From a virus: a stretch of DNA of 60,989 nucleotides. Location: IMG/VR virus record IMGVR_UViG_3300033153_004031, positions 1 through 60,989 of that record; one strand, given 5' to 3'. Under the pieces are notes generated by a model, which worked only from the letters and a program-made list of their open reading frames with translations, had not been told where the DNA came from and ran no database searches. The position numbers and the translations under genes are program-made. Shown in pieces: positions 1 to 60,989 of the stretch (within the stretch, counting starts at the first letter, position 1; every line of letters starts with the position of its first letter).

Positions 1-45
1 GGTATGTATCTCCCGTGAATCCGTACAGATTTTCATTCAAGCCGG
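1..45. repeat. Terminal direct repeat, left copy (circular overlap)
   Basis: These 45 bases are identical to 60945-60989. The repeat lies inside the portal gene, and collapsing it joins the two portal halves in frame (1372 + 638 = 2010 bases, 670 codons). It is therefore best read as the assembly overlap of a circular or circularly permuted genome, not a biological terminal repeat. Confidence 0.95.
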
Positions 46-1372
46 AAATCCAGCGCGTGATCTCCTTTGAGTGTTCCATCAACTGAAGCGCGGCCACGGG
101 GATCTGCGGCACATCCCGCTCTTTTATCTTTTCCAGCCCACCTTCGTTCAGGTATGTCGTATCACCCGGTGTGTGCAGGGACGATTCCCCCTGTTTCTCG
201 TCAACAAACGCGCCTTCTTCGACAAACACACCCGGTTGTACCTGCTTGTTCAATAGGTTGATATACTGGCTCCACCGCTTGTTCAGTTCTTTTTGCGGAT
301 CTTTGAGCGGACGGACAACCCCATAGTGCATCGGCGTCTTCTTGCTGGAATCGGCAAACGCAAGGCACGGCACCAACGAGAACCCGTCATACGGGATGGG
401 AGAATCATCGTCATAGATGATTTTATCCCCCAAAAATTGTAACCACTTCACCTTCTTGTCGGTAACGGTGTCGTATGTAAACGGCACGCCATATAGTACC
501 GGGTACAGTTTTTCGAACGACTTTATCTCCGACTTGTCAAACTCGACAAACTTCCCGTCCTCCGGCGAGTACCGATAATACCGCTTGAAGTTCTGCCAGT
601 ACTCCATGTGGATGACGCGCACTTGGTGCTTACGCGCATCGTAAAAGTTCATGTCAATCGGTTCTGTGTAATCCTCAAGAACCTCCTTGGCATCCGGCAG
701 AATGTCGTACTGCCCGGTCGTATCGTTTGACGGCTCGTCAAGGAACGGCTTGAGCATCTTTCCTAACTGCATAACGTTTTCAACATGCTTGGCATGCTCT
801 GGGTAGCGCACCTTGAAGTCTTCTATCCGTACCCACTTGGGCCACACGATGTACGACGCATCAGACAAATCCTTGTTTCGGGCCGCCGGGTCAACCTTTA
901 CCTCAAGGGAAGACGCATTGCCGATGTCAAAGTGGATAAAACCTGGTCGCCTCGGGTCTGGATAATAATCCACATATGTCCATCCCCGCCCGCATATCGT
1001 GGCCGATTCCTGCGTGACATCACAAATTGTGATAACATCATTATCCTCGTACACAACAGAAGCAACCTTGTCCAAGACCTCGCACTGCGGGCCGTCGCTC
1101 GGCTCCACGGGCACAGGGAAGAACCGCACCCGGTAATCGTCGTACATCCCCTGCACCAACTCAACCGTTGGGCGCAAGATGTTCATCGTCAGGGCCGCTC
1201 TATTGTCCCTCTCAAGTAACCGCTTCTCCTCGGTAGTCCACTGCCCCCAACCGTCACGAAAACCAAAGTCGTCCTTGGCCTCACGAACAAACTTCGAGTC
1301 AGCGCTCACCGCATCGTTCAGCGCCTTTCTCGCCTCCTTGAGAAGTCCAGACTTGCTAAGCCCTTCAAACAT
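1..1372 (-). CDS. Phage portal protein, N-terminal part (gene continues across the window ends)
   Basis: This is the first 457 codons of a P22-type portal protein. The portal is the dodecameric ring at the capsid vertex through which DNA is packaged and ejected. The ATG is at 1372-1370, just after the TAA of the upstream gene. The translation has typical P22-portal features: an ILRPTVELVQGMYDDYR stretch near residue 65, a GRGWTYVDYY stretch, a VDPAARNKDLSDASYIVWP segment, and later the RPLKDPQKELNKRWSQYINLL helix that ends near the window edge. The remainder is at 60307-60989. The joined product is 669 residues, within the usual 600-750 for this family. The gene follows the large terminase, as in most packaging modules. 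Confidence 0.9.
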   Translation of the reverse strand, partial: MFEGLSKSGLLKEARKALNDAVSADSKFVREAKDDFGFRDGWGQWTTEEKRLLERDNRAALTMNILRPTVELVQGMYDDYRVRFFPVPVEPSDGPQCEVLDKVASVVYEDNDVITICDVTQESATICGRGWTYVDYYPDPRRPGFIHFDIGNASSLEVKVDPAARNKDLSDASYIVWPKWVRIEDFKVRYPEHAKHVENVMQLGKMLKPFLDEPSNDTTGQYDILPDAKEVLEDYTEPIDMNFYDARKHQVRVIHMEYWQNFKRYYRYSPEDGKFVEFDKSEIKSFEKLYPVLYGVPFTYDTVTDKKVKWLQFLGDKIIYDDDSPIPYDGFSLVPCLAFADSSKKTPMHYGVVRPLKDPQKELNKRWSQYINLLNKQVQPGVFVEEGAFVDEKQGESSLHTPGDTTYLNEGGLEKIKERDVPQIPVAALQLMEHSKEITRWISGLNENLYGFTGDTY

Positions 1373-1377
1373 TTAGT

Positions 1378-1935
1378 TTACTCCAATACGGGTAACGCCG
1401 CTTCGGGATTCTGTATATCTTCCTTGCGGATATATTTGCTTTTCCATTTACAGGTTTGACATTGGTAGCAATATACCTTGGCCTTACCTGTCGATACGTA
1501 CCGAATCTCGTACACGGGCGAATCGCAACATTTCTTTTCGACCTTGATCTCCGACGTGGGCTCTCCCCCAATCAATCGGCTCCCGTGCGGACAAATCAAG
1601 GCGATGTTTTCGCGCACCATGAGTTTTTTACCCACCTTGATAACAGGAACGGTGGTCAACAAGTTCTTCGTCTCGGTCATGATTTTAAACTCGTGCGCCG
1701 TCAAAGCTACCCGTGTCTCGTCATAAAATATGACAACGTACTCGGACTTTTCCCAGTCATTCTCGACACCCTTCGGGTGAACCCATGTAATATTCCGGTA
1801 AAACACATGGCTCCCATCGGCCAGCGGCGCAAACACCATGTTCCCCAAACGGCGAATCCGGTGTTCAAGCCTCTCGTAGTCCTTCTGCTCAATTATCGCA
1901 CGCCGCCCACCTAAAAAATTTACAACGTATTCCAT
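1378..1935 (-). CDS. Hypothetical protein with C-terminal zinc-finger-like cysteines
   Basis: This 185-residue protein lies between the large terminase and portal genes, 18 bases after the terminase stop and 5 before the portal ATG, so it is part of the packaging operon. The C-terminal third has clustered cysteines (CC near residue 136, then CYQCQTCKW near 157) plus an upstream CPHG, which suggests a bound metal. The N-terminal half is mixed alpha/beta without a recognisable motif. Small uncharacterised genes often sit between terminase and portal in P22-like phages; a role in packaging is only inferred from position. Confidence 0.75.
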   Translation of the reverse strand: MEYVVNFLGGRRAIIEQKDYERLEHRIRRLGNMVFAPLADGSHVFYRNITWVHPKGVENDWEKSEYVVIFYDETRVALTAHEFKIMTETKNLLTTVPVIKVGKKLMVRENIALICPHGSRLIGGEPTSEIKVEKKCCDSPVYEIRYVSTGKAKVYCYQCQTCKWKSKYIRKEDIQNPEAALPVLE

Positions 1936-1953
1936 GTTATTCCCTCATCCTTT

Positions 1954-3621
1954 CTACGCCGTAACCCAACTACGGCCCGGTTTATCACGCTCAACCCACC
2001 AGCGTTTCAATGATTTAATCGCGCTCACCGCGCTGATCTTCTGTGTCGCCAGGTAGCAGTACGTCAGCGCATGGCGATAGTGGTCTGCCGTAGACCCCAC
2101 CTTCTTGTATCTATAAATCTTCGTCTGGGTTAGCTCGTCCACCTTCCCCTCTTTTGCAACATTCGTCAATTGACTGGCAAATATCTCGATCTCCCGGCTC
2201 CTTCGCGGAAGAACAAGCCTTCCCCCCTCCGTCACAAGTGCATGACTGGCATCCAATAACTCCGTCCGATGTCCGCTTATCTCCTTTATATTGTCGTCCC
2301 ATATTGTTGGTGGCGCTCCCCTTCCGTCCCGATATCTGCACAACCAGACCGGATACGATTCTGATTTCTGAAAATCCCTCACACGGTGCGTCTCTGGATC
2401 TCTATCAATCACCATACACCGGCAGTGAAAAGCCTTGGCAAGATCGTGGAGGTCGTTAAAAGTCTCCAATCGTGCCACCTTTATGACCTCCATCGATTTT
2501 TTACTGCGCTTCAGAGCCACCACGCAGTGCAGCTCCTTTCCCACATCAACCCCGATGGCGGTTGGGCCATCATGCGCCATCCGCATGGCGTCCTTGCCGC
2601 AACACTCATACACGTCTGCGACGGATAGCCGGTTCTCTGCGTCAATGTACGCCATGCCCAGTTTGGAGTTCATCACTTCGGCTAAATTACCGTTGGGCGG
2701 GTCAATGTACATCCGAAGTATTTTGCCGGGGTCTACGTAATCGCTGGTAAGTTGACTATTCCAATAACCCACAATCCCATCAGCGGCCTCGGCCCTGGCC
2801 GGATACCGAGCAACCCATCGGCCATCTTTGGGATATATTTCCTTCTTGCAATGTCGGCACACGCGCCTCCCCGACCCGTCCGGCATTAGCTCAATGCAAT
2901 CGGGGAACTCAAGCTCCAAACAAGTCTCCCGCTTACACGCGTGACACAGAATCATCCACACGCGCTGGTCGCTCTTCTCGTATAACGCGTCAATCCCGTA
3001 GTCCGGTATGGTCGGCGTGGACAGGTAAACCTCTTCCTGTATCTTGCTGTGGCTCATCCGTTCAAGAGCCAATTGAATCATTGACTCCGACATTTCTTCA
3101 CACTCGTCAAAAACCACCTTGTCCACAGGAATAGACTTGAGTTTACTGGAACTCTCCTTCACGCCGCCAATCTTCGCCGTACTCCTAGCCCCCCGCAAGA
3201 ACAGGTACGCCCCACCAATCTTCTTCACAGCCGTGCTGTCCGTATCTTTTACATTCGCCCGCAACACGGGGTTGCCGGCAATGAGTGGGTTAAATCGGCT
3301 TTTGGAAAAGTCGCTCACATCATCTCCGGTCGGGAACAGGTACAGCACCCCCGTTGGATACTTCTTGAAAATCATCCCGTGAAGCGTGCGGAGCACTTCC
3401 TTCTCGGTGTAGCCCAACTGCGCCCCCTTCTTGTGGCACACCCTACGGTGGTTAGCGTCCAGCATCTCCGCTTGGTAGTAATGACCTTCCAGTGTGAACG
3501 GCAAACCCTCCCGCAACTGAATCTTGTTCTGTATCACCCAGTAAAGTGGGCTGGCCGCCATCATCAACGCCGCCGTCTGCGCTTCGTTTGGAATCTTTAT
3601 GTCCGGCTTAGCCTTCGGCAT
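1954..3621 (-). CDS. terL: Terminase large subunit (GpA family)
   Basis: The 555-residue ATPase-nuclease drives DNA into the prohead and cuts the concatemer. A degenerate Walker A is visible at residues 64-74 (KKGAQLGYTEK), the usual GpA form, and a Walker B at 169-176 (VVFDECEE). A four-cysteine zinc motif (CHAC ... CRHC) lies at about 226-259. The start of the RNase H-like nuclease domain is marked by GVDVGKE at 357-363, followed by later acidic residues (MVIDRDPE). Length matches the family. It ends in TAG, and the Shine-Dalgarno of the next gene (AAAGGATGAGGG) overlaps the stop. It lies directly upstream of the portal block, as expected for a packaging motor. Confidence 0.92.
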   Translation of the reverse strand: MPKAKPDIKIPNEAQTAALMMAASPLYWVIQNKIQLREGLPFTLEGHYYQAEMLDANHRRVCHKKGAQLGYTEKEVLRTLHGMIFKKYPTGVLYLFPTGDDVSDFSKSRFNPLIAGNPVLRANVKDTDSTAVKKIGGAYLFLRGARSTAKIGGVKESSSKLKSIPVDKVVFDECEEMSESMIQLALERMSHSKIQEEVYLSTPTIPDYGIDALYEKSDQRVWMILCHACKRETCLELEFPDCIELMPDGSGRRVCRHCKKEIYPKDGRWVARYPARAEAADGIVGYWNSQLTSDYVDPGKILRMYIDPPNGNLAEVMNSKLGMAYIDAENRLSVADVYECCGKDAMRMAHDGPTAIGVDVGKELHCVVALKRSKKSMEVIKVARLETFNDLHDLAKAFHCRCMVIDRDPETHRVRDFQKSESYPVWLCRYRDGRGAPPTIWDDNIKEISGHRTELLDASHALVTEGGRLVLPRRSREIEIFASQLTNVAKEGKVDELTQTKIYRYKKVGSTADHYRHALTYCYLATQKISAVSAIKSLKRWWVERDKPGRSWVTA

Positions 3622-3627
3622 TTCCTG

Positions 3628-3837
3628 TTATAAAGTACATCTCAGCTTTGTTTTCAGGGCTTCGTAATCGGCGTCGCGCTCCTGCTTGGTATCAAAAGCG
3701 TGATAAAAATCCCCACCGATACACTCAAAAAAGATAACAGGCTTGCTGTCTTCCTGCCCTCCCATGCTACTCCACCCCTTATAGAACCTAACCACATTAC
3801 CCGTATTCACAACCCCAGCCTTAGTTTCCATCCACAT
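3628..3837 (-). CDS. Small hypothetical protein (69 aa)
   Basis: A short gene ending 6 bases before the large terminase start. The product is 69 residues with an aromatic, beta-rich centre (VIFFECIGGDFYHAFDT) and a charged helical C-terminus. An in-frame Met at residue 3 is an alternative start. No family recognised. Tight spacing with its neighbours on both sides supports it as a real cistron of the packaging operon. Confidence 0.65.
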   Translation of the reverse strand: MWMETKAGVVNTGNVVRFYKGWSSMGGQEDSKPVIFFECIGGDFYHAFDTKQERDADYEALKTKLRCTL

Positions 3838-3846
3838 GGCTCCCCC

Positions 3847-4017
3847 TTAGATAGCAACCTCAAAAAAAATGGAATGGCGACCCGTTACATCAACCTCACC
3901 CACATCGTTTATGTGGACATCCACATTAATGCAACCATCAACAGCCTCAATCCCGCCATTCTTTAAGCCAACCTTCACTTCCCTTACAACCTTCTCGATA
4001 TACTCCCACAATTTCAT
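3847..4017 (-). CDS. Small protein resembling Trypco2-type domains (56 aa)
   Basis: A 56-residue protein starting at ATG 4017-4015 with an AAAGGA Shine-Dalgarno 8 bases upstream. It begins with an amphipathic helix (LWEYIEKVVREVKVGLKN) followed by beta-strand sequence (INVDVHIND ... FFEVAI). That helix-then-strands layout resembles the small trypsin-co-occurring domain 2 (Trypco2) proteins, which are known next to trypsin-like proteases in bacterial conflict loci; the resemblance is by eye and weak. The phage does encode a trypsin-like protease far away in the late block (28292-30172). It could equally be an unrelated small phage protein. Confidence 0.6.
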   Translation of the reverse strand: MKLWEYIEKVVREVKVGLKNGGIEAVDGCINVDVHINDVGEVDVTGRHSIFFEVAI

Positions 4018-4074
4018 TTCCCCGGTCCTTTCTTTGTTTTGTGTTTTAAGACACCCCGTTAATCCATGGGTTTA

Positions 4075-4320
4075 CTAAAAAACCTTCGCGTTTAGGTATG
4101 AAGCGTTTCTCTCATAATTACTCCCCATCTTTTTCATTTCCCGGTATACCCGGTCAAAAGACCCTGGCCGATACATAGACTGCATCGCACGGATCATCCT
4201 ACGCCTTCTACCGTCGCTCCCGATCACCTCCCCCATATGATACAACGCGTGCGGTTCCTCTACAGTTCGACACAACTGTAAAGCTTTTTTCCGCAACCGC
4301 TTCGCCCTCTTGCCGTTCAC
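4075..4320 (-). CDS. Basic hypothetical protein (81 aa)
   Basis: An 81-residue, strongly basic protein (KRAKRLRKKALQL at the N-terminus, RRRRM mid-protein). Its start overlaps the end of the upstream gene by 4 bases (ATGA type), supporting translational coupling. The charge suggests nucleic-acid contact. No family recognised. Confidence 0.7.
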   Translation of the reverse strand: MNGKRAKRLRKKALQLCRTVEEPHALYHMGEVIGSDGRRRRMIRAMQSMYRPGSFDRVYREMKKMGSNYERNASYLNAKVF

Positions 4321-4589
4321 CTACTCAAAACCCGTCGCGTTTTAATCGACAACTCAAAAACTGGGACTACCTGGGCGCATAAATGGTACTCATCAAAAAC
4401 TGGTTTCAAGTGGCTTACTCTAACCGCATCTGTGAAATTAAACAATATCGCTTCTTGAAGGTCGTGTGTAACTTTGTCGGTGTTACAATCACTGTTTGAG
4501 GAAGTACAACAATCCTTTAAAAAGTAATCTACACCCCTATAGCCGGGTACATTCCGATAAAGGATAGTATAGTGCTGGGTTTGTTCCAT
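4317..4589 (-). CDS. Hypothetical protein (90 aa)
   Basis: The product is 90 residues from the preferred ATG at 4589. An in-frame ATG 18 bases upstream (4607) is possible, but the G-rich stretch ahead fits the inner start better. The sequence has scattered cysteines (DCCTSSNSDC) and a short beta-rich C-terminus. It overlaps the next gene by 4 bases. No family recognised. Confidence 0.65.
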   Translation of the reverse strand: MEQTQHYTILYRNVPGYRGVDYFLKDCCTSSNSDCNTDKVTHDLQEAILFNFTDAVRVSHLKPVFDEYHLCAQVVPVFELSIKTRRVLSR

Positions 4590-4656
4590 GTCTCTTATAC
4601 CCCCCATTTATTTAATTGTTTCAATCATCCCTAATATCCCCGGATTCCCACAGGAA

Positions 4657-5067
4657 TCACTTACCCCCCAACGCTTCGCGCAACCCCCTCGGAGCCAAAG
4701 CCTGGTGCAACCGCGCACGCTTCAAGAACTCGATGTCCGCATCGGAACTGCCCACAGAGGGGTTTAAAATCTGCTTGTGTATTCCCCACGCGCGGCCCTC
4801 AATAGGTCCGGGCGGGATACCAGGCTCCATGGGAACCCGTGGGCTGCGCCGAGGAGGATTATTCGGTTTTTCGGGGTCTCTGTACCGAAATTGCTTCGGC
4901 TCCCGCTCGTCCATTCTGTGCCAATAATCCGAATACGCGCTCGGTATCCGCATTAAAGGCTCCCCACGGCCAAAACGCTCCATCGCACGGGCATAATTAG
5001 CCCATAGGCTCGGGTCCAAACCCAACCGCGCCATGTACTCGCCTATGTAATTCGCCAACTCATTCAT
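4657..5067 (-). CDS. Hypothetical proline- and arginine-rich protein (136 aa)
   Basis: A 136-residue protein with a helical N-terminus (MNELANYIGEYMARLGLD) and a central proline/arginine-rich, probably disordered section (KPNNPPRRSPRVPMEPGIPP). It is a leftward gene in the run leading to the terminase. Internal or scaffold-interacting phage proteins often have this composition, but nothing here proves a role. Confidence 0.65.
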   Translation of the reverse strand: MNELANYIGEYMARLGLDPSLWANYARAMERFGRGEPLMRIPSAYSDYWHRMDEREPKQFRYRDPEKPNNPPRRSPRVPMEPGIPPGPIEGRAWGIHKQILNPSVGSSDADIEFLKRARLHQALAPRGLREALGGK

Positions 5068-5425
5068 TTTCCCATCCTAATCACTCTTTTTTGCCCCGCC
5101 GCCGGCATTATCCTCTTTTGTAACCCACGAACATCAAGGTCTCTCATCCACCCTCTCCCTCAAACTTATTTTCAAGCAGGTTTGTACAACACCACCAACC
5201 TGCCAACATCCCCAGAAAACGGGGTCAGCCGCTCCCTAACCCGCCAACCCCAAACGCAGCCTAAGACCCCGTGTCCCATATACCCATAACCACCATTGTA
5301 TTTATATACCCCATATACCCAATATATCGACTCTATATATCATCTAGTACCCAGTATTATATATACTCGATATATAGAGCACTAGAGCTATTGTATTGGA
5401 TATACATAGTAGTGTATATTGTATA
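5068..5425. other. AT-rich, repeat-rich intergenic region without a gene
   Basis: No supported gene in 358 bases. The first half is C-rich on the plus strand. From about 5275 it turns into short direct repeats of CCCATATACCC followed by many TATATA-type steps, some forming small palindromes around CGATATATAG and CTAGAG. The composition differs sharply from the flanking genes. It could be a regulatory region, a secondary origin or a partition-like site; no motif decides between these. Confidence 0.6.
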
Positions 5426-5689
5426 TTAGCCTGTAGTATGTGTGCTTATAGTGGCGGCCATACCCCCCAAACACCGGAACTGATTACACACATCAAAAAC
5501 GCTCCGCTCAGTTAATATCTGCACACCCTCAATAAACACCGCCCTCGATAATGTGTCTCTCTCGGGTACATCCCCATAAGCCTCACGAACACACTCAAGC
5601 ATCTCCTCGAATGGCATAAAGGCAACCACGGGCTTACCGTGCTCACTAGAGTACCCTTTTAATCTATTGCGAAATTCCTGTAACTTCAT
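5426..5689 (-). CDS. Hypothetical protein (87 aa)
   Basis: An 87-residue leftward gene isolated between two AT-rich non-coding stretches. The N-terminus (MKLQEFRNRLKGYSSEHG) and middle are helical, with a short C-terminal extension of mixed composition. No motif recognised. Codon use looks normal, and the ORF is closed on both sides. Confidence 0.5.
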   Translation of the reverse strand: MKLQEFRNRLKGYSSEHGKPVVAFMPFEEMLECVREAYGDVPERDTLSRAVFIEGVQILTERSVFDVCNQFRCLGGMAATISTHTTG

Positions 5690-5930
5690 TATCCCACTAT
5701 AGTTTATTTCGTGTTATATGTATGTGTAGAGACTGTATATTATATATATATACTAGTATCTATATAACAAAGCACCCCCCTACCTATACCTATACCCCAA
5801 TAATAGATTCCTTACCCCCGGGGGAGGGGGGCAGCCCATACCCTATCCTATCCATGCGCCCGGATGCGCTCGTGGGGTTGCCCGTGTGTCTTGCGGTGAC
5901 CGATAATATATCTTATGTTTCCCTCCGCCC
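5690..5930. other. Non-coding stretch upstream of the HNH gene
   Basis: No supported gene. It contains a TATATATATA tract at about 5738-5760 followed by C/T-rich pseudo-repeats. Similar base composition to 5270-5425 suggests both stretches are part of one atypical region interrupted by the 87-residue gene. Confidence 0.5.
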
Positions 5931-5959
5931 TTGACAACTATGAAAACACTGTGTAAACT
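5931..5959 (+). promoter_or_regulatory. Sigma-70-type promoter for the HNH gene
   Basis: A perfect -35 TTGACA at 5931-5936, a 17-base spacer and a -10 TAAACT (4 of 6) at 5954-5959. A strong GAAGGAGGA ribosome-binding site precedes the ATG at 5994. The gene has no plus-strand gene upstream, so it needs its own promoter. Confidence 0.65.
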
Positions 5960-5993
5960 ATGGCCAATATAAACCCATAACGAAGGAGGATTT

Positions 5994-6509
5994 ATGGCAC
6001 CGCATCTCACACCTAAACAGGAAGTTGACATAGTGCGCGCGTACACAATTGATCTCGTGCCCGCCCAAACCATAGCCGAGCAGTACGGGAGGACACGGCA
6101 AGCCATCTATAAACTACTCCATCGTCACGGCATCGAACCCTCAAACTATAGCACAATTGCCGTGTCTTGCCAAGCTTGTGGCAAAGAGGTTGATCGCCCC
6201 CGCTGCCGGCTACGACGAGCGAAGCGGATTTTCTGTGGTATCGATTGCTATTTCGCGTGGCTCGAAGCGCACCAAGACGGAACGTACCACCACAACAGAC
6301 ACGGGATGAGGATTGCCCGGAACGTCGTCTCGCGCCATTTTGACCTGCAACCTGGGCACGTTGTCCATCATAAAGATCGGGACACATTAAACAATCATCC
6401 TAACAACTTAATGGTTTTTGCAAACCAAGGAGACCACGTCCGATGGCACCGTGGGCAACCTGGTAACATCTACGGCGTTTCTCCACTTTGGGATGGCGCA
6501 TCTATTTGA
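5994..6509 (+). CDS. HNH endonuclease with N-terminal helix-turn-helix
   Basis: A 171-residue protein in three parts. Residues 1-45 form a resolvase-like HTH (TIAEQYGRTRQAIYKLLHRH). Residues 57-85 are a four-cysteine zinc knuckle (CQAC ... CGIDC). The C-terminal HNH motif runs from about 120 to 152 (VVHHKDRDTLNNHPNN, then HVRWH), where the two His of VVHH, the Asn residues and the final His form the metal-binding nuclease core. HNH proteins beside terminase genes support specific DNA cleavage during packaging in cos phages, and many others are homing endonucleases. Here it is convergent with, and overlaps by 40 bases, the putative small terminase gene. It has its own promoter and is the only plus-strand gene within the late block. 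Confidence 0.88.
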   Translation: MAPHLTPKQEVDIVRAYTIDLVPAQTIAEQYGRTRQAIYKLLHRHGIEPSNYSTIAVSCQACGKEVDRPRCRLRRAKRIFCGIDCYFAWLEAHQDGTYHHNRHGMRIARNVVSRHFDLQPGHVVHHKDRDTLNNHPNNLMVFANQGDHVRWHRGQPGNIYGVSPLWDGASI

Positions 6510-6976
6510 TCCACCGTATCACTCCCGGACGGATCACGGGGGAGAATCTGCCTGTGAAACGCAGCGATTGCGTCTTGGATAACCTGCCTCGCCTCGGGGC
6601 CCAAGTCTTCAATTACACTAACATTAGCGGTTGATTGGCCGCTGATTAACCGGCGCTTGTCCAGGAGCATTGACCAGGTTGCAGCGCGGTGTTTATCGGA
6701 CAATGGCTGATTCCCGGTGATAGCACTTAAAACAGAAACTTCTTTATGTAGTATAAAGGGAACTTCGTTATTCTGGTATTGTTTAACAGCCTCAATATAG
6801 TCTCTATGGGGTTGTAAACGTCGGACAATATTGGAATGATCGCACTCAACGAGTTTAGCGATCTCTCTAGTGCTCAGCCCTTGGATTGCCAGGGCGACGA
6901 TCCGCTCAATGGAAATATCCTTAACTGCCGTTACTGGCACTGGTGGTGATGCAGTGGTGGTCAATTTGGTTTGCAT
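6470..6976 (-). CDS. terS: Putative terminase small subunit (HTH DNA-binding protein)
   Basis: A 168-residue protein. A helix-turn-helix sits at about residues 35-55 (STREIAKLVECDHSNIVRRL), followed by a helical middle and an acidic, low-complexity C-terminus. This layout (DNA-binding N-terminus, oligomerising centre, acidic tail that contacts the large subunit) and the location in the leftward packaging operon fit a small terminase. No other small terminase candidate is evident. It could also be a generic HTH regulator. Confidence 0.55.
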   Translation of the reverse strand: MQTKLTTTASPPVPVTAVKDISIERIVALAIQGLSTREIAKLVECDHSNIVRRLQPHRDYIEAVKQYQNNEVPFILHKEVSVLSAITGNQPLSDKHRAATWSMLLDKRRLISGQSTANVSVIEDLGPEARQVIQDAIAAFHRQILPRDPSGSDTVDQIDAPSQSGETP

Positions 6977-7155
6977 TGGCCGCTCTTTTGTCTCCGTTGC
7001 CGCCTATCTATTTCGTCACACAACCGATCATACTCACTTGGATCAGACCGGGTATGTTTTGGTTTTGGGTTATCAGGCTCCGGCTCATTATCGGGATCAT
7101 ACCAACCAGCCCAGAACTGCCGCCCGTTGCGCCGGAAGTATTCATCAATGGGCAT
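6961..7155 (-). CDS. Small acidic hypothetical protein, first gene of the leftward block
   Basis: A 64-residue protein from ATG 7155 (an upstream in-frame TTG at 7167 is possible). It is aromatic at the N-terminus and then proline/acid-rich (WYDPDNEPEPDNPKPK), ending in a basic helix. It overlaps the start of the next gene by 16 bases and lies about 40 bases downstream of a good leftward promoter. Confidence 0.6.
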   Translation of the reverse strand: MPIDEYFRRNGRQFWAGWYDPDNEPEPDNPKPKHTRSDPSEYDRLCDEIDRRQRRQKSGQCKPN

Positions 7156-7205
7156 TACCAATATCAAATATCCTATAAACTCATATTATTCCCCCTATAC
7201 AGGAT

Positions 7206-7235
7206 ATTGTAATCATATTATCGATCAAATATCAA
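7206..7235 (-). promoter_or_regulatory. Leftward sigma-70-type promoter for the packaging/late block
   Basis: Read on the minus strand: -35 TTGATA at 7235-7230, an 18-base spacer, and -10 TACAAT at 7211-7206. It points toward the first leftward genes (7155 onward) and lies in the divergent control region next to the palindromes. Confidence 0.6.
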
Positions 7236-7263
7236 GCGTTTTTTTATTTTGCTCGCCGGAGTG

Positions 7264-7279
7264 GTTTCCATTTGGAAAT
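7264..7279. promoter_or_regulatory. Palindromic site 1 (TTTCCATTTGGAAA)
   Basis: A perfect 6-base inverted repeat TTTCCA-TT-TGGAAA at 7265-7278. Its centre is 21 bases (two helical turns) from that of site 2, so two dimers could bind side by side on one face of the DNA. Confidence 0.75.
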
Positions 7280-7284
7280 ATGCC

Positions 7285-7300
7285 GTTTCCATTTGGAAAC
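7285..7300. promoter_or_regulatory. Palindromic site 2 (GTTTCCATTTGGAAAC)
   Basis: A 16-base palindrome, the longest of the three in this region, with seven paired bases per arm. Centre at 7292.5. Confidence 0.8.
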
Positions 7301-7367
7301 CGTCAATGATGTCGGGGGCTTACTTTGTGTTATGATATGGAGTTATATGTTTGTTATATGTTGTCGG

Positions 7368-7383
7368 GTTTCCACTTGGAAAC
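7368..7383. promoter_or_regulatory. Palindromic site 3 (GTTTCCACTTGGAAAC)
   Basis: The third copy, with seven paired bases per arm and a CT centre. Its centre is 83 bases (about eight helical turns) from site 2, and it lies 98 bases upstream of the -24 element of the sigma-54 promoter. Confidence 0.8.
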
Positions 7384-7481
7384 ACTGGATGGGGGGAATA
7401 TCGGATTGACATCTATTTCGGATTGCGCTAACCATTTGATATCGCGTGATATGTTATGTTTTCCATTTTGTTTCCCAAAAG

Positions 7482-7497
7482 TGGCACGCGTGTTGCA
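7482..7497 (+). promoter_or_regulatory. Sigma-54 (RpoN) -24/-12 promoter of the early block
   Basis: TGGCACG at 7482-7488, four bases, then TTGCA at 7493-7497: a full match to the sigma-54 consensus TGGCACG-N4-TTGCW, with GG at -24 and GC at -12. The predicted start near 7508 lies 36 bases before the first early ATG (7544), which has an AGGGGGTGA ribosome-binding site. Sigma-54 promoters need an enhancer-binding ATPase at upstream sites, and the three palindromes at about -132, -215 and -236 are suitably placed. No such ATPase is encoded in the window, so it would come from the host. Confidence 0.7.
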
Positions 7498-7543
7498 TGA
7501 AAAATATGTGGAGTGTTTAACTGACCAACCAAGGGGGTGAAAA

Positions 7544-7684
7544 ATGAATTTCAATTTTTGGAGTCCGAGGATTTTATGGAAACTCGCATGGCGCGCCGCC
7601 CGCAGTGGCTACGGTGTGCCATATTTTCAGAGACACCCGAAATTTTACTGGATATATAAATTAGCGAAGGAGGTGCAAAAATGA
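7544..7684 (+). CDS. Small basic, aromatic protein, first gene of the early block
   Basis: A 46-residue protein rich in Trp, Tyr, Arg and Lys (FWSPRILWKLAWRAARS at the N-terminus), probably an amphipathic membrane- or nucleic-acid-binding peptide. It has a strong AGGGGGTGA ribosome-binding site, and its TGA overlaps the next ATG (ATGA). As the first product of the early transcript it is a candidate host-takeover factor, by position only. Confidence 0.65.
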   Translation: MNFNFWSPRILWKLAWRAARSGYGVPYFQRHPKFYWIYKLAKEVQK

Positions 7685-8193
7685 AAATCAATCCCCATAG
7701 CGAAACAAACCAACGGATTTGTGGGCGACTTGTTGAGGGGGAGGTTATTTATTGCATATCTCAACTAGTCTATGAGCTGGCGCAAAAAGCCGAACACTTC
7801 CGAGACTGGGAGGATGACCTTTACGGAGCCTTTGAAGGAAATCCCAATTACGAAGAAGCAGCGTTTCAGGCTGGGTGGAACCGTCAAAATGACGGTGTTT
7901 TTATCAACGGCGATCAGAAAAACGACACCGCCGAAGACTGGCAAGAACTTTGCGAAGATGAGGGAATTGACGCTAACGACTACCGCCCGGACGTTTATGA
8001 ACACTGGCTTGTTTCAAATTGGTTAGCCGGGAAGTTGGAAAACCACGGCGAGAAGGTAATCCGTGACTTTTTCGGTTTTAACGCTGTATGGTGTCGGACT
8101 ACCACTGGCCAAATGATCTCTATGGACTCAGTAATTTGGAAGATTGCTGAAGAGATGGAAATCCTAGAAGGTCAAAAAAACTCTTGGGCTTAA
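7681..8193 (+). CDS. Hypothetical acidic phage protein (170 aa)
   Basis: An acidic 170-residue protein with a GGAGGTG ribosome-binding site. Residues about 35-65 (WEDDLYGAFEGNPNYEEAA) and 100-125 (YRPDVYEHWLVSNWLAGKL) resemble a widespread phage/plasmid hypothetical family with an EHWIVSDWLA-type signature. No catalytic motif. The function is unknown; its early position and acidity would fit a DNA-mimic or antirestriction role, but that is a guess. Confidence 0.75.
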   Translation: MKINPHSETNQRICGRLVEGEVIYCISQLVYELAQKAEHFRDWEDDLYGAFEGNPNYEEAAFQAGWNRQNDGVFINGDQKNDTAEDWQELCEDEGIDANDYRPDVYEHWLVSNWLAGKLENHGEKVIRDFFGFNAVWCRTTTGQMISMDSVIWKIAEEMEILEGQKNSWA

Positions 8194-8235
8194 CTCTTGA
8201 AAAAACCGCTCAATTATCCAAGAGGAGGTGACACC

Positions 8236-8601
8236 ATGACACACACACCAGGACCGTGGCGAATTGACGACGTACAGGTTGAAGATTGGAGGGTTAATAT
8301 ATCGAGCCCCGAGTCAAATATTGCCTGCGCCTATCACCAAACAGATGACCCATCTAATGCGGACGATGAGTGTTTGGCCAACGCCCGCCTTATTGCCGCC
8401 GCGCCGGAGCTGTACGCCGCATTAGTGGAGTGTCTCACAATGAACGACAAGGGAGGCAACACTCGTGAAGACTTTGACCGATGGGAGCGCAAAGCCCGCG
8501 CCGCTATTGCCAAGGCGGAGGGGCGAAACGACAACCAAGGGGGTTTATTATGTCTGAAATTAAATGCGCTAAATGCGGACACAAAAATTAATAGGGGGTG
8601 A
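8236..8601 (+). CDS. Conserved phage hypothetical protein (NARLIAAAPEL family)
   Basis: A 121-residue protein. The start at 8236 is set by the GAGGAGGTGA ribosome-binding site; a longer frame upstream lacks one. It begins MTHTPGPW and carries the NARLIAAAPELYAAL helix typical of a very common small phage family of unknown function. The usual family C-terminus is reached around residue 100 (AAIAKAEG). The last 20 residues look like an out-of-frame translation of a following zinc-ribbon micro-ORF, suggesting a fusion or frameshift at the end. Confidence 0.8.
   Translation: MTHTPGPWRIDDVQVEDWRVNISSPESNIACAYHQTDDPSNADDECLANARLIAAAPELYAALVECLTMNDKGGNTREDFDRWERKARAAIAKAEGRNDNQGGLLCLKLNALNADTKINRG
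8550..8591 (+). pseudogene. Truncated CxxC zinc-ribbon micro-ORF
   Basis: ATG at 8550 with an AAGGGGG ribosome-binding site encodes only MSEIKCAKCGHKN before a TAA. It looks like the first knuckle of a zinc-ribbon protein cut short and overlaps the end of the preceding gene in another frame. It may be a remnant or a real micropeptide. Confidence 0.4.
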
Positions 8602-8605
8602 TATT

Positions 8606-9067
8606 ATGAAAGATCCAAAAAAAACTAGAGTTCAAAGATACTTGCGGGCGGATGATGAATGCCCTTGGTGCGGGAGCGACTTAATTATAAATGATAGTCA
8701 CCCCACGGTAGAAGTGGGTTTTGCGTGGAATGATTGTTCCTGTAAAACCTGTAACGCGGAGTGGCGGGATGAATACCGACTTTTTGCTATTTCCTGGCTT
8801 ACAGAAGATGGCAGAGATAGACGGTATAGCGACAAAAACCTACACATTAAGACAGGTGACGCTATGAATATCAACACGCTTAAAAATATCCACAAAAATC
8901 TTATTAATGGTAACCTTCGGGAAATGGCGGATGGTATCGATGGTTACGGTTTGTATGATTTCTGGGCGGATTATAACCAGTTTTTGACAGACCTTTGTAA
9001 CGAGGAGTCAGCATATCGTTATTTCGTTGACGCGGTGCGCGCCTATCATCGAATCCGATATAGATAA
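8606..9067 (+). CDS. Zinc-ribbon hypothetical protein (153 aa)
   Basis: A 153-residue protein. An N-terminal zinc ribbon has two knuckles (CPWC at about 20-23 and CKTC at about 47-50). The C-terminal half is helical (NTLKNIHKNLINGNLREMA) without a recognised fold. The ATG at 8606 follows an AGGGGGTGA ribosome-binding site, 5 bases after the preceding stop. Confidence 0.75.
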   Translation: MKDPKKTRVQRYLRADDECPWCGSDLIINDSHPTVEVGFAWNDCSCKTCNAEWRDEYRLFAISWLTEDGRDRRYSDKNLHIKTGDAMNINTLKNIHKNLINGNLREMADGIDGYGLYDFWADYNQFLTDLCNEESAYRYFVDAVRAYHRIRYR

Positions 9068-9130
9068 ACACATGGCATAATTTTGATATGATTAAAGAAA
9101 AGAGGACGTAATAAAAAACGTATTTTTTTC

Positions 9131-9159
9131 TTGACAAGTGGTTTTATTTTCTATATGGA
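9131..9159 (+). promoter_or_regulatory. Possible sigma-70 promoter inside the early block
   Basis: Perfect TTGACA at 9131-9136 in the 113-base gap after 9067. The -10 is either TATATG (15-base spacer) or TATGGA (17-base spacer), both weak. It could boost the nuclease and recombination genes that follow. Confidence 0.45.
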
Positions 9160-9180
9160 GATCGCAAAGGAATATAACCG

Positions 9181-9330
9181 ATGAAATGGATACTCTCAAT
9201 TTGTTTTGTAAGTGGCATTGTTTTGGCAGGTTCTGACGGTGCCTGGTTCCCGTGGATTAACCTATTAGGTGTAATCCTAATAAGTTTAGTCGGGATTGTT
9301 ACCAACATTAAAACCCCATCGGAGTATTAG
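9181..9330 (+). CDS. Small membrane protein (49 aa)
   Basis: A 49-residue protein with two hydrophobic segments (ILSICFVSGIVLA at about 4-16; INLLGVILISLVGIV at about 27-41) and a ribosome-binding site AAAGGA. It ends with TAG, four bases before the next ATG, which is in the same frame. Function unknown. Confidence 0.6.
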   Translation: MKWILSICFVSGIVLAGSDGAWFPWINLLGVILISLVGIVTNIKTPSEY

Positions 9331-9333
9331 GAA

Positions 9334-10215
9334 ATGCCACCAAAATGGTTTAAATGCCCCGATGGGCAACACGTCGAAATTAAAGCCTGTTTAAAACCAA
9401 TGGGGTGCATCATAGGAAAACGGTGTGCCCCATTGCCATATCTACAAATGGTCGGCCATGAGCGGCCTTACAACGGCGTTACGGCGTCAATGAGCGGTAA
9501 TGGGCCTCGTTATATCTACCTAACCACAACAGTACCTTACACGGTAGACCCTGCCGAGTCCGCCTATGCGTTTATGGGAAACCTATCCCATCTAAAGGCG
9601 GCACAACACGACGATAACGTGATTGCAGAGGAAAATGTGGGCGTTGGCACACTTGACCTGCTCAGTGAAGACGAAACTAATCCCGGGCACTATCTGGTCG
9701 AAGATTATAAAACCTATGGCAGCTACCGCGCTGCCAAAGTCTTGGGTATCGTATGCGACGAGAAGCCGGTTATTGGTGACGATGGCAAGCCCGTATTGCT
9801 AAAATCCGGGAAGAATAAGGGAAAACCAAAGATTGAAAAGGTCTTCCGGCGCGATCCGGCCAGCGCTGATGTTTACGGGGAACAGCTGCAACTATCACGA
9901 TATGCCATAGAGGCCGAGAAAAGGGGCTTCCCGATCTCCCGCCTTATGCTTTTTATTGTCCCGCGTGATGGCGGCACTTTTGTATCCCAAACACGTGGCA
10001 TCACTGAAAAAATCTATTACATCGAAATTCCCCGTATTTCCAATCAAGAGGTGTGTCATTACTATGACACGCTTCAGGCCGAAATTGATAATGCCTTTGA
10101 CACCGGGTATGCCCGGATTTGTAACCCTTGGGAATCTTGGGATTATAGGAGATGCAAGGGGTATTGCCCCGTGTCAAAAGAGTGTGGGGCTATGACTGAA
10201 AAGAGGGGGAAATAA
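9334..10215 (+). CDS. PD-(D/E)XK nuclease, Cas4/RecB-like, with cysteine clusters
   Basis: A 293-residue protein. The nuclease core shows GVGTLDLLS (acidic D108), then VEDYKTY (D124-x-K126), and the QLQLSRYA motif (QxxxY) at about 195 that defines the RecB/Cas4 group. N-terminal cysteines (8, 19, 25, 31) and a C-terminal cluster (RRCKGYCPVSKEC) could bind an Fe-S cluster, as in Cas4 and AddB. Such phage enzymes act as 5'-3' exonucleases that make single strands for annealing proteins. The next gene is a candidate annealing protein, giving a two-gene recombination pair. Confidence 0.8.
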   Translation: MPPKWFKCPDGQHVEIKACLKPMGCIIGKRCAPLPYLQMVGHERPYNGVTASMSGNGPRYIYLTTTVPYTVDPAESAYAFMGNLSHLKAAQHDDNVIAEENVGVGTLDLLSEDETNPGHYLVEDYKTYGSYRAAKVLGIVCDEKPVIGDDGKPVLLKSGKNKGKPKIEKVFRRDPASADVYGEQLQLSRYAIEAEKRGFPISRLMLFIVPRDGGTFVSQTRGITEKIYYIEIPRISNQEVCHYYDTLQAEIDNAFDTGYARICNPWESWDYRRCKGYCPVSKECGAMTEKRGK

Positions 10216-10260
10216 TTTTAATCGCCATGAAAGGGGTTGGAAGCCCCGTGGAGGGTAAAA

Positions 10261-11226
10261 ATGACGAATGAAACAGCAGTCGTTGTTCGTGATGTGAATT
10301 TTGAAGAACACGCCATGACGCCGGAGCGTATCCGCAGCCAGGTAAATCTGATTCAAGAGGTCATGCGCGGCGTCATGAAGGAAGGGGAGCATTACGGTGT
10401 TATCCCTGGATGTGGGAACAAACCTAGCCTCTTAAAATCTGGTGCCGAAAAATTATCGACAACATTTCGGCTTGCTCCATCCTACAATATCGAAAAAACA
10501 GATTTACCAAATGGACACCGAGAATACGAGGTTATTTGCACGCTAACCCATATCAATTCCGGGGTCGAAGTCGGTCAGGGTGTTGGTTCTTGCACCACAA
10601 TGGAAAGTAAATACCGCTACCGAAAAGGTGAGCAGAAATGCCCAAAATGCGGGAAAGAAGCAATTATTAAAGGCAAGAAAGAATACGGTGGCGGCTGGTT
10701 GTGTTACCAAAAAAAGGGTGGGTGTGGAGCCAAATTTCAAGACGGTGATCCTGCCATTGAAAACCAAAATATGGGTCGGATTGAGCACGACAACCCCGCT
10801 GACTATTTCAACACAGTTTTTAAGATGGCTAAAAAAAGGGCGTATGTTGACGCCGTTATAACATCGACAGCCGCGAGTGATTTTTTTACTCAAGATATTG
10901 AGGACATGGCAGAAGTTATTGCGCCTAACAACTCGCCCCCCGCGCCTTCCGGGTCCACCTCCTACCCGGATAATAACACTCCACCCCCAGCGGGGGGCAT
11001 CCCTTCCAAGGCGGCAACGGCAGCACAAGCGAAAAAAATATACGCCACCGGTGCCGCGAAGGGAGCAAGTAAAGAACTCGTTACCGAAATGTGCCGCTGG
11101 TATCGGAAGGGGGATAAAATGACCAAAGAGGAAGCATCTTATATTATTGAAAATTTCGATGATGTGATGAAACGGTACATGGACGACGAGCTGGGGCCGG
11201 AAGATGAGCCTGACGAAGCCGCCTAA
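10261..11226 (+). CDS. Putative single-strand annealing/DNA-binding protein with zinc-ribbon insertion
   Basis: A 321-residue protein. The N-terminal two thirds (GEHYGVIPGCGNKPSLLKSG, then beta-rich sequence, then FKMAKKRAYVDAVI) matches a conserved phage family that neighbours exonucleases and is thought to resemble Rad52/ERF-type annealing proteins; I could not test this. A zinc ribbon (CPKCGK ... CYQK ... CGAKF, about 122-160) is inserted in the middle. A proline-rich linker (about 222-252) leads to a small helical C-terminal domain with an acidic tail. It follows the Cas4-like nuclease. The start at 10261 has a GGAGGGTAAAA ribosome-binding site. Confidence 0.6.
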   Translation: MTNETAVVVRDVNFEEHAMTPERIRSQVNLIQEVMRGVMKEGEHYGVIPGCGNKPSLLKSGAEKLSTTFRLAPSYNIEKTDLPNGHREYEVICTLTHINSGVEVGQGVGSCTTMESKYRYRKGEQKCPKCGKEAIIKGKKEYGGGWLCYQKKGGCGAKFQDGDPAIENQNMGRIEHDNPADYFNTVFKMAKKRAYVDAVITSTAASDFFTQDIEDMAEVIAPNNSPPAPSGSTSYPDNNTPPPAGGIPSKAATAAQAKKIYATGAAKGASKELVTEMCRWYRKGDKMTKEEASYIIENFDDVMKRYMDDELGPEDEPDEAA

Positions 11227-11533
11227 AATAATTCGGTGCGCCGATTGCGGTTGTGCCGTTGTAAAAACCAGCCGGCAGTGCCGTTGTGCGGAGTGCCAAA
11301 AGAAACACAATTATATCAAACGGCAACAATGGGCGCGGGAATTACGGACGGAGTATAAGGATAGTAATTACGAACACTTGACAGAATATCGTATTGGAGA
11401 GGTCGCCGCCGCATACGGACACGCGTACACATGGGCGCAGAGTGCGGAGATGGGCGGTTTGCGAAAACTTGAACGTAACCCAATCATGGCCGCGCTTTAC
11501 CTTGAGCGCGTAGACCCGGATTTTTATTTTTAA
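11204..11533 (+). CDS. Zinc-knuckle protein with sigma-region-4-like HTH (paralogue A)
   Basis: A 109-residue protein starting 23 bases inside the preceding gene. An N-terminal two-knuckle zinc finger (CADC ... CAEC, about 12-30) is followed by a HTH-like segment (RIGEVAAAYGHAYTWAQSAE) and the C-terminal stretch LRKLERNPIMAALYLERVDPDFYF. The same arrangement and the same DFYF ending occur in the protein at 16277-16591, so the two are paralogues. The HTH here is more degenerate. Possible role: recruiting or redirecting host RNA polymerase. Confidence 0.7.
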   Translation: MSLTKPPKIIRCADCGCAVVKTSRQCRCAECQKKHNYIKRQQWARELRTEYKDSNYEHLTEYRIGEVAAAYGHAYTWAQSAEMGGLRKLERNPIMAALYLERVDPDFYF

Positions 11534-11562
11534 AAGACCGCGATGATGAACCCGCATTAAAT

Positions 11563-11590
11563 AACACGGCCAAGGGAGGGGCCGGGTGTT
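11563..11590 (+). other. Stem-loop 1 in the leader of the 11684 gene
   Basis: AACAC/GTGTT and GGCC/GGCC stems separated by a two-base bulge, loop AAGGGAGG. Part of a 150-base untranslated stretch between two early genes. Confidence 0.5.
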
Positions 11591-11634
11591 GGTTCGGAAG
11601 GAAGTGGAGACCGTGTCAAAAGGGAAAGACAGAA

Positions 11635-11659
11635 CCAGGGGCTAGCGGTCGGCCCCTGG
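11635..11659 (+). other. Stem-loop 2 in the leader of the 11684 gene
   Basis: A perfect 8-base-pair GC-rich stem CCAGGGGC / GCCCCTGG with a 9-base loop. No U-run follows, so it is not an intrinsic terminator. It ends 24 bases before the ATG at 11684, just upstream of the AAAAAGGGGG ribosome-binding site. Confidence 0.55.
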
Positions 11660-11683
11660 GGATGTCGGCAAAAAGGGGGTAGA

Positions 11684-11938
11684 ATGAGTTCAAGAGATTT
11701 AAAAAACACATGGGCTTGGGAATGTCCGGCGCATCAGTGTAAGATGCTGACCGACGCGACGTGCAAGAGGAGGCGGGCTCGGATTTTAGAATATCTATCC
11801 GGCAAGGTGGGCGAAAACAGTATGCACCCGTTTTATGATCTCCGTGACCCATGGTTGTGTGTGGGGTGCCAACACTGGGAAGGCCCTGTTGTTTTACCGG
11901 CGGAAAGCGAACCAGCGTATGAGAGCATCGGAGCGTAA
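11684..11938 (+). CDS. Cysteine-rich phage hypothetical protein (84 aa)
   Basis: An 84-residue protein with cysteines in pairs (CPAHQC at about 14-19; CVGC near 59-62), probably zinc-binding. It has an AAGGGGG ribosome-binding site, and its TAA is immediately followed by the ATG of the prim-pol gene. Proteins of this size commonly precede phage replication genes; function unknown. Confidence 0.7.
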   Translation: MSSRDLKNTWAWECPAHQCKMLTDATCKRRRARILEYLSGKVGENSMHPFYDLRDPWLCVGCQHWEGPVVLPAESEPAYESIGA

Positions 11939-13801
11939 ATGCCGAGTCCCACAAATGTACTCTATCGGACAGCACTTGCATATCGGCGATTGGGGATGTC
12001 TGTGATACCGTGTAAAAAAGATAAGAAACCCCTGGTTAGCTGGGCCGAGTACCAAGGCCGACATCCATCCGAGGATGAGATACGGCAATGGTGGGATAAA
12101 TGGCCCACTGCCAATATCGCCATCGTTGCGGGGAAAATCAGCGGTGTGGATGTCATCGACTGTGACGACCAGGATGCATATAACCTGCTCAACGACACCT
12201 ACCTGCCGGACGATTTTATCACCCCGGTCGCAAAGACGCCGAGAGGCTACCATGTTTATTTTGCCCACAAAACTGGCTTGTCCAATGCCGTGAGGGTCAT
12301 CCCTGGCACCGACCTCCGCACGACCGGTGGTTATGCGATAGCGCCGCCGAGCCAAAACGGAGGCGGCGCGTCCTACGCATGGGTGGATGGGTTAGCATTG
12401 GGTAAAGTTGCATTGGCACCCATGCCGGATATTCTCTATGATACTCTAGAGCAATATATATATAATAATATTAATAATAATATTATTAGCATTGGGTCTA
12501 GTAGCTACTATCAACGTAGTACAGATAATCCACAAAGTACAGATAACCATCCTAGTCCCTTCTGCAATTCTAGTACCAAGATGGATACTATACGCGCGCG
12601 CGCGGCTAGTGTCGGGGAAAATGTTGACAAAGTGTTGACACGAAGTTACCAAAAGTTGACGGGGGGCGAGAAATGTTACCATGATGTTGACACGGCCCAA
12701 AATGTCAACAAATGTCAACAATTATTCCAAAAGGGGAGCCGCGACGACGACCTTTTCCACCTTGCCAACTGCCTTGTAAAAGGCGGATACGAGCCCGATA
12801 AACTACAAACGGTGTTGCAAATTATCGCCCACAATTGCACACCACCCTATCCCGAAAAAGACATCCGCGTAAAAATCCTGTCCGCCATAAAACGACAAGA
12901 GGCTAGGGATAAGACCCTTGCAACCGAGGTTAGGGATTGGATTGACTCCGGCAATGGCACGTTTACAAATACAGACATATACCAGGATTTAAAAATCACA
13001 GGCCGTGTAGAGCGCCAGAACCTTTCTAAAATCCTCAAGCGCTTGGCGGATGACGGATTGATTGAGAGAGACGGCAAAAAGTACGGTAAATGGCGCATTA
13101 TTGACCGGTCTGTGATGGAACAATGCTGGTGGGAAGACGACGGCCAACCGTTGCCGCTAAAATTCCCCTTGGGTGTCGAAATGTTCGTGCGGATTTTTCC
13201 GGGGAATTTAATCCTCCTGGAGGGTCAAAAATCGCAGGGAAAGTCAGCCTACGCCTTAGAGTTTTGCCGGTTGAACCACGAGTTGTTCGGCGGTAAGGCG
13301 CTGTACCAGAACGTAGAGATGTCCAATAGCGAGCTAGTCCAGCGTTTCCTTTCGTATCAGCAAGAGGACATGATGTCGCTGGATGATTGGCGCAATGCGA
13401 TTACGGTTATCCGGCAGACGGGCGATTGGTGGGACAAAATCGAGCCGGACGGGTTGAATGTGGTTGATTACCTTGTGGAGTACGAAAAGGCGTACATGAT
13501 TGCGGAGTTTGTCTGGAAAATACACCAAGCGCTAAAAAACGGTATCGCATTGGTGACGGTTCAGCGAGACCCGTACAAACCTTATCCTGTCGGCGGGCGG
13601 GGCGTTCGGGATATTCCCCGGCTGGTGTTGAGCCTGATGAAGCACCGGCTGCGGATTGAAGACGCAAAGAGTTTTGATACAACCTACGGAAACCCGAGCG
13701 GTTTGGTGCGAAAATATAAACAAGCATCATGGTGGAAATTCGTTCCCGTGGGTACGTGGCAGTATGCGGAGGAGGAAAAATATGCCGCTTTCAAAGGCTA
13801 A
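11939..13801 (+). CDS. Bifunctional primase-polymerase / DnaB-like helicase fusion
   Basis: A 620-residue replication protein. Residues 1-165 form a prim-pol domain (AEP superfamily): the acidic catalytic motif VDVIDCDD near 69-76, HVYF near 103, and RTTGGYAIAPPS near 123. A low-complexity Asn/Ser-rich linker (about 172-210), encoded by very AT-rich DNA, follows. Residues about 250-400 are helical with a winged-helix-like part. The C-terminal RecA/helicase-like domain carries a Walker A GQKSQGKS near 430. The protein would prime and unwind DNA, replacing host DnaG and DnaB. Repeats likely to form the origin lie inside the gene. Confidence 0.85.
   Translation: MPSPTNVLYRTALAYRRLGMSVIPCKKDKKPLVSWAEYQGRHPSEDEIRQWWDKWPTANIAIVAGKISGVDVIDCDDQDAYNLLNDTYLPDDFITPVAKTPRGYHVYFAHKTGLSNAVRVIPGTDLRTTGGYAIAPPSQNGGGASYAWVDGLALGKVALAPMPDILYDTLEQYIYNNINNNIISIGSSSYYQRSTDNPQSTDNHPSPFCNSSTKMDTIRARAASVGENVDKVLTRSYQKLTGGEKCYHDVDTAQNVNKCQQLFQKGSRDDDLFHLANCLVKGGYEPDKLQTVLQIIAHNCTPPYPEKDIRVKILSAIKRQEARDKTLATEVRDWIDSGNGTFTNTDIYQDLKITGRVERQNLSKILKRLADDGLIERDGKKYGKWRIIDRSVMEQCWWEDDGQPLPLKFPLGVEMFVRIFPGNLILLEGQKSQGKSAYALEFCRLNHELFGGKALYQNVEMSNSELVQRFLSYQQEDMMSLDDWRNAITVIRQTGDWWDKIEPDGLNVVDYLVEYEKAYMIAEFVWKIHQALKNGIALVTVQRDPYKPYPVGGRGVRDIPRLVLSLMKHRLRIEDAKSFDTTYGNPSGLVRKYKQASWWKFVPVGTWQYAEEEKYAAFKG
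12451..12487. other. AT-rich tract, candidate DNA unwinding element
   Basis: About 37 bases of almost pure A/T made of TATA and TAATAATA units inside the prim-pol gene, coding for the Asn-rich linker. It lies 135 bases before the iterons, as in lambda-type origins where an AT-rich segment adjoins the initiator sites. Confidence 0.55.
12518..12546 (+). repeat. Direct repeat AGTACAGATAA, two copies
   Basis: AGTACAGATAA at 12518-12528 and 12536-12546, 18 bases apart. The first overlaps TAATCCACA, one base different from the DnaA box TTATCCACA. It lies between the AT-rich tract and the iterons. Confidence 0.5.
12622..12720. repeat. Iteron cluster TGTTGACA, likely replication origin core
   Basis: Exact TGTTGACA occurs at 12622-12629, 12633-12640 and 12685-12692 on the plus strand, and as its complement TGTCAACA at 12703-12710 and 12713-12720. 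A degenerate copy (GTTGACG) is at 12655-12661. Five exact octamers in 99 bases is far above chance. The tandem pairs are 11 and 10 bases apart, one helical turn, as expected for initiator binding. Confidence 0.7.
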
Positions 13802-14024
13802 GGATATTCAATTTGATTTTGACGAGATGAAGTGGCGCGGGATCACAATAGACCAGGTGAAGTTTTGGGAAGACGCCTACCCGAACGTGGACGTGGTGGG
13901 TGTCCTGACCAAAAAGATGCCCGCGTGGATGGACGCAAACCCCCACAAGGCCCGTAAAAAGAATTACAAGCGGTTTATCGTGAATTGGTTGTCGAGGGAA
14001 CATGACAGAAAAAACAACAAATAA
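13782..14024 (+). CDS. Replisome-organizer C-terminal-like protein
   Basis: An 80-residue basic protein. The sequence around residues 24-72 (VKFWEDAYPNVDV, then MPAWMDANPHKAR, then RFIVNWLSRE) matches the small C-terminal domain that ends many phage replisome organizers and helicase-loading proteins, here as a stand-alone gene. The ATG at 13782 has a GGAGGAGG ribosome-binding site and overlaps the end of the prim-pol gene by 20 bases, so the two are probably made together. Confidence 0.7.
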   Translation: MPLSKAKDIQFDFDEMKWRGITIDQVKFWEDAYPNVDVVGVLTKKMPAWMDANPHKARKKNYKRFIVNWLSREHDRKNNK

Positions 14025-14044
14025 TGAAGGGAGAAAGCGATTAA

Positions 14045-14341
14045 ATGGAACCGATTTTTATCTTGAACCCAGAAAGCGAATACAACGATGGGGTAATGTT
14101 GGAATATCGTAACGGTGAATATTCATTGGTCAAAGCGCGACGCGGGGCGGGGGGAACGGCTTATATGGATTGGTGCTACCCGCAGGGTAAGGACCGTATG
14201 CCGGGAACAAAGGCGATTCCATGGAAGATTCCTCTGGGGAACAAGGAAACCGCACTGGAGATTTTAAGCCAGATAGCAAAAGCCCTGCGAGGTGAGGATG
14301 TTGAGACACCTCTGCCGGTTCAGGGCGACGTGCCGTTTTAG
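14045..14341 (+). CDS. Putative single-stranded DNA-binding protein with SSB-like tip
   Basis: A 98-residue protein. Residues about 15-75 are beta-rich followed by one helix (TALEILSQIAKAL), a PC4-like strand/helix order. The end QGDVPF copies the DxPF tip by which SSB proteins bind replication partners. It sits in the replication cluster and ends in TAG overlapping the strong TAGGAGGAG ribosome-binding site of the next gene. No separate SSB is otherwise visible. The call rests on the tip, size and position. Confidence 0.5.
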   Translation: MEPIFILNPESEYNDGVMLEYRNGEYSLVKARRGAGGTAYMDWCYPQGKDRMPGTKAIPWKIPLGNKETALEILSQIAKALRGEDVETPLPVQGDVPF

Positions 14342-14349
14342 GAGGAGTC

Positions 14350-15141
14350 GTGAAAAGGAAAACCGCCTATAAAGTGTTGGATACCGTCATGACCAGCCCG
14401 TTTAAAAAATTTAAATATGAAATTGGATATGAGTATCACTGTGAAGATTTCGACGAAGATAAAAATAAAGATTGCGGCAGGGGGTTGTATGCTACCAATA
14501 TCGACGGTCTATTGTACTCATTTAACATCTATCGACGAGTCTTTCTTTGCGAGGTTTGGGGCAAAGCTGTTGAAATAGGCCGATACAAACGGAGGTATGA
14601 ATATCTAAGGTTGATCGAGGAAGTTCCACACAGTGAAATCAAGCGCCTTGCAACTCTAAAGGAACCGGAGGTTGGTTTTAAGTTGGCCGAGGCCCTTTTT
14701 CCGGTAAACCCATTACTATTGCCGAAAAATAAACCAAACAAAAAAGATATTGAGAATATGAAGCGGTGGGTTGGCGTGTGGTACAGGGCGTGGAATAGTG
14801 TGGCGGATAGTGTGAAGGACAATATGGGAGTCGATACGTGGGATAGCGTGGGGCGTAATTTTTATTGTAATATGAGGTGTGGGGAATACGGGGGGGCTTG
14901 GGGGGGCCTCTTGCGTAGGGATAGTGTGTGGGATGGGGTGAGAGCATATATTTCGTCTTTGTTTCCAAATATAAAAAAATGGAAATATATTAACCACGAA
15001 GAGGGCAAAAACCCGTTCCAGCCGTGTATTGATCTTTGGCACAGAGGGTTTGTACTAAGTTATTCACCGACTTATGACGGTTATAGGTGGAGATTACACT
15101 CGGGAAAAAACGCGGATATCGTATATGAACGGAAACCATAA
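14350..15141 (+). CDS. Conserved phage hypothetical protein (DUF7666-like N-terminus, DSV-type repeats)
   Basis: A 263-residue protein starting with GTG after a GGAGGAG ribosome-binding site. The N-terminus (CEDFDEDKNKDCGRGLYA) resembles the small DUF7666-type domain found in many phage proteins. The centre (about 140-205) has loosely repeated VWYRAWNSVADSV / DTWDSV / DSVWDGV units. The C-terminus ends PFQPCIDLWHRGFVLSYSP and WRLHSGKNADIVYE, seen in phage and metagenome hypotheticals. Function unknown. Confidence 0.8.
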   Translation: MKRKTAYKVLDTVMTSPFKKFKYEIGYEYHCEDFDEDKNKDCGRGLYATNIDGLLYSFNIYRRVFLCEVWGKAVEIGRYKRRYEYLRLIEEVPHSEIKRLATLKEPEVGFKLAEALFPVNPLLLPKNKPNKKDIENMKRWVGVWYRAWNSVADSVKDNMGVDTWDSVGRNFYCNMRCGEYGGAWGGLLRRDSVWDGVRAYISSLFPNIKKWKYINHEEGKNPFQPCIDLWHRGFVLSYSPTYDGYRWRLHSGKNADIVYERKP

Positions 15142-15143
15142 CA

Positions 15144-15449
15144 ATGAACTGCTTATACTGCCAAAAGGAATTAAAACCCAAAGAAGGGGAATCCCCGAGC
15201 AAGTTTAGGGCGCGGGCGTACTGCGACAATACATGCTACCGGGAGCATATACGCCAGTACGGGGGGTGGTCTACATGGGCCGAGTTGGAGTTTTTGAAAT
15301 CAATCGGGAAACATTCGACCCTTAAGGTGCCCAAGCGGGATTTGTTAAAGGGGTATCTGGAGGGCGCTAAAAAGAGGGTGGAATGGGGAGCTATTAGCGA
15401 GCCGATTGTTGTCCAGAGGGTGAAGGAGATGCTGGGGGCGGAGATATGA
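15144..15449 (+). CDS. Zinc-finger hypothetical protein (101 aa)
   Basis: A 101-residue protein with an N-terminal CLYC ... CDNTC zinc knuckle (about 3-31) followed by a basic helical domain. It starts two bases after the previous stop and overlaps the next gene by 4 bases (ATGA). A DNA-binding or HTH-associated role is plausible. Confidence 0.7.
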   Translation: MNCLYCQKELKPKEGESPSKFRARAYCDNTCYREHIRQYGGWSTWAELEFLKSIGKHSTLKVPKRDLLKGYLEGAKKRVEWGAISEPIVVQRVKEMLGAEI

Positions 15450-15958
15450 AAATGGAACACATGGTGTTTTTCGAGAATGGCTTTGATTGTATTTTGTTCG
15501 AGTGCGTACATGGCAACAAAAACTGTAAGCCAAATTCCTGGGGGTCGCATGGGCGGCAGGGCTTGCAAATTCGCTTCGTGTCAAAGGGAGACCTTGGGGC
15601 TGTGCAGTTTGTTATTTATACCGGGTGGGCTCCACAATATGTTGCGCCGTTCGATATTGGTTGCCGTCGTTGCGATTGGGGTAGCACACCTCCTATACCA
15701 GTAGACTTGGGTTACCATTCTAAAACTCCAATATATGAGGGGGACGAGCCAATTTCAGAGTCTTGTAATTTTTTGGACGGTGCGCCGTGTTATTATGACG
15801 GTAGCATCCTAAACGCAGGCGACGCCATGTATGCACTGGTAAATGGTGGAGATGAGGCACTATGGGCGTTTCTTGATGCCTATTACGAATCGGTTTTTAA
15901 CGACGCTCCCTATCCCCAACCCGCAGAGTTTAAGATGCCTCTGAGAAAGATGGGGTAA
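15446..15958 (+). CDS. Conserved phage hypothetical protein (170 aa)
   Basis: A 170-residue protein with a beta-rich N-terminal half and several cysteines (CKPNSWGSHG, CRRCDWG, CNFLDGAPCYYDGS). The APCYYDGS and DALWAFLDAYY-type sections belong to a family common in early regions of environmental phages, annotated only as hypothetical. It overlaps both neighbours by 1-4 bases. Confidence 0.75.
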   Translation: MKMEHMVFFENGFDCILFECVHGNKNCKPNSWGSHGRQGLQIRFVSKGDLGAVQFVIYTGWAPQYVAPFDIGCRRCDWGSTPPIPVDLGYHSKTPIYEGDEPISESCNFLDGAPCYYDGSILNAGDAMYALVNGGDEALWAFLDAYYESVFNDAPYPQPAEFKMPLRKMG

Positions 15959-16290
15959 TGGCAAATAAATCTAATTGGAAGGGGCGGGAGAGACAAGTGG
16001 CAAGTTTTTTTGGGTGCAAACGCGTTCCCCTTTCAGGTAGTAATTCGGGACACAACACCAGTTCGGACACGCTCCATAAATTACTATATATCGAAGTTAA
16101 GACAAGAGTTAAGTGGGCGATATTAAATCTATATTTTAAGATTCTGCCAAAGGCCATATCAGAGGACAAGGTTCCTGTAATTGCTATATGTAAAAAACAT
16201 AGCAAGGGGTTCTGGTTGTTAGTAAACGCAAACGATTTACTAACTATTGCTAAGGCCAGGGAAGAAGCAATCAAAAATGGGGCTGAGTAA
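15958..16290 (+). CDS. Holliday-junction-resolvase-like PD-(D/E)XK nuclease
   Basis: A 110-residue protein close to the archaeal Hjc/phage resolvase pattern: GRERQVASFF with E11, RVPLSGSNSG, acidic D37, then YIEVKTR with E46-x-K48. These are the metal ligands and lysine of the family. It would process recombination or replication junctions ahead of packaging. Start and stop overlap neighbouring genes (TAATG upstream; 14 bases downstream). Confidence 0.8.
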   Translation: MANKSNWKGRERQVASFFGCKRVPLSGSNSGHNTSSDTLHKLLYIEVKTRVKWAILNLYFKILPKAISEDKVPVIAICKKHSKGFWLLVNANDLLTIAKAREEAIKNGAE

Positions 16291-16591
16291 TACTTACCAC
16301 GAGTTAATATGTGAGTCATGCGGGAAAACGCATTATAGTAAGACCACGCGTAAACAGCGGTGCGACGAGTGTAACCCCCGTGCTGTTCGCCGCCGTCGGG
16401 CTAGCAGGGAGAACATCCGATCCCGTGGTTGGGACGACCACTGCTATACACAGAGGGACGTGGCGGAGTTTTTCGGGATTTCAACACAACGGGTAAACCA
16501 AATAGAAAAGGCGGCGATAGCGAAGCTGCGAAAAAACCCATTGCTTAGGTGCCTTTGGCTTGAGCGTCAAATATCGGATTTTTATTTTTAA
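16277..16591 (+). CDS. Zinc-knuckle protein with sigma-70 region-4-like HTH (paralogue B)
   Basis: A 104-residue protein from ATG 16277. Residues about 11-32 hold a CESC ... CDEC zinc knuckle. Residues about 58-87 ([20 protein letters not shown], then [10 protein letters not shown]) closely follow sigma-70 region 4.2, the part that reads the -35 element. The ending [12 protein letters not shown] matches paralogue A at 11204-11533. No region 2 is present, so it is not a complete sigma factor. It may be an anti-sigma/co-sigma factor or transcription activator. It overlaps the resolvase gene by 14 bases. Confidence 0.75.
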
Positions 16592-16599
16592 GGGGAAAC

Positions 16600-16842
16600 A
16601 TGAAATACACCGAAGCCGAGCATGCGAAAATTTTACTACGGATGCTGGAGGAACCAAACCCGTGCGATCTCTGTCCGGTGGCCTTTACGATACTTCGTGT
16701 AACAAAAGATGGATGTTGTAGAATATGTCTTAGTTTTGTTGGGATTTTGGAACATACTCTCCAATGCCCGTGTGGGTATTTTGGAGAGCATGAAGCAATC
16801 AAGCGCACCTGGCTGGCGCTGGAAGAAAAGGGATATATTTAA
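16600..16842 (+). CDS. Cysteine-rich phage hypothetical protein (80 aa)
   Basis: An 80-residue protein with cysteines at CDLCP, CCRIC and CPCG, probably zinc-binding, and a helical C-terminus ([17 protein letters not shown]) seen in a family of small early phage proteins of unknown function. AGGGGA ribosome-binding site; the TAA overlaps the next ATG. Confidence 0.75.
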
Positions 16843-17009
16843 TGTCTTGGGAAGATGATGGGTATTACTGTCGTGAAGCCCTATACGAAATCGCCATGGG
16901 GTCTGAGGAGCCTACCAAGAGCCGTATGCTGCGGTTATTGGCATCGTATAGGTATCGGAAGAATCATCTGATCTGGGAGCAAAAGAGCCGGAAGGAGAAG
17001 GAAAAATGA
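16842..17009 (+). CDS. Small charged protein (55 aa)
   Basis: A 55-residue protein whose ATG overlaps the previous TAA (TAATG) and whose TGA overlaps the next ATG. Mostly helical, basic C-terminus ending KSRKEKEK. No family recognised; the coupling on both sides supports that it is translated. Confidence 0.6.
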   Translation: MSWEDDGYYCREALYEIAMGSEEPTKSRMLRLLASYRYRKNHLIWEQKSRKEKEK

Positions 17010-17365
17010 TAATTATTGGGGTATGCCTTGTGTTTATCGTTGCGGGGATTCTCTCGGCTTAGTGGCGTGGCTGGGATAGCGTTCTTGCCGCAATTCTTCT
17101 GGCAGTTGGTAGTGTTTTGGCCTTTGCCGTTGTTGTTACCATTTTGTCCGTACAACTTACCGTTCGTGGGGATATTGTGGGTTTTAAGGAAACTAAAGCT
17201 ACCGTTGAACGGGCGAGGGAAACGGGGAGTTGGATAGAACGGGCCGCACTACAACAGGAGGTAATACGGGCAAATACGTGGTTGGCAAGGGTGAAATACT
17301 GGAATAAAACAGTATTTGACTTGTGGATACCCGATGCTGTGGATGATTTGGAGCCGATACGGTAA
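17006..17365 (+). pseudogene. Membrane-protein frame interrupted by an in-frame TAG
   Basis: ATG at 17006 overlaps the previous stop and opens a frame with a first hydrophobic segment (MIIIGVCLVFIVAGILSA), then TAG at 17060-17062. The same frame then continues for 100 sense codons to TAA: a second hydrophobic segment (AAILLAVGSVLAFAVVVTIL) and a soluble helical tail. This two-segment membrane protein with a cytoplasmic tail is plausible only if the TAG is ignored. It may be a mutation, a sequencing error, a suppressed stop, or two separate products; a TTG at 17117 could start the second part. Confidence 0.55.
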
Positions 17366-17372
17366 ATTAAAT

Positions 17373-17594
17373 ATGAATAAATGGGCTAAAAGTGTGATAG
17401 ACAGATACACTGAATTGCAACGCAGTAAGTCGGTTATGGTGCGCGTGTTTTTGAAAGATGCGTATAATTATGCCTTATCAATCAAGGCAAGGGAGCAAGA
17501 GCTGTATGACGGTATCGACCGGGCAGAACCCTTCTTTTTTCACACACTGCTATACAATGCTCGTCAAGAGGTCCCTCAAAGAGCGGTTGTTTAG
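17373..17594 (+). CDS. Hypothetical helical protein (73 aa)
   Basis: A 73-residue helical, basic protein (WAKSVIDRYTELQRSKS; NYALSIKAREQEL). It ends in TAG at 17592, after which the frame stays open for another 10 codons to TAA. The ribosome-binding site is weak, so translation may depend on the gene upstream. Confidence 0.55.
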   Translation: MNKWAKSVIDRYTELQRSKSVMVRVFLKDAYNYALSIKAREQELYDGIDRAEPFFFHTLLYNARQEVPQRAVV

Positions 17595-17672
17595 CCTACC
17601 GTGGAGACCGAGACAAAAATTTAAAAGAGTCTTAAAAGGATAATTGTTGGGCCGACAGGTGGGGGGATTGAC

Positions 17673-18056
17673 GTGAAACTCAATAGAAGACAATTTTTAA
17701 AAGTACTAGGAATAACATCTATTGCTGCTTTTGTTGATCCCTTAAAAGCACTTGAGGGGGTGGCAAGGGGAACATATAATTTTACTCCGGGAGATTATCT
17801 TCGTAATGCTATCTTTATAAAAAAACCAGCAAGTTCTTGGACAGAGAAGGAAAGATGTAATTTTGTGTCTATATTAGATGATTGGTTGAGAAAAAAAGTT
17901 CATCCTGATTATTTAGATTTCAACAAAGTGGAGTATCTTTTTAGCGATCTCGTTTGGGGAATGAAGGGAGGGGTGGCAATTGGTTATCATGTACCAGAGG
18001 AACCCATAATTAGAAGAATCAGACCTATAAATAGATCGGGACTAAAAGTAAAGTGA
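17673..18056 (+). CDS. Small protein with twin-arginine (Tat-like) leader
   Basis: A 127-residue protein from GTG 17673 with a GGGGGATTG ribosome-binding site. It begins MKLNRRQFLKVLGITSIAAF: the RRQFLK of a Tat signal followed by a short hydrophobic core. The rest (FTPGDYLRNAIF, a WTEKERCNF stretch, DYLDFNKVEYLF) matches no family I know. Similar leaders occur at 22080 and 24338. If functional, it would be exported folded by the host Tat system; phage Tat substrates are uncommon. Confidence 0.7.
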   Translation: MKLNRRQFLKVLGITSIAAFVDPLKALEGVARGTYNFTPGDYLRNAIFIKKPASSWTEKERCNFVSILDDWLRKKVHPDYLDFNKVEYLFSDLVWGMKGGVAIGYHVPEEPIIRRIRPINRSGLKVK

Positions 18057-18232
18057 AACCTCGCATCCCCAAATCCACCCGCCCACTGAAGATAATTGAG
18101 CCCAAAAAGGGCGGGCGATACAAGCGCCGTGCGTGGAGACCATCTAACGACTGCGAAGATGACCACGAGTATTATAAAATCGTGATGCAACGGGTAACTT
18201 GCCCGATTTGTGGGAAAACATTTTACAGGTAG
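18053..18232 (+). CDS. Small basic protein with C-terminal CPICGKTF knuckle (59 aa)
   Basis: A 59-residue protein from GTG 18053, overlapping the previous TGA by 3 bases. The first 30 residues are very basic. The C-terminus carries CPICGKTF, half of a zinc finger, with an earlier Cys and a His as possible further ligands. It ends in TAG, 9 bases before the next ATG in the same frame. Confidence 0.6.
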   Translation: MKPRIPKSTRPLKIIEPKKGGRYKRRAWRPSNDCEDDHEYYKIVMQRVTCPICGKTFYR

Positions 18233-18241
18233 GGGGAAGCC

Positions 18242-18589
18242 ATGAACACACCATCAATTAGGCCGTATTATTATTACGAGTACGACAACCAAAGGAGACC
18301 CAAAGTCACCGTGTGTTTGTTGTGTAACGGAGACCCGGAGCCTGTGCCGATTTCGCGCGGTATCGCGATATGCTCCGATTTGGACATGCCCAGGAAAAAA
18401 ACAGGCCGGCAGATCGCGCTGGGGCGTGCCGTATCCGCCGCTAAGAGGCGCGAAACGGGAGACCAGATGATTCGGTACGAGGCGTGGGTGAGCGGGGCGC
18501 ACTTTATCAGTGAATACAAGCGGGAGTTCCAGCCCAAGTTGACCGACAAAGAGCGGGCGATTCTGTACGGGTGGAAGGAGGCGGCGTGA
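18242..18589 (+). CDS. Conserved phage hypothetical protein (115 aa)
   Basis: A 115-residue protein with a GGGGGAAG ribosome-binding site. VTVCLLC, then RGIAICSDLDMPRKKTGRQI and ALGRAVSAAKRR are typical of a common early phage family of unknown function. The TGA overlaps the next GTG. Confidence 0.75.
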   Translation: MNTPSIRPYYYYEYDNQRRPKVTVCLLCNGDPEPVPISRGIAICSDLDMPRKKTGRQIALGRAVSAAKRRETGDQMIRYEAWVSGAHFISEYKREFQPKLTDKERAILYGWKEAA

Positions 18590-18786
18590 CCAAGAAGAAG
18601 GAGAAGCCAATCACTTTGAATTTTTATACTGACCATATTGATTTTAGCGGCAATATCGACAATGTGGATATTGAGAACCCATACCACTTACTTGCGCTAG
18701 CTATTTTTCTTTGTTTGAGGGACGGAAACGACGATTTCTTTGACGTAATATTTAAAATCATAGATGATTTTGGAGCGTCTGAATGA
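18586..18786 (+). CDS. Small acidic protein (66 aa)
   Basis: A 66-residue protein from GTG 18586 overlapping the previous stop (GTGA). A basic start (TKKKEKP) is followed by acidic, hydrophobic helices (PYHLLALAIFLCLRDGNDDF). No family recognised. Confidence 0.6.
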   Translation: MTKKKEKPITLNFYTDHIDFSGNIDNVDIENPYHLLALAIFLCLRDGNDDFFDVIFKIIDDFGASE

Positions 18787-18814
18787 AGCGTGGTTATATC
18801 AGGAAGAAGGGAAG

Positions 18815-19168
18815 ATGAAAGAATATCACAGTTTTATAGAGGGGGTAAAAAAAGACGCGAACCGAGTTGAACCTGTTTTAAATCACTTGCGTCAAATTAT
18901 TTACAACTATCCGCCAAATAAATACCCAGAGCCGATACCATCTTCATTTCAAGTAACTAATAAGCCATACCTAAGTGGCATTGAGTGGTTTTTTCTTTGG
19001 GGTGGGCGCCCCATTGTGATTTCTGTTTTTCAAGCCGACCCTGAATGGGTTGTGGACCACATATCTTTTGAACCCGACGACGAGGGGAAAATTCTATCCC
19101 AAACATGGCCTAATGGTTTTAAGGAATGGTTGATTTGTACTAGACCGGGAGGAAGGAGTTGTGAGTAA
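18815..19168 (+). CDS. Hypothetical protein (117 aa)
   Basis: The product is 117 residues. The start at 18815 is chosen because AGGAAGAAGGG lies just upstream; the frame is open back to 18764, overlapping the previous gene. The N-terminus is helical and the C-terminal half aromatic and beta-rich (IEWFFLWGGRPIVISVFQAD). No family recognised. Confidence 0.6.
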   Translation: MKEYHSFIEGVKKDANRVEPVLNHLRQIIYNYPPNKYPEPIPSSFQVTNKPYLSGIEWFFLWGGRPIVISVFQADPEWVVDHISFEPDDEGKILSQTWPNGFKEWLICTRPGGRSCE

Positions 19169-19232
19169 GTTTAATAATTTAATTGAAATATGGCCGGATA
19201 TTGAGACCATGCCAAAAGGCGGCAAGAAATGA
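19161..19232 (+). CDS. Possible 23-residue leader peptide
   Basis: GTG 19161 with a very strong GGAGGAAGGAG ribosome-binding site encodes 23 residues and ends in a TGA that overlaps the ATG of the next gene. It may be a real micropeptide or a translational-coupling leader. Confidence 0.4.
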   Translation: MSKFNNLIEIWPDIETMPKGGKK

Positions 19233-19639
19233 AATTAAATATACCGAGTAGCGAATACCCCTTTTTTAAAAGTGTTCTTTCTGAGGGTGTGGATTATATT
19301 CGGAATCTTCATTGGGGCCATCTCACCAAAGAAGAGCAGGAAATGATCGGAAAAATTACTGCGTTGATATGGCTACCCGAACATTGTGAATATATTGCAA
19401 GTGAGGGGGGTAAGATGATATTCAAAGTTAAAAGAGACGCAGAAAAAAGGGGGGATGTTGTGGAACTGTATTTAAAACGGGGTAATGAGAAGGGCACTGT
19501 AGTATTGTGCTGTAAAAACCCTGGGGGGGGTGAGCAATGTTTAATGGAATTCAGAGACGGGGCATTTGTGCGTTGTCGCTTTGTCAGTATAGATGGTATT
19601 AAAAAAGATGAGGAGTGTAGGATTATCGAGGATTACTAA
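19229..19639 (+). CDS. Hypothetical protein (136 aa)
   Basis: A 136-residue protein with a helical N-terminus and a beta-rich C-terminal half (KGTVVLCCKNPGGGEQCL). The ATG overlaps the stop of the small upstream ORF. No family recognised. Confidence 0.65.
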   Translation: MKLNIPSSEYPFFKSVLSEGVDYIRNLHWGHLTKEEQEMIGKITALIWLPEHCEYIASEGGKMIFKVKRDAEKRGDVVELYLKRGNEKGTVVLCCKNPGGGEQCLMEFRDGAFVRCRFVSIDGIKKDEECRIIEDY

Positions 19640-19640
19640 G

Positions 19641-20003
19641 ATGAAACGGGTCTATGTCGCCGGTGCTTACTCAGCAAGTGATGTCATAACGGTGCTGGAT
19701 AACATGCGCGAGGGTATGCGCTTGGCAACCGAGGTATTCCTTTCGGGATTCGCCCCGTTCTGTCCGCATCTGGATTATCATTATCAACTAATGCTCCGGG
19801 GTCACGAGCAGTTGACGGTGGAGGATTACTACCGCTATTCAATGGCTTGGCTGGAAGTAGCTGATGCGGTGCTGGTCGGCCAATGGCGGCTACGGACGAG
19901 TCATGGCACACGGAAAGAAATTAGGCGGGCATCGGAGTTGGGTATCCCGGTGTTTTACAGTATTAAAGACCTCATAGAATGGGGAGGTGGGAATGACCTG
20001 TGA
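19641..20003 (+). CDS. Nucleoside 2-deoxyribosyltransferase-like protein (DUF4406 type)
   Basis: A 120-residue protein beginning KRVYVAGAYSASDVITVLDN, then EGMRLATEVFLSGFAPFCPH, then LEVADAVLVGQWR and SHGTRKEIRRASELGIPVFY: the Rossmann-like pattern of DUF4406 relatives of nucleoside 2-deoxyribosyltransferases, which move or hydrolyse the bond between base and deoxyribose. The conserved Asp of the VADAVL segment and Glu of the RKEIRRA helix are present. The start at 19641 is one base after the previous TAA. A second family member is at 22528-23046. Confidence 0.8.
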   Translation: MKRVYVAGAYSASDVITVLDNMREGMRLATEVFLSGFAPFCPHLDYHYQLMLRGHEQLTVEDYYRYSMAWLEVADAVLVGQWRLRTSHGTRKEIRRASELGIPVFYSIKDLIEWGGGNDL

Positions 20004-20217
20004 TGAGTGTATCCACGCAAGCGTATGTCGTGTTAGGGATAGCTTCCGTGGGGCGGCTAAGGCCGAATGGGAGATGTTCACGACACCAGAAGAAGAAAGT
20101 AGGCAGTTTTTTGACCCGGAACCCGAGGCGTTTATCGCGGCACTTGAAAAAACAATAGCCGAGCATTGCCACCACTACGAGAGTGAGAGTGGGGATTACA
20201 GGATAAATGGTTCATAA
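19993..20217 (+). CDS. Small cysteine-containing protein (74 aa)
   Basis: A 74-residue protein from ATG 19993 inside the end of the preceding gene (GGGGAGG ribosome-binding site). It starts MTCDECIHASVC, a possible zinc knuckle, and the rest is acidic and helical with a CHHYESE end. Unknown function. Confidence 0.65.
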   Translation: MTCDECIHASVCRVRDSFRGAAKAEWEMFTTPEEESRQFFDPEPEAFIAALEKTIAEHCHHYESESGDYRINGS

Positions 20218-20257
20218 TCGTGACATATCTGTGACACTTTTGCGACATGGAGACGAG

Positions 20258-20485
20258 ATGTTAGCCATAGCAAACGATGAACTCGAAAGGGCCAAACCGC
20301 TGGGAAAGACGGTTCTGTGTTGGATGTGCGGTAGGCGGCATAAGGTGCGGTACGGAGACCGGGTAAGAAACGGTGTTTTGGAGAAATCCAACTTGTTGGC
20401 GTATTTTAAGTGTAAGGGAAAGCCGTATGTGTGCGGGATTACTGGCAAAGAAATAAGGCCAAGGCAGGGATGGGGGGGCGATTAA
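20258..20485 (+). CDS. Zinc-ribbon-like protein (75 aa)
   Basis: A 75-residue protein from ATG 20258, chosen for the GGAG five bases upstream (the frame is open back to 20207). Cysteines at CWMCGRRHKV and later C residues (FKCKGKPYVC) suggest a zinc ribbon. The TAA overlaps a following 15-codon ATG frame that runs into the tRNA-like element. Confidence 0.6.
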   Translation: MLAIANDELERAKPLGKTVLCWMCGRRHKVRYGDRVRNGVLEKSNLLAYFKCKGKPYVCGITGKEIRPRQGWGGD

Positions 20486-20506
20486 ATGGAACCGAAAAGT
20501 GAATAC

Positions 20507-20610
20507 GATGCAGCGGTGTGGTGGGACACATGATAGTCTGCCAAAACTATCAGGCGCGGGTTTTCCTGGTTTTACTCGTAGCCAAGCCGGTTCGAATCCG
20601 GCCTGCACCA
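20507..20610 (+). tRNA. tRNA-like element, isotype unresolved
   Basis: The 3' part is strongly tRNA-like: T-stem GCCGG (20586-20590), loop TTCGAAT, CCGGC (20598-20602), then CTGCACC and A. CTGCACC can pair over seven positions, two of them G-U, with GGTGTGG at 20515-20521. The alternative GATGCAG at 20507-20513 pairs with one mismatch and leaves room for a D-arm-like GTGT/ACAC hairpin. A long hairpin TGATAGT/ACTATCA has an 8-base loop containing T-GCC-A, which would read as a Gly anticodon but is one base too long. The variable region is unusually long. It is either a divergent or decayed tRNA, or another tRNA-mimicking RNA. Confidence 0.45.
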
Positions 20611-20631
20611 ACTCTAAACAAGGAGTAAGGG

Positions 20632-21024
20632 ATGGCCACAAATTATTATTTCGCAGATAAAGAGGATAAAATAGTAAGGCATATCGGCAAACGAAATGCT
20701 GCTGGACTGTTTTGTTGGGAATGTAATTTATCGCTATGTGCTGCTGGCAATCATCAGGTGCATCAGAAAAGCAGATGGCTGGACGAGTGTGCTGTATGTG
20801 GACGACAAGAAATAAAAAACAATACAACAAGAAAAGAGGGAGTTGCACGTTGTTCTTCTTTTACTTGGGCTATATCCCCGGGGCTCTTTCAAGATTTGCG
20901 AAAAACTCCGAATCTTATAATCCAGAACGAATATGGAGAAACTCTCACCAGTGGGGAATTTGCTCTCATACTATCAGAATGTCCAATACAGTATTTTGAT
21001 TTAATAGGGGGGGAGTTTTCTTAA
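20632..21024 (+). CDS. Hypothetical cysteine-containing protein (130 aa)
   Basis: A 130-residue protein with an AAGGAGTAAGG ribosome-binding site. It has CWEC and CAVC pairs at about 28-31 and 56-59, a likely zinc finger, then a region with no recognised motif (LFQDLRKTPNLIIQNEYGET). The first gene after the tRNA-like element. Confidence 0.65.
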   Translation: MATNYYFADKEDKIVRHIGKRNAAGLFCWECNLSLCAAGNHQVHQKSRWLDECAVCGRQEIKNNTTRKEGVARCSSFTWAISPGLFQDLRKTPNLIIQNEYGETLTSGEFALILSECPIQYFDLIGGEFS

Positions 21025-21035
21025 AGGAATAAGAG

Positions 21036-21206
21036 ATGGATAAGAGATTAGCCGCATATCTATTGGGATTGCTAACAGGCTTGTTAAATACAGGAGTATG
21101 GATTGGTTGTTTAATAAGCCACGAAACCTATTTCTTGGGGTGGGGGATTGTACTAAATATATTTACTTTTATAGGCGTTTGCATCGCGCTCATAAACGAC
21201 GTTTAG
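21036..21206 (+). CDS. Small two-span membrane protein (56 aa)
   Basis: A 56-residue protein with hydrophobic segments at about 5-27 (LAAYLLGLLTGLLNTGVWIG) and 33-53 (FLGWGIVLNIFTFIGVCIAL). AAGGAATAAGAG ribosome-binding site. It ends in TAG; the frame stays open to a TAA just before the next gene. Confidence 0.6.
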   Translation: MDKRLAAYLLGLLTGLLNTGVWIGCLISHETYFLGWGIVLNIFTFIGVCIALINDV

Positions 21207-21258
21207 GGGGGATTAATTATGATACGATCTATACCAATTCTAAGGAGAGAAGAATAAA

Positions 21259-21549
21259 ATGGAAGAATATCCTAACAGCTGGCAACATTGTATGATTCAT
21301 CTTAATCCAGAAACCGGTGAAATGCACAGCGACGGAGATCATCATGTTCGGGAGTGGATTCAAGACAGGCTGAAGTGTGGAACGGATCAGCCAAATCAAG
21401 GAGAAATTATGCCAGAAATATGGATAGCATTTATCGAAGATTACAGAGAGCATTTAGTATACTTGTCATTACCTGTGATATTGAAAGCTTTTTGGTATTA
21501 TGAAGATAATAAGGCCGAATGCGAGGTGATTTTAGGGATACACAGCTAA
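21259..21549 (+). CDS. Hypothetical acidic protein (96 aa)
   Basis: A 96-residue protein with an AAGGAGAGAAG ribosome-binding site. His-rich N-terminus (HSDGDHHVREW) and an aromatic, acidic helical remainder (VILKAFWYYEDNKAECEVIL). No family recognised. Confidence 0.6.
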   Translation: MEEYPNSWQHCMIHLNPETGEMHSDGDHHVREWIQDRLKCGTDQPNQGEIMPEIWIAFIEDYREHLVYLSLPVILKAFWYYEDNKAECEVILGIHS

Positions 21550-21587
21550 CCAGCGCTTGGGATGACCCAAACACGGAGGGCGAAACA

Positions 21588-21779
21588 ATGGCATGTGAAT
21601 TTATCTGTGACGGTTGCGGAAAACGAGCGCCAGCATCTCACAACGGAAGGGAGTGGCTTAAACCGTTTTCGTGGTATCAACGAAGCGATGATGATGGTGT
21701 TCAGGATGCTTGTTGTCGAGAATGCATTGATAAAATCTCAAAAAAGACAGGTACAACATCTGCGGTGTTGCCTGTCTAA
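21588..21779 (+). CDS. Small zinc-finger protein (63 aa), conserved in phages
   Basis: A 63-residue protein with a CDGCGKRAPA knuckle at about 7-16 and CCRECIDKI at about 43-51, giving a four-cysteine zinc site around a WLKPFSWYQRSD core. The pattern recurs in many phages and prophages without an assigned role. The start at 21588 has a GGAGGG ribosome-binding site. Confidence 0.7.
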   Translation: MACEFICDGCGKRAPASHNGREWLKPFSWYQRSDDDGVQDACCRECIDKISKKTGTTSAVLPV

Positions 21780-21848
21780 CCATCCGCTTGAGATGACCAC
21801 TGGCGGCTCAGCTAAACGCTAACAAGAATAGATATTATAGGGGGAGTA

Positions 21849-22040
21849 ATGGGTAAAAGAAGGGTATGCCCATACTGTAAAGCAGAACTCGTCAGATTAT
21901 CCAGTGCCTGTGCAGACGGTGACGAAGAGTGCGACTGCGACCAGTTTTATCGCTGCCCGCATTGCAATAGAACCTTCTATAAAAACTGTGACGCGCACCG
22001 AGATTATTTTTGGTTTGGCGCGGAGCCGTTGGGGTTGTGA
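21849..22040 (+). CDS. Zinc-ribbon protein (63 aa)
   Basis: A 63-residue protein with CPYC, CDCDQFYRC and CPHCNRTFYKNC, which can form a double zinc site. AGGGGGAG ribosome-binding site. Unknown function; one of many small zinc proteins in this block. Confidence 0.65.
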   Translation: MGKRRVCPYCKAELVRLSSACADGDEECDCDQFYRCPHCNRTFYKNCDAHRDYFWFGAEPLGL

Positions 22041-22079
22041 TAAAGATATGTTAACAACCATTTAAAGGAGAAGCAACGA

Positions 22080-22331
22080 ATGGACAGACGAAAAGCACTA
22101 GCTTTAATGGGTATTGTAGGTGGAGTATTCATTGCTAAGTGGGGGCGCACAGAGACGACGGCAGAAAACGTGTCCTAGAGGCAATCTTTTTCTTCTCTGC
22201 CTAAATCAATCTTCTTTGAGGAAGATTGTTTGAAAGATATTATTATCGAGCGCTCTAATGGAAAGAAGATTATCATTTCCTTTAGTGAAGTATTCGATGC
22301 ACTGGAAGAAATAGAAAAGGTGAAAAGATGA
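22080..22331 (+). pseudogene. Tat-leader protein frame interrupted by an in-frame TAG
   Basis: ATG 22080 with an AAAGGAGAAG ribosome-binding site begins MDRRKALALMGIVGGVF, a twin-arginine-like leader. TAG follows at codon 33 (22176-22178). The frame then runs on for 50 sense codons (including KDIIIERSNGKKIIISF) to a TGA overlapping the next ATG. An 8-base-pair hairpin (22207-22214 with 22221-22228) lies just after the TAG and covers a GAGGAA that could serve a TTG start at 22230. Either one gene carries a suppressed or recent nonsense codon, or there are two small coupled genes with the second start masked by the hairpin. Confidence 0.55.
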
Positions 22332-22531
22332 AACAAGATTATATTTGTCCTATCTTATCTAAAAAATGTCTCAAAACCGTCTGTGAGTGGTATGATCCGA
22401 GCATGAGACAGTGCATCGTGGTCTCTCTTTTTTATAAACTAGATGAGGTACAATCTGAAATACAAGACAGTATCGATAGACAGGGGGGAATCTGGCCTGC
22501 ACCAATTTTCTTAAATGGGGGCTTAAAATGA
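22328..22531 (+). CDS. Small cysteine-containing protein (67 aa)
   Basis: A 67-residue protein whose ATG overlaps the previous TGA. It has four cysteines in the first 35 residues (ICPILSKKCLKTVCEW ... QC), possibly metal-binding, then an acidic helix. The coding sequence contains an 11-base match (GGCCTGCACCA) to the 3' end of the tRNA-like element, probably by chance. Confidence 0.6.
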   Translation: MKQDYICPILSKKCLKTVCEWYDPSMRQCIVVSLFYKLDEVQSEIQDSIDRQGGIWPAPIFLNGGLK

Positions 22532-23046
22532 AAAGGGTTTTTCTTGGCGGGACTTGTAATGAAAGTACTTGGCGGAACAGAATGATGATTCATTTACACG
22601 AAGAAGGGGTTGAATGGTTCAATCCCGTTGTTCCTGATTGGACAGAAGTATGTATGGAAAGAGAGATCAAGGAACGTGAAATTTGTGATTTCGTTCTCTA
22701 TGCAATTACACCGAAAACGACAGGGGTTTATTCTATCGCTGAGGTCATTGATGATAGCAATAAAAGGCCGGGCAAGACCATCTTGGTTTTATTGCGGGCC
22801 GATGGGAATCTCCGTTTTTCAGAAGAACAATGGAAATCGCTGGGTGCTGTAGCAATAATGGTCGCTCGTAATGGTGGCAAGGTTTTCGATAATTTAAAAG
22901 CCGCTGCTGTATACATTGGCAATTCGCACCAAGGGGGTAGAGTTAAATGCGAGTTATTAGACCCGCAAATAAAAGGGTTTCAGGCTACACAAAAGGTGGG
23001 TGTTTATAAAAACCTGGACAGACTAAGGGGAGTGAGGGATGATTGA
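22528..23046 (+). CDS. Nucleoside 2-deoxyribosyltransferase-like protein
   Basis: A 172-residue protein. KRVFLGGTCNESTWRNRMM, then WFNPVVPDWTE, REIKEREICDFVLYAITPKT and GVYSIAEVIDDSNKRPGKTI follow the bacterial nucleoside 2-deoxyribosyltransferase-like family (Nuc_deoxyri_tr2). The D of ICDFVLY and E of SIAEVIDD fit the conserved acidic positions. Likely roles are nucleotide salvage or modified-base metabolism. The last 40 residues extend beyond the domain. It overlaps both neighbours (ATGA upstream, 8 bases downstream). Confidence 0.8.
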   Translation: MKRVFLGGTCNESTWRNRMMIHLHEEGVEWFNPVVPDWTEVCMEREIKEREICDFVLYAITPKTTGVYSIAEVIDDSNKRPGKTILVLLRADGNLRFSEEQWKSLGAVAIMVARNGGKVFDNLKAAAVYIGNSHQGGRVKCELLDPQIKGFQATQKVGVYKNLDRLRGVRDD

Positions 23047-23227
23047 TAATCTATCAACCACATTGCTTGGGGTGACAATTTGGATTGTATCGATAATAGT
23101 ATTATATATGTGTGTTTATCTATGTGTTTTTCATCGGGTTGAAAGAGATGGTGACGGATATTATGGGTGCTTCTTTGTGCCTTTTGTCCTACCATCCGTG
23201 TTTGTGTTAATATTTTTAATGATCTAA
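23039..23227 (+). CDS. Small two-span membrane protein (62 aa)
   Basis: A 62-residue protein with hydrophobic segments at about 9-30 (LGVTIWIVSIIVLYMCVYLC) and 43-62 (GCFFVPFVLPSVFVLIFLMI) joined by a charged loop. Its start overlaps the end of the preceding gene. Confidence 0.6.
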   Translation: MIDNLSTTLLGVTIWIVSIIVLYMCVYLCVFHRVERDGDGYYGCFFVPFVLPSVFVLIFLMI

Positions 23228-23241
23228 TAAAGGAGAATGAA

Positions 23242-23439
23242 ATGCCAAAAAAACAGAAAACGACCGAAGGGGATATGTCTTTTGATGGGCGTCTGAGTTT
23301 AATTATTGACAAAGTGGAAGTGTTGATAGATAAAATCATTAATGATTTTGCGCAGCAGCCTATTAGGTCTGGGATCAAGTTGTTCGTTGCTCTCTGGTTT
23401 GCCAGGTCATGTATCAATATTTTTAGGAATAGGAGGTAA
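23242..23439 (+). CDS. Small hypothetical protein (65 aa)
   Basis: A 65-residue protein from ATG 23242 with AAAGGAGAATG upstream. Basic N-terminus (PKKQKT), amphipathic helix (LSLIIDKVEVLIDKIINDF) and a moderately hydrophobic C-terminal helix. No family recognised. Confidence 0.55.
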   Translation: MPKKQKTTEGDMSFDGRLSLIIDKVEVLIDKIINDFAQQPIRSGIKLFVALWFARSCINIFRNRR

Positions 23440-23442
23440 TAC

Positions 23443-23622
23443 ATGTTATCCAAAATTCTTGATATGGGAATTGTGTTGTCTATCTTGTTTGCGGTTAATC
23501 AACTAGTATTGCAACCCCTAGGAAGGGACGTTAATTCGGAAGCTGGGACGGTAACAATTATTTGTGCAGTTGTCTTCTTTGTGTGCCTGTCACTCATTGT
23601 GATCTTCAGGAGCAAGGGGTAG
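23443..23622 (+). CDS. Small two-span membrane protein (59 aa)
   Basis: A 59-residue protein with hydrophobic segments at about 8-26 and 36-55 (TVTIICAVVFFVCLSLIVIF). The ATG at 23443 has an AGGAGG ribosome-binding site overlapping the previous stop. Ends in TAG. One of several mini membrane proteins in this block. Confidence 0.55.
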   Translation: MLSKILDMGIVLSILFAVNQLVLQPLGRDVNSEAGTVTIICAVVFFVCLSLIVIFRSKG

Positions 23623-23678
23623 TGTTATATAAAACGCGACCATGTCTACCATGAAAAGCGCGTATTTAAGGAGAGGCC

Positions 23679-24116
23679 ATGAACAAAGAAACGCTGTTAA
23701 GGTTGTTCCAGGAATATGAGGATAAGGATTATCTTGAGTGGGTAGGCACCTGCCACGATTGCGGTGAACCCGTTACGGTGACGGCCATTGTGGTGCCGGA
23801 AGGGGACGGCATTGAAATAACCGGAGGGGTTGTGTATGACTTGCGGGGGATGGACACCGTGGATGACGATTTCATACTAAAGTGCGATGCGTGTTTTGGT
23901 AAGGAGAAAAACCTTGCGAACTTCCAGCCCTGTGAGGTGTATTCCCGCTGTGTTGGCTACATCAGGCCCGTCAAGCAATTTAATCCCGGCAAGCAGGCGG
24001 AGTACGGGGATCGGAAGATGTTTGATATGGATTGGGACGGGTTTGAGCAGGTGGAAACACATGGGTTTGGTTTTTCCGTGTGGAAAAAGAAGGTCGAAGA
24101 AACGGAGTCGTTATGA
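23679..24116 (+). CDS. Stand-alone NrdD C-terminal-like zinc domain protein
   Basis: A 145-residue protein with two zinc pairs (CHDC at about 25-28, CDAC at about 69-72) and the signature EVYSRCVGYIRPVKQFNPGK, which closely matches the C-terminal end of anaerobic ribonucleotide reductase NrdD (EVYSR-VGYLRP--QWN-GK). In NrdD this end carries the zinc site and the loop with the glycyl radical. Here the large catalytic domain is absent, so it is not a complete reductase. It may modulate or repair the host enzyme, as YfiD-type spare glycyl-radical domains do, or have diverged. AAGGAGAGG ribosome-binding site. Confidence 0.65.
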   Translation: MNKETLLRLFQEYEDKDYLEWVGTCHDCGEPVTVTAIVVPEGDGIEITGGVVYDLRGMDTVDDDFILKCDACFGKEKNLANFQPCEVYSRCVGYIRPVKQFNPGKQAEYGDRKMFDMDWDGFEQVETHGFGFSVWKKKVEETESL

Positions 24117-24286
24117 AAAAAACAACGAAGCTCCTAAAGATTAACACCTGCCGCATGTCCCCATTATTGGTTTATTTTGAGTACTGCAAGATGGGCGGGC
24201 GTTCAAAAACACAGATGAGATACAAAACATACCGGAGTGGTGTCTGTTGGAGGATGGGGCGGGATAACCATGTGTTTTTCTATTGA
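24113..24286 (+). CDS. Small basic protein (57 aa)
   Basis: A 57-residue basic protein overlapping the previous stop by 4 bases (ATGA). Rich in Lys, Arg, Tyr and Met (KMGGRSKTQMRYKTYRSG). No family recognised. A TTGACA promoter element overlaps its end. Confidence 0.55.
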   Translation: MKKTTKLLKINTCRMSPLLVYFEYCKMGGRSKTQMRYKTYRSGVCWRMGRDNHVFFY

Positions 24287-24310
24287 CACTTTTGTGAATA
24301 TGTTGATAAA
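24283..24310 (+). promoter_or_regulatory. Possible promoter for the last early gene
   Basis: TTGACA at 24283-24288 followed after 16 bases by GATAAA (4 of 6 to TATAAT). It precedes the Tat-leader gene at 24338, which has a TTGTGAGGGTG ribosome-binding region. Confidence 0.5.
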
Positions 24311-24337
24311 CACACACACTTGTTGTGAGGGTGCACT

Positions 24338-24619
24338 ATGGACCGCCGACAATTCTTAAAATGGCTCGTACTCACAACGCCAGGGTTGTACCTTGCCCCG
24401 TCCTTGGTGCTACCGTATAAACCGAAGACGTTTTATTCAATCCCGGGAGATATGTCTGTCGAGGGAATAATGCTCGCCAGAAAAACCATTGATATAGCAG
24501 AGGGTGTGATACCCACTGTTACGATTAGTGGGGCAGAATATTATGTGGTTTACAGCAAAAACTGTTTATTTCTACACGGGGTAGACCCAATACCGCTCCG
24601 TTATTATGATGTTGGGTAG
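24338..24619 (+). CDS. Small protein with twin-arginine (Tat-like) leader (93 aa)
   Basis: A 93-residue protein starting MDRRQFLKWLVLTTPGLYLA: the DRRQFLK twin-arginine motif and a hydrophobic core. The mature part (KTFYSIPGDMSVEGIM, VIPTVTISGAEYYVVYSKNC) shares a PGD-containing patch with the 17673 protein (FTPGDYLRNAIF), suggesting the two are related. Last gene of the rightward block, probably with its own promoter. Function unknown. Confidence 0.65.
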   Translation: MDRRQFLKWLVLTTPGLYLAPSLVLPYKPKTFYSIPGDMSVEGIMLARKTIDIAEGVIPTVTISGAEYYVVYSKNCLFLHGVDPIPLRYYDVG

Positions 24620-24691
24620 CTGGGATACCACTTGGTGAGGATGGGGCTTGCGAGAGGTTCTGGGACATTGGAAAGCAAAACAAAGGGGTTC

Positions 24692-24719
24692 TTGACAGGG
24701 GTTAAATATATGGTATAGT
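24692..24719 (+). promoter_or_regulatory. Strong orphan sigma-70 promoter
   Basis: Perfect TTGACA at 24692-24697, a 16-base spacer and TATAGT (5 of 6) at 24714-24719. The only thing between the predicted start (about 24726) and the terminator is about 60 bases with no ORF. Confidence 0.7.
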
Positions 24720-24725
24720 GACAGG

Positions 24726-24786
24726 TGAAGTTACCAGCTTCAGTTCCCTGCCGTGTGCGGCCTCCGTGCCAAGAACGGCTTTTTTT
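24726..24786 (+). ncRNA. Candidate small RNA between the converging early and late blocks
   Basis: A predicted transcript of about 60 nucleotides from the orphan promoter to a T7 run. It can form hairpin TGAAG/CTTCA (24726-24742), hairpin GCCG-TGTG-CGGC (24750-24761) and the terminator stem CCGT/ACGG (24764-24778) followed by seven T. No open frame of useful length. It may be a regulatory RNA, or just the terminator of the early block with a fortuitous promoter. Confidence 0.5.
24750..24786 (+). terminator. Intrinsic terminator of the rightward block
   Basis: CCGT/ACGG, or the larger GCCGT/ACGGC with a long loop, followed by TTTTTTT at 24780-24786. It stops rightward transcription just before the leftward genes begin at 24790. 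Confidence 0.6.
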
Positions 24787-24789
24787 GTG

Positions 24790-24987
24790 CTACCCCCACT
24801 GTTCGGTGAACACCCTGTTTAACGCCTTTGCAAAACCGTTAACATCGCCCCGGTCTGGCTTGAACGTCAGGTAGGAGCCATCGATAGCGCTCTTCTCCCA
24901 GTCGATTTCCATATCGTACTGGCGCGACAAAAAGACCATTGCATTAAGATGGCGGATGGATTCAAAAAAACCTTGGTCTGTGAACAT
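24790..24987 (-). CDS. Small hypothetical protein (65 aa), last leftward gene
   Basis: A 65-residue protein (FESIRHLNAMVFLSRQYD, then SYLTFKPDRGDVNGF) ending in TAG at 24790. It is three bases after the preceding leftward gene. No family recognised. Confidence 0.6.
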   Translation of the reverse strand: MFTDQGFFESIRHLNAMVFLSRQYDMEIDWEKSAIDGSYLTFKPDRGDVNGFAKALNRVFTEQWG

Positions 24988-24989
24988 GA

Positions 24990-25274
24990 TTACCTATCCT
25001 CATCGTTCACATAAACCCCGTCCCACGCCATCCTATCCTTCTCATTCTTGTTTTCATCCTTACCACAGCCACACACCCATTCCCCCCGATGTTTCATGTC
25101 TTCAACCGAGTCCGGGTGGAACCCGAGCATCAGTGCAAGGCGGTCAAACGCTTCGTACAGGTACTCCAAACCAACATCGTCATGGCCCAAATCAAGGGCG
25201 ACAACCTCTGTGATGGGCTTGGATATACCCCGAAACCCATACGGGTTTACATTGTGCTCAATCGTGATTTTCAC
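24990..25274 (-). CDS. Hypothetical protein with a C-terminal CGCG pair (94 aa)
   Basis: A 94-residue protein: short beta-rich start (KITIEHNVNPYGFRG), a helical centre (LEYLYEAFDRLALMLGF) and a CGCGKDENKNEKD tail. It overlaps its upstream neighbour by 17 bases. Unknown function. Confidence 0.6.
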   Translation of the reverse strand: MKITIEHNVNPYGFRGISKPITEVVALDLGHDDVGLEYLYEAFDRLALMLGFHPDSVEDMKHRGEWVCGCGKDENKNEKDRMAWDGVYVNDEDR

Positions 25275-25530
25275 TTGTCCCCCTATTCCACATCAGTACT
25301 GTGGCTACCAGCCGTTCAAGTTCTTTGTCTCCAACGTAAGAGCTTTGCGATAATCTACACAAACATGATTTACACCGGACGCCGATTTGGTTTCCGCTTT
25401 CCCCGTGGCCCCATGTCTCGGGTGACGACCGGAACGCTTCCGGTTTCCCACCGCAAAAAGGGCAGGGCTTTAAGGAGACGCTCTCCATGTAATCAAGGAA
25501 CTGCTTTTTTAGGGTGTCCTGGTGATTCAT
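25258..25530 (-). CDS. Lar-like zinc protein (possible restriction alleviation)
   Basis: A 90-residue protein from the ATG at 25530, which overlaps the previous stop (ATGA). LKPCPFCGGKPEAFRSS and VRCKSCLCRL give the two knuckles of the Lar/restriction-alleviation zinc-ribbon family, some members of which weaken host type I restriction. The family is broad and often only structural, so the antirestriction role is inferred. Its operon also encodes a C5 methyltransferase, which would fit protection against restriction. Confidence 0.65.
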   Translation of the reverse strand: MNHQDTLKKQFLDYMESVSLKPCPFCGGKPEAFRSSPETWGHGESGNQIGVRCKSCLCRLSQSSYVGDKELERLVATVLMWNRGTSENHD

Positions 25531-26321
25531 ACTAAAATCCTCATCTTGACCCAGTTGTTGGTTGGTGTTATCTGGAGGCATATCCCCCCGATCTCTATTG
25601 GTGGGTATCCCTTTATCTCTGAATAACTGGCTACTTCATTGGTGGAGTAGGTTTTCAGATAAGTACCGCACACGCCGATCAGTTGGGGTTTACTCACGAT
25701 ATTATTCCCACTCAGGCCGATCCGGGGTATTCTGTCCGACTTTCTCTGGTGGTCATGCCCGTACAGGTATACATCAGCATCCCAATACTTGAGATCGTGG
25801 CTGTATCGCGTAATGCTGGCCCCTGGTGTGCGTGCTCCTCCCGACCACCCGTGGTGCCAACGGATCACAACGGTCCTGCCCCGGCCACTTTTCTCTCTAA
25901 ACCGTAGGCGGATAAGGCCGGAATACCCAAGATATTCTACGTCCAACTTGGCGCATAACCGCCACGCAGGGTCTGTGCCACACTTTTTTACAATCGTGTC
26001 CTCGTGATTACCTCTCCCCAAGCCGATAATTTTATCCCTGTACGGTTCGAGAATGGCGAATAGTCCCTCTACCTGCTCATCAATTATAGCATCCCCCCCC
26101 GTTGCGTCTGACGATTTGGCGTACCTCCTATCGGTGGTCACAATGGAATCCATCATGTCCCCACCACCGAAAAAATACGTTTTATCATCTGAGTCTTCGA
26201 GGTAGGCTTTTAGGGCTTGAACATCACACAAGGGGTTGCCATAGTGGATGTCGAATAATGGCTTAATCTGAATCGTGTCGCCATACTTGTACGGGATCGT
26301 AAATGTGGCTACTTTCATCAC
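25527..26321 (-). CDS. Calcineurin-like metallophosphoesterase
   Basis: A 264-residue protein with the full metallophosphoesterase series: DIHYG (24-28), FGGGDMMDS (50-58), GRGNHED (about 102-108), WHHGWSG (about 154) and YGHDHQR (about 187). These ligate the two metals and act on phosphodiester or phosphomonoester bonds. Phage members of this type are DNA- or nucleotide-directed; the substrate cannot be told. It is coupled to the Lar-like gene by an ATGA overlap. Confidence 0.85.
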   Translation of the reverse strand: MMKVATFTIPYKYGDTIQIKPLFDIHYGNPLCDVQALKAYLEDSDDKTYFFGGGDMMDSIVTTDRRYAKSSDATGGDAIIDEQVEGLFAILEPYRDKIIGLGRGNHEDTIVKKCGTDPAWRLCAKLDVEYLGYSGLIRLRFREKSGRGRTVVIRWHHGWSGGARTPGASITRYSHDLKYWDADVYLYGHDHQRKSDRIPRIGLSGNNIVSKPQLIGVCGTYLKTYSTNEVASYSEIKGYPPIEIGGICLQITPTNNWVKMRILV

Positions 26322-26342
26322 GCCCGGAACTGATAACCGGGG

Positions 26343-26765
26343 CTATACTCCTTTCGCCAATAGTTTGGTTGCAACATCATATGCAAACAGCGTTACCTCG
26401 GAATATCCCTCCGCTTTCATCTCCTCTTTTTGTGGGTCATTGTAGTGTGGTCTTTTGATGTGTCCATATTCATGGGCTAAAAGCTGGATTAGGTCTCTAA
26501 AATCAACCGACTCTTTGTCAACCCACACGTGAAGGTTTTGCTTGTTATCGCAGAAACCCCAACAACCTACACTAGTTATATTGGTAATCATATCTGTAAC
26601 ACTAAGATGATATTCTCCCCCCTGCGCGTCAAATCCACCAATGTCGGCAATATCGCCCAAAGGGCCATATATTGCTTCGGCAACATCCTCTGGTGTGTCG
26701 TATAGGTAGATGTAAATAGGTGCATCTCTATTGACACTGACAACTTCTTTGATTTCCTCACTCAT
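26343..26765 (-). CDS. HEYGH zinc-metallopeptidase-like protein
   Basis: A 140-residue protein. LLAHEYGHIKRPHY (about 95-108) is a HExxH zinc site, and the following EEMKAEGYSEVTLFAYDVA supplies possible third-ligand Glu residues, as in ImmA/IrrE- and Mpr-type peptidases. The N-terminal half is beta-rich. No signal peptide, so it would act in the cytoplasm. Possible roles are cleavage of a host regulator or of a phage protein; it could also be non-catalytic. Confidence 0.7.
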   Translation of the reverse strand: MSEEIKEVVSVNRDAPIYIYLYDTPEDVAEAIYGPLGDIADIGGFDAQGGEYHLSVTDMITNITSVGCWGFCDNKQNLHVWVDKESVDFRDLIQLLAHEYGHIKRPHYNDPQKEEMKAEGYSEVTLFAYDVATKLLAKGV

Positions 26766-26843
26766 TTTTTAATTGTATCTCCCCGGGTTTGTGATTTGGC
26801 AAAAAAACACAGAATACACAGGACAAAAACTGGTTATCTCATC

Positions 26844-27182
26844 CTATTGGCAAGTGTCCCCTACTGCTTCTATTTCATACTCCCGCACGTCTTCAATTAT
26901 TGAAAGCGGGAATTTTTTTATTGGTCCGTCACGCAAAAACACCCGTGAGCGTGTGAACTCCTGCTCGCACCCCACGCGAATGTCATGCCGACATCTACCC
27001 CAAAAACATTCACCTTCGGGCGATGCGGTAACAAACAGGATCATCCCCACAATGTTTTTATGTGCCTTAAACCGAACCACCTGTCCCTCGTGGAATTTCG
27101 CATATCGCGGGACATCCGGCGAGCACCCCAATACTCCCAGTAGAAAGACAAACAAGACAAGCGTTTTTAATATAATCTTCAT
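26844..27182 (-). CDS. Small lipoprotein (112 aa)
   Basis: A 112-residue protein with a lipoprotein signal: a hydrophobic start (MKIILKTLVLFVFLLGVLGC) whose lipobox GVLGC places the lipidated cysteine at residue 20. The mature part is short and beta-rich (FHEGQVVRFKAHKNIVGMIL). Phage lipoproteins can block superinfection or act as spanins. It overlaps the methyltransferase gene by 4 bases. Confidence 0.75.
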   Translation of the reverse strand: MKIILKTLVLFVFLLGVLGCSPDVPRYAKFHEGQVVRFKAHKNIVGMILFVTASPEGECFWGRCRHDIRVGCEQEFTRSRVFLRDGPIKKFPLSIIEDVREYEIEAVGDTCQ

Positions 27183-27880
27183 ATCCCAATCTCCTTTATT
27201 GCCCTCATGATAGGCACAACCACTTGGGGTACTATGGCGTTTCCGAGTGCCCTAAGTCGGTCCACCCAGAAGGATACCCCATTATCCATTCGACAATCTC
27301 CGGTCCTGGCCGAGCGCCAAGTTCCTCTTGGAGGCGTAGTCCACGGTTTTCGGTTAATCGTGGGTGATCTTCCGATCCTGGCGACCTCGTGGAGTCGCTT
27401 GCGACTGGAGTTGGCAATAATGAACACACGCCAGCGTCTATGAGGCAGGCCACAATCTGAAGCCTGTCGTTCAAATCGGGCAGAATAATAGCCAGCTTCC
27501 TCCAAAGATATCGCAACTTGATTTTCCCAGCCTTGGTTGCTGGGAGGCTGTTCAACGATACACCATTCCGGTCTAACCAATCGAATAATTCTGTCCATTT
27601 CAGGATAGAGAGTTTCACCAGTCCGGCATCCTTGTATCGCCGCAGCAACGCTTGTATGTTTGCAGGGTGGGCCTCCCGTGAGAAGATCGATAGTTGTTCC
27701 ATCGTGTTTATACTCCCGGATGTCTGATATTATCGGCACGTCAGGCCAATGCTTCCAAAGTACCTTTTGGCAGAAAGGGTCAATCTCCACAAAAGCATGG
27801 ATGTCATGTTCATCCCCCCATACCCATTGAGCGGCCAAAGTGAAGCCCCCAATGCCGGAAAACAGGTCAAGGTGCTTCAT
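27179..27880 (-). CDS. DNA (cytosine-5) methyltransferase
   Basis: A 233-residue protein with the C5-methyltransferase motif series: I DLFSGIGGF (5-13), IV GGPPCKHTS with the catalytic PC at 72-73, VI CIVEQPP (E110), VIII RRWRVFII (about 148-155) and X RALGNAIVPQVV near 210. The short stretch between VIII and X leaves a small target-recognition region. The SAM-dependent enzyme would methylate cytosines in phage DNA, probably for restriction evasion. No cognate restriction endonuclease is seen. Coupled by overlap to the genes on both sides. Confidence 0.9.
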   Translation of the reverse strand: MKHLDLFSGIGGFTLAAQWVWGDEHDIHAFVEIDPFCQKVLWKHWPDVPIISDIREYKHDGTTIDLLTGGPPCKHTSVAAAIQGCRTGETLYPEMDRIIRLVRPEWCIVEQPPSNQGWENQVAISLEEAGYYSARFERQASDCGLPHRRWRVFIIANSSRKRLHEVARIGRSPTINRKPWTTPPRGTWRSARTGDCRMDNGVSFWVDRLRALGNAIVPQVVVPIMRAIKEIGI

Positions 27881-28197
27881 AAATCAAGGTGATCCACCAA
27901 CGTCTTTTGGTTATCCACCCATATCTGTGTCAGTATTTCACTAATCTGGCTTATCTGTGAGTGTGTTAGGCACAGCTCGTATATCTGGTTTATGGCCTCC
28001 ATCACCTCGTGAAGAAGCGTTGCTGTATGGTTTGTTCCCCCAATATTACGGCTTATCCAAATATCCCGGTTTATTCCGTCCGGGTTGAACATACCACGAA
28101 CGCAACACCCCTCGTCATCGTACCCGTCCAATTCTTCCTGGTCTTTGTACGAAACCCTAATCTGATGCGCTCCAATCTTGAAGGAAATATCATTCAT
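27877..28197 (-). CDS. Conserved phage hypothetical protein with LLHE motif (106 aa)
   Basis: A 106-residue protein. The N-terminal half is beta-rich (FKIGAHQIRVSYKDQEELDG). The second half carries TATLLHEVMEAINQIYEL, then LTHSQISQISEILTQIW, the pattern of a common phage family with a degenerate HExxx zinc-peptidase-like helix. The second histidine of a HExxH is absent here. ATG 28197 is preferred; a GTG at 28200 precedes it. Confidence 0.7.
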   Translation of the reverse strand: MNDISFKIGAHQIRVSYKDQEELDGYDDEGCCVRGMFNPDGINRDIWISRNIGGTNHTATLLHEVMEAINQIYELCLTHSQISQISEILTQIWVDNQKTLVDHLDL

Positions 28198-28295
28198 CAC
28201 ATTTCATTCCGTAGCCCCAAAGCGTAAATGAGAAAAAGGATAACAAACGCTACGCAATAACCCATAATTAGGATGTTCGATAGGATGTGTTTCAT
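28197..28295 (-). CDS. Single-span mini membrane protein (32 aa)
   Basis: A 32-residue peptide with one hydrophobic span (ILIMGYCVAFVILFLIYALG). The ATG overlaps the stop of the protease gene (ATGA) and its TGA overlaps the start of the next gene, so it is translationally coupled on both sides. Possibly an accessory lysis or protease-associated peptide. Confidence 0.5.
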   Translation of the reverse strand: MKHILSNILIMGYCVAFVILFLIYALGLRNEM

Positions 28296-30172
28296 TTAGT
28301 GAAGTATCCCCTCCCCAGTGGCCTCCCAAAATCCAACCCCCGTTCCCGAAGATATTGCACCACAAGGTTGATCGGGATAGCACCATTTAGGCCCGGGGAT
28401 TCAATATGTATTGCGTCATATACGATGCTGAACTCCGGTATCTCGTTCTGTCTGATTGTATATTTTGCGGTTTCCAGTGGATATTCCTCTTCAATTACAC
28501 TGAGAATAAAATCCTTCTGGTATAGGATTTTTCCCTCGCCGCTCTTATCTTTTAAGGCGCGTGGCTCTCCCGGGATAGGGGAAAACAACACTTCGCGCCC
28601 CACACCGGCGTTATGGAGCGCAACGACTTTTCCTTCCTGCTCCCCGTCTATTGCCCATACCGCACTACCGGAGGTCCCACCATACCCGGCAGTGGCATCG
28701 AACCATAGGCTTGTGTTTTTTAGCCAGTTATAAGCCACTTTATTTTTAAGGAGCTTCAAATACACACCCGCGTATACACTATCCAAAAAGGAAAAGCCCG
28801 TGATGGAGATAATGCCTTCTGTGGAATACTTTTGGAACAGACTCGGATTACCCACCATTAGAATTCTATCCCCGGCACGGATGTCGTCACTATTACCGAG
28901 CGGTGCTCCCATATATTTCATCCCTGTTACCGGGGTCGTGGTCATAATAGCGCAATCGAAATCCCAGGATAACACGGGTTCTCCGTCTACCTGGAGAACA
29001 GATGCAGGAGTCCCAAAATGGTCTGACACACTGGTGTAGCGCACGTATGGACGCCCCGGAAAAACGAACCACATTTGTTCAAGGTCTTTCGACACATATA
29101 ACGCCCCGTTCAGCGCATCGCTGGCAACATGGGCGTTGGTCAGCACAACCCCTTTTACACCGCTGTATTTACTGTCTCGATAATATCCCCACTCCCGTAA
29201 GCCGGGGAATCCCTTCGACTTGCTATCTTCCATAAAGGGGAAATTACCCAGAAATGTCCCGGTCCCGTGCCCCATCATCCAGAATAGGTCTAACTTGACG
29301 GTGCCGTAAAGGACATCAGCAAAGGTGGCGTTGCGAATGTCCCGCTTGGGCTTATCTTTATCCTTATCAAGTTCTTTGAGTTTGTTCTCCAGGGATTCAA
29401 TCTTTCTTTCAAGCTTGCCGACCTCTGCGGGTTTTTCTTTGTACTTGTCTTTTAGGTCGAAGTAGCCAGCCACGATATTCACTTTTCTATTATCCGGGAC
29501 GGGTTTTATCTCAACAATACCCCTCGGGTCATATCCTGTAATTAAGTTGTTATCCGGCTCCCCTTCGAGGTAAACACCCCAACCCAACATTGTTGGGTAA
29601 GTATCATCCCAAGATTCAAACCACAGTAGTTTTACATCGCTCGATGTATTCACGACGTTTTTTGAAATGGAATACCCATGCGCCTTAATCCGCGTTAGAA
29701 TTTCTTCTGCTTTAGGAAGTGATACATTGGCAACCTCGGATATAGACCGCACATCATCCTTGTATTTGTCTAAGTATGGATCGATTTCGTCTTCTTTGGT
29801 TTCGTAAACAACCAGCACGTTTTTTGGAAACTTGGCACCTTTCGGCGCAATGGCTCCAAGTGGGATGAACGTGTTGGCAATCGGGTCTATCCATTGGTTA
29901 ATGTCCGTTAAGTACCTGTTGTGTTTTGGTTCAGTGCGCCCCGCTTCTACCTCGCTGATTGCGGATTGGATTTCTTTTCTCACAAAATCAGCGTCGATTC
30001 GCTTTTCTTTTGGAAGGGGGGTGGTGAAATAAACGTGAAACACCGGATGGTGGAAGACCAGATGAACAGAACTCTGACGCGCCTTGTCGCGTACTTCGTC
30101 ATTAGCGGATAAGGGCGGAGGGGCACACAAAAGGCACACACTTAACAAAATTGTTAATATTTTATATTTCAT
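28292..30172 (-). CDS. Secreted trypsin-like (S1) serine protease
   Basis: A 626-residue protein with a signal peptide (MKYKILTILLSVCLLCAPPP, cleavage near SAN-DE). An N-terminal domain of about 230 residues has no recognised fold. A charged coiled coil follows (about 250-295; KLERKIESLENKLKELDKD). The chymotrypsin-fold protease shows VVLTNAHVAS (His about 347), WDFDCAIMT (Asp about 404) and GYGGTSGSAV (Ser about 500), spaced as in trypsin-like enzymes. It overlaps the endolysin gene by 4 bases. An exported protease in a lysis region is unusual: it may cut envelope proteins at lysis or act outside the cell. Confidence 0.88.
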   Translation of the reverse strand: MKYKILTILLSVCLLCAPPPLSANDEVRDKARQSSVHLVFHHPVFHVYFTTPLPKEKRIDADFVRKEIQSAISEVEAGRTEPKHNRYLTDINQWIDPIANTFIPLGAIAPKGAKFPKNVLVVYETKEDEIDPYLDKYKDDVRSISEVANVSLPKAEEILTRIKAHGYSISKNVVNTSSDVKLLWFESWDDTYPTMLGWGVYLEGEPDNNLITGYDPRGIVEIKPVPDNRKVNIVAGYFDLKDKYKEKPAEVGKLERKIESLENKLKELDKDKDKPKRDIRNATFADVLYGTVKLDLFWMMGHGTGTFLGNFPFMEDSKSKGFPGLREWGYYRDSKYSGVKGVVLTNAHVASDALNGALYVSKDLEQMWFVFPGRPYVRYTSVSDHFGTPASVLQVDGEPVLSWDFDCAIMTTTPVTGMKYMGAPLGNSDDIRAGDRILMVGNPSLFQKYSTEGIISITGFSFLDSVYAGVYLKLLKNKVAYNWLKNTSLWFDATAGYGGTSGSAVWAIDGEQEGKVVALHNAGVGREVLFSPIPGEPRALKDKSGEGKILYQKDFILSVIEEEYPLETAKYTIRQNEIPEFSIVYDAIHIESPGLNGAIPINLVVQYLRERGLDFGRPLGRGYFTK

Positions 30173-30618
30173 GTTATATCCTCCTTGGCCAATAGGTTTG
30201 CGTTCTCTCTTGCCCTACGTCCCACCTGTTGGGCGTAGCGGCTATTTAACAACTCGTCGTGTGCTTTTAACCACTCCTTGTTTCTGAGCGCCGTAAGCAT
30301 TTTGACGAATGCCTTTACCTTGTGGATACCCATGTTAAATATCAGGTCGATGACAACTGCCCGCCGTACCGGGTCGAGGTCTAATCCAAGCCGGTCACAA
30401 TCCCGCTCGGCCACCCAGTAGTCGTAATCAAATATCTTCTCCCATATAGACTTTGGCAGCGCAGACCCATGGGCAAAGTGATGCCCCCATCCGCCAGTGG
30501 GAAAGCCAAGCGGATCGGTATACACCTTTTCGGAATACCCCTCGAACACCTTGATTCTATTGCGAATCCAGTCGTCTGTGATGATGTCTTTTGACAAAAT
30601 ATACCCCCCCGTCCCCAT
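30169..30618 (-). CDS. Endolysin, phage-type lysozyme (GH24)
   Basis: A 149-residue muramidase. The T4-lysozyme catalytic triad is present with exact spacing: VFEGYSEKVYTDPLGFPTGG gives E26, D35 and T41 (E-8-D-5-T). Downstream RRAVVIDLIFNMG and the RRARENANL stretch fit the C-terminal lobe. The moderately hydrophobic start (MGTGGYILSK) is not a clear signal-anchor, so release probably relies on the holin. Length is typical. Confidence 0.92.
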   Translation of the reverse strand: MGTGGYILSKDIITDDWIRNRIKVFEGYSEKVYTDPLGFPTGGWGHHFAHGSALPKSIWEKIFDYDYWVAERDCDRLGLDLDPVRRAVVIDLIFNMGIHKVKAFVKMLTALRNKEWLKAHDELLNSRYAQQVGRRARENANLLAKEDIT

Positions 30619-30620
30619 AA

Positions 30621-30650
30621 TAAAACAAAAAAGCCCCGCTAACAGGGCTT
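30621..30650 (-). terminator. Intrinsic terminator upstream of the endolysin gene
   Basis: On the minus strand: AAGCCC, an 8-base loop, GGGCTT, then TTTTGTTTT. It overlaps the stop of the 62-residue gene, so endolysin and protease expression would need readthrough or antitermination. Confidence 0.7.
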
Positions 30651-30837
30651 AGTCTTCAAAGTTATATTTGATCTTTTTCATGGCTTTTTCAACAGCGATA
30701 ATCTGGTCTGTGATTAGCTCAATGGATCGTTCGGTTTTCAGCAATTCCTTGTGGTCGTTTTTCAGGCGAGACTTAATCACTGCCAGATTGTGAGCCAAAT
30801 CCTGCTTTCTCCTGACTAGGTTCACTATCTCGCTCAT
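30649..30837 (-). CDS. Coiled-coil protein (62 aa)
   Basis: A 62-residue, almost wholly helical, heptad-patterned protein (VRRKQDLAHNLAVIKSRLKN, LLKTERSIELITDQI). No membrane segment or signal. Its position before the endolysin suggests an accessory lysis or regulatory role; it ends inside an intrinsic terminator. Confidence 0.6.
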   Translation of the reverse strand: MSEIVNLVRRKQDLAHNLAVIKSRLKNDHKELLKTERSIELITDQIIAVEKAMKKIKYNFED

Positions 30838-30946
30838 TTAGAGCCTCCTCGTCTTCAAACCATGTTTTACACATGTGGCACTCGTAGATCACAGCCCTTA
30901 ACCGCGCCCTATCGTTGCCACACCTAGGACACTCGGGGGTTCTCAT
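30773..30946 (-). CDS. Zinc-ribbon protein (57 aa)
   Basis: A 57-residue protein with CPRCGN and CHMCKTWF knuckles (a four-Cys zinc ribbon) and an acidic/serine-rich tail. The ATG overlaps the previous TGA (ATGA), and its last 65 bases overlap the start of the next gene in another frame. Confidence 0.6.
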   Translation of the reverse strand: MRTPECPRCGNDRARLRAVIYECHMCKTWFEDEEALNERDSEPSQEKAGFGSQSGSD

Positions 30947-31248
30947 CCAACACCTCCAATGCGTACCCGTTTTAATTGCTTACGGCGGCCAGGTCGTTCA
31001 CCCGTGCGATGATCGGATGTTACCATTCGGCACCCAGTGGAATTACGCCGCCCGTCTGCGACCACCACATCCCCGCGTCTACGCCTTAGTGACGAAGTGC
31101 CCTCGCTGCGCCGTAAGCAATTTTGTTTGGTTGTTGGAATCACCGCCTCCAAGCCGCACACGCCACAAATCCAAGCATTCGAATCTTCCCATTTAAACAA
31201 CGCCGACCTGCAATAGGGGCATTCCCTATTGTCCCTTATGACGCTCAT
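30943..31248 (-). CDS. Zinc-ribbon protein with very basic C-terminus (101 aa)
   Basis: A 101-residue protein: CPYC ... CGVCG zinc ribbon (about 10-32), then a long Arg-rich, probably disordered tail (LRRRRGDVVVADGRR; GERPGRRKQLKRVR). It looks nucleic-acid-binding and overlaps the upstream gene by 23 bases. Confidence 0.6.
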   Translation of the reverse strand: MSVIRDNRECPYCRSALFKWEDSNAWICGVCGLEAVIPTTKQNCLRRSEGTSSLRRRRGDVVVADGRRNSTGCRMVTSDHRTGERPGRRKQLKRVRIGGVG

Positions 31249-31477
31249 GGCATTCTTTTAAAAACTTGTCCCAGGTTTCCTTCCACTCGGTTCTGGTGAC
31301 ATAATTCGGCATCCCGTTGTGGCCGATCAGCATTTCCTTCAACTCCTGGATGTCGTCCCCCTGCCGCTTCAATTCCTTCTTTTGGTTCTGCCCCTCCTGC
31401 TTCATTGCGCCCCATCCTGCACCAACCCCTATGAGCGCCACAACCGTTGGAAACCAGATCGCGAGTTCTGTCATCAC
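31226..31477 (-). CDS. Membrane-anchored coiled-coil protein (83 aa), possible lysis accessory
   Basis: An 83-residue protein with one N-terminal membrane span (LAIWFPTVVALIGVGAGWGA, about 5-24), then a charged coiled coil (QNQKKELKRQGDDIQELKEM) and a short soluble C-terminus. This architecture is common among small phage lysis-cassette proteins (holin partners or i-spanin-like proteins). No lipoprotein partner overlaps it. Confidence 0.6.
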   Translation of the reverse strand: MMTELAIWFPTVVALIGVGAGWGAMKQEGQNQKKELKRQGDDIQELKEMLIGHNGMPNYVTRTEWKETWDKFLKECHERHKGQ

Positions 31478-31487
31478 AACGCCTCCA

Positions 31488-32576
31488 CTACGCCGGCCGG
31501 ATATACACTGCGGCCTCCTGGCCGATCCCAGACATGCGGTTCAGTTCCACCATCCCGCAGATGAAACGGTTCTCATTTAACCCCCCACAACTTACCGGGT
31601 CAAACCAACTGAGCTTGTAATCTCTCGGGGAAAACTCCCCCGCTCCGAGCGGCCCGGGCCTGCTGGTGTAAAGAATCCATCGGTCTTCGTCAGGGTCTTT
31701 GAGGACGTATTCCGTGGCCTGTCTCGCTGTCCAGGGCATGGCTACAAACTCGTTAATCCTCGGGATCAACTTGGATATCGTGGCCTGAAAACCGATCTGT
31801 CGAAAATCCGTATCGGACAGGTGCCCGAATCGCGTTGTGCCCCGAGTGTAAACCATCACCCCCCGGCAGCCGGTCATGAACACCGCCCAGTTCTTTTTCC
31901 GCATGATCGCCCCGCTCCCGTACCAATCCATATCTGGGTGCGTTGATTCGCTCAGTATCAGCTCGTACCGGCCCCGGGCCTCCGCTATCGCATTGGTCAG
32001 GCCGTGATAAATCGCGTGGCGGTCCGGGCCGATCCACTGAATCATGAACAGGTCAATGTTTGGATCGTCACCGAAATCGAACTGAAGGCCGCTGTTCTGA
32101 TGAATCCCCACCGTGTGCCGCCTCTGGTCGTACTGTTTGAGCAATGCCGCAATCTGGGATGCCCGGTTTTGATGGATGGCCTCCCGGTATTCCTCCCCGA
32201 CTACCCACACCAAACGCTCAATGTCACCGAAATAATAAACCAACTGCTGAATGTATTGCAGCTCCGCTGGTGTCACCTTGGCACCTGAATTGAACGGGTC
32301 GGAACCATCGTCGTGCAGGAATAGGAACGTCCACACCCCGCCGGAACTAGCCTTCTGGATGAATGCCCGCCAATCGGTCATCCGGTTCGGGTCCAAGGGT
32401 TTACTCGGATCGCCGCCGATGAACGGGTTGCCGTCGAAATCAGAAAAAGACGACGCATGGCAATACAGGGCGTTTACCTTAGAAGCAATGCAACGGTCCA
32501 AGATTTGGTGCTTGTTCGGCAGCCACAGCAGATTCTCCGGGTCGCCGAGGCCGCTGATTTTTTCGTTTAGCAACAT
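31488..32576 (-). CDS. Putative TIM-barrel glycoside-hydrolase-like protein
   Basis: A 362-residue protein with alternating strands and helices typical of a (beta/alpha)8 barrel: VNALYCHASSFSDFDGNPF, VWTFLFLHDDGSDP, LVWVVGEEYREAIHQNRA, and a late small beta domain (RWILYTSRP ... YKLSWFDP) as in DUF4038/apiosidase-like glycosidases. E in VVGEEY and E in LILSESTH could be the catalytic pair. It may degrade host surface polysaccharide as a tail-associated enzyme. Confidence 0.55.
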   Translation of the reverse strand: MLLNEKISGLGDPENLLWLPNKHQILDRCIASKVNALYCHASSFSDFDGNPFIGGDPSKPLDPNRMTDWRAFIQKASSGGVWTFLFLHDDGSDPFNSGAKVTPAELQYIQQLVYYFGDIERLVWVVGEEYREAIHQNRASQIAALLKQYDQRRHTVGIHQNSGLQFDFGDDPNIDLFMIQWIGPDRHAIYHGLTNAIAEARGRYELILSESTHPDMDWYGSGAIMRKKNWAVFMTGCRGVMVYTRGTTRFGHLSDTDFRQIGFQATISKLIPRINEFVAMPWTARQATEYVLKDPDEDRWILYTSRPGPLGAGEFSPRDYKLSWFDPVSCGGLNENRFICGMVELNRMSGIGQEAAVYIRPA

Positions 32577-32583
32577 TCGCTTA

Positions 32584-32664
32584 TTACCTATTCTTTTTCA
32601 TCTGGTAATAAATAACGCCGAACACAGCGCCGATAAAAAGGATCATAATAATTGCATCGGTCAT
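32584..32664 (-). CDS. Single-span mini membrane protein (26 aa)
   Basis: A 26-residue peptide (MTDAIIMILFIGAVFGVIYY followed by a basic end) with a GGAGTAG ribosome-binding site, six bases after the holin gene. Could be an antiholin-like or accessory lysis peptide. Confidence 0.5.
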   Translation of the reverse strand: MTDAIIMILFIGAVFGVIYYQMKKNR

Positions 32665-32669
32665 AATTT

Positions 32670-33083
32670 CTACTCCTTGTTTTTGACGGCCTTCACACCG
32701 CCCTGGAAAGCGTACATACCAAAATAAAAAATCACTACCGCCATGGTGGGCGTGCTCAATAGTTTGAGCAGGTCGATCAGCACCTGGCACCAAGTGGGAT
32801 CAAACCGCCAGATAGCACCCGCTGTAATCACCATGGTAAGGAACGTTCCGCAAAACATGAACGACAAGTACCGCCGCGTCAGGCCCTTGGACGTGTCCTC
32901 TTTTGCCAACACTTCCATGAGTTTGATATGGCTTTCGATAATCTTGTAGTTCAGTTCGGCTTTTTCCTCCTTGGTAAACCACACCTTATCGATCCCGGCT
33001 ACTACACCGTCTGTGGCCCTACCCACTACGTCCAACGCCTTCTCCGCCGTTTTTCCTGTTTGGAAAATGTCCCAGAATCCCAT
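32670..33083 (-). CDS. Holin of the 3TM superfamily
   Basis: A 137-residue protein. Residues 1-70 are an amphipathic/soluble region (KTAEKALDVVGRATDGVVAG; WFTKEEKAELNYKI), followed by RRYLSFMFCGTFLTMVITAG and STPTMAVVIFYFGMYAFQGG membrane segments. This matches the 3TM holin family (PF11351) seen in phages and gene-transfer agents. It would trigger inner-membrane permeabilisation and release the endolysin. Flanked by mini membrane proteins on both sides. Confidence 0.8.
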   Translation of the reverse strand: MGFWDIFQTGKTAEKALDVVGRATDGVVAGIDKVWFTKEEKAELNYKIIESHIKLMEVLAKEDTSKGLTRRYLSFMFCGTFLTMVITAGAIWRFDPTWCQVLIDLLKLLSTPTMAVVIFYFGMYAFQGGVKAVKNKE

Positions 33084-33092
33084 GCTCCCCCC

Positions 33093-33185
33093 TTAAAACC
33101 CTAAGTCGATCTGGTTTACCCAATGCACCAAGTATGCAATTGCAATTGTTACACCTAGTGCTACACCTATGAGTAACTTCTTCAT
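33093..33185 (-). CDS. Single-span mini membrane protein (30 aa)
   Basis: A 30-residue peptide with one membrane span (LLIGVALGVTIAIAYLVHWV). The ATG overlaps the previous stop (ATATGA), and it ends just ahead of the holin gene. Possible accessory lysis peptide. Confidence 0.5.
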   Translation of the reverse strand: MKKLLIGVALGVTIAIAYLVHWVNQIDLGF

Positions 33186-34069
33186 ATCTTCCTTAACTCC
33201 CCGAAGAACCAATCCGTTGCCGGGCCGGGGTTCGGGTATTTGACGTGCGGGTTCGGTATCCGGTTCCCGAAAAACTCGTGGCTATACAACCAGAACCCGC
33301 CGTATTTATTTCTCAAATGCCGCAAGTAATTTATCAGTGAGAACTCGTCGTGGAACCACTCGCACCACACCCCAGGGACAATGGTTGGTTTAACCTTGTT
33401 CCGTTTGTACGTAAAAGCCCATTTCTTGCGCTCCCACCACGATATGTCACCCTGGTATGTTTCCTGCGTGAAGTGGTGTAATTGTCCCGGATACTGCCGC
33501 ATAGTCCAACCGCCGGAGTACGGCATCTGTCCGTGGATTTGTATCCCGGAATGATCCAACTGCTTCCTGGTGAGCCCGGCATGCACCTTCCACAGGTCTT
33601 CCATGCTGTATTTTATACAAATAGGGCAATAACACCGATGCTCGGGGCCACCGAGGGAGTGGTAGAACGGCACAATGTCGGGCGCGTCTTTTTCAAGGTG
33701 TTCCAAGTCCCAGATGATACCATCAGCGCCGACTTCCTTGGCAAACCACATGGCATGGTTAGTGCGCTCGTTTATGTACGTCTTACTGGTAGGACACGGA
33801 GTCCGGGCCAGTAGCCTCCCGTCCTGTGTCTGCCATCGGTGCTCCACCCTCACCTTTGTCCACGGGCGAATCCACAAGGGGACAATCAGGATACGGCATC
33901 GGTCTTTATACCTGTTAATAGTATCAATAATGGTATCACGGGAGTCGTAGTAATTACTCGGCGCGTCCCACGGCAGGTCGTGGCAGGTGACAAGCAAGGT
34001 GTCGATGCCGGCGTCCACCAGTTTGTCAATGTACTCATAATTCGGCCAGAGAATGTATGCCGCTTTCAT
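33182..34069 (-). CDS. Putative TIM-barrel hydrolase (295 aa)
   Basis: A 295-residue protein with barrel-like strands: AYILWPNY, GIDTLLVTCHDLPWDA, RCRILIVPLWIRPW, GADGIIWDLEHLEKDAPD, TIVPGVWCEWFHDEF, GGFWLYSHEFFG. The acidic DLEHLE and CEWFHDE positions at strand ends are where glycoside hydrolases place catalytic residues. No signal peptide. With the 31488-32576 product it makes two candidate carbohydrate-active proteins flanking the holin. Confidence 0.5.
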   Translation of the reverse strand: MKAAYILWPNYEYIDKLVDAGIDTLLVTCHDLPWDAPSNYYDSRDTIIDTINRYKDRCRILIVPLWIRPWTKVRVEHRWQTQDGRLLARTPCPTSKTYINERTNHAMWFAKEVGADGIIWDLEHLEKDAPDIVPFYHSLGGPEHRCYCPICIKYSMEDLWKVHAGLTRKQLDHSGIQIHGQMPYSGGWTMRQYPGQLHHFTQETYQGDISWWERKKWAFTYKRNKVKPTIVPGVWCEWFHDEFSLINYLRHLRNKYGGFWLYSHEFFGNRIPNPHVKYPNPGPATDWFFGELRKI

Positions 34070-34071
34070 TT

Positions 34072-34404
34072 TTAGACCATGAACCCTCTTAGGGTTAATT
34101 CAGTGATTGCAGAATCCCCCGCCGCACCGACAACAAGGTTGGCGGCATTTCCAGTTGTGCATTTTATCGGATGGAAAAACTCCGCCTTTCTCTCGTCCCC
34201 GCGCACGGAGGCATCCCCGAAATAGGTTTGATAGACAGTTGTCGTACCATCCTGGATCGCAATGGAAACGTCTCCCGTCACGTCAGCAGCACGAACGGTC
34301 ACGCAAAAACCGGTAATATAGTGGGTTCTGCCAGTCTTGGCGCCCCTCGTGATCGTCTTTGCGGTATTTGCGCTACTCGTGCCGGTAACAGTCCAATGTT
34401 GCAT
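34072..34404 (-). CDS. Small beta-rich structural protein (110 aa)
   Basis: A 110-residue, Thr/Ala/Gly-rich, all-beta protein (HWTVTGTSSANTAKTIT; GDVSIAIQDGTTTVYQTYFG). This size and composition is typical of virion surface or decoration proteins in environmental phages. Confidence 0.65.
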   Translation of the reverse strand: MQHWTVTGTSSANTAKTITRGAKTGRTHYITGFCVTVRAADVTGDVSIAIQDGTTTVYQTYFGDASVRGDERKAEFFHPIKCTTGNAANLVVGAAGDSAITELTLRGFMV

Positions 34405-34490
34405 TTTTTAGTCCTCCCCTATCTTTTCATTCGGTAAACCATTTGGAAAGATTTGTCAACCTATTTTTCGTTTTGTGTTCCGTCTGGGAA

Positions 34491-37400
34491 TTATTGATAT
34501 TTTTTATATTCATCATACACACGCTTGAAAATCCGGTTTCGGCGCTCGTACAGGGCGTCTAATCGCTTTGTTTTTTGTTCTTTGGACAGCATCGGGTTCG
34601 TCCAGATACGGCGCATGGCGCGGTTGATTTGTTGTATATTGGTACGGGATTTATTCATCCGCTTCCTGAAGGCGATTTTGGTGCGGTTGTCCAGGACCAG
34701 TTTTCTCGCCTCGGCAATGTCCCCTGTTTGCCTGTAATGCGATGCTGTTTTAACGAGTTCGTCAAGATCGCGGAATATCTCGTAAAACTCCTTCTGGTAC
34801 TTCGTGTGCCTGGCTGGCCCCCCTTGCCTGATAAACCGCCCAACCAGCGGGTAATCATCAATGCGCTTTTCCGGCCTATCCGGGACAGCCCCTGTTGCTT
34901 CAAGGGCGATGTCTGCGGCCCCCAGTATAAACTTGCCAAACGTGGCGAAATACCCATTGATAAGGGCTTCCGCACGCTTGGGGGGAACATTGAGTTTGTC
35001 GCCTAGAATCTTCAGAGTCTCCGATGTCCACGGGTTGGCCTGTTGCCCACCCCTTAGACCCTCAAGGTGATACGGCACAATAGGTCTCCCGGTGAAGCTG
35101 GATTTGTTCGCCCATTGTTCTATCATCGGCACAACGGCCTGCGGGGGACCGATGGCGAATGTCTCGAATAATGTGTGACCAATAAAATCTGCGACGTGTT
35201 TTGTCCCCGTATTGCCGTATGCGGTATTAGCAATCGCAACCGGGAGGGCCATTGTTACGGCACCCACTTCAAACGGGTTTGGGATGCGGTAATGCTTGTC
35301 GCCTATCCAAAAATGCGTGTACCCCCACTTATCCCAGTCTTCCAGTTCCTTATACCGCTCATCATCCTTGTATAACCACCACAGCGCAAGGGCCGCCATT
35401 GACAACCCGGTGCCACGCATCATAAAGTTGCGACGGTTCTCCACGTCCACGGCGGCGCTTCCCAATTTATATAGCCCTTGCATACGGGCGTTCAGGAACG
35501 GCACCGTCTGGATCAGGAACTGGACTATGTTGGATTGCCCGCTCATGGAAAAATCCAACAAGTCTTTGGCGGCGAACCCTGCCTTCCCGTGTGGTACTCC
35601 AGCGGCCCGCTTCCTTGTGTACAGAGCAACACGGGCGGCGTTTTCCGATGCGGACCCTATCTTTTCCCAAAAGTCCAGCAACTGCCTCGGTGTCCTCAAT
35701 ATCCTGTCCACCGCCCCTTTTCCCTCACGCTTGAGAATACGATCAATATATTTAGACACCGCTTCTGGGTCTTCAGCCCGAATGTACGAAGAACCAAACG
35801 AAAACCCCCCGGCAGAAAATTCGACAAAATCCTGGTCTTCCTTCATGGCCTTGACAAACCCCTTGGCACTATCAATAAACGGCCTAAAGGATTTATCCAG
35901 CATGGCAACGTGCATAGTGTCACGAATCATATTGGCGACACGAAACGCAGGGCCGAATGTCGCACCGTATGTCAGCCACTTTTTGGTCTTCCCAAGCATC
36001 CGCATGGCAATGTTGTCGAACTGTTTGATGTTAAGGCCAAGAAGGGCGTTGTATAGCGACTCGTCGTGCACGAGGAAGTTGACCGGCTTGCCGTTTTCCT
36101 GAAAGGTCAACAACCGCTCCGCCTCGGCCTTTTTGAGGTACCTGCGCTTGCCTTTCTTGTCCTTGTACCAGAAAATATCCGTCGGCTTGACCTTGACCTT
36201 ACCAGTCTTTTTGTCCTTGACTTTTTTTGCCACCCGATGCACACGGGTCACAAGCCCACTGTTCGTTTGCTCCGCCTGTTTGAACGCTTCTGCCCGAGCC
36301 ACGTTCCGCATGGACTCTCCAATGATGTGCGTCCAGTTTCGGAGCACGTTTTCAAGCGGGTTGCCGATCTTACGTCCTGACCCGATCAATTTCTTTATCT
36401 TGGCGGAAATATATTTGTCATTCCGATGAGGATAGCGTGCATACTCTTGGGCCGTGACTTCATCCTCGAATATCCGGTTGAACGGCAGGTAGTACCACTG
36501 CTCCCACGCCTTGCGTTCTTCCGGGTTAATCAACCCAGACTTTTCACCGACATCTAAGACAGACTTTATAAAACGTTGAAACTCTTTATTTGCGGCCTCA
36601 TAATCCGCCCGGTCTTTGCCGCCAGCCCACTCGAAAATCCTATCCCTGACATCCTTGGTGAGCAAGAACTCCTTGCCTTCCGCCTCAAGCCTTTCAGCGC
36701 GTTTGGCCGCAACCCATTTCAGGAACTTGTCGTAATCATCCAGCCCACGAAAGAGCTTGAGCAATCCGTTGTTGCGCTCACCGGAATATAAATACCCGGC
36801 GTCATCCATCTTGAGCGTACCGTGTTCAAGAATCACGGCCATCGATGCGTTTGTGCCGGTTGCCGTTCTGTATAACTCGTAGGCTTCTTCACCGAGCATG
36901 ACTTTTATGGGGTGTAGTTTATCCACCAGTTTTGTAATGGCGGCATCGCGGGCCTCTTTGGTTTTTGCGTAGTCCAGGGTTTTAGTCAATTTTTCACGGA
37001 ACGTGGATTTCTTGGCACCGAAATACTCGTCGAACCGCCCGGACGGTTTTCTATCCATGACCTCCGCTATCTGCCCCTGCTCTGCCACACCTACGCCCGG
37101 CCTCCCTTCCCGCTCCAACATCTTCCCGGTTTCAATATCCCGCAACACCCCACGGAACGTCCGTATCCCGATCTTATTTACAAGCGTGTCGATAAAATCC
37201 TTAATTTTTTCAATAATCTTCTGGATACCTTTTGGATTATCCCGCCGCCCCATCGCATCGGCTACGGCTTGCGCCCGGCCTTCTGCACCCGGCTTGTAAT
37301 TGCCTTTCTTTGCGTGTTTGTTTAACAACGCCATCTCAACAGGGTTGAACGCCCCGATGTTTTCCAAGAGATGTTGCATCTCATGATCCCACGTGTTCTG

Positions 37401-39377
37401 GTCGGCGTATTTGCTTAGCTCTATGCGCCGCCCACGGGAATCACGGATGAACCTACCCTTAAAAACCTGCCCCGGTTTTAGCTCGGTCTGTCCGTATTGT
37501 TCCAGGACTTCCCGAGACGGCTGGAGTTCATCTCCGAAGTCTATTCTAAACTGAACGCCGTTCGGAGCTGTGACACGGTATGACAGGTCTTCTATGACAG
37601 GCTCGACCTTGGACTTGCCCAAACGGGTCTTGAAATTCGCAAGGGATTTTTTAATAAGAGGTGTGTCAAGATTGGAACGCTCTTTGAAGCTGCCCCTGAT
37701 AATCTCCGTTTGCCCCACACCCTCCGCCGCTTCCGCAGCCTCACGGTAGGATTGCCCCCGCGTGGCTTCCTCTATGGCATTGTCCCAATCTTTGGCATCC
37801 ATCAGTTTTTTGGACTTTTTCTTGGAATCCTCGTACAGGGAACGCAAGGTCGCCACCTGTTCAGGGCTAGCCTTCTTACCAAACGCTATGGCGTCTTCGG
37901 TGGACTTGAACTCTGGTATGGCTTGGGCAACTTGGCCCTGTTCTTCAAATAATTGTTTCTGTTTCTCATCCGGCACATACAGACCAAGCTCCTGCTGTTC
38001 GGCTTGCATCTGCCTGGATTTCGCTTTTGCCTTCAACTGTGATCGCACAAGGTCTTGGCGTTCCCCCTTGAGTTCTAATCGCTCTTCGCCCTCAACCGCC
38101 TTCTTGATTTCTTTAAAATCGTGGACATCACCTGCTCGGGTGCGTATCGTCTTGTCGTTCGGCAAGAAGACCTCCGAACCGTCTTTAATGGTGACACCCC
38201 ACGGTTCTTCTTCCACCACTTTGAACTTGTCGGGCTCCCCGGTGTTCGGGTCTATCGCCGTAAATTCCTTCCCTCTCGGCAACGCCTGCCCTTTAACTGG
38301 GATAAATTTGTCGGCCTCCTTGTCAAGATCGTATACAGGTTCCTCTTGCAATATACGCTTCTTGCGTATTTCTTCTTCCGACAGCGTGTGCTCCGGTCTT
38401 TCCAGTAGCCGTGCCTCACCCTCTACGCCTACGCGACCCCTTTTCAAAATGGTCGGGTCTGTCCGCAACGACTCCATTAGATTTTCGTCCGGCGCAAGCC
38501 AACCTTCTTCTTTTAGGGTGTTCTCAACCTCATCAATGGAACGCCCCGTCTTTTCATTAGAGAGCATCTGAACCGCAAGGGGCATGCTCTTTTTCTCACC
38601 CTTGAAGTGCCCCCACTTAATCTTACCCATCTTTTCGATACGGCTCCGGAGCGTGGACGGTTCCCGCACCTTCCCCCGCCGCATCTTCTCAATCACTTGA
38701 GCTTTTTTGGACGGCTTCAGGTTGGGGTAATCTTTCAGGACTTCGGGTGGAACGGGCTTGCCCTCAGAGAGGGCCGCAGAAACAATCTGCTCATGGGATT
38801 TTTTTTGTGCGTATTCAACATTTATTGTAGCATCTCCGCCATGCTCCTTTAAAGCTCTTTTAACCCTTGGGCTGACAAACTCCTCCCGCGTCATCTCCCA
38901 CGGCCTTTTTACAGCCCCCTTTACACCCGTTTCAGGGACTTCTGGGGCCACTTCTTTCTCAGGGGTAACCTTGGGTATGGGTTCGGGTTTTTCGGGCTCT
39001 CTGGGGGCCTGTAGCGGCCCTTCTGGGGCCTTCTCGCGGATAATAAAGCCATCCCCCATAGGCTGTACTTCGTGGGTGTCGTGGGAGAAGCCCTTACCCT
39101 TGGTGATGGCCCCCTTGGCGGCAGCGGGTGTCTTGTAAATCTTCGGCTTGGGTTGTCCTACAACGGGTTCCGGCGGCACCTGTGCCAAAACCTGTTGCAC
39201 AATATCGTTCCGCTCGGCTTCGATTTCGCGCAACACGTCCTCAACGGCGGACGTATTCGCAATCCTCGGGTCGAACCCCTCCCGACGATAGGCATCAGCC
39301 ATGCCCACCAACGCCTGTTTCTCGGCGTCCGGGAGCTTATTCCCTATTTTTTCAAGACAATACGCAAGGCTTGGCAT
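34491..39377 (-). CDS. Giant polyvalent internal virion protein (LPD38-like, 1628 aa)
   Basis: The largest gene. Residues 1-500 are charged and proline/lysine-rich, with several KTPAAAKGAIT-type basic helices. A zinc-peptidase-like WDHEMQHLLENIG (HExxH, near 663-667) lies mid-protein. A helical centre is followed from about 1130 by TYGATFGPAFRVANMIRDTM, then FLIQTVPFLNARMQGLYKLG and MAALALWWLYKDDERYKELE, which match the LPD38-type large polyvalent protein domain. Polyvalent proteins are packaged and injected with DNA to protect it or act early in infection. It may also form part of an ejection channel, given the hydrophobic helices. Confidence 0.75.
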   Translation of the reverse strand: MPSLAYCLEKIGNKLPDAEKQALVGMADAYRREGFDPRIANTSAVEDVLREIEAERNDIVQQVLAQVPPEPVVGQPKPKIYKTPAAAKGAITKGKGFSHDTHEVQPMGDGFIIREKAPEGPLQAPREPEKPEPIPKVTPEKEVAPEVPETGVKGAVKRPWEMTREEFVSPRVKRALKEHGGDATINVEYAQKKSHEQIVSAALSEGKPVPPEVLKDYPNLKPSKKAQVIEKMRRGKVREPSTLRSRIEKMGKIKWGHFKGEKKSMPLAVQMLSNEKTGRSIDEVENTLKEEGWLAPDENLMESLRTDPTILKRGRVGVEGEARLLERPEHTLSEEEIRKKRILQEEPVYDLDKEADKFIPVKGQALPRGKEFTAIDPNTGEPDKFKVVEEEPWGVTIKDGSEVFLPNDKTIRTRAGDVHDFKEIKKAVEGEERLELKGERQDLVRSQLKAKAKSRQMQAEQQELGLYVPDEKQKQLFEEQGQVAQAIPEFKSTEDAIAFGKKASPEQVATLRSLYEDSKKKSKKLMDAKDWDNAIEEATRGQSYREAAEAAEGVGQTEIIRGSFKERSNLDTPLIKKSLANFKTRLGKSKVEPVIEDLSYRVTAPNGVQFRIDFGDELQPSREVLEQYGQTELKPGQVFKGRFIRDSRGRRIELSKYADQNTWDHEMQHLLENIGAFNPVEMALLNKHAKKGNYKPGAEGRAQAVADAMGRRDNPKGIQKIIEKIKDFIDTLVNKIGIRTFRGVLRDIETGKMLEREGRPGVGVAEQGQIAEVMDRKPSGRFDEYFGAKKSTFREKLTKTLDYAKTKEARDAAITKLVDKLHPIKVMLGEEAYELYRTATGTNASMAVILEHGTLKMDDAGYLYSGERNNGLLKLFRGLDDYDKFLKWVAAKRAERLEAEGKEFLLTKDVRDRIFEWAGGKDRADYEAANKEFQRFIKSVLDVGEKSGLINPEERKAWEQWYYLPFNRIFEDEVTAQEYARYPHRNDKYISAKIKKLIGSGRKIGNPLENVLRNWTHIIGESMRNVARAEAFKQAEQTNSGLVTRVHRVAKKVKDKKTGKVKVKPTDIFWYKDKKGKRRYLKKAEAERLLTFQENGKPVNFLVHDESLYNALLGLNIKQFDNIAMRMLGKTKKWLTYGATFGPAFRVANMIRDTMHVAMLDKSFRPFIDSAKGFVKAMKEDQDFVEFSAGGFSFGSSYIRAEDPEAVSKYIDRILKREGKGAVDRILRTPRQLLDFWEKIGSASENAARVALYTRKRAAGVPHGKAGFAAKDLLDFSMSGQSNIVQFLIQTVPFLNARMQGLYKLGSAAVDVENRRNFMMRGTGLSMAALALWWLYKDDERYKELEDWDKWGYTHFWIGDKHYRIPNPFEVGAVTMALPVAIANTAYGNTGTKHVADFIGHTLFETFAIGPPQAVVPMIEQWANKSSFTGRPIVPYHLEGLRGGQQANPWTSETLKILGDKLNVPPKRAEALINGYFATFGKFILGAADIALEATGAVPDRPEKRIDDYPLVGRFIRQGGPARHTKYQKEFYEIFRDLDELVKTASHYRQTGDIAEARKLVLDNRTKIAFRKRMNKSRTNIQQINRAMRRIWTNPMLSKEQKTKRLDALYERRNRIFKRVYDEYKKYQ

Positions 39378-39379
39378 AT

Positions 39380-39715
39380 CTAATTATCCAGTATTCCTGA
39401 TTGTACCATCGCCATGATGAACTCCGTTATTTCCTCGTCTTCCCGGTACAGGCGCACCATCTGTTCCGCCGGGTATGGCATGGACACATACCCGCCACCC
39501 ACGGGAGTCGGGGCGGGCGCGGGTGTGGGTGTCGGCGTAACCTCCGGTTCGGTGTACGGCGTCTTGGCGACAAACGCACGGCGCATACCCGGCAACGCCA
39601 TGACGGACAGTATTGTAAACGGCCCTGCGCCCCTTCCCCCACCTGCCGCCGTCTTGGGCGAAAAGCTGTACCTGCGCCCAGGTACCGCACTTGGTGATAG
39701 TTGTGTTACAGCCAT
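39380..39715 (-). CDS. Small virion-associated protein with proline-rich linker (111 aa)
   Basis: A 111-residue protein beginning MAVTQLSPSAVPGRRYSF. A VTPTPTPAPAPTPVGGG linker separates a beta-rich head (FTILSVMALPGMRRAF) from a helical tail (MVRLYREDEEITEFIMAMVQ). The competing frame 39384-39719 has no such structure. It ends just before the giant gene. Confidence 0.65.
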   Translation of the reverse strand: MAVTQLSPSAVPGRRYSFSPKTAAGGGRGAGPFTILSVMALPGMRRAFVAKTPYTEPEVTPTPTPAPAPTPVGGGYVSMPYPAEQMVRLYREDEEITEFIMAMVQSGILDN

Positions 39716-39719
39716 TCAT

Positions 39720-42251
39720 TTAGACGATTACGAATGTATCTCCATCGCTGGGTGCTTCTGTTGTAGCGGTATAGGTCAGTATTTTACTCGTGCCGTCATA
39801 ATCCGTAATATCGGTGGCCTGATTTTGGAGTACACCACTGGTCCAGATGATGATTCTACCGTTGTAGTGGTCGTCCGTGGCTTCCGTCAGGTTTGTAGTC
39901 ATCTGGGTGGTGGATAGAGTACCCGCAGCCGCAGCTCCGACAACGATTGTCTCCGCGCTCGCCTCAAGATTATCCGCCGCGTCCGTGCTCCCGCTTATTG
40001 CCAGTGCGTCAGCCTTGATATTGCCGTCCCCTGTCAATGCCGCCGGTATTCGGGCCTGAATGTCCTCGGTGTCGGCAATGATGTTTGCCTCCGCCGTATC
40101 AAGCTCGGCCTTCGTGGGCGGGTCGTAGGCGTTGAGCGCGTCAGTACACTCGCTTTGGACTTCCTCATCCCAATCGCTATTCCAAGGCACTGCCGACAAG
40201 TGGTCTCCTGTTCCCCCCGCCTCGGTCAGGTTGGTGCCGTCACCGATGTGGTCTCTCAACGGTTGCAGGCCGTCCATGCTTGGGTCGAAAGCGGAAGTAT
40301 CGCCGTTGGCTATTATGCGTGACAGGATGGAGTTGTCCACAACTTCGGATGTCATGTCGGCACTACCCGTCGCGGTCTTGCACAAGTGGTCGAGATTGTT
40401 CGCCTCGATTGCATCCTGCACTTCGGATTGCACCTCGGCGTCCCACGCCGCATTCCAGGGAACCCCGGTCAACCCATCTCCGGCCGTTCCGATTTGAGTT
40501 TGCAAATCCTGAGTGTCGGTTTCAATATCCGTCTGCTTGTTTCGGATATGTTCAAGCGTATCCGTTCCGCTGTCCCAAGTCGCGCCCTTTATCTCCGTGA
40601 ACGCACTATCCAGCTCCGCCTTGGTCGGTGGATCATAAGCATTGAGAGCATCTATGCATTCGCTTTGAACCTCTGCATCCCAAGAGGCATTCCACGGGAT
40701 CGCCGTCAGTCCGGCACCGGCGGCTCCTATATCATCTGTATCATCCAAGATATCTGAAACAGCTTTACCAAAAGAACCAGCATCGGTATGCCCTGAGGTA
40801 GCTTCATTCCATACCGCATCGGCAAGCCCGGTGTAACTCATAGCTAAACCATAATCCACATGCACCTGGTCTAGGTACACAGCAGTTCCTGTCTCAAGAC
40901 TTGTTCCATAGAACCTAATACGCACCTTGCCGTCATTTGCCCCAGTGCCCACATGGTGCGAAAACAACTGCGCTATCATAGCCACATCGTCGGACGGATC
41001 ACTGTTGTGTACACCTTCAGACTCGCCCAAGTAGTCCCAGTGGGACTCCTCCCAATGGTAGGCGTACCAGGCTACGGTATCGCCGCCTGACGGAACAGAA
41101 CCCTCGTCTACACGCCCTTTTGCCGAAACCTTCGCTGGCGCGGAGTCATCAGGAAGTTCAAACTCCAGATAGAAGTCGATAGTGCCCCCGCTCTCGGTCA
41201 CGACATAGTACGTCTCATCCGGCGATCCAGTATTCGCATAGGTGCCGGTCTCGCTCCCACTAGTCACAGTGGATGAACTAGCTATAACCCCAATTGCCGA
41301 AGACACTAAACCAAGCGACGTAACCGTCTGTTTGATTAGGTCAATGTCGGATGGCATATTTCCAGAGTCAAGCTCCGCCAGCCGCATCTCGGTACATACA
41401 CTCGCCAGCGCCGCACTATCAGTACCTCGCATAGCTGTACCGTGTGGCTCCGTATCCCGTAGCGCCTCAAGACTATCCGTAGTCTCGTCATACGTCCCGC
41501 TACCAGCCCCGGTTGCTCGAATCTCTGTTCTCGCTGTTGTATCTCCGCTTTGCTTACCAGCAATCAGACCCAGCCATTCGGCAAGCGATGTGATACCACT
41601 AAACAACGTAGCTGTAATGCGTGTCACAAGATTTCCAGTATCCGTCTTTACGGCGGCAATATCGGCGCTCACGCTTGCACCCGAGGGAGCCCCTAAGCGT
41701 GCGTAGTTGTCTCCGGTTTGTGGAGTATGCCCATTGAGATTATCCAGATAGCCCGCCCTTGTGGCAGTGAGCCGTGACACTAAGTCATCAATATCCGTCC
41801 CAATTTGAGCATCCAAATCCAGCCCCCCGGCATCGCTGATCGGGAGCCCCCCGGCAGCATCGGCGGCAGCATTCGGCAGGGCAGTCATGCCCATCCGCAC
41901 GCTGTCATACGGGTCGTAGTCCACCAGGGGAACGTATGTCCCTATTACAATCATGCCGGTCACAGTACCGCCCACCATAACGCCGTCAGCACCGGCGGCA
42001 ACCGCTGCATCGGGTAAGTCAAGGCGGTAGTATCCGTCTCCGATATGCTCGATCCCGCCATCGCTGTGTGCCGCGTCAAGAGACCCCAGCGCCGCTTCCG
42101 TAATGCTCGTTTTCGTCGCCCCTTCCCGGCGATACCACAAGTCAATGCCGGAAGTATCATAATCAACGCCGGTCTCGGGCGTACCGTCACTTGAGTCGAT
42201 GATGCGGATCACAACGCTCTGATCCGTAGAGCCCTTTTTTATAGGGCGCAT
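39720..42251 (-). CDS. Tail fibre / structural protein with internal repeats (843 aa)
   Basis: An 843-residue protein with a GGAGG ribosome-binding site. The N-terminal 110 residues are an all-beta domain (QSVVIRIIDSSDG; GDGYYRLDLPDAAVAAGADG) common in phage fibre-like proteins. A middle Ig-like or carbohydrate-binding region (about 330-470) is followed by about four repeats of a PWNASWDAEVQSECIDALNA / YDPPTKAELD unit between 500 and 760, and a compact beta C-terminus. Likely an appendage or baseplate component; the repeats imply length variation between relatives. Confidence 0.7.
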   Translation of the reverse strand: MRPIKKGSTDQSVVIRIIDSSDGTPETGVDYDTSGIDLWYRREGATKTSITEAALGSLDAAHSDGGIEHIGDGYYRLDLPDAAVAAGADGVMVGGTVTGMIVIGTYVPLVDYDPYDSVRMGMTALPNAAADAAGGLPISDAGGLDLDAQIGTDIDDLVSRLTATRAGYLDNLNGHTPQTGDNYARLGAPSGASVSADIAAVKTDTGNLVTRITATLFSGITSLAEWLGLIAGKQSGDTTARTEIRATGAGSGTYDETTDSLEALRDTEPHGTAMRGTDSAALASVCTEMRLAELDSGNMPSDIDLIKQTVTSLGLVSSAIGVIASSSTVTSGSETGTYANTGSPDETYYVVTESGGTIDFYLEFELPDDSAPAKVSAKGRVDEGSVPSGGDTVAWYAYHWEESHWDYLGESEGVHNSDPSDDVAMIAQLFSHHVGTGANDGKVRIRFYGTSLETGTAVYLDQVHVDYGLAMSYTGLADAVWNEATSGHTDAGSFGKAVSDILDDTDDIGAAGAGLTAIPWNASWDAEVQSECIDALNAYDPPTKAELDSAFTEIKGATWDSGTDTLEHIRNKQTDIETDTQDLQTQIGTAGDGLTGVPWNAAWDAEVQSEVQDAIEANNLDHLCKTATGSADMTSEVVDNSILSRIIANGDTSAFDPSMDGLQPLRDHIGDGTNLTEAGGTGDHLSAVPWNSDWDEEVQSECTDALNAYDPPTKAELDTAEANIIADTEDIQARIPAALTGDGNIKADALAISGSTDAADNLEASAETIVVGAAAAGTLSTTQMTTNLTEATDDHYNGRIIIWTSGVLQNQATDITDYDGTSKILTYTATTEAPSDGDTFVIV

Positions 42252-42397
42252 ACTGTGCCTCCGTTAAACTGGTCTAAATTCTGCATGATAATAGGTACGA
42301 CGCTCCCTGGCGTACTATCCTCCGCAAGGATTTTGTCGCCGTCTTCTTGCAGTATTACAAAACTGTCTGCTTCTTGTTCGATATAGTTATCAGCCAT
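42239..42397 (-). CDS. Small hypothetical protein (52 aa)
   Basis: A 52-residue acidic protein (ADNYIEQEADSFVILQEDGD) coupled to the upstream gene by TAATG and overlapping the start of the fibre gene by 13 bases. Possibly a small virion or chaperone-like component. Confidence 0.6.
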   Translation of the reverse strand: MADNYIEQEADSFVILQEDGDKILAEDSTPGSVVPIIMQNLDQFNGGTVCAL

Positions 42398-42816
42398 TAC
42401 GGTTTCCCTTTGACATCCCAGTAAACAACCCTACTGAGTTTCAGTAGATATGCTTTCGCCTCGGCCAGATTGGAAATATTATTCACCACATTTTCAACCG
42501 TCGCCCAATCTGGCAGTCGGTCCGCGATTTCTTGCGCCTTCTGTTGAGCGTCTAATTCTTCTTGCTTTTTGGGCGTGATGTCCCCCGCTTCCGACGGCAC
42601 GAACTGCTGGCTTGCCTCATCCCACTTGTGTGTCTCTTTGTCGGGGATTTCCACAGTCTTATCTAACAGCACATAACCGTACTCCGCTGATAGTTCTTCC
42701 AATCGCTCCTCGATGGTTGTACCATCTCTTGGCAAACCAAGACGTATTTTACCCCAGGATACCAAATATCCAGGAAATGGGCTTGACTTTGAGTATATGA
42801 GATATTGCTTTAGCAT
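42397..42816 (-). CDS. Tail-fibre-assembly-like protein (139 aa)
   Basis: A 139-residue protein from ATG 42816 (GGAG ribosome-binding site; a longer frame to 42852 lacks one and overlaps the previous gene). N-terminal YLIYSKSSPFPGYLVSWGKI and a helical C-terminus (NVVNNISNLAEAKAYLLKLS) with an intervening KKQEELDAQQKAQEIADRL coil. It sits between two fibre-like genes, which fits a small assembly factor. Confidence 0.5.
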   Translation of the reverse strand: MLKQYLIYSKSSPFPGYLVSWGKIRLGLPRDGTTIEERLEELSAEYGYVLLDKTVEIPDKETHKWDEASQQFVPSEAGDITPKKQEELDAQQKAQEIADRLPDWATVENVVNNISNLAEAKAYLLKLSRVVYWDVKGKP

Positions 42817-42827
42817 ATTGTCTCTCC

Positions 42828-43691
42828 TTACATTCCGGCGGGGAAATACCATCCGTCGGTATGGACTTCCAATAGTCCATTATCTGAAGCCGATAATTTG
42901 ACTTCAATGATCTGTGATGCGTCTGTAATAACAGACAACGTATTTCTTACTCCTATTGTGTTTGCTCCAGCACCGCGTATAACGATATGCCCGATTGTCC
43001 CTGTTTGTCCATTTGTGCGCCAATATGCATATTGAGCACTTCCGCTATTTCTTGAAAAATCCACCGTTATTTCGGCCCGGGTTGCATAAGCTGGAATAGT
43101 CAGTGGTACATCAGTCCATGTCGTATCAATATCAGTCGATGACAGATCTGTTTTTTGGTCTGCAAATAACACTAGTTCTCCTCCATCATCCCAAAACTCC
43201 AACACCTGCGAACTGCCATTCGTCAGCACCCCAAAGATCGTCCGGTCATCTGTGTCCTGGTAGACACCTCCCTTAGTTCCGGAGTAATCCGGAGTCACAT
43301 TTGCTGCGCGGCGGTTGATAAAATTCGCGGCCGTCAGCGCGCCAGCTGCACTTACGGTAGAATAATCAATAGCGATATAGTGCCATTCGTCAGCTGTCAG
43401 ATCATCACTATTGGCATTGCTTCCGCCGGAGCCAAGCGTAAACGTTATATCGGATGTCCAATAAACCAAGCCCTTCCCATATAAATAGTATGCCCCGGGG
43501 CCAAAAGTAATTGTATCTGTGCTGACAAAACCATACTTTGGCCGAGAATAATATGTTATCCACGGAACCGTCAACCGCAGATTGGCCCACGTCAACTTCT
43601 TGTTGCTCACATCTTCCTGTGCCGTTAAAAATAAATCCATATCTGCGGGAGATGTTAGCTCTGAAAAATCACTTATCTTCGTGTTTGCCAT
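42828..43691 (-). CDS. Tail fibre / receptor-binding-like protein (287 aa)
   Basis: A 287-residue, beta-rich protein. It starts ANTKISDFSELTSPADMDLF, a common start of phage fibre proteins that attaches them to the tail. The C-terminal half (IPAYATRAEITVDFSRNSGS; GHIVIRGAGANTIGVRNTLS) looks like a beta-sandwich trimerisation or receptor domain. Confidence 0.65.
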   Translation of the reverse strand: MANTKISDFSELTSPADMDLFLTAQEDVSNKKLTWANLRLTVPWITYYSRPKYGFVSTDTITFGPGAYYLYGKGLVYWTSDITFTLGSGGSNANSDDLTADEWHYIAIDYSTVSAAGALTAANFINRRAANVTPDYSGTKGGVYQDTDDRTIFGVLTNGSSQVLEFWDDGGELVLFADQKTDLSSTDIDTTWTDVPLTIPAYATRAEITVDFSRNSGSAQYAYWRTNGQTGTIGHIVIRGAGANTIGVRNTLSVITDASQIIEVKLSASDNGLLEVHTDGWYFPAGM

Positions 43692-43717
43692 ATTTGTTCT
43701 CCGAAATTACTATAGAT

Positions 43718-44071
43718 TTATTTTACCCTTGTGGCGTTAATGTTTTCGATGAGGCCGTTGCCGTCTCGCACGATATCGAACTTCCACGCCTTCGGTGCGT
43801 CTGTTTCTTTTTGTTCCACCACTACCTTTTGCGGCTCCATGCTTCGTATCTTGGTAAGCGTGTCAATAATTTCCAGCGCCGCCTTTGCGTTTATCTGCAC
43901 CATCTTCTCACACCGCTCCACGGATTTTACCACCGCAACGGCCAACTCCTTTATCGGGTCCGGCTTTGACGGTTCCTTCTTAACCGGCTTGGGCTTTTCC
44001 AATGACTTCAGGTCAGCCACCCGCCCTTGGAGTCGCAGCTTTGCAATCTCTTGCTCGGATAGTCGCTTCAT
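43718..44071 (-). CDS. Hypothetical helical protein (117 aa)
   Basis: A 117-residue protein: basic/proline linker (KSLEKPKPVKKEPSKPDPI), long helix (ELAVAVVKSVERCEKMVQIN) and a C-terminal beta hairpin (WKFDIVRDGNGLIENINATR) often seen in small phage tail proteins. Six bases after the internal-protein gene. Confidence 0.6.
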   Translation of the reverse strand: MKRLSEQEIAKLRLQGRVADLKSLEKPKPVKKEPSKPDPIKELAVAVVKSVERCEKMVQINAKAALEIIDTLTKIRSMEPQKVVVEQKETDAPKAWKFDIVRDGNGLIENINATRVK

Positions 44072-44076
44072 TACTT

Positions 44077-45897
44077 TTATCCGCTAAGACAATTTAGTAA
44101 TTGATCGTATATACTCATGCGGTTATCCACTTCTTTGATGGCAGTATCGGCGTTTTCCTCAATCTCGATGATTTCTCCCGTGGCTTCCCGCATGGCTTTG
44201 ACGCGTACTTTGTATTTGTCCAAGTCTTTTGGGAGTTGGGGTTCCGGTGCTTCCTCCGGTACTTTTTCGGCCTCGGCTTCTGCAACCCGTGGGGCTTTGG
44301 GCGGTAACTGCGTGACATCGGTTATTTCCCCCGGCGCTTCTTCAGGTGCTTGAAGTATTCCACCTGTCTCAATCGCTTCTGGGCCTGCTCCTTGCTCTTG
44401 TATGGGCCGCCCAACTTCTTCCCCTTCTCGGACAACACCAGCCATCCGAGCTTCGTCTGGCGTAACATCGAGTGCTCCTTGTGCTATGTTTTGTAAACGG
44501 GCCTCAATCGCCCCCTTATTGTTCTCATAAAACTGCAGGTCTTCCGGGCTTTCCATTTTTTCGCCACGGGCAACCCTATCGGTAAACTCATCAATAGCCG
44601 CTTCCCGCTCGGCACGGCGCTGCTCTGCGATGTCCCTTAACACGTCCTTTGTAAGTGGGCGGGTCGGCCTTGCGATTGTCTCAGCTCCGTATTCCGGCAT
44701 CTGAAGGTCAATTTCAAATTGTCGCATCTCTGCCGGTGTCGGGGCCAAGTCTTCCGGTTTTATCCGCGTCCCGGTTATTTCCCCAATCCGCTCATCTACA
44801 AGCTCTTGCCGCTCCTCATCAGAACCGAGCGCCTTGCTGATTTCCTCCTGTTGCACCTGTTGCGGGGCAATGCGCCGTTGCGCACCCATACCAAGCAAAC
44901 CAAAGAAAGGCGCGGCGTATAGCGCCCCCTTCGCACCCTCGGTAGCCCACTCCATGGGTTCCGGTGCTTTCAACCCGGCTTGTTCATACAACGGCCTCCG
45001 CAGACCCGCCTGCACATATCCAGTAGCCGCCTCTGTGGGAACCTCGGACGCGGCAACACCAATCGTGTTCACGGCATACCGCGCAAGTGGTTTTGCCAGT
45101 TTCTTTTTTACGGTGTCTCCAAGAACTTTGCTGGCAATCTTGCCACCAACTCGGAATGTCAATATATCAAGAACGTTGCTTAGCCCTTCAAAGCCCCCCT
45201 CTGCGATAGCCGACATAACCGCTTTGGGATGGGCAATATCAGCGATTTCTTGTTTGGCTAACTGTTGCGCCTCTTGGTCGCCGTATCCCTGTGCCTTGTA
45301 TTTCTGTTTGTATTTATCCCCCAATAAATCATTGGCTTCTTCAATAAACTGGTCATACTCGGCACCGCCGAATATGGTCGCACCCGCCGTACCAGCACCG
45401 ACAACCGCGCCAGGGACACCACCGACAAGCCCCCCGACCGCCGCGCCCGTCAACATGGGTATGGTGGATTTACCGAAGGTTTCAAACCCCTCGATAATAT
45501 TTCGGGCCAAACCTTTCTTTTCGGCCAACCGCCCTTTGCGAAACCGATATTCCGGGTCTTCTAATTCTTCTTCAACATCTTCAATGGCTCTAGTGAGAAA
45601 TTCCGGCTCAATGGCTTCGGGCAGTGCCGTGCGCACGGCGCGGAGGCCCATGCCGGCAGATTCGCGCAATATCCGTGGTATGGCGGCACCAAGCTCCCCG
45701 ATAAAACCTCTTTCCGGCGGTTCGGGTTCGACCGGCTCTGGTTCCGGCGCACGCCTGCCAACACCCAAACGGGACGCAAATGTGCCGTAATCTATACCCG
45801 CCTGACGAAACTCTGGGTTATAATCGTACAGATTCCGAGCAATTTCCTCGTCTTCGTAATACGGATATATCCTACGATAGTAGTCTAAATAAGACAT
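44077..45897 (-). CDS. Internal virion / DNA-ejection protein with glycine-rich membrane-active segment (606 aa)
   Basis: A 606-residue protein. It starts SYLDYYRRIYPYYEDEEIAR and has a proline/glutamate linker. At about 140-175 a glycine-zipper-like hydrophobic stretch (MLTGAAVGGLVGGVPGAVVG) could insert into membranes. Helical segments and an acidic proline-rich C-terminus follow. This composition is typical of podovirus internal proteins that leave the capsid with DNA to form a trans-envelope channel. It lies in a cluster of such genes (44077-48182). Confidence 0.65.
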   Translation of the reverse strand: MSYLDYYRRIYPYYEDEEIARNLYDYNPEFRQAGIDYGTFASRLGVGRRAPEPEPVEPEPPERGFIGELGAAIPRILRESAGMGLRAVRTALPEAIEPEFLTRAIEDVEEELEDPEYRFRKGRLAEKKGLARNIIEGFETFGKSTIPMLTGAAVGGLVGGVPGAVVGAGTAGATIFGGAEYDQFIEEANDLLGDKYKQKYKAQGYGDQEAQQLAKQEIADIAHPKAVMSAIAEGGFEGLSNVLDILTFRVGGKIASKVLGDTVKKKLAKPLARYAVNTIGVAASEVPTEAATGYVQAGLRRPLYEQAGLKAPEPMEWATEGAKGALYAAPFFGLLGMGAQRRIAPQQVQQEEISKALGSDEERQELVDERIGEITGTRIKPEDLAPTPAEMRQFEIDLQMPEYGAETIARPTRPLTKDVLRDIAEQRRAEREAAIDEFTDRVARGEKMESPEDLQFYENNKGAIEARLQNIAQGALDVTPDEARMAGVVREGEEVGRPIQEQGAGPEAIETGGILQAPEEAPGEITDVTQLPPKAPRVAEAEAEKVPEEAPEPQLPKDLDKYKVRVKAMREATGEIIEIEENADTAIKEVDNRMSIYDQLLNCLSG

Positions 45898-45899
45898 GC

Positions 45900-46931
45900 C
45901 TAATCCATATATGCGGGTAAACCACGCCTTGCTTCGGCCTGTTGCCCGGCAAGGTATCTCAAAGCATCAATCATTTTGTCGCCAGTCCAGCCGAGCCCCC
46001 CCCACACATCTTTAGCCAAGTTCCAAGGTGCATACGGGTTGTCACCGGAAAAACCGAGTTTACGCCCCACACCCGCAAGTTCTTGCATCGCCAAGGCGCG
46101 TTCTTCTTCGCCCGGGCCTTGGGTGTAAGACCCTCTTTGAGGGGGCGGCGGTGCCATGGGTTCTTGCATGGCACTGTAAAACTGCTTCCCGGCGGAAATG
46201 AGCGGGTCTATCAACATACTCGCCAACCCCCGCGCTTGCGGTTGCGGGGTTGCCATAGCTCGTGTCGCGGCGTGTGCGCTTTGCAATGGGGCGTCTGGCA
46301 CTTGCGGTTGTCCAACTATGCTACGAAACAATTCCTCTTTCGCTTGGTCTGGCAAACGGAAGTCTTCTGGGCTTGCCACTGGTTTAAACTTTTTTGGCGT
46401 TTTCCCAACCTCAGTCCCAAATTCATCATAGATTGGGTCTCCGCCGGTATGTTCGTAGATATATTTCCCCTCATCGGTATCAAAAATACCGTAATCGGTC
46501 GCAATGTATCGTTGCCCCTTACGGGCTTTTTCCCTCTCAATCTCCGCCCGCTCCGCCATTTGCCGTTGCAACCCCTTGGCCCTCTCACTCGGTTCACCCT
46601 CCTGAAAATAAAAGTAACCCGAGTCGGCGGCTCTTGTCTCCGGCACATTGGTAAACTTCAACGTTTCCCCGGCTTCTCTTTGCCTACGGATATAATCACG
46701 AATACCACCCGGCCCGCCAACCGTCTCCGGCCTCAAGTCCGGGCTAATCTCCCGCTCTTCCAGATAATCCGGTATCCGGGCGGCTTCCCGCATCTGTTCC
46801 AGTTCGAGTTCTTTTGCCTGTGACTCCAACTCCATCAGGCGATTTTGCAACCGCTGGAACTGGTTTATCAGGTTTACATAATCCGTGCCGGGATTCAGTC
46901 CTTTTGGGATATAGGGTTGTTTATACGCCAT
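45900..46931 (-). CDS. Internal virion-like protein (343 aa)
   Basis: A 343-residue protein with an N-terminal coiled coil (NQFQRLQNRLMELESQAKEL), charged linkers and a proline-rich patch (MAPPPPQRG). The last 60 residues are helical and Trp-rich (GWTGDKMIDALRYLAGQQAE). No known family; position and composition fit an ejection-apparatus component. Confidence 0.6.
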   Translation of the reverse strand: MAYKQPYIPKGLNPGTDYVNLINQFQRLQNRLMELESQAKELELEQMREAARIPDYLEEREISPDLRPETVGGPGGIRDYIRRQREAGETLKFTNVPETRAADSGYFYFQEGEPSERAKGLQRQMAERAEIEREKARKGQRYIATDYGIFDTDEGKYIYEHTGGDPIYDEFGTEVGKTPKKFKPVASPEDFRLPDQAKEELFRSIVGQPQVPDAPLQSAHAATRAMATPQPQARGLASMLIDPLISAGKQFYSAMQEPMAPPPPQRGSYTQGPGEEERALAMQELAGVGRKLGFSGDNPYAPWNLAKDVWGGLGWTGDKMIDALRYLAGQQAEARRGLPAYMD

Positions 46932-46940
46932 GATTTACTC

Positions 46941-47498
46941 CTATCCACCTCTGTAATGAAATCTTAAAGCGTTTCTAAGGCCGCGTGCCTTTTTCCGTTT
47001 TCTATTATAAGTGGGGTCAACCGCCGAACGAATTTGTGGGTATTTTCGTAAATAATACGCTTTTAAGTCTTGTTTAAGTCTGTCATTTGTAGCCCCCTGT
47101 ATACCCATTCGATCCGGCGAAAATGCGTTTACAACCCGCTGAAAATCGCCATATCGAATACGATCAACCCCAGGTGTTTCTGCCAACTTGCGATATAATC
47201 CCTGTTTTTGTTTATAGGCTAAATCATCCCATCGAACACCAGCGACACCAAGATCGGCAGGGCTGGGCCAGTTGGCTTGCGTCAGCGCATATTCTGTATT
47301 GCTCATGCGCCCCAATGAAATAGGAGCCATCCTGGTCTTAACTTCGACATCCCCCCCAGGCGTAACCCTTGCTTTCTCTTGACCCCTTAAAAGCTCGCTC
47401 ATTGGATCAACCGGGTTCCCCGTTTGGTCAAACCGCCCGCCGTAGCGCCGGTATAATTTCAAAAGGTCCGGTGTTTCTGTAAGCCTTCGCCATCCCAT
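46941..47498 (-). CDS. Virion-region protein sharing a domain with the 59669-59980 product (185 aa)
   Basis: A 185-residue basic protein. Residues about 65-130 (MSNTEYALTQANWPSP ... GLYRKLAETPGVDRI ... YGDFQRVVNAF) align with MSNIEYLRQMAGYTNP ... GLYNKLANEPLANKI ... REDFNQLVSSY in the 103-residue product at 59669-59980, so the phage carries two copies of the domain. Both end in a basic tail. Unknown function. Confidence 0.6.
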   Translation of the reverse strand: MGWRRLTETPDLLKLYRRYGGRFDQTGNPVDPMSELLRGQEKARVTPGGDVEVKTRMAPISLGRMSNTEYALTQANWPSPADLGVAGVRWDDLAYKQKQGLYRKLAETPGVDRIRYGDFQRVVNAFSPDRMGIQGATNDRLKQDLKAYYLRKYPQIRSAVDPTYNRKRKKARGLRNALRFHYRGG

Positions 47499-47507
47499 GA
47501 TAATCTC

Positions 47508-48182
47508 CTATGCGTACCGAAATAAATCGAACGGGTTGAAATTCGGGCCTTCGTAGAATTGATAGTAACTACCTGGAACCGTTGTCCCAAACGTCGTTTT
47601 AAACGTCTCGGTTGGACGCCATATACTCGTCTCGTCCACATGTCGCTCAAACTGCCTCGCAAGGTCGTCAAGCATCGGGGCCATGGATTTCAAACCCAAA
47701 TACTTGGCATACGGGGGCATTTCCGCCCTCATTTGTTCAATTTGCGGTAACACCTCTAACTCGGCTGCCTTTAGTGCCGCTTGTGTTTCCGCACCAAGGC
47801 CTTGGAGTACCGCCTGTGTTTCTGCCTGGTATTCTGGCGCATACCGTTGGAGTGCCTCCCGTGTGGCCGATGTCATCACATTCCCTAAACCTTGACCATA
47901 GCCGGCAAGTGCGGATTTTCTCTGTTGCTGCGCCGCGAACGGGTTGTCTCGCGCCAGCGCCCCCGTGCGGGCGACGGACTCCCGGAGAGCGTTGCGCAAC
48001 CCGCGCATCCCCGTTGCCGCCGCCTCCTGCTTGTACCCGGAGATAACACCCTGGTCCATCTTGGGAATTTTCTTTTGATAATCCGGCAGCTTAATCTCCG
48101 GCATCTTAATTTTCCAAGACGTTTTCCCTTCGTATGGGCCGAGCGCACCCAGCTTGGGTATAAACGGTGCTCCTATAGCCAT
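47508..48182 (-). CDS. Internal virion-like helical protein (224 aa)
   Basis: A 224-residue, alanine- and glutamine-rich helical protein (GMRGLRNALRESVARTGALA; NPFAAQQQRKSALAGYGQGL). Ala/Gln/Gly-rich helical proteins of this type in podovirus late regions are often ejected internal proteins. No catalytic motif. Confidence 0.6.
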   Translation of the reverse strand: MAIGAPFIPKLGALGPYEGKTSWKIKMPEIKLPDYQKKIPKMDQGVISGYKQEAAATGMRGLRNALRESVARTGALARDNPFAAQQQRKSALAGYGQGLGNVMTSATREALQRYAPEYQAETQAVLQGLGAETQAALKAAELEVLPQIEQMRAEMPPYAKYLGLKSMAPMLDDLARQFERHVDETSIWRPTETFKTTFGTTVPGSYYQFYEGPNFNPFDLFRYA

Positions 48183-48194
48183 TGGTTGTTCTCC

Positions 48195-49079
48195 TTATGT
48201 TGAACAGTATAAATAAACATAGCGGTGACGACCGCCCTCGCTTTGATCGACATTAATATTCTTATAATCTTTAATTGCTCGAATCATAAAAGTGGCGTAT
48301 CCGCCGACCGCATCGTTTAAATAACTCAAAAACCCGGCATGTAGGTCCACCCGGTATTGCTCTGTCCCACCAAGCAATGTAAACTCTTTTACCGGGCCGT
48401 CCTCTATATATGTGTTCCACCAATCGTCCCCGTCTAGGTCTAAAACATCGTATGTAGCATATTGAATATACGCGATAATTTCGGAATCAAAAACCGGTTC
48501 AATCATAAAATAGGCGTTTTGAAAAATAGTTCCATTTGGTATGTGCGACATATCAAAAAATATGCAGGACCGATGGATTGTTGCGGAACCACCCCCATCC
48601 CAATGGCTCCTGTGCGTGCTTACCCTGTTATAGCTCACCTCGGGACATCCGCCAGGGGCAACGTAATAATTGGCATTATCGTGCTGAAACCAGACATCGT
48701 TCCATGCCGTAGTACCACTATACGATGAGGCGCTACCCACCAAACACCCAAGGTATGATTGCATCGGCTCAAACCACTGTTGTTCCACTTCTGGTTCCGG
48801 CAACACAATTTCCGGCACCGGCCAATCCCAATCCGGTCTCCAATTAATCACAACCGGGTCTTGGTTCCACGTCAATTCCATCGCCTGGTAATCGGTGCTG
48901 TACTCCGCATACGGTTTTTTATACAATGAGTGGGGAATGTTCGGGTTGCTCTTGTAAACATACTGTGCGGGAACGATCCTCATAAAGTCCGGGTATTCCT
49001 GTGTATTTATATACGGCTTCTTAAACCGCGCCGATGTTTGGGTGTTTCCCGGACTCCGTATATTTGTTCGCTTTGCCAA
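48195..49079 (-). CDS. Structural protein, beta-rich (294 aa)
   Basis: A 294-residue protein: basic N-terminus, proline-rich central linker (WPVPEIVLPEPEVEQQW), then a beta-rich C-terminal domain (IHRSCIFFDMSHIPNGTIFQ; YATFMIRAIKDYKNINVDQS) that resembles a jelly-roll binding module. It follows the tail-hub-like gene and is probably a tail or surface protein. Confidence 0.6.
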   Translation of the reverse strand: MAKRTNIRSPGNTQTSARFKKPYINTQEYPDFMRIVPAQYVYKSNPNIPHSLYKKPYAEYSTDYQAMELTWNQDPVVINWRPDWDWPVPEIVLPEPEVEQQWFEPMQSYLGCLVGSASSYSGTTAWNDVWFQHDNANYYVAPGGCPEVSYNRVSTHRSHWDGGGSATIHRSCIFFDMSHIPNGTIFQNAYFMIEPVFDSEIIAYIQYATYDVLDLDGDDWWNTYIEDGPVKEFTLLGGTEQYRVDLHAGFLSYLNDAVGGYATFMIRAIKDYKNINVDQSEGGRHRYVYLYCST

Positions 49080-51551
49080 TTACTTTTCTTCCTCGGCGTA
49101 AAGCCACAGCGCCACGTCTTCCAGGTACATTGACTCACCCTTGGTGTTATTCCTAAACCGCAGGCCGATGTGATCCGACAGGGCGTCCATCACGAAACGC
49201 TCCCGCCGCGAGGCTTCGTTCTCGTTGGCCGCTATCATGCTCATCTCGATGGAGTCTTCCAGCACGTTGTTCAGGTACACATCAATCTCGACACTACCCG
49301 ATGTTTGCGCTTTCACCCGAAGCGCCATTTCCCGCAGGAACATCACCCAGTTTTTGTGGCTCAACTCCATCGTGACATAGCCGTCAATGGCCGCACTAAC
49401 ATCGTTTACACCCGTGTTTAATTGATATACGGTTCCGTCATCCACACCGCCGCCCACCTGGATAATCGCCACATCTCCACTTGCGGCCTCTACCTCGGTG
49501 GCACAAGACAATCCCTGCCCAAGACTGTCAAAATACCAAGCATTATCTGTCAGGTCATAAACCAAAAATGTGTTCGGGGTGGTGGCGCTGGAACCCGTCA
49601 CCAACCCGACTCTCAATATACTATAAGTAGAATCGTATGCAATCCAGTGTTCCTTTTCATACCCCGTGCGGATACACTCGCTTTCAAGCGGGTCGAAGTA
49701 GTTCTGAATATCGTCGGAAATTGCCCAAGCGGTCTTACCGTCTGTGCAAAAAACACCTTTTTGACTCAGGAAGTATGCGAGTGTTTTTATAGTCTCGTCC
49801 GTCCGTGTGCTTGTCAGAACACCGTCCACCACAACGGCGCTTTTGGCGGAAAACGTTCCAAGGTATGGGCTTATAATAAGCTTATCAAAATTATCCGGGT
49901 TGTCCCCCTCAAAAAGAGTCAAGCATCCCCCGTCGACACCCTTCTCCTCCTGCCAGACCATTAGTTCGTTATAGAACTTCTTCATACAGGTGATTTTATT
50001 CTTGCGCCCGTCTCCCGCCCGGCGATACCAGAAATCAGAACCGTTCAACATCATCGGCTCACCCGCCGCCGATACATAGATGTAGTGCGGTGCTTGGTTG
50101 AAAGAGTAAACGCCCCGCTCCTTCCACACGCCGTTGCAATAGCCGATGGTGCCGATGTCATTTATGTCGAAGTACGGCATTGTCTGGATGCCCACCTGAA
50201 CATCGTCGTTCATCGCGGTTGATTCGCCGTGACTCGTTTTAAACCTGTACCAGTATGCGTGGTATTGGGACGTGTTCAGCGTCCTCGGTTGCGCGTCTTC
50301 CCTGTCGAATATAACCCACCCCGTGTTACTCACGCCGTTTGTGCCGTCTGTCAGCCCGGAGCAGTCGGCCCACGCGCTACCAGTCCAGTACTGGACCGCA
50401 CCGATAGACGTGGATGCCGTCGTGTTGGGTTTTTCACCCACATCAATGTAGATTCCGCATATCTTATCCGCCGACGCAATATAGCAATAGTCCGTCCCCT
50501 CCCCGGAAGGAGCCATTGAGTCGAGTTCTACCGATTCTGCCGCGTAGGTCCTATACACATCTGCGCTGGCGTCATAGAACTGGACCTCGACAGCATCCAC
50601 CGGCACACCGTCCCACACGTTCTGTAAGGCAGTCCAGTCGGCGTCAAACGTGACAGTACTGATCTCCACCTCGGCGTCCAGGCTGTTCCCATCGGCCAGC
50701 GTGAACCGATACCAGAAACCCGACTCCCCGAACAAGTAGTGCGGTATTTCATCCGATTGCGGCGTCCACTCCATTGTTCCGGTCTGTGCCAAAGTCGCCC
50801 CGCCGGAAGCTGTTCCATCCGTCATACTGGTGTCTGCCCACGCACCATTCCAGTAATGTATGCGCCCCGTCGCCGCCGCGCCGTTCCCCGCCGTAATCGT
50901 CCATGTCAAAGACTTGGCTGGAATATTTGTCCTAATGTAAACCGCTTCGTAATCATTGGTTAAATCCCCCATGCTATCCAAGACTGCAACGCTCGTGGAA
51001 TCGGAATCGGACACCTCAATGGAGTAGTCTGTTCCACCGTCCGGCATAACATGTGCGGCATCCGACCCGACAAAGTACACAAACTTATATACCGGCGAGC
51101 TGTTGCCCGTGTAAATCTGGTGCTGGTCCACGCCATTGGAAAACAGCATGATGTCGTCCACCATGCTCCACGAAGCGGGGATGGCGCTGGCAGACCCCGT
51201 GAATACCTCAGACCCGAACGCGCCCGTTGTCACGGTGGGCGGGTTATTAGTAGCTTCCAGCACGCCACCGTCGCTCATTTGTGCGTAGAAGTGGCGTTCC
51301 GAGCGTCCGCCCGCGCTGTACTGGTACAGCGTCATCACCTTGTTACCGCCGTCCGCCGTGGTGTGTAGTTTGGCTTGCCCCTTGCGCTTCACGAACCCCG
51401 GATGCCGTGGCCGCATGTTCTGCACCATTGAATACTTGGCAAACGGCAAAAGGGGCTTCTCCCTGCGTGTGTCCGCCCCGCCCCGAAACTGCATATAAAT
51501 CGGGGACTCAAGGTATTGGCTGTTAATGCTTTTCAGGTTAATCTTCGCCAT
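49080..51551 (-). CDS. Tail hub / DNA-stabilisation-like protein (823 aa, P22 gp10 type)
   Basis: An 823-residue beta-rich protein. The start (FRGGADTRREKPLLPFAKYS, NMRPRHPGFVKRKGQAKLHT) resembles P22 gp10-type proteins that form the tail nozzle and plug the portal channel after packaging. Repeated strand motifs with Trp-Ala-Asp (YWNGAWADTSM; YWTGSAWADCSG) sit in two central beta-sandwich inserts, and the C-terminal half looks propeller-like. Location after the adaptor-like gene fits. Confidence 0.65.
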   Translation of the reverse strand: MAKINLKSINSQYLESPIYMQFRGGADTRREKPLLPFAKYSMVQNMRPRHPGFVKRKGQAKLHTTADGGNKVMTLYQYSAGGRSERHFYAQMSDGGVLEATNNPPTVTTGAFGSEVFTGSASAIPASWSMVDDIMLFSNGVDQHQIYTGNSSPVYKFVYFVGSDAAHVMPDGGTDYSIEVSDSDSTSVAVLDSMGDLTNDYEAVYIRTNIPAKSLTWTITAGNGAAATGRIHYWNGAWADTSMTDGTASGGATLAQTGTMEWTPQSDEIPHYLFGESGFWYRFTLADGNSLDAEVEISTVTFDADWTALQNVWDGVPVDAVEVQFYDASADVYRTYAAESVELDSMAPSGEGTDYCYIASADKICGIYIDVGEKPNTTASTSIGAVQYWTGSAWADCSGLTDGTNGVSNTGWVIFDREDAQPRTLNTSQYHAYWYRFKTSHGESTAMNDDVQVGIQTMPYFDINDIGTIGYCNGVWKERGVYSFNQAPHYIYVSAAGEPMMLNGSDFWYRRAGDGRKNKITCMKKFYNELMVWQEEKGVDGGCLTLFEGDNPDNFDKLIISPYLGTFSAKSAVVVDGVLTSTRTDETIKTLAYFLSQKGVFCTDGKTAWAISDDIQNYFDPLESECIRTGYEKEHWIAYDSTYSILRVGLVTGSSATTPNTFLVYDLTDNAWYFDSLGQGLSCATEVEAASGDVAIIQVGGGVDDGTVYQLNTGVNDVSAAIDGYVTMELSHKNWVMFLREMALRVKAQTSGSVEIDVYLNNVLEDSIEMSMIAANENEASRRERFVMDALSDHIGLRFRNNTKGESMYLEDVALWLYAEEEK

Positions 51552-51895
51552 TACACCGCGTCCAAATCTTCAATCCAGAAGTAAACCTGGTCTTTAAAGG
51601 GCAGGTCGGCCCCGTAAGAAGACGTGTATGTCCCTTCCAATGTCAGCACCCGTAGCACCTCACGCGCACCCTCCGGGATTGCCAAGTCATCGCCGGAAAG
51701 CACGATATCCTCAGACGAGGACGGAGACTCGATATTAACGTCAGCCCGGCTATTCACCGTCTCCCCCGCCGAGTTTGATAGCGTCCACGTCATAGTGGTG
51801 GGTGTTAAGGTGCTCCCGTCTTCATCGGTGAAGTCTACCGTAATGACAAACGTGCCGTTCTTTTTGGCCTTGGTCGAAAGGATGGTCGTTGCCAT
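51551..51895 (-). CDS. Ig-like structural protein (114 aa)
   Basis: A 114-residue protein from ATG 51895 (the frame extends to 51934, overlapping the previous gene). It has the strand pattern of an Ig-like or BppU-type domain (FVITVDFTDEDGSTLTPTTM; WTLSNSAGE). Small head-tail or fibre-anchoring proteins of this type are frequent. It overlaps the tail-hub gene by one base. Confidence 0.6.
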   Translation of the reverse strand: MATTILSTKAKKNGTFVITVDFTDEDGSTLTPTTMTWTLSNSAGETVNSRADVNIESPSSSEDIVLSGDDLAIPEGAREVLRVLTLEGTYTSSYGADLPFKDQVYFWIEDLDAV

Positions 51896-51900
51896 AGTCG

Positions 51901-52311
51901 CTATTCCAGCGTGAAGATACCGGATGATCCCCACTGTAGGGTGAATGTCCCGTTTGTTACAGACTGGCTCCCGCTAAAGTCGAATAGGCACACCAATAGG
52001 TCGCTGGCATGGGTGTCGTCGTATACCGCACCATAGGCCGCCGTAAACGTCGCCGATGTCCACGCCTCATCCGCCGCGTCAAACGTGACCTTAGTGCCCG
52101 ATCTTGTCCATGTCACCGAGTCAAGCGTCCCGCCGCCGGCGGTGTATCCCGTACCACTGATTTCGTTCCCGGAAACACTGGAAGCCTTGGTGTGTGACGC
52201 GCTTGCGGAATACGACTTGTTTAAAAGCATTACCTTAAAAGTATCGTTATCCAGGTCAATACTTCCATCCGCCATGTATTCCTTGAACGAGTTGTAAATC
52301 ATGTTCGCCAT
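51901..52311 (-). CDS. Conserved beta-rich virion protein (136 aa)
   Basis: A 136-residue protein beginning ANMIYNSFKEYMADGSIDLD, with FKVMLLNKSY and a beta-rich remainder ending TFTLQWGSSGIFTLE. It matches a very common phage family of unknown structure, usually beside decoration or fibre genes. Confidence 0.75.
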   Translation of the reverse strand: MANMIYNSFKEYMADGSIDLDNDTFKVMLLNKSYSASASHTKASSVSGNEISGTGYTAGGGTLDSVTWTRSGTKVTFDAADEAWTSATFTAAYGAVYDDTHASDLLVCLFDFSGSQSVTNGTFTLQWGSSGIFTLE

Positions 52312-53397
52312 TTATTGTTCCTCCACATAAAACGTCGCTCTTGCTCTCTTGCCCATATACGAAGCCCCGGCGCGTTTCCCGGTAAACGACGCGGATGCCC
52401 TCTTGCCCGTAAAATTAAACCTCCCCAACTTGGCGGTTGTTACCTGTGACGTGGATGCCGCCTGAATCGCCAGCGTCAGTGTGCCCACGAGTGATAGCGC
52501 GAGATTGCAGTCGGCGTGGATGGTTGGTGCGTACTGCGCCAATGTGAGTGCTTGCGTTGACAACGCAAGGTTGCAGTCGGTCTTTATTGTGAGTGCGTTC
52601 TGAATCAGTGAAAGCGACTGTGTAGATAGCGGAATGGTTGTATCAACCCATTGACCGACACGGGCAAGCGCGTGTTGCGTTAGGGATAAAGATTGGGTTG
52701 ATAAAGATAGCGTTACATCGTCGCTATATGGTGCGGCGGGTGGGGTAAAATTTGATGTCCACCGGGCGATGCCTTTGGATATGCGGATTTCGTCAAGATA
52801 GCCCGAAAACGGGTTGGTACCATTATCTTGTTCGCAGCCGATATTCAGTTTATGGGGCGTATAGGGCCATGATGTGAAATTATTAGTTGTTACACTTGTT
52901 CCCTCAGTTCCCCCGAGATATATTTTTACACTACCGGAATATCTAACTATCGCGATGTGGGTCCACGTGTTTTCTGTGACAGCACTACTGCTCTCTACGA
53001 CAGTAACGTCCGCACCAGACACTTTTGCTACAACCTGAATGGTGTCATCTGATTGGAGTCGCACATACCAAAAGTTGTTTAGATCAACACTGTCTTTTCT
53101 CTGTGAAATAATATCCCTATTGGTGCCACCAAAATGATAAAGACAAAAATCAATCGTAAAATCGCCCGTACCAAAATCCCAATCGTTACTGTCTGGTAAA
53201 CTTAACCAGTCATCACTTCCATCAAAATAAATACTGGAAGCACCAAACTTCTGCTGGTCGGTTTCATGGTGAACATCGCCGTTTTTCGTGATGGCGTGCG
53301 GGCAATTCGACCCGTTACCAGAATCGGTAAAGGTGGTATCTCCATCAGAATCATCAGAATGAATCAAAAGTACCGTATATGAATCGTTACCCGGCAT
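52312..53397 (-). CDS. LamG/concanavalin-like virion protein with two repeat series (361 aa)
   Basis: A 361-residue protein. Residues 1-225 form a LamG-type jelly-roll (SIYFDGSDDWLSLPDSNDWD; NTWTHIAIVRYSGSVKIYLG; GYLDEIRISKGIARW), a common carbohydrate-binding fold on phage particles. Residues about 230-320 are four loose copies of a LALSTQSLSLTQ-like unit, predicted beta-solenoid. The end carries three TGKRASASF-like units (FTGKRASAS, FTGKRAGAS, YMGKRARAT). Likely host-surface attachment. Confidence 0.75.
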   Translation of the reverse strand: MPGNDSYTVLLIHSDDSDGDTTFTDSGNGSNCPHAITKNGDVHHETDQQKFGASSIYFDGSDDWLSLPDSNDWDFGTGDFTIDFCLYHFGGTNRDIISQRKDSVDLNNFWYVRLQSDDTIQVVAKVSGADVTVVESSSAVTENTWTHIAIVRYSGSVKIYLGGTEGTSVTTNNFTSWPYTPHKLNIGCEQDNGTNPFSGYLDEIRISKGIARWTSNFTPPAAPYSDDVTLSLSTQSLSLTQHALARVGQWVDTTIPLSTQSLSLIQNALTIKTDCNLALSTQALTLAQYAPTIHADCNLALSLVGTLTLAIQAASTSQVTTAKLGRFNFTGKRASASFTGKRAGASYMGKRARATFYVEEQ

Positions 53398-54279
53398 TTA
53401 AAAATCCAACCTCGCCATTTGCGGAACGTAATTTCTTCGAATCGCCTTTGTCATTACGGCCCTGTGAAATATCTTTTCTATCACCATATCCACGGTATCC
53501 AGCTCGTTGTTCCTGTGTTTCGCAAACATGACTACTGCCGCGCGGAGTTTTTCATTAAACTCGTCGTTGTACGGCATGTCGTCATCTGTGGCTAACACCG
53601 TCGCCTTTTGGTTGTAATGTATGGTCAGGCCGTAGTCGTCGTCCGCCTGCCGGTCGAATACGATGTTTGTCCCTTCGTATGACCAGTAGTACGGAGGCCC
53701 GGTAGCGGCGTACTTCCTCAAGTAGTAGATGTAATCCAAGGATGTTTTTAAGACTTCGTTCTCGCCAACCCGCATTAACGTAGCCGATGCGTCCCCGGTA
53801 CCCTCGTCCACGATCACGTCTTCGTTAATGGTCAGCTTATTATTGGAGCCCGCTCCGTCATCGCCTATGGAATATATGGAAAGCAATCCAATGTCGGACG
53901 TGTTGTTACTGGAAGACCCGGATATACCGATGGTATCGTTCGCCTCGAAGTAATCAGAGAAGTCCGTTGCGGTGGATATGATAGTGTCGCCCGATGCCGC
54001 AAAGGTCAGGTCGGAGCAAGTGACAAGTTTACTATCGTACCAGATGGAGCGGACGGAGGCGCACCGCGTGGGCATAGTGATTTTATTCTGCCCCGTGGAT
54101 AGTGCCACACTAATAGCGTTCTGGTGTACCCAATCGGAATCCTTGGAAATCAAGATGCCGTCCAGGATTATCACGGCCCTGTTCAGGTATTCCAGAAGCT
54201 CAGCCGTTTCCATCTTCTGGCCCTTGTACTCCTTGAGGTCGTACCGGGCTGACGCAATTATTTGAGATGCCGTCGCCAT
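53398..54279 (-). CDS. Head-tail adaptor-like protein (293 aa)
   Basis: A 293-residue protein. The N-terminal helical part (SQIIASARYDLKEYKGQKME, LLEYLNRAVIILDGIL) and the helical C-terminus (FNEKLRAAVVMFAKHRNNEL) bracket a beta-rich insertion. This is the arrangement of P22 gp4-type adaptors that dock under the portal. It lies between capsid genes and the tail-hub gene, as expected. Confidence 0.6.
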   Translation of the reverse strand: MATASQIIASARYDLKEYKGQKMETAELLEYLNRAVIILDGILISKDSDWVHQNAISVALSTGQNKITMPTRCASVRSIWYDSKLVTCSDLTFAASGDTIISTATDFSDYFEANDTIGISGSSSNNTSDIGLLSIYSIGDDGAGSNNKLTINEDVIVDEGTGDASATLMRVGENEVLKTSLDYIYYLRKYAATGPPYYWSYEGTNIVFDRQADDDYGLTIHYNQKATVLATDDDMPYNDEFNEKLRAAVVMFAKHRNNELDTVDMVIEKIFHRAVMTKAIRRNYVPQMARLDF

Positions 54280-54353
54280 TATTTAACCTTTTTTCATTTA
54301 ATAACGCTGCGTATTAAATACACTCACTCAATACACACTGAATAAAATGCGGG

Positions 54354-54373
54354 AAGGGAGCCGGGTCTCCCTT
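54354..54373 (-). terminator. Hairpin downstream of the 54410 gene
   Basis: On the minus strand a perfect 7-base-pair AAGGGAG/CTCCCTT stem with a 6-base loop, followed by CCCGCATTTTATT. The CCCGC can pair with an upstream GCGGG as an outer stem. A weak or partial terminator, or an RNA-stabilising element. Confidence 0.45.
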
Positions 54374-54409
54374 GTCGGCCTGGGGGTAGCCTATCCCGCA
54401 AGGGAGTGG

Positions 54410-55078
54410 TTACGGCCGGACAACAAGCGCGTAAACATCAACAACACCGGAATTGATGTTTACGTCCGCCGTATCCGTTGTCGCCTTCAAGTCAATCGTG
54501 TCTGCCGAACCAAACACCAGCGGCCTTTTCGCAAGGGGGGCTTTGTCCACGATGATCTTGGCGGTAATCGGAGTGTCGTAAATTTTCAGCTCCGTGTCCG
54601 CCAAATTCATCATGCGAATCGTAACTATGTTCGCCCACGACACATGGCCCATGAACACCATGTCGGCAATATCGGTGTCGTCAGGAGTGACAACCACCGA
54701 GTCGTTAAAGGCCGCCCCATCAACCTCAACGTCAATCGCCTCCTGGTTCCCCTGCGTCAATAAGTATGGATACAGGTTGGTGTTTTGAACCAGCATTTGT
54801 TTCACGTTGCCGGTAGCGTCCAGCGGCATCCCGTTACCCCAATAGTCCACAACGGTTCCATACCCGACATCCACTGTTGAATTGGCCGGACACGCCGTAA
54901 TCACGTCGAGCCATACGTTCAAAACCACGTCGCCCGCCTTGACGTGAAAAACCCGATGCACGTCCCCTTCCCCGGCATCAAGGCTCTGGGTTCCAAAGTA
55001 CACCCGCCGCCTCCACACGTTTAACCGCTTTGTGGTCTCAAACTCCGGCTGACTAGCCATAAAGGTCTTGTAAATCAT
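54410..55078 (-). CDS. Beta-rich capsid-associated protein (222 aa)
   Basis: A 222-residue protein, almost all beta (GDVVLNVWLDVITACPANST; MVFMGHVSWANIVTIRMMNL), resembling small structural or decoration proteins of environmental podoviruses. It overlaps the YkgJ-like gene by 4 bases. Confidence 0.6.
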   Translation of the reverse strand: MIYKTFMASQPEFETTKRLNVWRRRVYFGTQSLDAGEGDVHRVFHVKAGDVVLNVWLDVITACPANSTVDVGYGTVVDYWGNGMPLDATGNVKQMLVQNTNLYPYLLTQGNQEAIDVEVDGAAFNDSVVVTPDDTDIADMVFMGHVSWANIVTIRMMNLADTELKIYDTPITAKIIVDKAPLAKRPLVFGSADTIDLKATTDTADVNINSGVVDVYALVVRP

Positions 55079-55455
55079 CCCTGTTCTCCTGCCTGTTGCG
55101 CTTTGCGCTTTTCACGCTCTTTTTCTACCAACTCCCTTACCCGAGCAGTGTACGACTCACACGCCTGCTCCTTGTTTTTCCTGATACTCTTGTCCTTCTC
55201 GGCGCACATGAACCGTCTGCACGTCTCGGGGCGATCATCGTATATTTTACAGGTGCCGTCTTGATTTAGATGCTGGCACGGGTCTTTCACCCGCATCATA
55301 ATGGCACCGCCGTTTTCCATGTAAAACTTGTTCCCCCGAAATAAAAAATACTCAATTATTTCCATCGACAGCATCGTGACCGGGAACTCTACATACTCGC
55401 AACACTCGTAGCACTCCAAACACTTCTGCTGTTGATCTGTTAACTCACTGGTCAT
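55075..55455 (-). CDS. YkgJ-family cysteine cluster protein (126 aa)
   Basis: A 126-residue protein from ATG 55455. CLECYECCEY, then DPCQHLNQDGTCKIYDDRPE and CRRFMC form the eight-cysteine pattern of the YkgJ/UPF0153 family, which binds zinc or an iron-sulfur cluster. Such proteins occur in many phage structural blocks with unknown role. It is coupled by overlap to both neighbours. Confidence 0.85.
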   Translation of the reverse strand: MTSELTDQQQKCLECYECCEYVEFPVTMLSMEIIEYFLFRGNKFYMENGGAIMMRVKDPCQHLNQDGTCKIYDDRPETCRRFMCAEKDKSIRKNKEQACESYTARVRELVEKEREKRKAQQAGEQG

Positions 55456-56434
55456 ATACAGTCTCCTCTCCCCGGAATAGAGGATTGATTTCCTCGTACC
55501 CAAGCACAGTCCCCACTTCCGGCAACCCCACGCGCTTGGTCATCTGAAACCCTCGCAACGCCGCGTGGATGGTGTCCACCACTTCCGGCTCGATGTCGTG
55601 CTTCACCTTCGCCCTCGCGCGCATCAGGTCGCGCTTAATCTCGTTTAAATCCCCCTCGTGATACGTCATGGTCTTGGAATACAAATCTTCGACACCGATG
55701 TATTCCTGGACGGTCGGGTCCTGGTGCTTCCACGCCCACTCGATCCAGTGAGTATGAACCTGTGCCAACAGGATGTCCGGTTGCCCCACAATGTTTGGGG
55801 AATACGTGTCAATCACTTCGTCCAGTAGGTCATCCAGCTCGTGCTCCCGGCGCGTCATGGTCCACGCCACGGACGGCCCCTTTATCATCTCGTACTCCGT
55901 GCAGGCCCGCTTCAGGATAACCCCCACTTCCGGGCTGATATGCTCGTCAACAGCCTTGCGGACGGCTTCGTAGCACTCCCGCCCCTCATCCAGGCTATTG
56001 TTGTAAAAGTACCCCCCGTAAAGCCTTGGTGTGTAATACCGAAGTTCAATCCCACACTTGGACGGCCTGTCCAGACTTCGCTGAATATCCAACAGTTGAA
56101 ACAACTCTTTTAGCGTTCTGGGGCCGACAACCACCTTCCAACACTCAAGGCACTTGGGGGGGACGTATCCGCACAAATTGAACTTGATATGGTGGTCCAA
56201 CAGGCACTTCTTGCCGACCAGGTGCTTCACGTGGTGCCACGGTGTGTCCGTTGCCACAGCGGTATTGCTTCGCCTGTAAACCCCCTCGTAAGACAGGTAA
56301 TACCCCGCCTGCCGCAATGGCTGGTTCAATAGTGATACGACGTCTTTTTTGCAGCACTTGTCGTAGTATGTGCCCTTCTTGACGTTCCTGTTTTGATAAA
56401 TCGCCTTTTCAATAGGCAGCATTGTATTGCTCAT
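55445..56434 (-). CDS. Conserved hypothetical late protein (329 aa)
   Basis: A 329-residue protein with several Cys/His-containing segments (YYDKCCKKDVV, LLDHHIKFNLCGYVPPKCLE) suggesting metal binding, and a helical C-terminal half (REHELDDLLDEVIDTYS). It resembles nothing I can name. It follows the capsid-decoration gene after a strong RNA hairpin and overlaps the YkgJ-like gene by 11 bases. Confidence 0.65.
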   Translation of the reverse strand: MSNTMLPIEKAIYQNRNVKKGTYYDKCCKKDVVSLLNQPLRQAGYYLSYEGVYRRSNTAVATDTPWHHVKHLVGKKCLLDHHIKFNLCGYVPPKCLECWKVVVGPRTLKELFQLLDIQRSLDRPSKCGIELRYYTPRLYGGYFYNNSLDEGRECYEAVRKAVDEHISPEVGVILKRACTEYEMIKGPSVAWTMTRREHELDDLLDEVIDTYSPNIVGQPDILLAQVHTHWIEWAWKHQDPTVQEYIGVEDLYSKTMTYHEGDLNEIKRDLMRARAKVKHDIEPEVVDTIHAALRGFQMTKRVGLPEVGTVLGYEEINPLFRGEETVYDQ

Positions 56435-56456
56435 ACGCTTACCCCTCCCGGTGGGT

Positions 56457-56482
56457 TCGGGCAGGGGATTACTCCCCCGCCC
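56457..56482. other. Strong GC hairpin after the decoration gene
   Basis: A 10-base-pair stem (CGGGCAGGGG / CCCCCGCCCG, one G-U on the minus strand) with a 6-base loop. No U-run on the minus strand. It may set mRNA stability or partial termination between the capsid genes and the late protein at 55445. Confidence 0.55.
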
Positions 56483-56523
56483 GGTTGTTTAATCGTTGTA
56501 AGTGATTAATTTTATTACATTAA

Positions 56524-57189
56524 TTACTCGGGAACACGCCATCCGGTCGCCGCCACCTCAAGCACGCCGGAGAACGCACCGTCTAGTGAAGATGCCGCGA
56601 CGCCCGAAGCGCCCTTGCCCCCCAAGACCTGGAAGGTGATATACCCGCCATATGGGAAGTGCATCCCGTGCTGTTGGTCGCCCCCGCCGTCTGCCCAGCC
56701 GTGGTTCGCTCCGGCAATTCCGGTAGCGACATACCGCACGGAAGCCTTGGGGGAGGTTTCCGGGTCGCCCGGAAGCGCCAGGACGGAACTGGTGTGGATC
56801 TTGCTCTTTTCCAAAGTCGCCTTCCCGAGTCCGTCAGCGTCCGTAGAGGTGGACGCCAGGGACGCGCTCTTGTAGGCGATAAATCCCAGTCCGGCGGTTG
56901 CCGAAGACACGCTCTTGCTGTTGCAGTTATGGGTAACTCCGGCGGTTCCGCGAGGGGCGATCAGGTAAACGCCATCCACGACGGTCCTTTCGGGAACCTT
57001 CAACAGCTTGAGAACATTCATCACCTTGTTGGTCAGGGTCGGGGCCGTCACATTCCCAAAGTTGATCCGGTTCCGGGCCACAAACCCGCCAGGCCGGGGG
57101 GTCGCCTCGTTGACCGCGTCCGGGTTGACCGTAACGCTGGTCAGGTCATAGGTGGATGCGCTAGATGCAACAAAAGATACTTGAGCCAT
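56524..57189 (-). CDS. Capsid decoration-like protein (221 aa)
   Basis: A 221-residue Ala/Gly/Ser-rich beta protein (RPGGFVARNRINFGNVTAPT; HGMHFPYGGYITFQVLGGKG). It directly follows the major capsid gene, the usual position of a head-decoration or cement protein. AGAAGGAGAAAG ribosome-binding site. Confidence 0.65.
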   Translation of the reverse strand: MAQVSFVASSASTYDLTSVTVNPDAVNEATPRPGGFVARNRINFGNVTAPTLTNKVMNVLKLLKVPERTVVDGVYLIAPRGTAGVTHNCNSKSVSSATAGLGFIAYKSASLASTSTDADGLGKATLEKSKIHTSSVLALPGDPETSPKASVRYVATGIAGANHGWADGGGDQQHGMHFPYGGYITFQVLGGKGASGVAASSLDGAFSGVLEVAATGWRVPE

Positions 57190-57233
57190 TTTCTTTCTCC
57201 TTCTGGGTTACGATCCCAATCAGGTTGTTAAAT

Positions 57234-57264
57234 GCGGGGAGGCGCATACGATCAACCTCCCCGC
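57234..57264 (-). terminator. Hairpin between major capsid and decoration genes
   Basis: A perfect 9-base-pair stem GCGGGGAGG / CCTCCCCGC with a 13-base loop, seven bases after the capsid stop, followed on the minus strand by ATTTAAC. Probably a weak terminator or 3' end-protecting element that lets capsid mRNA exceed downstream mRNA. Confidence 0.55.
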
Positions 57265-57270
57265 CGTGGA

Positions 57271-58347
57271 TTAGTGTTGTGCCGCGTAAGCGGTAAGCAC
57301 CATCGCGCCGTAGTCTTTGGAATTGAAAACGCACTTCTTCATCCCAAAGATACAACCGACGGCAACGCCCTTCTTGTTTCCAGCATCCCTGCTGTACTCC
57401 GTCCAACTCATCGGAAGTTTCCCGTATGCCTTCTCATCCACCTTGTCATAGGCGGAGCCGACGGCGAACACGCCCGCCTGAGCACCCAACAGCAGATTAC
57501 GCCGCACGTTGGAAACGGGGCTGTAAATCCGGTTGGATTCGTACAGGATCATGTTCCGGTAAACGCCGAGCGAATTGGTGAAAAGCGGGTTGGATTTTCC
57601 GCGATTCGCAGCGTACTTCTGGATGGTCTCCCAAGTGGTATAACTGGAAGACGCCACGTTCAGCCGAAGATCGGTGGCGCTGTAATCGTGGAGAACCACG
57701 ATATACATTTCTTCGCCGTCGATCATCAGGGGCGGAACCATCGGGTCGATATTCTTGGCCTTCTCTTTGGCAAAGTCCAAATCGGCAAGAGCGATCTGGT
57801 CGTTGTTGCTGAGGTTGCCTTCGTCTGTGGCAATGGTTCCGGTATGGGACACATCCCCGCACACGATATAGTGATCGGAGTCAGGAGCGGTCCCAGACTG
57901 CCCATGGTTAATGGTGGTGTCGCCGCACAGGTAGCGGAACATATACTCGTCGTACTTCCGGGCGAACCAGGAAGACAGGTTCGCGCGGGCGTCCGTCCGA
58001 AGGTTGTGCAATGTCCGCTGTTGGCCCATGCGCCGCCAGGAATGAGCATTACGAAGCTGTTGGATATACACCGAATCCTGGTGATACGTCATTTCCTCTT
58101 CGTAATCCTCGATCTCATTGTCCCCAGTCACGCCAGCCCCGGAAGCCGCCATAAGCAGGTTGTAGTAGATCAGCTCGCCGGCAGACTTTTCCAGGTCGTC
58201 CTTGCGGACGATCACAGCGTTGGTGTCGTCGGCCTTCTTCCCGAGAAACTTATTGATATAAGTCTTCTCAAGAGATTCCTTAAAGGTTAAGGCCGAATAG
58301 ATTTTTACCGCTTGTGCTGAACCAGATGCAAAGGTAGTATCAGCCAT
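57271..58347 (-). CDS. Major capsid protein (N4-gp56 family)
   Basis: A 358-residue protein matching the N4-gp56 capsid family from end to end: ADTTFASGSAQAVKIYSALT, FKESLEKTYINKFLG, LEKSAGELIYYNLLMAASGA, GVTGDNEIEDYEEEMTYHQD, IQQLRNAHSWRRMGQQRTL, and a C-terminal GAQAGVFAVGSAYDKVDEKA. The protein has the HK97-type fold and forms the icosahedral shell. It follows the scaffold-like gene and is followed by a strong hairpin and the decoration gene. Confidence 0.92.
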   Translation of the reverse strand: MADTTFASGSAQAVKIYSALTFKESLEKTYINKFLGKKADDTNAVIVRKDDLEKSAGELIYYNLLMAASGAGVTGDNEIEDYEEEMTYHQDSVYIQQLRNAHSWRRMGQQRTLHNLRTDARANLSSWFARKYDEYMFRYLCGDTTINHGQSGTAPDSDHYIVCGDVSHTGTIATDEGNLSNNDQIALADLDFAKEKAKNIDPMVPPLMIDGEEMYIVVLHDYSATDLRLNVASSSYTTWETIQKYAANRGKSNPLFTNSLGVYRNMILYESNRIYSPVSNVRRNLLLGAQAGVFAVGSAYDKVDEKAYGKLPMSWTEYSRDAGNKKGVAVGCIFGMKKCVFNSKDYGAMVLTAYAAQH

Positions 58348-58385
58348 ATTTTTGTTCCTCCGTTACGTTATGTATCGGCAACGGG

Positions 58386-59411
58386 TCAGATTCCTTCCTG
58401 CTCAAGTATGCGTTCCAGTTTTTCTCGTTCCGCAGGTGTCATCCGCATGATGTCTTCCGGTGTAATGTCCGGCAGATTATCTGCGGATATTTTATCTCCC
58501 ACGGCCCCGACGTTTTTGACGCTGCCTGGTCCGGCGGGTTTCCGCATGGTGGCTTTCGCCTTCTTCGGGTCTATCGCCGGTGCGGTGTTCCCTTTTGTGC
58601 TACCGGCCCTGGCGAAAGAATCCACCGCACGGGCCAGGTCGTACTTGGAGTCATACGCCCGCACCGTTCGCTCAAAGTCCACACCGGGGAACATCTTTTG
58701 AAACTCTTGTTCCACCTGTGTTCCCGCTAAGGCTTCCAGAGCAACATTCGTCGGGATTTCTCCCGGAATACCAGCCGCCTCCTGCATGGCGATCACCTGT
58801 TGGTTAATCCAGTCCGCCGCCCGTTGCAGTTTCTGATACGCCTGCGGGTAAGACTCGTCTTTTGACACCACGTCCTGAACGATCCTGTTGAACGCCCGCT
58901 CCTGTTCGTAGTAGGCTCTGGTTTGATCCAGTTCCTCCCGAATCTCCTGAACGGGCTTGTCAATGTCCCCAAGGCTTTTCTTGAGAAACTCCTTAAAGAT
59001 TTTCTCGTCCGTGACGATGTTTCCATCCTCGTCCACCTCGAATGGCAAATTGACAATCTTCTTCTGGTCGGACTTTTCTTCCCCCCCATCCGACTTCGCT
59101 CTCGCCTGTTGCAAAAGCTCCGTCAGTTGGGCGAAACGCCCGTCATGCTCCTGCCGCCGCCGACGCTCTTCCTGGATCGTTGTCAATAACCCACGGTTCG
59201 CGTTCTTTAGCTCGGCAAGCTCCGCCTTGAGTGATTCAATATCGCTCGGTGGTTCTTCTTCCCCTTCCGGTTCTTCTTCGCCACCGGCATCGTCACCTTC
59301 CGGCTCCGCAACCTTTTGAGCAGGCTCGGTTTCTTTTTCCGCAGCCTCTTCTTCTTTTTCCAGTTCTTCGAGTTCTTTTTCCAATTCCTCAGTTTCTTTG
59401 TCTTTCCCCAT
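58386..59411 (-). CDS. Scaffolding-like protein (341 aa)
   Basis: A 341-residue, very acidic, coiled-coil-rich protein. The N-terminus is almost all Glu/Lys/Asp (KETEELEKELEELEKEEEAA), followed by heptad regions (IESLKAELAELKNANRGLLT) and a helical C-terminus (DITPEDIMRMTPAEREKLER). It sits immediately before the capsid gene, the standard position and character of a head scaffold; no protease is fused. Confidence 0.75.
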   Translation of the reverse strand: MGKDKETEELEKELEELEKEEEAAEKETEPAQKVAEPEGDDAGGEEEPEGEEEPPSDIESLKAELAELKNANRGLLTTIQEERRRRQEHDGRFAQLTELLQQARAKSDGGEEKSDQKKIVNLPFEVDEDGNIVTDEKIFKEFLKKSLGDIDKPVQEIREELDQTRAYYEQERAFNRIVQDVVSKDESYPQAYQKLQRAADWINQQVIAMQEAAGIPGEIPTNVALEALAGTQVEQEFQKMFPGVDFERTVRAYDSKYDLARAVDSFARAGSTKGNTAPAIDPKKAKATMRKPAGPGSVKNVGAVGDKISADNLPDITPEDIMRMTPAEREKLERILEQEGI

Positions 59412-59520
59412 TTCCTTCTCCTTTCATCCGTAACGCCGACGACGCGTTCCCGGTGTTCCGCCCGATATTGCGGCGACCAATTTCCTTCCGCCCGTTACTG
59501 CGGCGACCATAAAACACAGA

Positions 59521-59567
59521 AAGCCCGACCAGGGCGGCCACTACTTATGACCACCCGGATCGGGCTT
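59521..59567 (-). other. Long two-part hairpin before the scaffold gene
   Basis: AAGCCCGA/TCGGGCTT outer stem and GGGCGGCC/GACCACCC inner stem with two G-U pairs and a 9-base loop. It lies in the 257-base gap (59412-59668) that also holds a CCTAAGTGATTAGG palindrome and a TGCGGCGACCA direct repeat but no gene. Possibly a terminator or regulatory leader for the capsid cluster. Confidence 0.5.
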
Positions 59568-59668
59568 CCTGATACCTAAGTGATTAGGTCAGCAAGTACC
59601 CTTGCTGTTGGGTTTTAAATTAGTTGCAAAGGATTGCTTTACAACTGGTAGTAATTAGCTACCGATAC

Positions 59669-59980
59669 TTACAATATCTGTTTAAGAAAGGGATATTTCT
59701 TTATTATTTTACTCCGGGTTTTTATTTTATCGATTCCACCTCTAAAGGGTATCCTTGGATTCGGGTCAAGTTTAATATAACTACTAACAAGCTGGTTGAA
59801 ATCCTCCCGGGCTATTTTATTGGCCAGTGGTTCATTGGCAAGTTTATTATACAACCCCTTGGGCACCCCGGTCCCCCTTACAAAAACAGATACCCTGGGA
59901 TCAGAAGGATTTGTATAACCCGCCATTTGCCTTAAATACTCTATATTGCTCATCTTGCCCAAGAATTTACTTGGCCTCAT
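59669..59980 (-). CDS. Small basic protein, paralogue of part of the 46941-47498 product (103 aa)
   Basis: A 103-residue protein. Residues 10-70 (MSNIEYLRQMAGYTNPSDPR, GLYNKLANEPLANKI, REDFNQLVSSY) align with the protein at 46941-47498. Basic C-terminal tail (IKTRSKIIKKYPFLKQ). It overlaps the upstream gene by 4 bases. Unknown function; two copies in one late operon suggest a virion role. Confidence 0.6.
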   Translation of the reverse strand: MRPSKFLGKMSNIEYLRQMAGYTNPSDPRVSVFVRGTGVPKGLYNKLANEPLANKIAREDFNQLVSSYIKLDPNPRIPFRGGIDKIKTRSKIIKKYPFLKQIL

Positions 59981-60171
59981 AATTTTCCTCTCCCTAAAAT
60001 CTCATCCAGCTTATACACCCGCGTCCCACTTCTCTTGGTGTGGTACTTCGGGTCCCGCTTCCCAAAGATACGCTCCCACCCATCGCGGTACGCATCCTTC
60101 GTCACCCGCATGTCTTTAGCATAAAACATAGAAATCAATTTCTGCTCTTTCCACCCGGCCTTCCAAGCCAT
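59977..60171 (-). CDS. Small basic protein (64 aa)
   Basis: A 64-residue, Lys/Arg/Trp-rich protein (AWKAGWKEQKLISMFYAKDM; WERIFGKRDPKYHTKRSG). Overlaps both neighbours by 1-4 bases. Reminiscent of a small HTH, but no confident match. Confidence 0.6.
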   Translation of the reverse strand: MAWKAGWKEQKLISMFYAKDMRVTKDAYRDGWERIFGKRDPKYHTKRSGTRVYKLDEILGRGKL

Positions 60172-60320
60172 TATCTCACAACCTCCCGGCGCTGCACTTC
60201 AACCTTTTGTATGCCGCCCTGCCCCCAATGCACCACAAGTGTAACACTCCCGGTAAACCTTGAGGACGCTATCTCTGCGATGTAGCACCTGATAAAATCA
60301 AGCAGATCATGCGGTTTCAT
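60171..60320 (-). CDS. Small hypothetical protein (49 aa)
   Basis: A 49-residue protein from ATG 60320, inside the end of the portal gene (the frame extends to 60359). KPHDLLDFIRCYIAEIASSR then a beta hairpin (GSVTLVVHWGQGGIQKVEV). Coupled to the portal by overlap. Confidence 0.5.
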   Translation of the reverse strand: MKPHDLLDFIRCYIAEIASSRFTGSVTLVVHWGQGGIQKVEVQRREVVR

Positions 60321-60989
60321 CGGCTTCTGCTTGCTGTGCTGTTCTTGCAAGGAAGTCAAGCTCCTGCCCCCTTCTCGTGGTAGCTAATTGTTCCTTCTCT
60401 ATTTCGTGTCGGCGGACCGCCTTAATAGCGGACTGCTCGATCTTGGCGGAATCCACACTGGCGTCCAATCCGAGTTTGTCGGCATCGGTCTTCATCTTTG
60501 CCTGAATCTTGGCCATCTCAAGCTCGTACTGCTTCTGCGCCTGCTCCATCTGCGCCTGCTGTTGCTGCTGAATGTACTCGATCCAGTGTTGTTTCTTGCT
60601 TTCGCTGATGCTTAGGTTGTCAATCACAACCGTCGGGTCAACCGGGAACCCATACTGCAACATTTCGATATACGCCGCGTTTTCGAGCGCCTTCTTCGTC
60701 TGGCTTCCGGGCAACTCCTCAATGTCCACGTTGTATTGGATGTCTCCGAGTGCGGTCAGGTCGATGTTGGACACGTCAAAGTTCTGCCCGAGTATTTCCA
60801 TAATCTGCGCCGGTTGCATCACATTGGCAATAATAGCCAGTATCCGCCGGTACACTTCTTCATCGTGTTTTTTAAAGTTCTTGTATAACGGCCTTAGAAT
60901 TGTAACGCCCTGGCTCTGGCGCAACTGGAACACAACGCTCGATTGGTATGTATCTCCCGTGAATCCGTACAGATTTTCATTCAAGCCGG
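60307..60989 (-). CDS. Phage portal protein, C-terminal part (gene continues at 1-1372)
   Basis: The last 212 codons or so of the portal gene. NENLYGFTGDTYQSSVVFQL and RQSQGVTILRPLYKNFKKHD belong to the portal stem/clip region. A long Gln/Lys-rich coiled coil follows (YIQQQQQAQMEQAQKQYELE), equivalent to the barrel helix of P22 portals that projects into the capsid. It ends with ADETA and TGA. Confidence 0.9.
   Translation of the reverse strand, partial: GLNENLYGFTGDTYQSSVVFQLRQSQGVTILRPLYKNFKKHDEEVYRRILAIIANVMQPAQIMEILGQNFDVSNIDLTALGDIQYNVDIEELPGSQTKKALENAAYIEMLQYGFPVDPTVVIDNLSISESKKQHWIEYIQQQQQAQMEQAQKQYELEMAKIQAKMKTDADKLGLDASVDSAKIEQSAIKAVRRHEIEKEQLATTRRGQELDFLARTAQQAEADETA
60945..60989. 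repeat. Terminal direct repeat, right copy (circular overlap)
   Basis: Identical to 1-45. Both copies encode the same portal residues, so one should be dropped when circularising; the true circle is 60,944 bp. Confidence 0.95.

Follow-up and report, generated by a model that had tools for sequence, protein, structure and literature searches.

The region between positions 7265 and 7508 of the phage DNA studied here (60,989 bases, hereafter the window, meaning the whole stretch that was analysed) is probably an enhancer-dependent promoter that, judging from its sequence, would place the rightward (replication) operon of the phage under the control of a host two-component regulator. A sigma-54 promoter gives no transcription unless an ATPase has been activated, and a phage that starts its replication genes through one would make its infection depend on a single host signalling pathway. 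Neither RpoN nor a PF00158 activator domain was found among the proteins encoded in the window, in agreement with the earlier note, which had seen no enhancer-binding ATPase. Given that the phage lacks both proteins and carries a control region with the sites and spacing of one found in sulfate-reducing-type bacteria (Desulfobacterota), it appears to be switched on by a host regulator. The elements of this region, and the genes that follow it, are:

7206..7235, minus strand: divergent sigma-70-like promoter TTGATA-18-TACAAT, facing first a short leftward ORF (from 7155), then the HTH gene (6976-6470) and, farther on, the terminase
7265..7278, no strand: UAS1, TTTCCATTTGGAAA palindrome, predicted enhancer-binding-protein site; the same palindrome lies 5' of the host sRNA promoter
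7286..7299, no strand: UAS2, TTTCCATTTGGAAA, 21 bp from UAS1; 21-bp pairs are also found in L106, L111, L119 and L120
7369..7382, no strand: UAS3, TTTCCACTTGGAAA, starting 113 bp before the sigma-54 site (122 bp for the host proximal site)
7429..7441, plus strand: IHF-consensus site TAACCATTTGATA (YAANNNNTTGATW, 9/9), 40 bp before the sigma-54 site
7482..7497, plus strand: sigma-54 promoter, -24/-12, TGGCACG-CGTG-TTGCA, exact consensus and unique in the window
7508..7543, plus strand: predicted 5' leader with ribosome-binding site AAGGGGGTG, its start deduced from the -12 element
7544..7684, plus strand: gene 1 of the rightward operon, 46 aa, no assigned function; the ORF overlaps the next gene, which begins at 7681
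7681..8193, plus strand: gene 2, 170 aa, weak PHROG match to phrog_26364 (unknown function)
9334..13801, plus strand: rightward genes for replication; among their products are a phrog_10048 protein (10237-11226) and a Prim-Pol/helicase protein (11939-13801)

The sequence TGGCACGCGTGTTGCA at 7482-7497 on the plus strand is an exact sigma-54 consensus, with the -24 GG and -12 GC elements present at the correct spacing, and there is no other exact match in the window. According to a first-order Markov model built on the window, 0.016 exact matches would be expected by chance in 61 kb, both strands together, and about 5e-5 in the 390-bp intergenic region on the correct strand. The sole site with one mismatch, TGGCACGGGTCTTTCA at 55274, has lost the -12 GC and lies inside the structural region. 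Both the perfect match and the lack of a second one, as pointed out in the earlier note, are thus borne out. The -12 GC corresponds to 7495-7496, which sets the predicted transcription start at ~7507-7508. The ATG that follows, preceded by the ribosome-binding site AAGGGGGTG, lies at 7544, 47 bp 3' of the sigma-54 site, and not at 7545, as had been noted before; that an early-gene ATG follows the promoter stands, the operon being presumably an early one given its gene content.

The promoter was all that had been noticed previously; palindromes and an IHF site can now be added to the sigma-54 site, and the control region is accordingly larger. The window contains three exact copies of TTTCCAYTTGGAAA and no more (7265-7278, 7286-7299 and 7369-7382), all of them in the same intergenic region; they are of the same type as the predicted sites found 5' of host sigma-54 promoters. 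The IHF consensus, a feature that is common but not obligatory in sigma-54 promoters, is present between these putative enhancers and the promoter, and has just two other perfect matches in the 61 kb when both strands are considered. One near-copy of the palindrome, TTTCCGTGTGGAAA, occurs at window positions 24073-24086, within an ORF resembling anaerobic ribonucleotide reductase (NRDD).

Palindromes located between divergent promoters could also be the operators of a phage repressor in a lambda-like switch, which would make the sigma-54 match a coincidence. The leftward sigma-70-like promoter gives the region the divergent layout of such a switch, and tandem palindromes without a good adjoining sigma-54 site occur in the viral contigs L083-L085, lying in L083 and L084 5' of a gene for a TerS-like HTH protein. 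This explanation is nevertheless very unlikely, given that none of the genes scanned was recognisable as that of a CI-like repressor and that the rightward sigma-70 promoter that it requires, with operators overlapping it, is not evident: no good promoter of this type was found on the plus strand in 6900-7544, where a TTGACA at 7406 has a best -10 partner of only 3/6. Nor does it account for the exact sigma-54 match, for an IHF site placed 40 bp from it, or for the likeness to host promoters described below. For the 168-aa HTH-like protein encoded at 6470-6976, neither Pfam nor PHROG gave a match. Between the leftward genes there is also an HNH endonuclease gene (window 5994-6509, plus strand) that looks like a mobile insertion. 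Phage early promoters are normally of the sigma-70 type, as in the case of lambda PR, which leads from a divergent control region to replication genes and needs no activator ATPase; the promoter predicted here is similarly divergent toward replication genes and differs in being enhancer-dependent.

The host counterparts of this control region were found by scanning a set of genomes for tandem pairs of TTTCCANNTGGAAA, without any requirement for a sigma-54 site. The scan retrieved 32 loci, 8 of them in Desulfobacterota and 24 elsewhere. A properly placed sigma-54 site lies downstream in 6/8 of the Desulfobacterota loci, scoring 12/12 in L106, L111 and L119 and 11/12 in L096, L120 and L125, and a seventh locus (L123) has a site of 10/12, whereas the score of 11/12 was reached by 0/24 of the loci from other phyla. 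The tandem palindromes of Bacteroidota, Verrucomicrobia and others were set aside, given that no sigma-54 site of 11/12 lies within 350 bp of them. Seven loci of Bacteroidota and Verrucomicrobia (L101, L103, L105, L108, L113, L114 and L124) contain arrays of TTTCCANNTGGAAA with periods of ~21 or 42 bp and without sigma-54 sites.

In L106, L111, L119, L096 and L123 the palindromes are located directly 3' of the gene of a response regulator of the NtrC family, which in the two tested comprises a receiver, a sigma-54 activation domain and a Fis-type HTH, and wherever the contig extends far enough the regulator gene is preceded by that of a histidine kinase. RpoN is encoded in 7/7 host genomes tested, and the regulator was found in 120/147 genomes of the class. 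The pattern of palindromes and sigma-54 site gives one match each in 4/291 genomes of the order, at the regulator/RNA locus, and the palindrome itself is present in about 2-6 exact copies per host genome. The phylum-wide scan for the exact pattern gave a match in 1/395 genomes, because the exact palindromes and their spacing are confined to one branch. In L120 (3979-4163, genome G006) the RNA locus lies beside a TPR gene, and the best regulator homologue is on another contig, C34.

The palindromes and the sigma-54 promoter of the hosts precede an RNA of ~70 nt with a conserved CU-rich stretch, which resembles an anti-Shine-Dalgarno sequence, and an intrinsic terminator whose stem has two-sided changes at 7/11 pairs. 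Together these RNAs make up a sigma-54-driven Desulfobacterota family encoded beside the NtrC-type regulator, with the conserved sequence UUUUYCUCCUUAAYGG and a covarying terminator stem. An Rfam search with the host RNA and the window returned no match. Members of this RNA family are located at:

L106:5603-5690, with equivalents in L111, L119, L145, L148, L149, L151-L153, L155, L159, L163, L170 and L200

Given that in the hosts the target is an sRNA bearing an anti-Shine-Dalgarno-like stretch, and that a host genome has only about 2-6 exact palindromes and the phage three, the many phage copies produced could act as a decoy, titrating the regulator away from the small-RNA promoter, with phage transcription being secondary. 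We consider this highly improbable, since titration calls for neither a perfect sigma-54 promoter nor an IHF site spaced as in the hosts, and would not need a ribosome-binding site and an ORF that are well placed.

The layout of the host circuit recalls that of GlrK/GlrR-GlmY of enterobacteria, where an NtrC-type activator of a two-component system acts on a neighbouring sRNA through a sigma-54 promoter with an IHF site; the likeness is one of layout only, given that the RNA and the binding site differ. Also similar in layout, and from a sulfate reducer, is DVU0679 of Desulfovibrio vulgaris, a response regulator that targets Dv_sRNA2, encoded just 3' of its own gene (Rajeev et al. 2011, PMC3333781), and for which orthologs are reported in Desulfovibrio, Desulfotomaculum acetoxidans and Symbiobacterium (PMC3333781). 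As in the present circuit, a regulator adjoins its sRNA target, but no phage is involved. Response regulators that act on an sRNA next to their own gene are already known (PMC3333781), and so are promoters that depend on an enhancer. A link of phage genes to rpoN has likewise been described for the operons of the Fels-2 prophage of Salmonella LT2, the genes of which are down-regulated in the wild type versus the rpoN mutant (PMC3844500); in the parts of that report consulted, no phage-borne enhancer sites are described for Fels-2 (PMC3844500). In the literature searched, largely open-access papers, no phage replication operon controlled by a host circuit of this kind was found described. The host circuit, with its regulator, its site specificity code and its unlisted small RNA, is a testable system by itself.

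Comparison of the phage control region with those of the L106/L111/L119 group reveals that they have in common the site sequence, the 21-bp pair spacing, the gap between IHF and sigma-54 sites, and TGGCACGCnnGTTGC. The pair spacing of 21 bp in the phage is within the host values of 21-22 bp, with 22 bp found in hosts of the SGLNK type, and the orientation relative to the sigma-54 site is correct. The IHF-to-sigma-54 gap is exactly 40 bp in the phage, L106, L111, L119, L145, L151 and L155, versus 47-53 bp in most others. The sequences that fill these 40 bp agree between phage and host at only 10-12/40 positions, which is about chance. That binding sites and distances are conserved and the filler is not speaks for a functional role, and against coincidence as well as recent copying, so that the sites seem to have been kept common to phage and hosts by selection. 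The phage differs from this group in having a third palindrome, and its pair sits at -217/-196 from the sigma-54 site versus -143/-122 in the hosts, that is, about 74 bp farther upstream.

The type of palindrome points to the type of regulator. Regulator genes with their downstream regions were taken from L143-L172 and L176-L215, and in 27/27 readable loci the site is TTTCC..GGAAA where the recognition helix has a lysine, and TTCAA..TTGAA where it has a tryptophan or glutamine. Part of the sites in this count were read by eye, including those of L143 and L156, which the automatic rule skips, and the value of 5e-8 for the 27/27 concordance ignores phylogeny and was not used as a probability. 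The specificity residue is the second position after SGL or SGF, the helices of the K type being SGLSK, SGLNK and SGFNK. Joint changes of protein and site are expected if the regulator binds these sites, phylogeny being ignored here as well. The phage palindromes, TTTCCANNTGGAAA, are of the lysine type, which makes an NtrC-type response regulator with a lysine at the specificity position of the recognition helix the candidate activator of the phage promoter. We infer that the actual host carries a regulator of this type and that it would bind the three phage palindromes.

In the mechanism that we propose, the phosphorylated host AAA+ response regulator of the NtrC family, which in its own genome adjoins and apparently drives one small RNA, would bind the three TTTCCANNTGGAAA sites, IHF at 7429-7441 would bend the DNA between enhancers and promoter, and the activator ATPase would contact and open the RNA polymerase-sigma-54 complex parked at 7482-7497. 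The transcript would run from about 7508 through the rightward genes, including that of the Prim-Pol/helicase replication protein. An infection-triggered envelope signal as the inducer is an attractive guess, nothing more. It is reasonably likely, with less assurance than the assignment of the promoter itself, that the phage gates its replication operon through this two-component/sigma-54 circuit by means of a functional copy of the whole control region (enhancers, IHF site and sigma-54 site) of the circuit's only evident chromosomal target, one small RNA, and that infection proceeds or pauses according to the state of one host sensor kinase.

How far this control reaches is a separate question. 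Sigma-70-like matches in 7400-26400 number 42 versus 30.5 +/- 5.7 expected from shuffled sequence, and include 24692 (11/12, TG) and 9065-9092; being modestly above expectation, they leave room for secondary promoters, which may free later genes from sigma-54 dependence. It is therefore possible, though we hold it to be the less probable case, that the sigma-54 promoter is real but auxiliary or conditional, and that the bulk of the block is transcribed from internal or unrecognised sigma-70 promoters; the excess is of about 2 SD, and no good plus-strand sigma-70 promoter was found ahead of the first genes. Of the sigma-54 control of an entire early block put forward in the earlier note, control by a host enhancer-binding protein is strongly supported, and its reach over the whole block is what the internal sites leave in doubt.

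The tie to a specific class of regulator narrows the possible hosts of this uncultured phage. With the terminase, the phrog_10048 protein and the product of the 170-aa gene as queries, no phage relative spanning the promoter was found; the one close relative, L001 (5.3 kb, terminase 92%), ends before the promoter region, and the others are distant. A host in Desulfobacterota has indirect support: apart from L001, the nearest relatives of the terminase are in Desulfobacterales genomes (37-45% identity), the best identity to an isolate phage among the matches listed being 26%. The terminase-bearing stretches of these genomes have only the terminase in common with the window, and no such promoter was found in them. 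In tetranucleotide similarity to the phage the Desulfobacterota loci rank high, though not uniquely; hosts of the L106 type have a GC content of about 41% versus 49.8% for the virus record and are not the best k-mer match. At window positions 23679-24116 a short ORF matches only the C-terminal end of NRDD, which is consistent with an anaerobic host.

Among viral contigs, the matches in L086-L090 from the scan for palindromes with a sigma-54 site were rejected as chance matches within coding sequence, and scans with a larger gap and with the TTCAAA variant gave no matches. In the unrelated viral contig L082 (L093:8386-8510) tandem TTTCCANNTGGAAA with a spacing of 17 bp are followed 80 bp on by TGGCATGACTCTTGCT. 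No match to the IHF consensus was found in L082, and its promoter may answer to a different regulator. The palindromes and the perfect sigma-54 match of L082 precede a TerS-like gene, the terminase and portal-like genes, a layout which suggests that the arrangement is not unique to the phage studied here.
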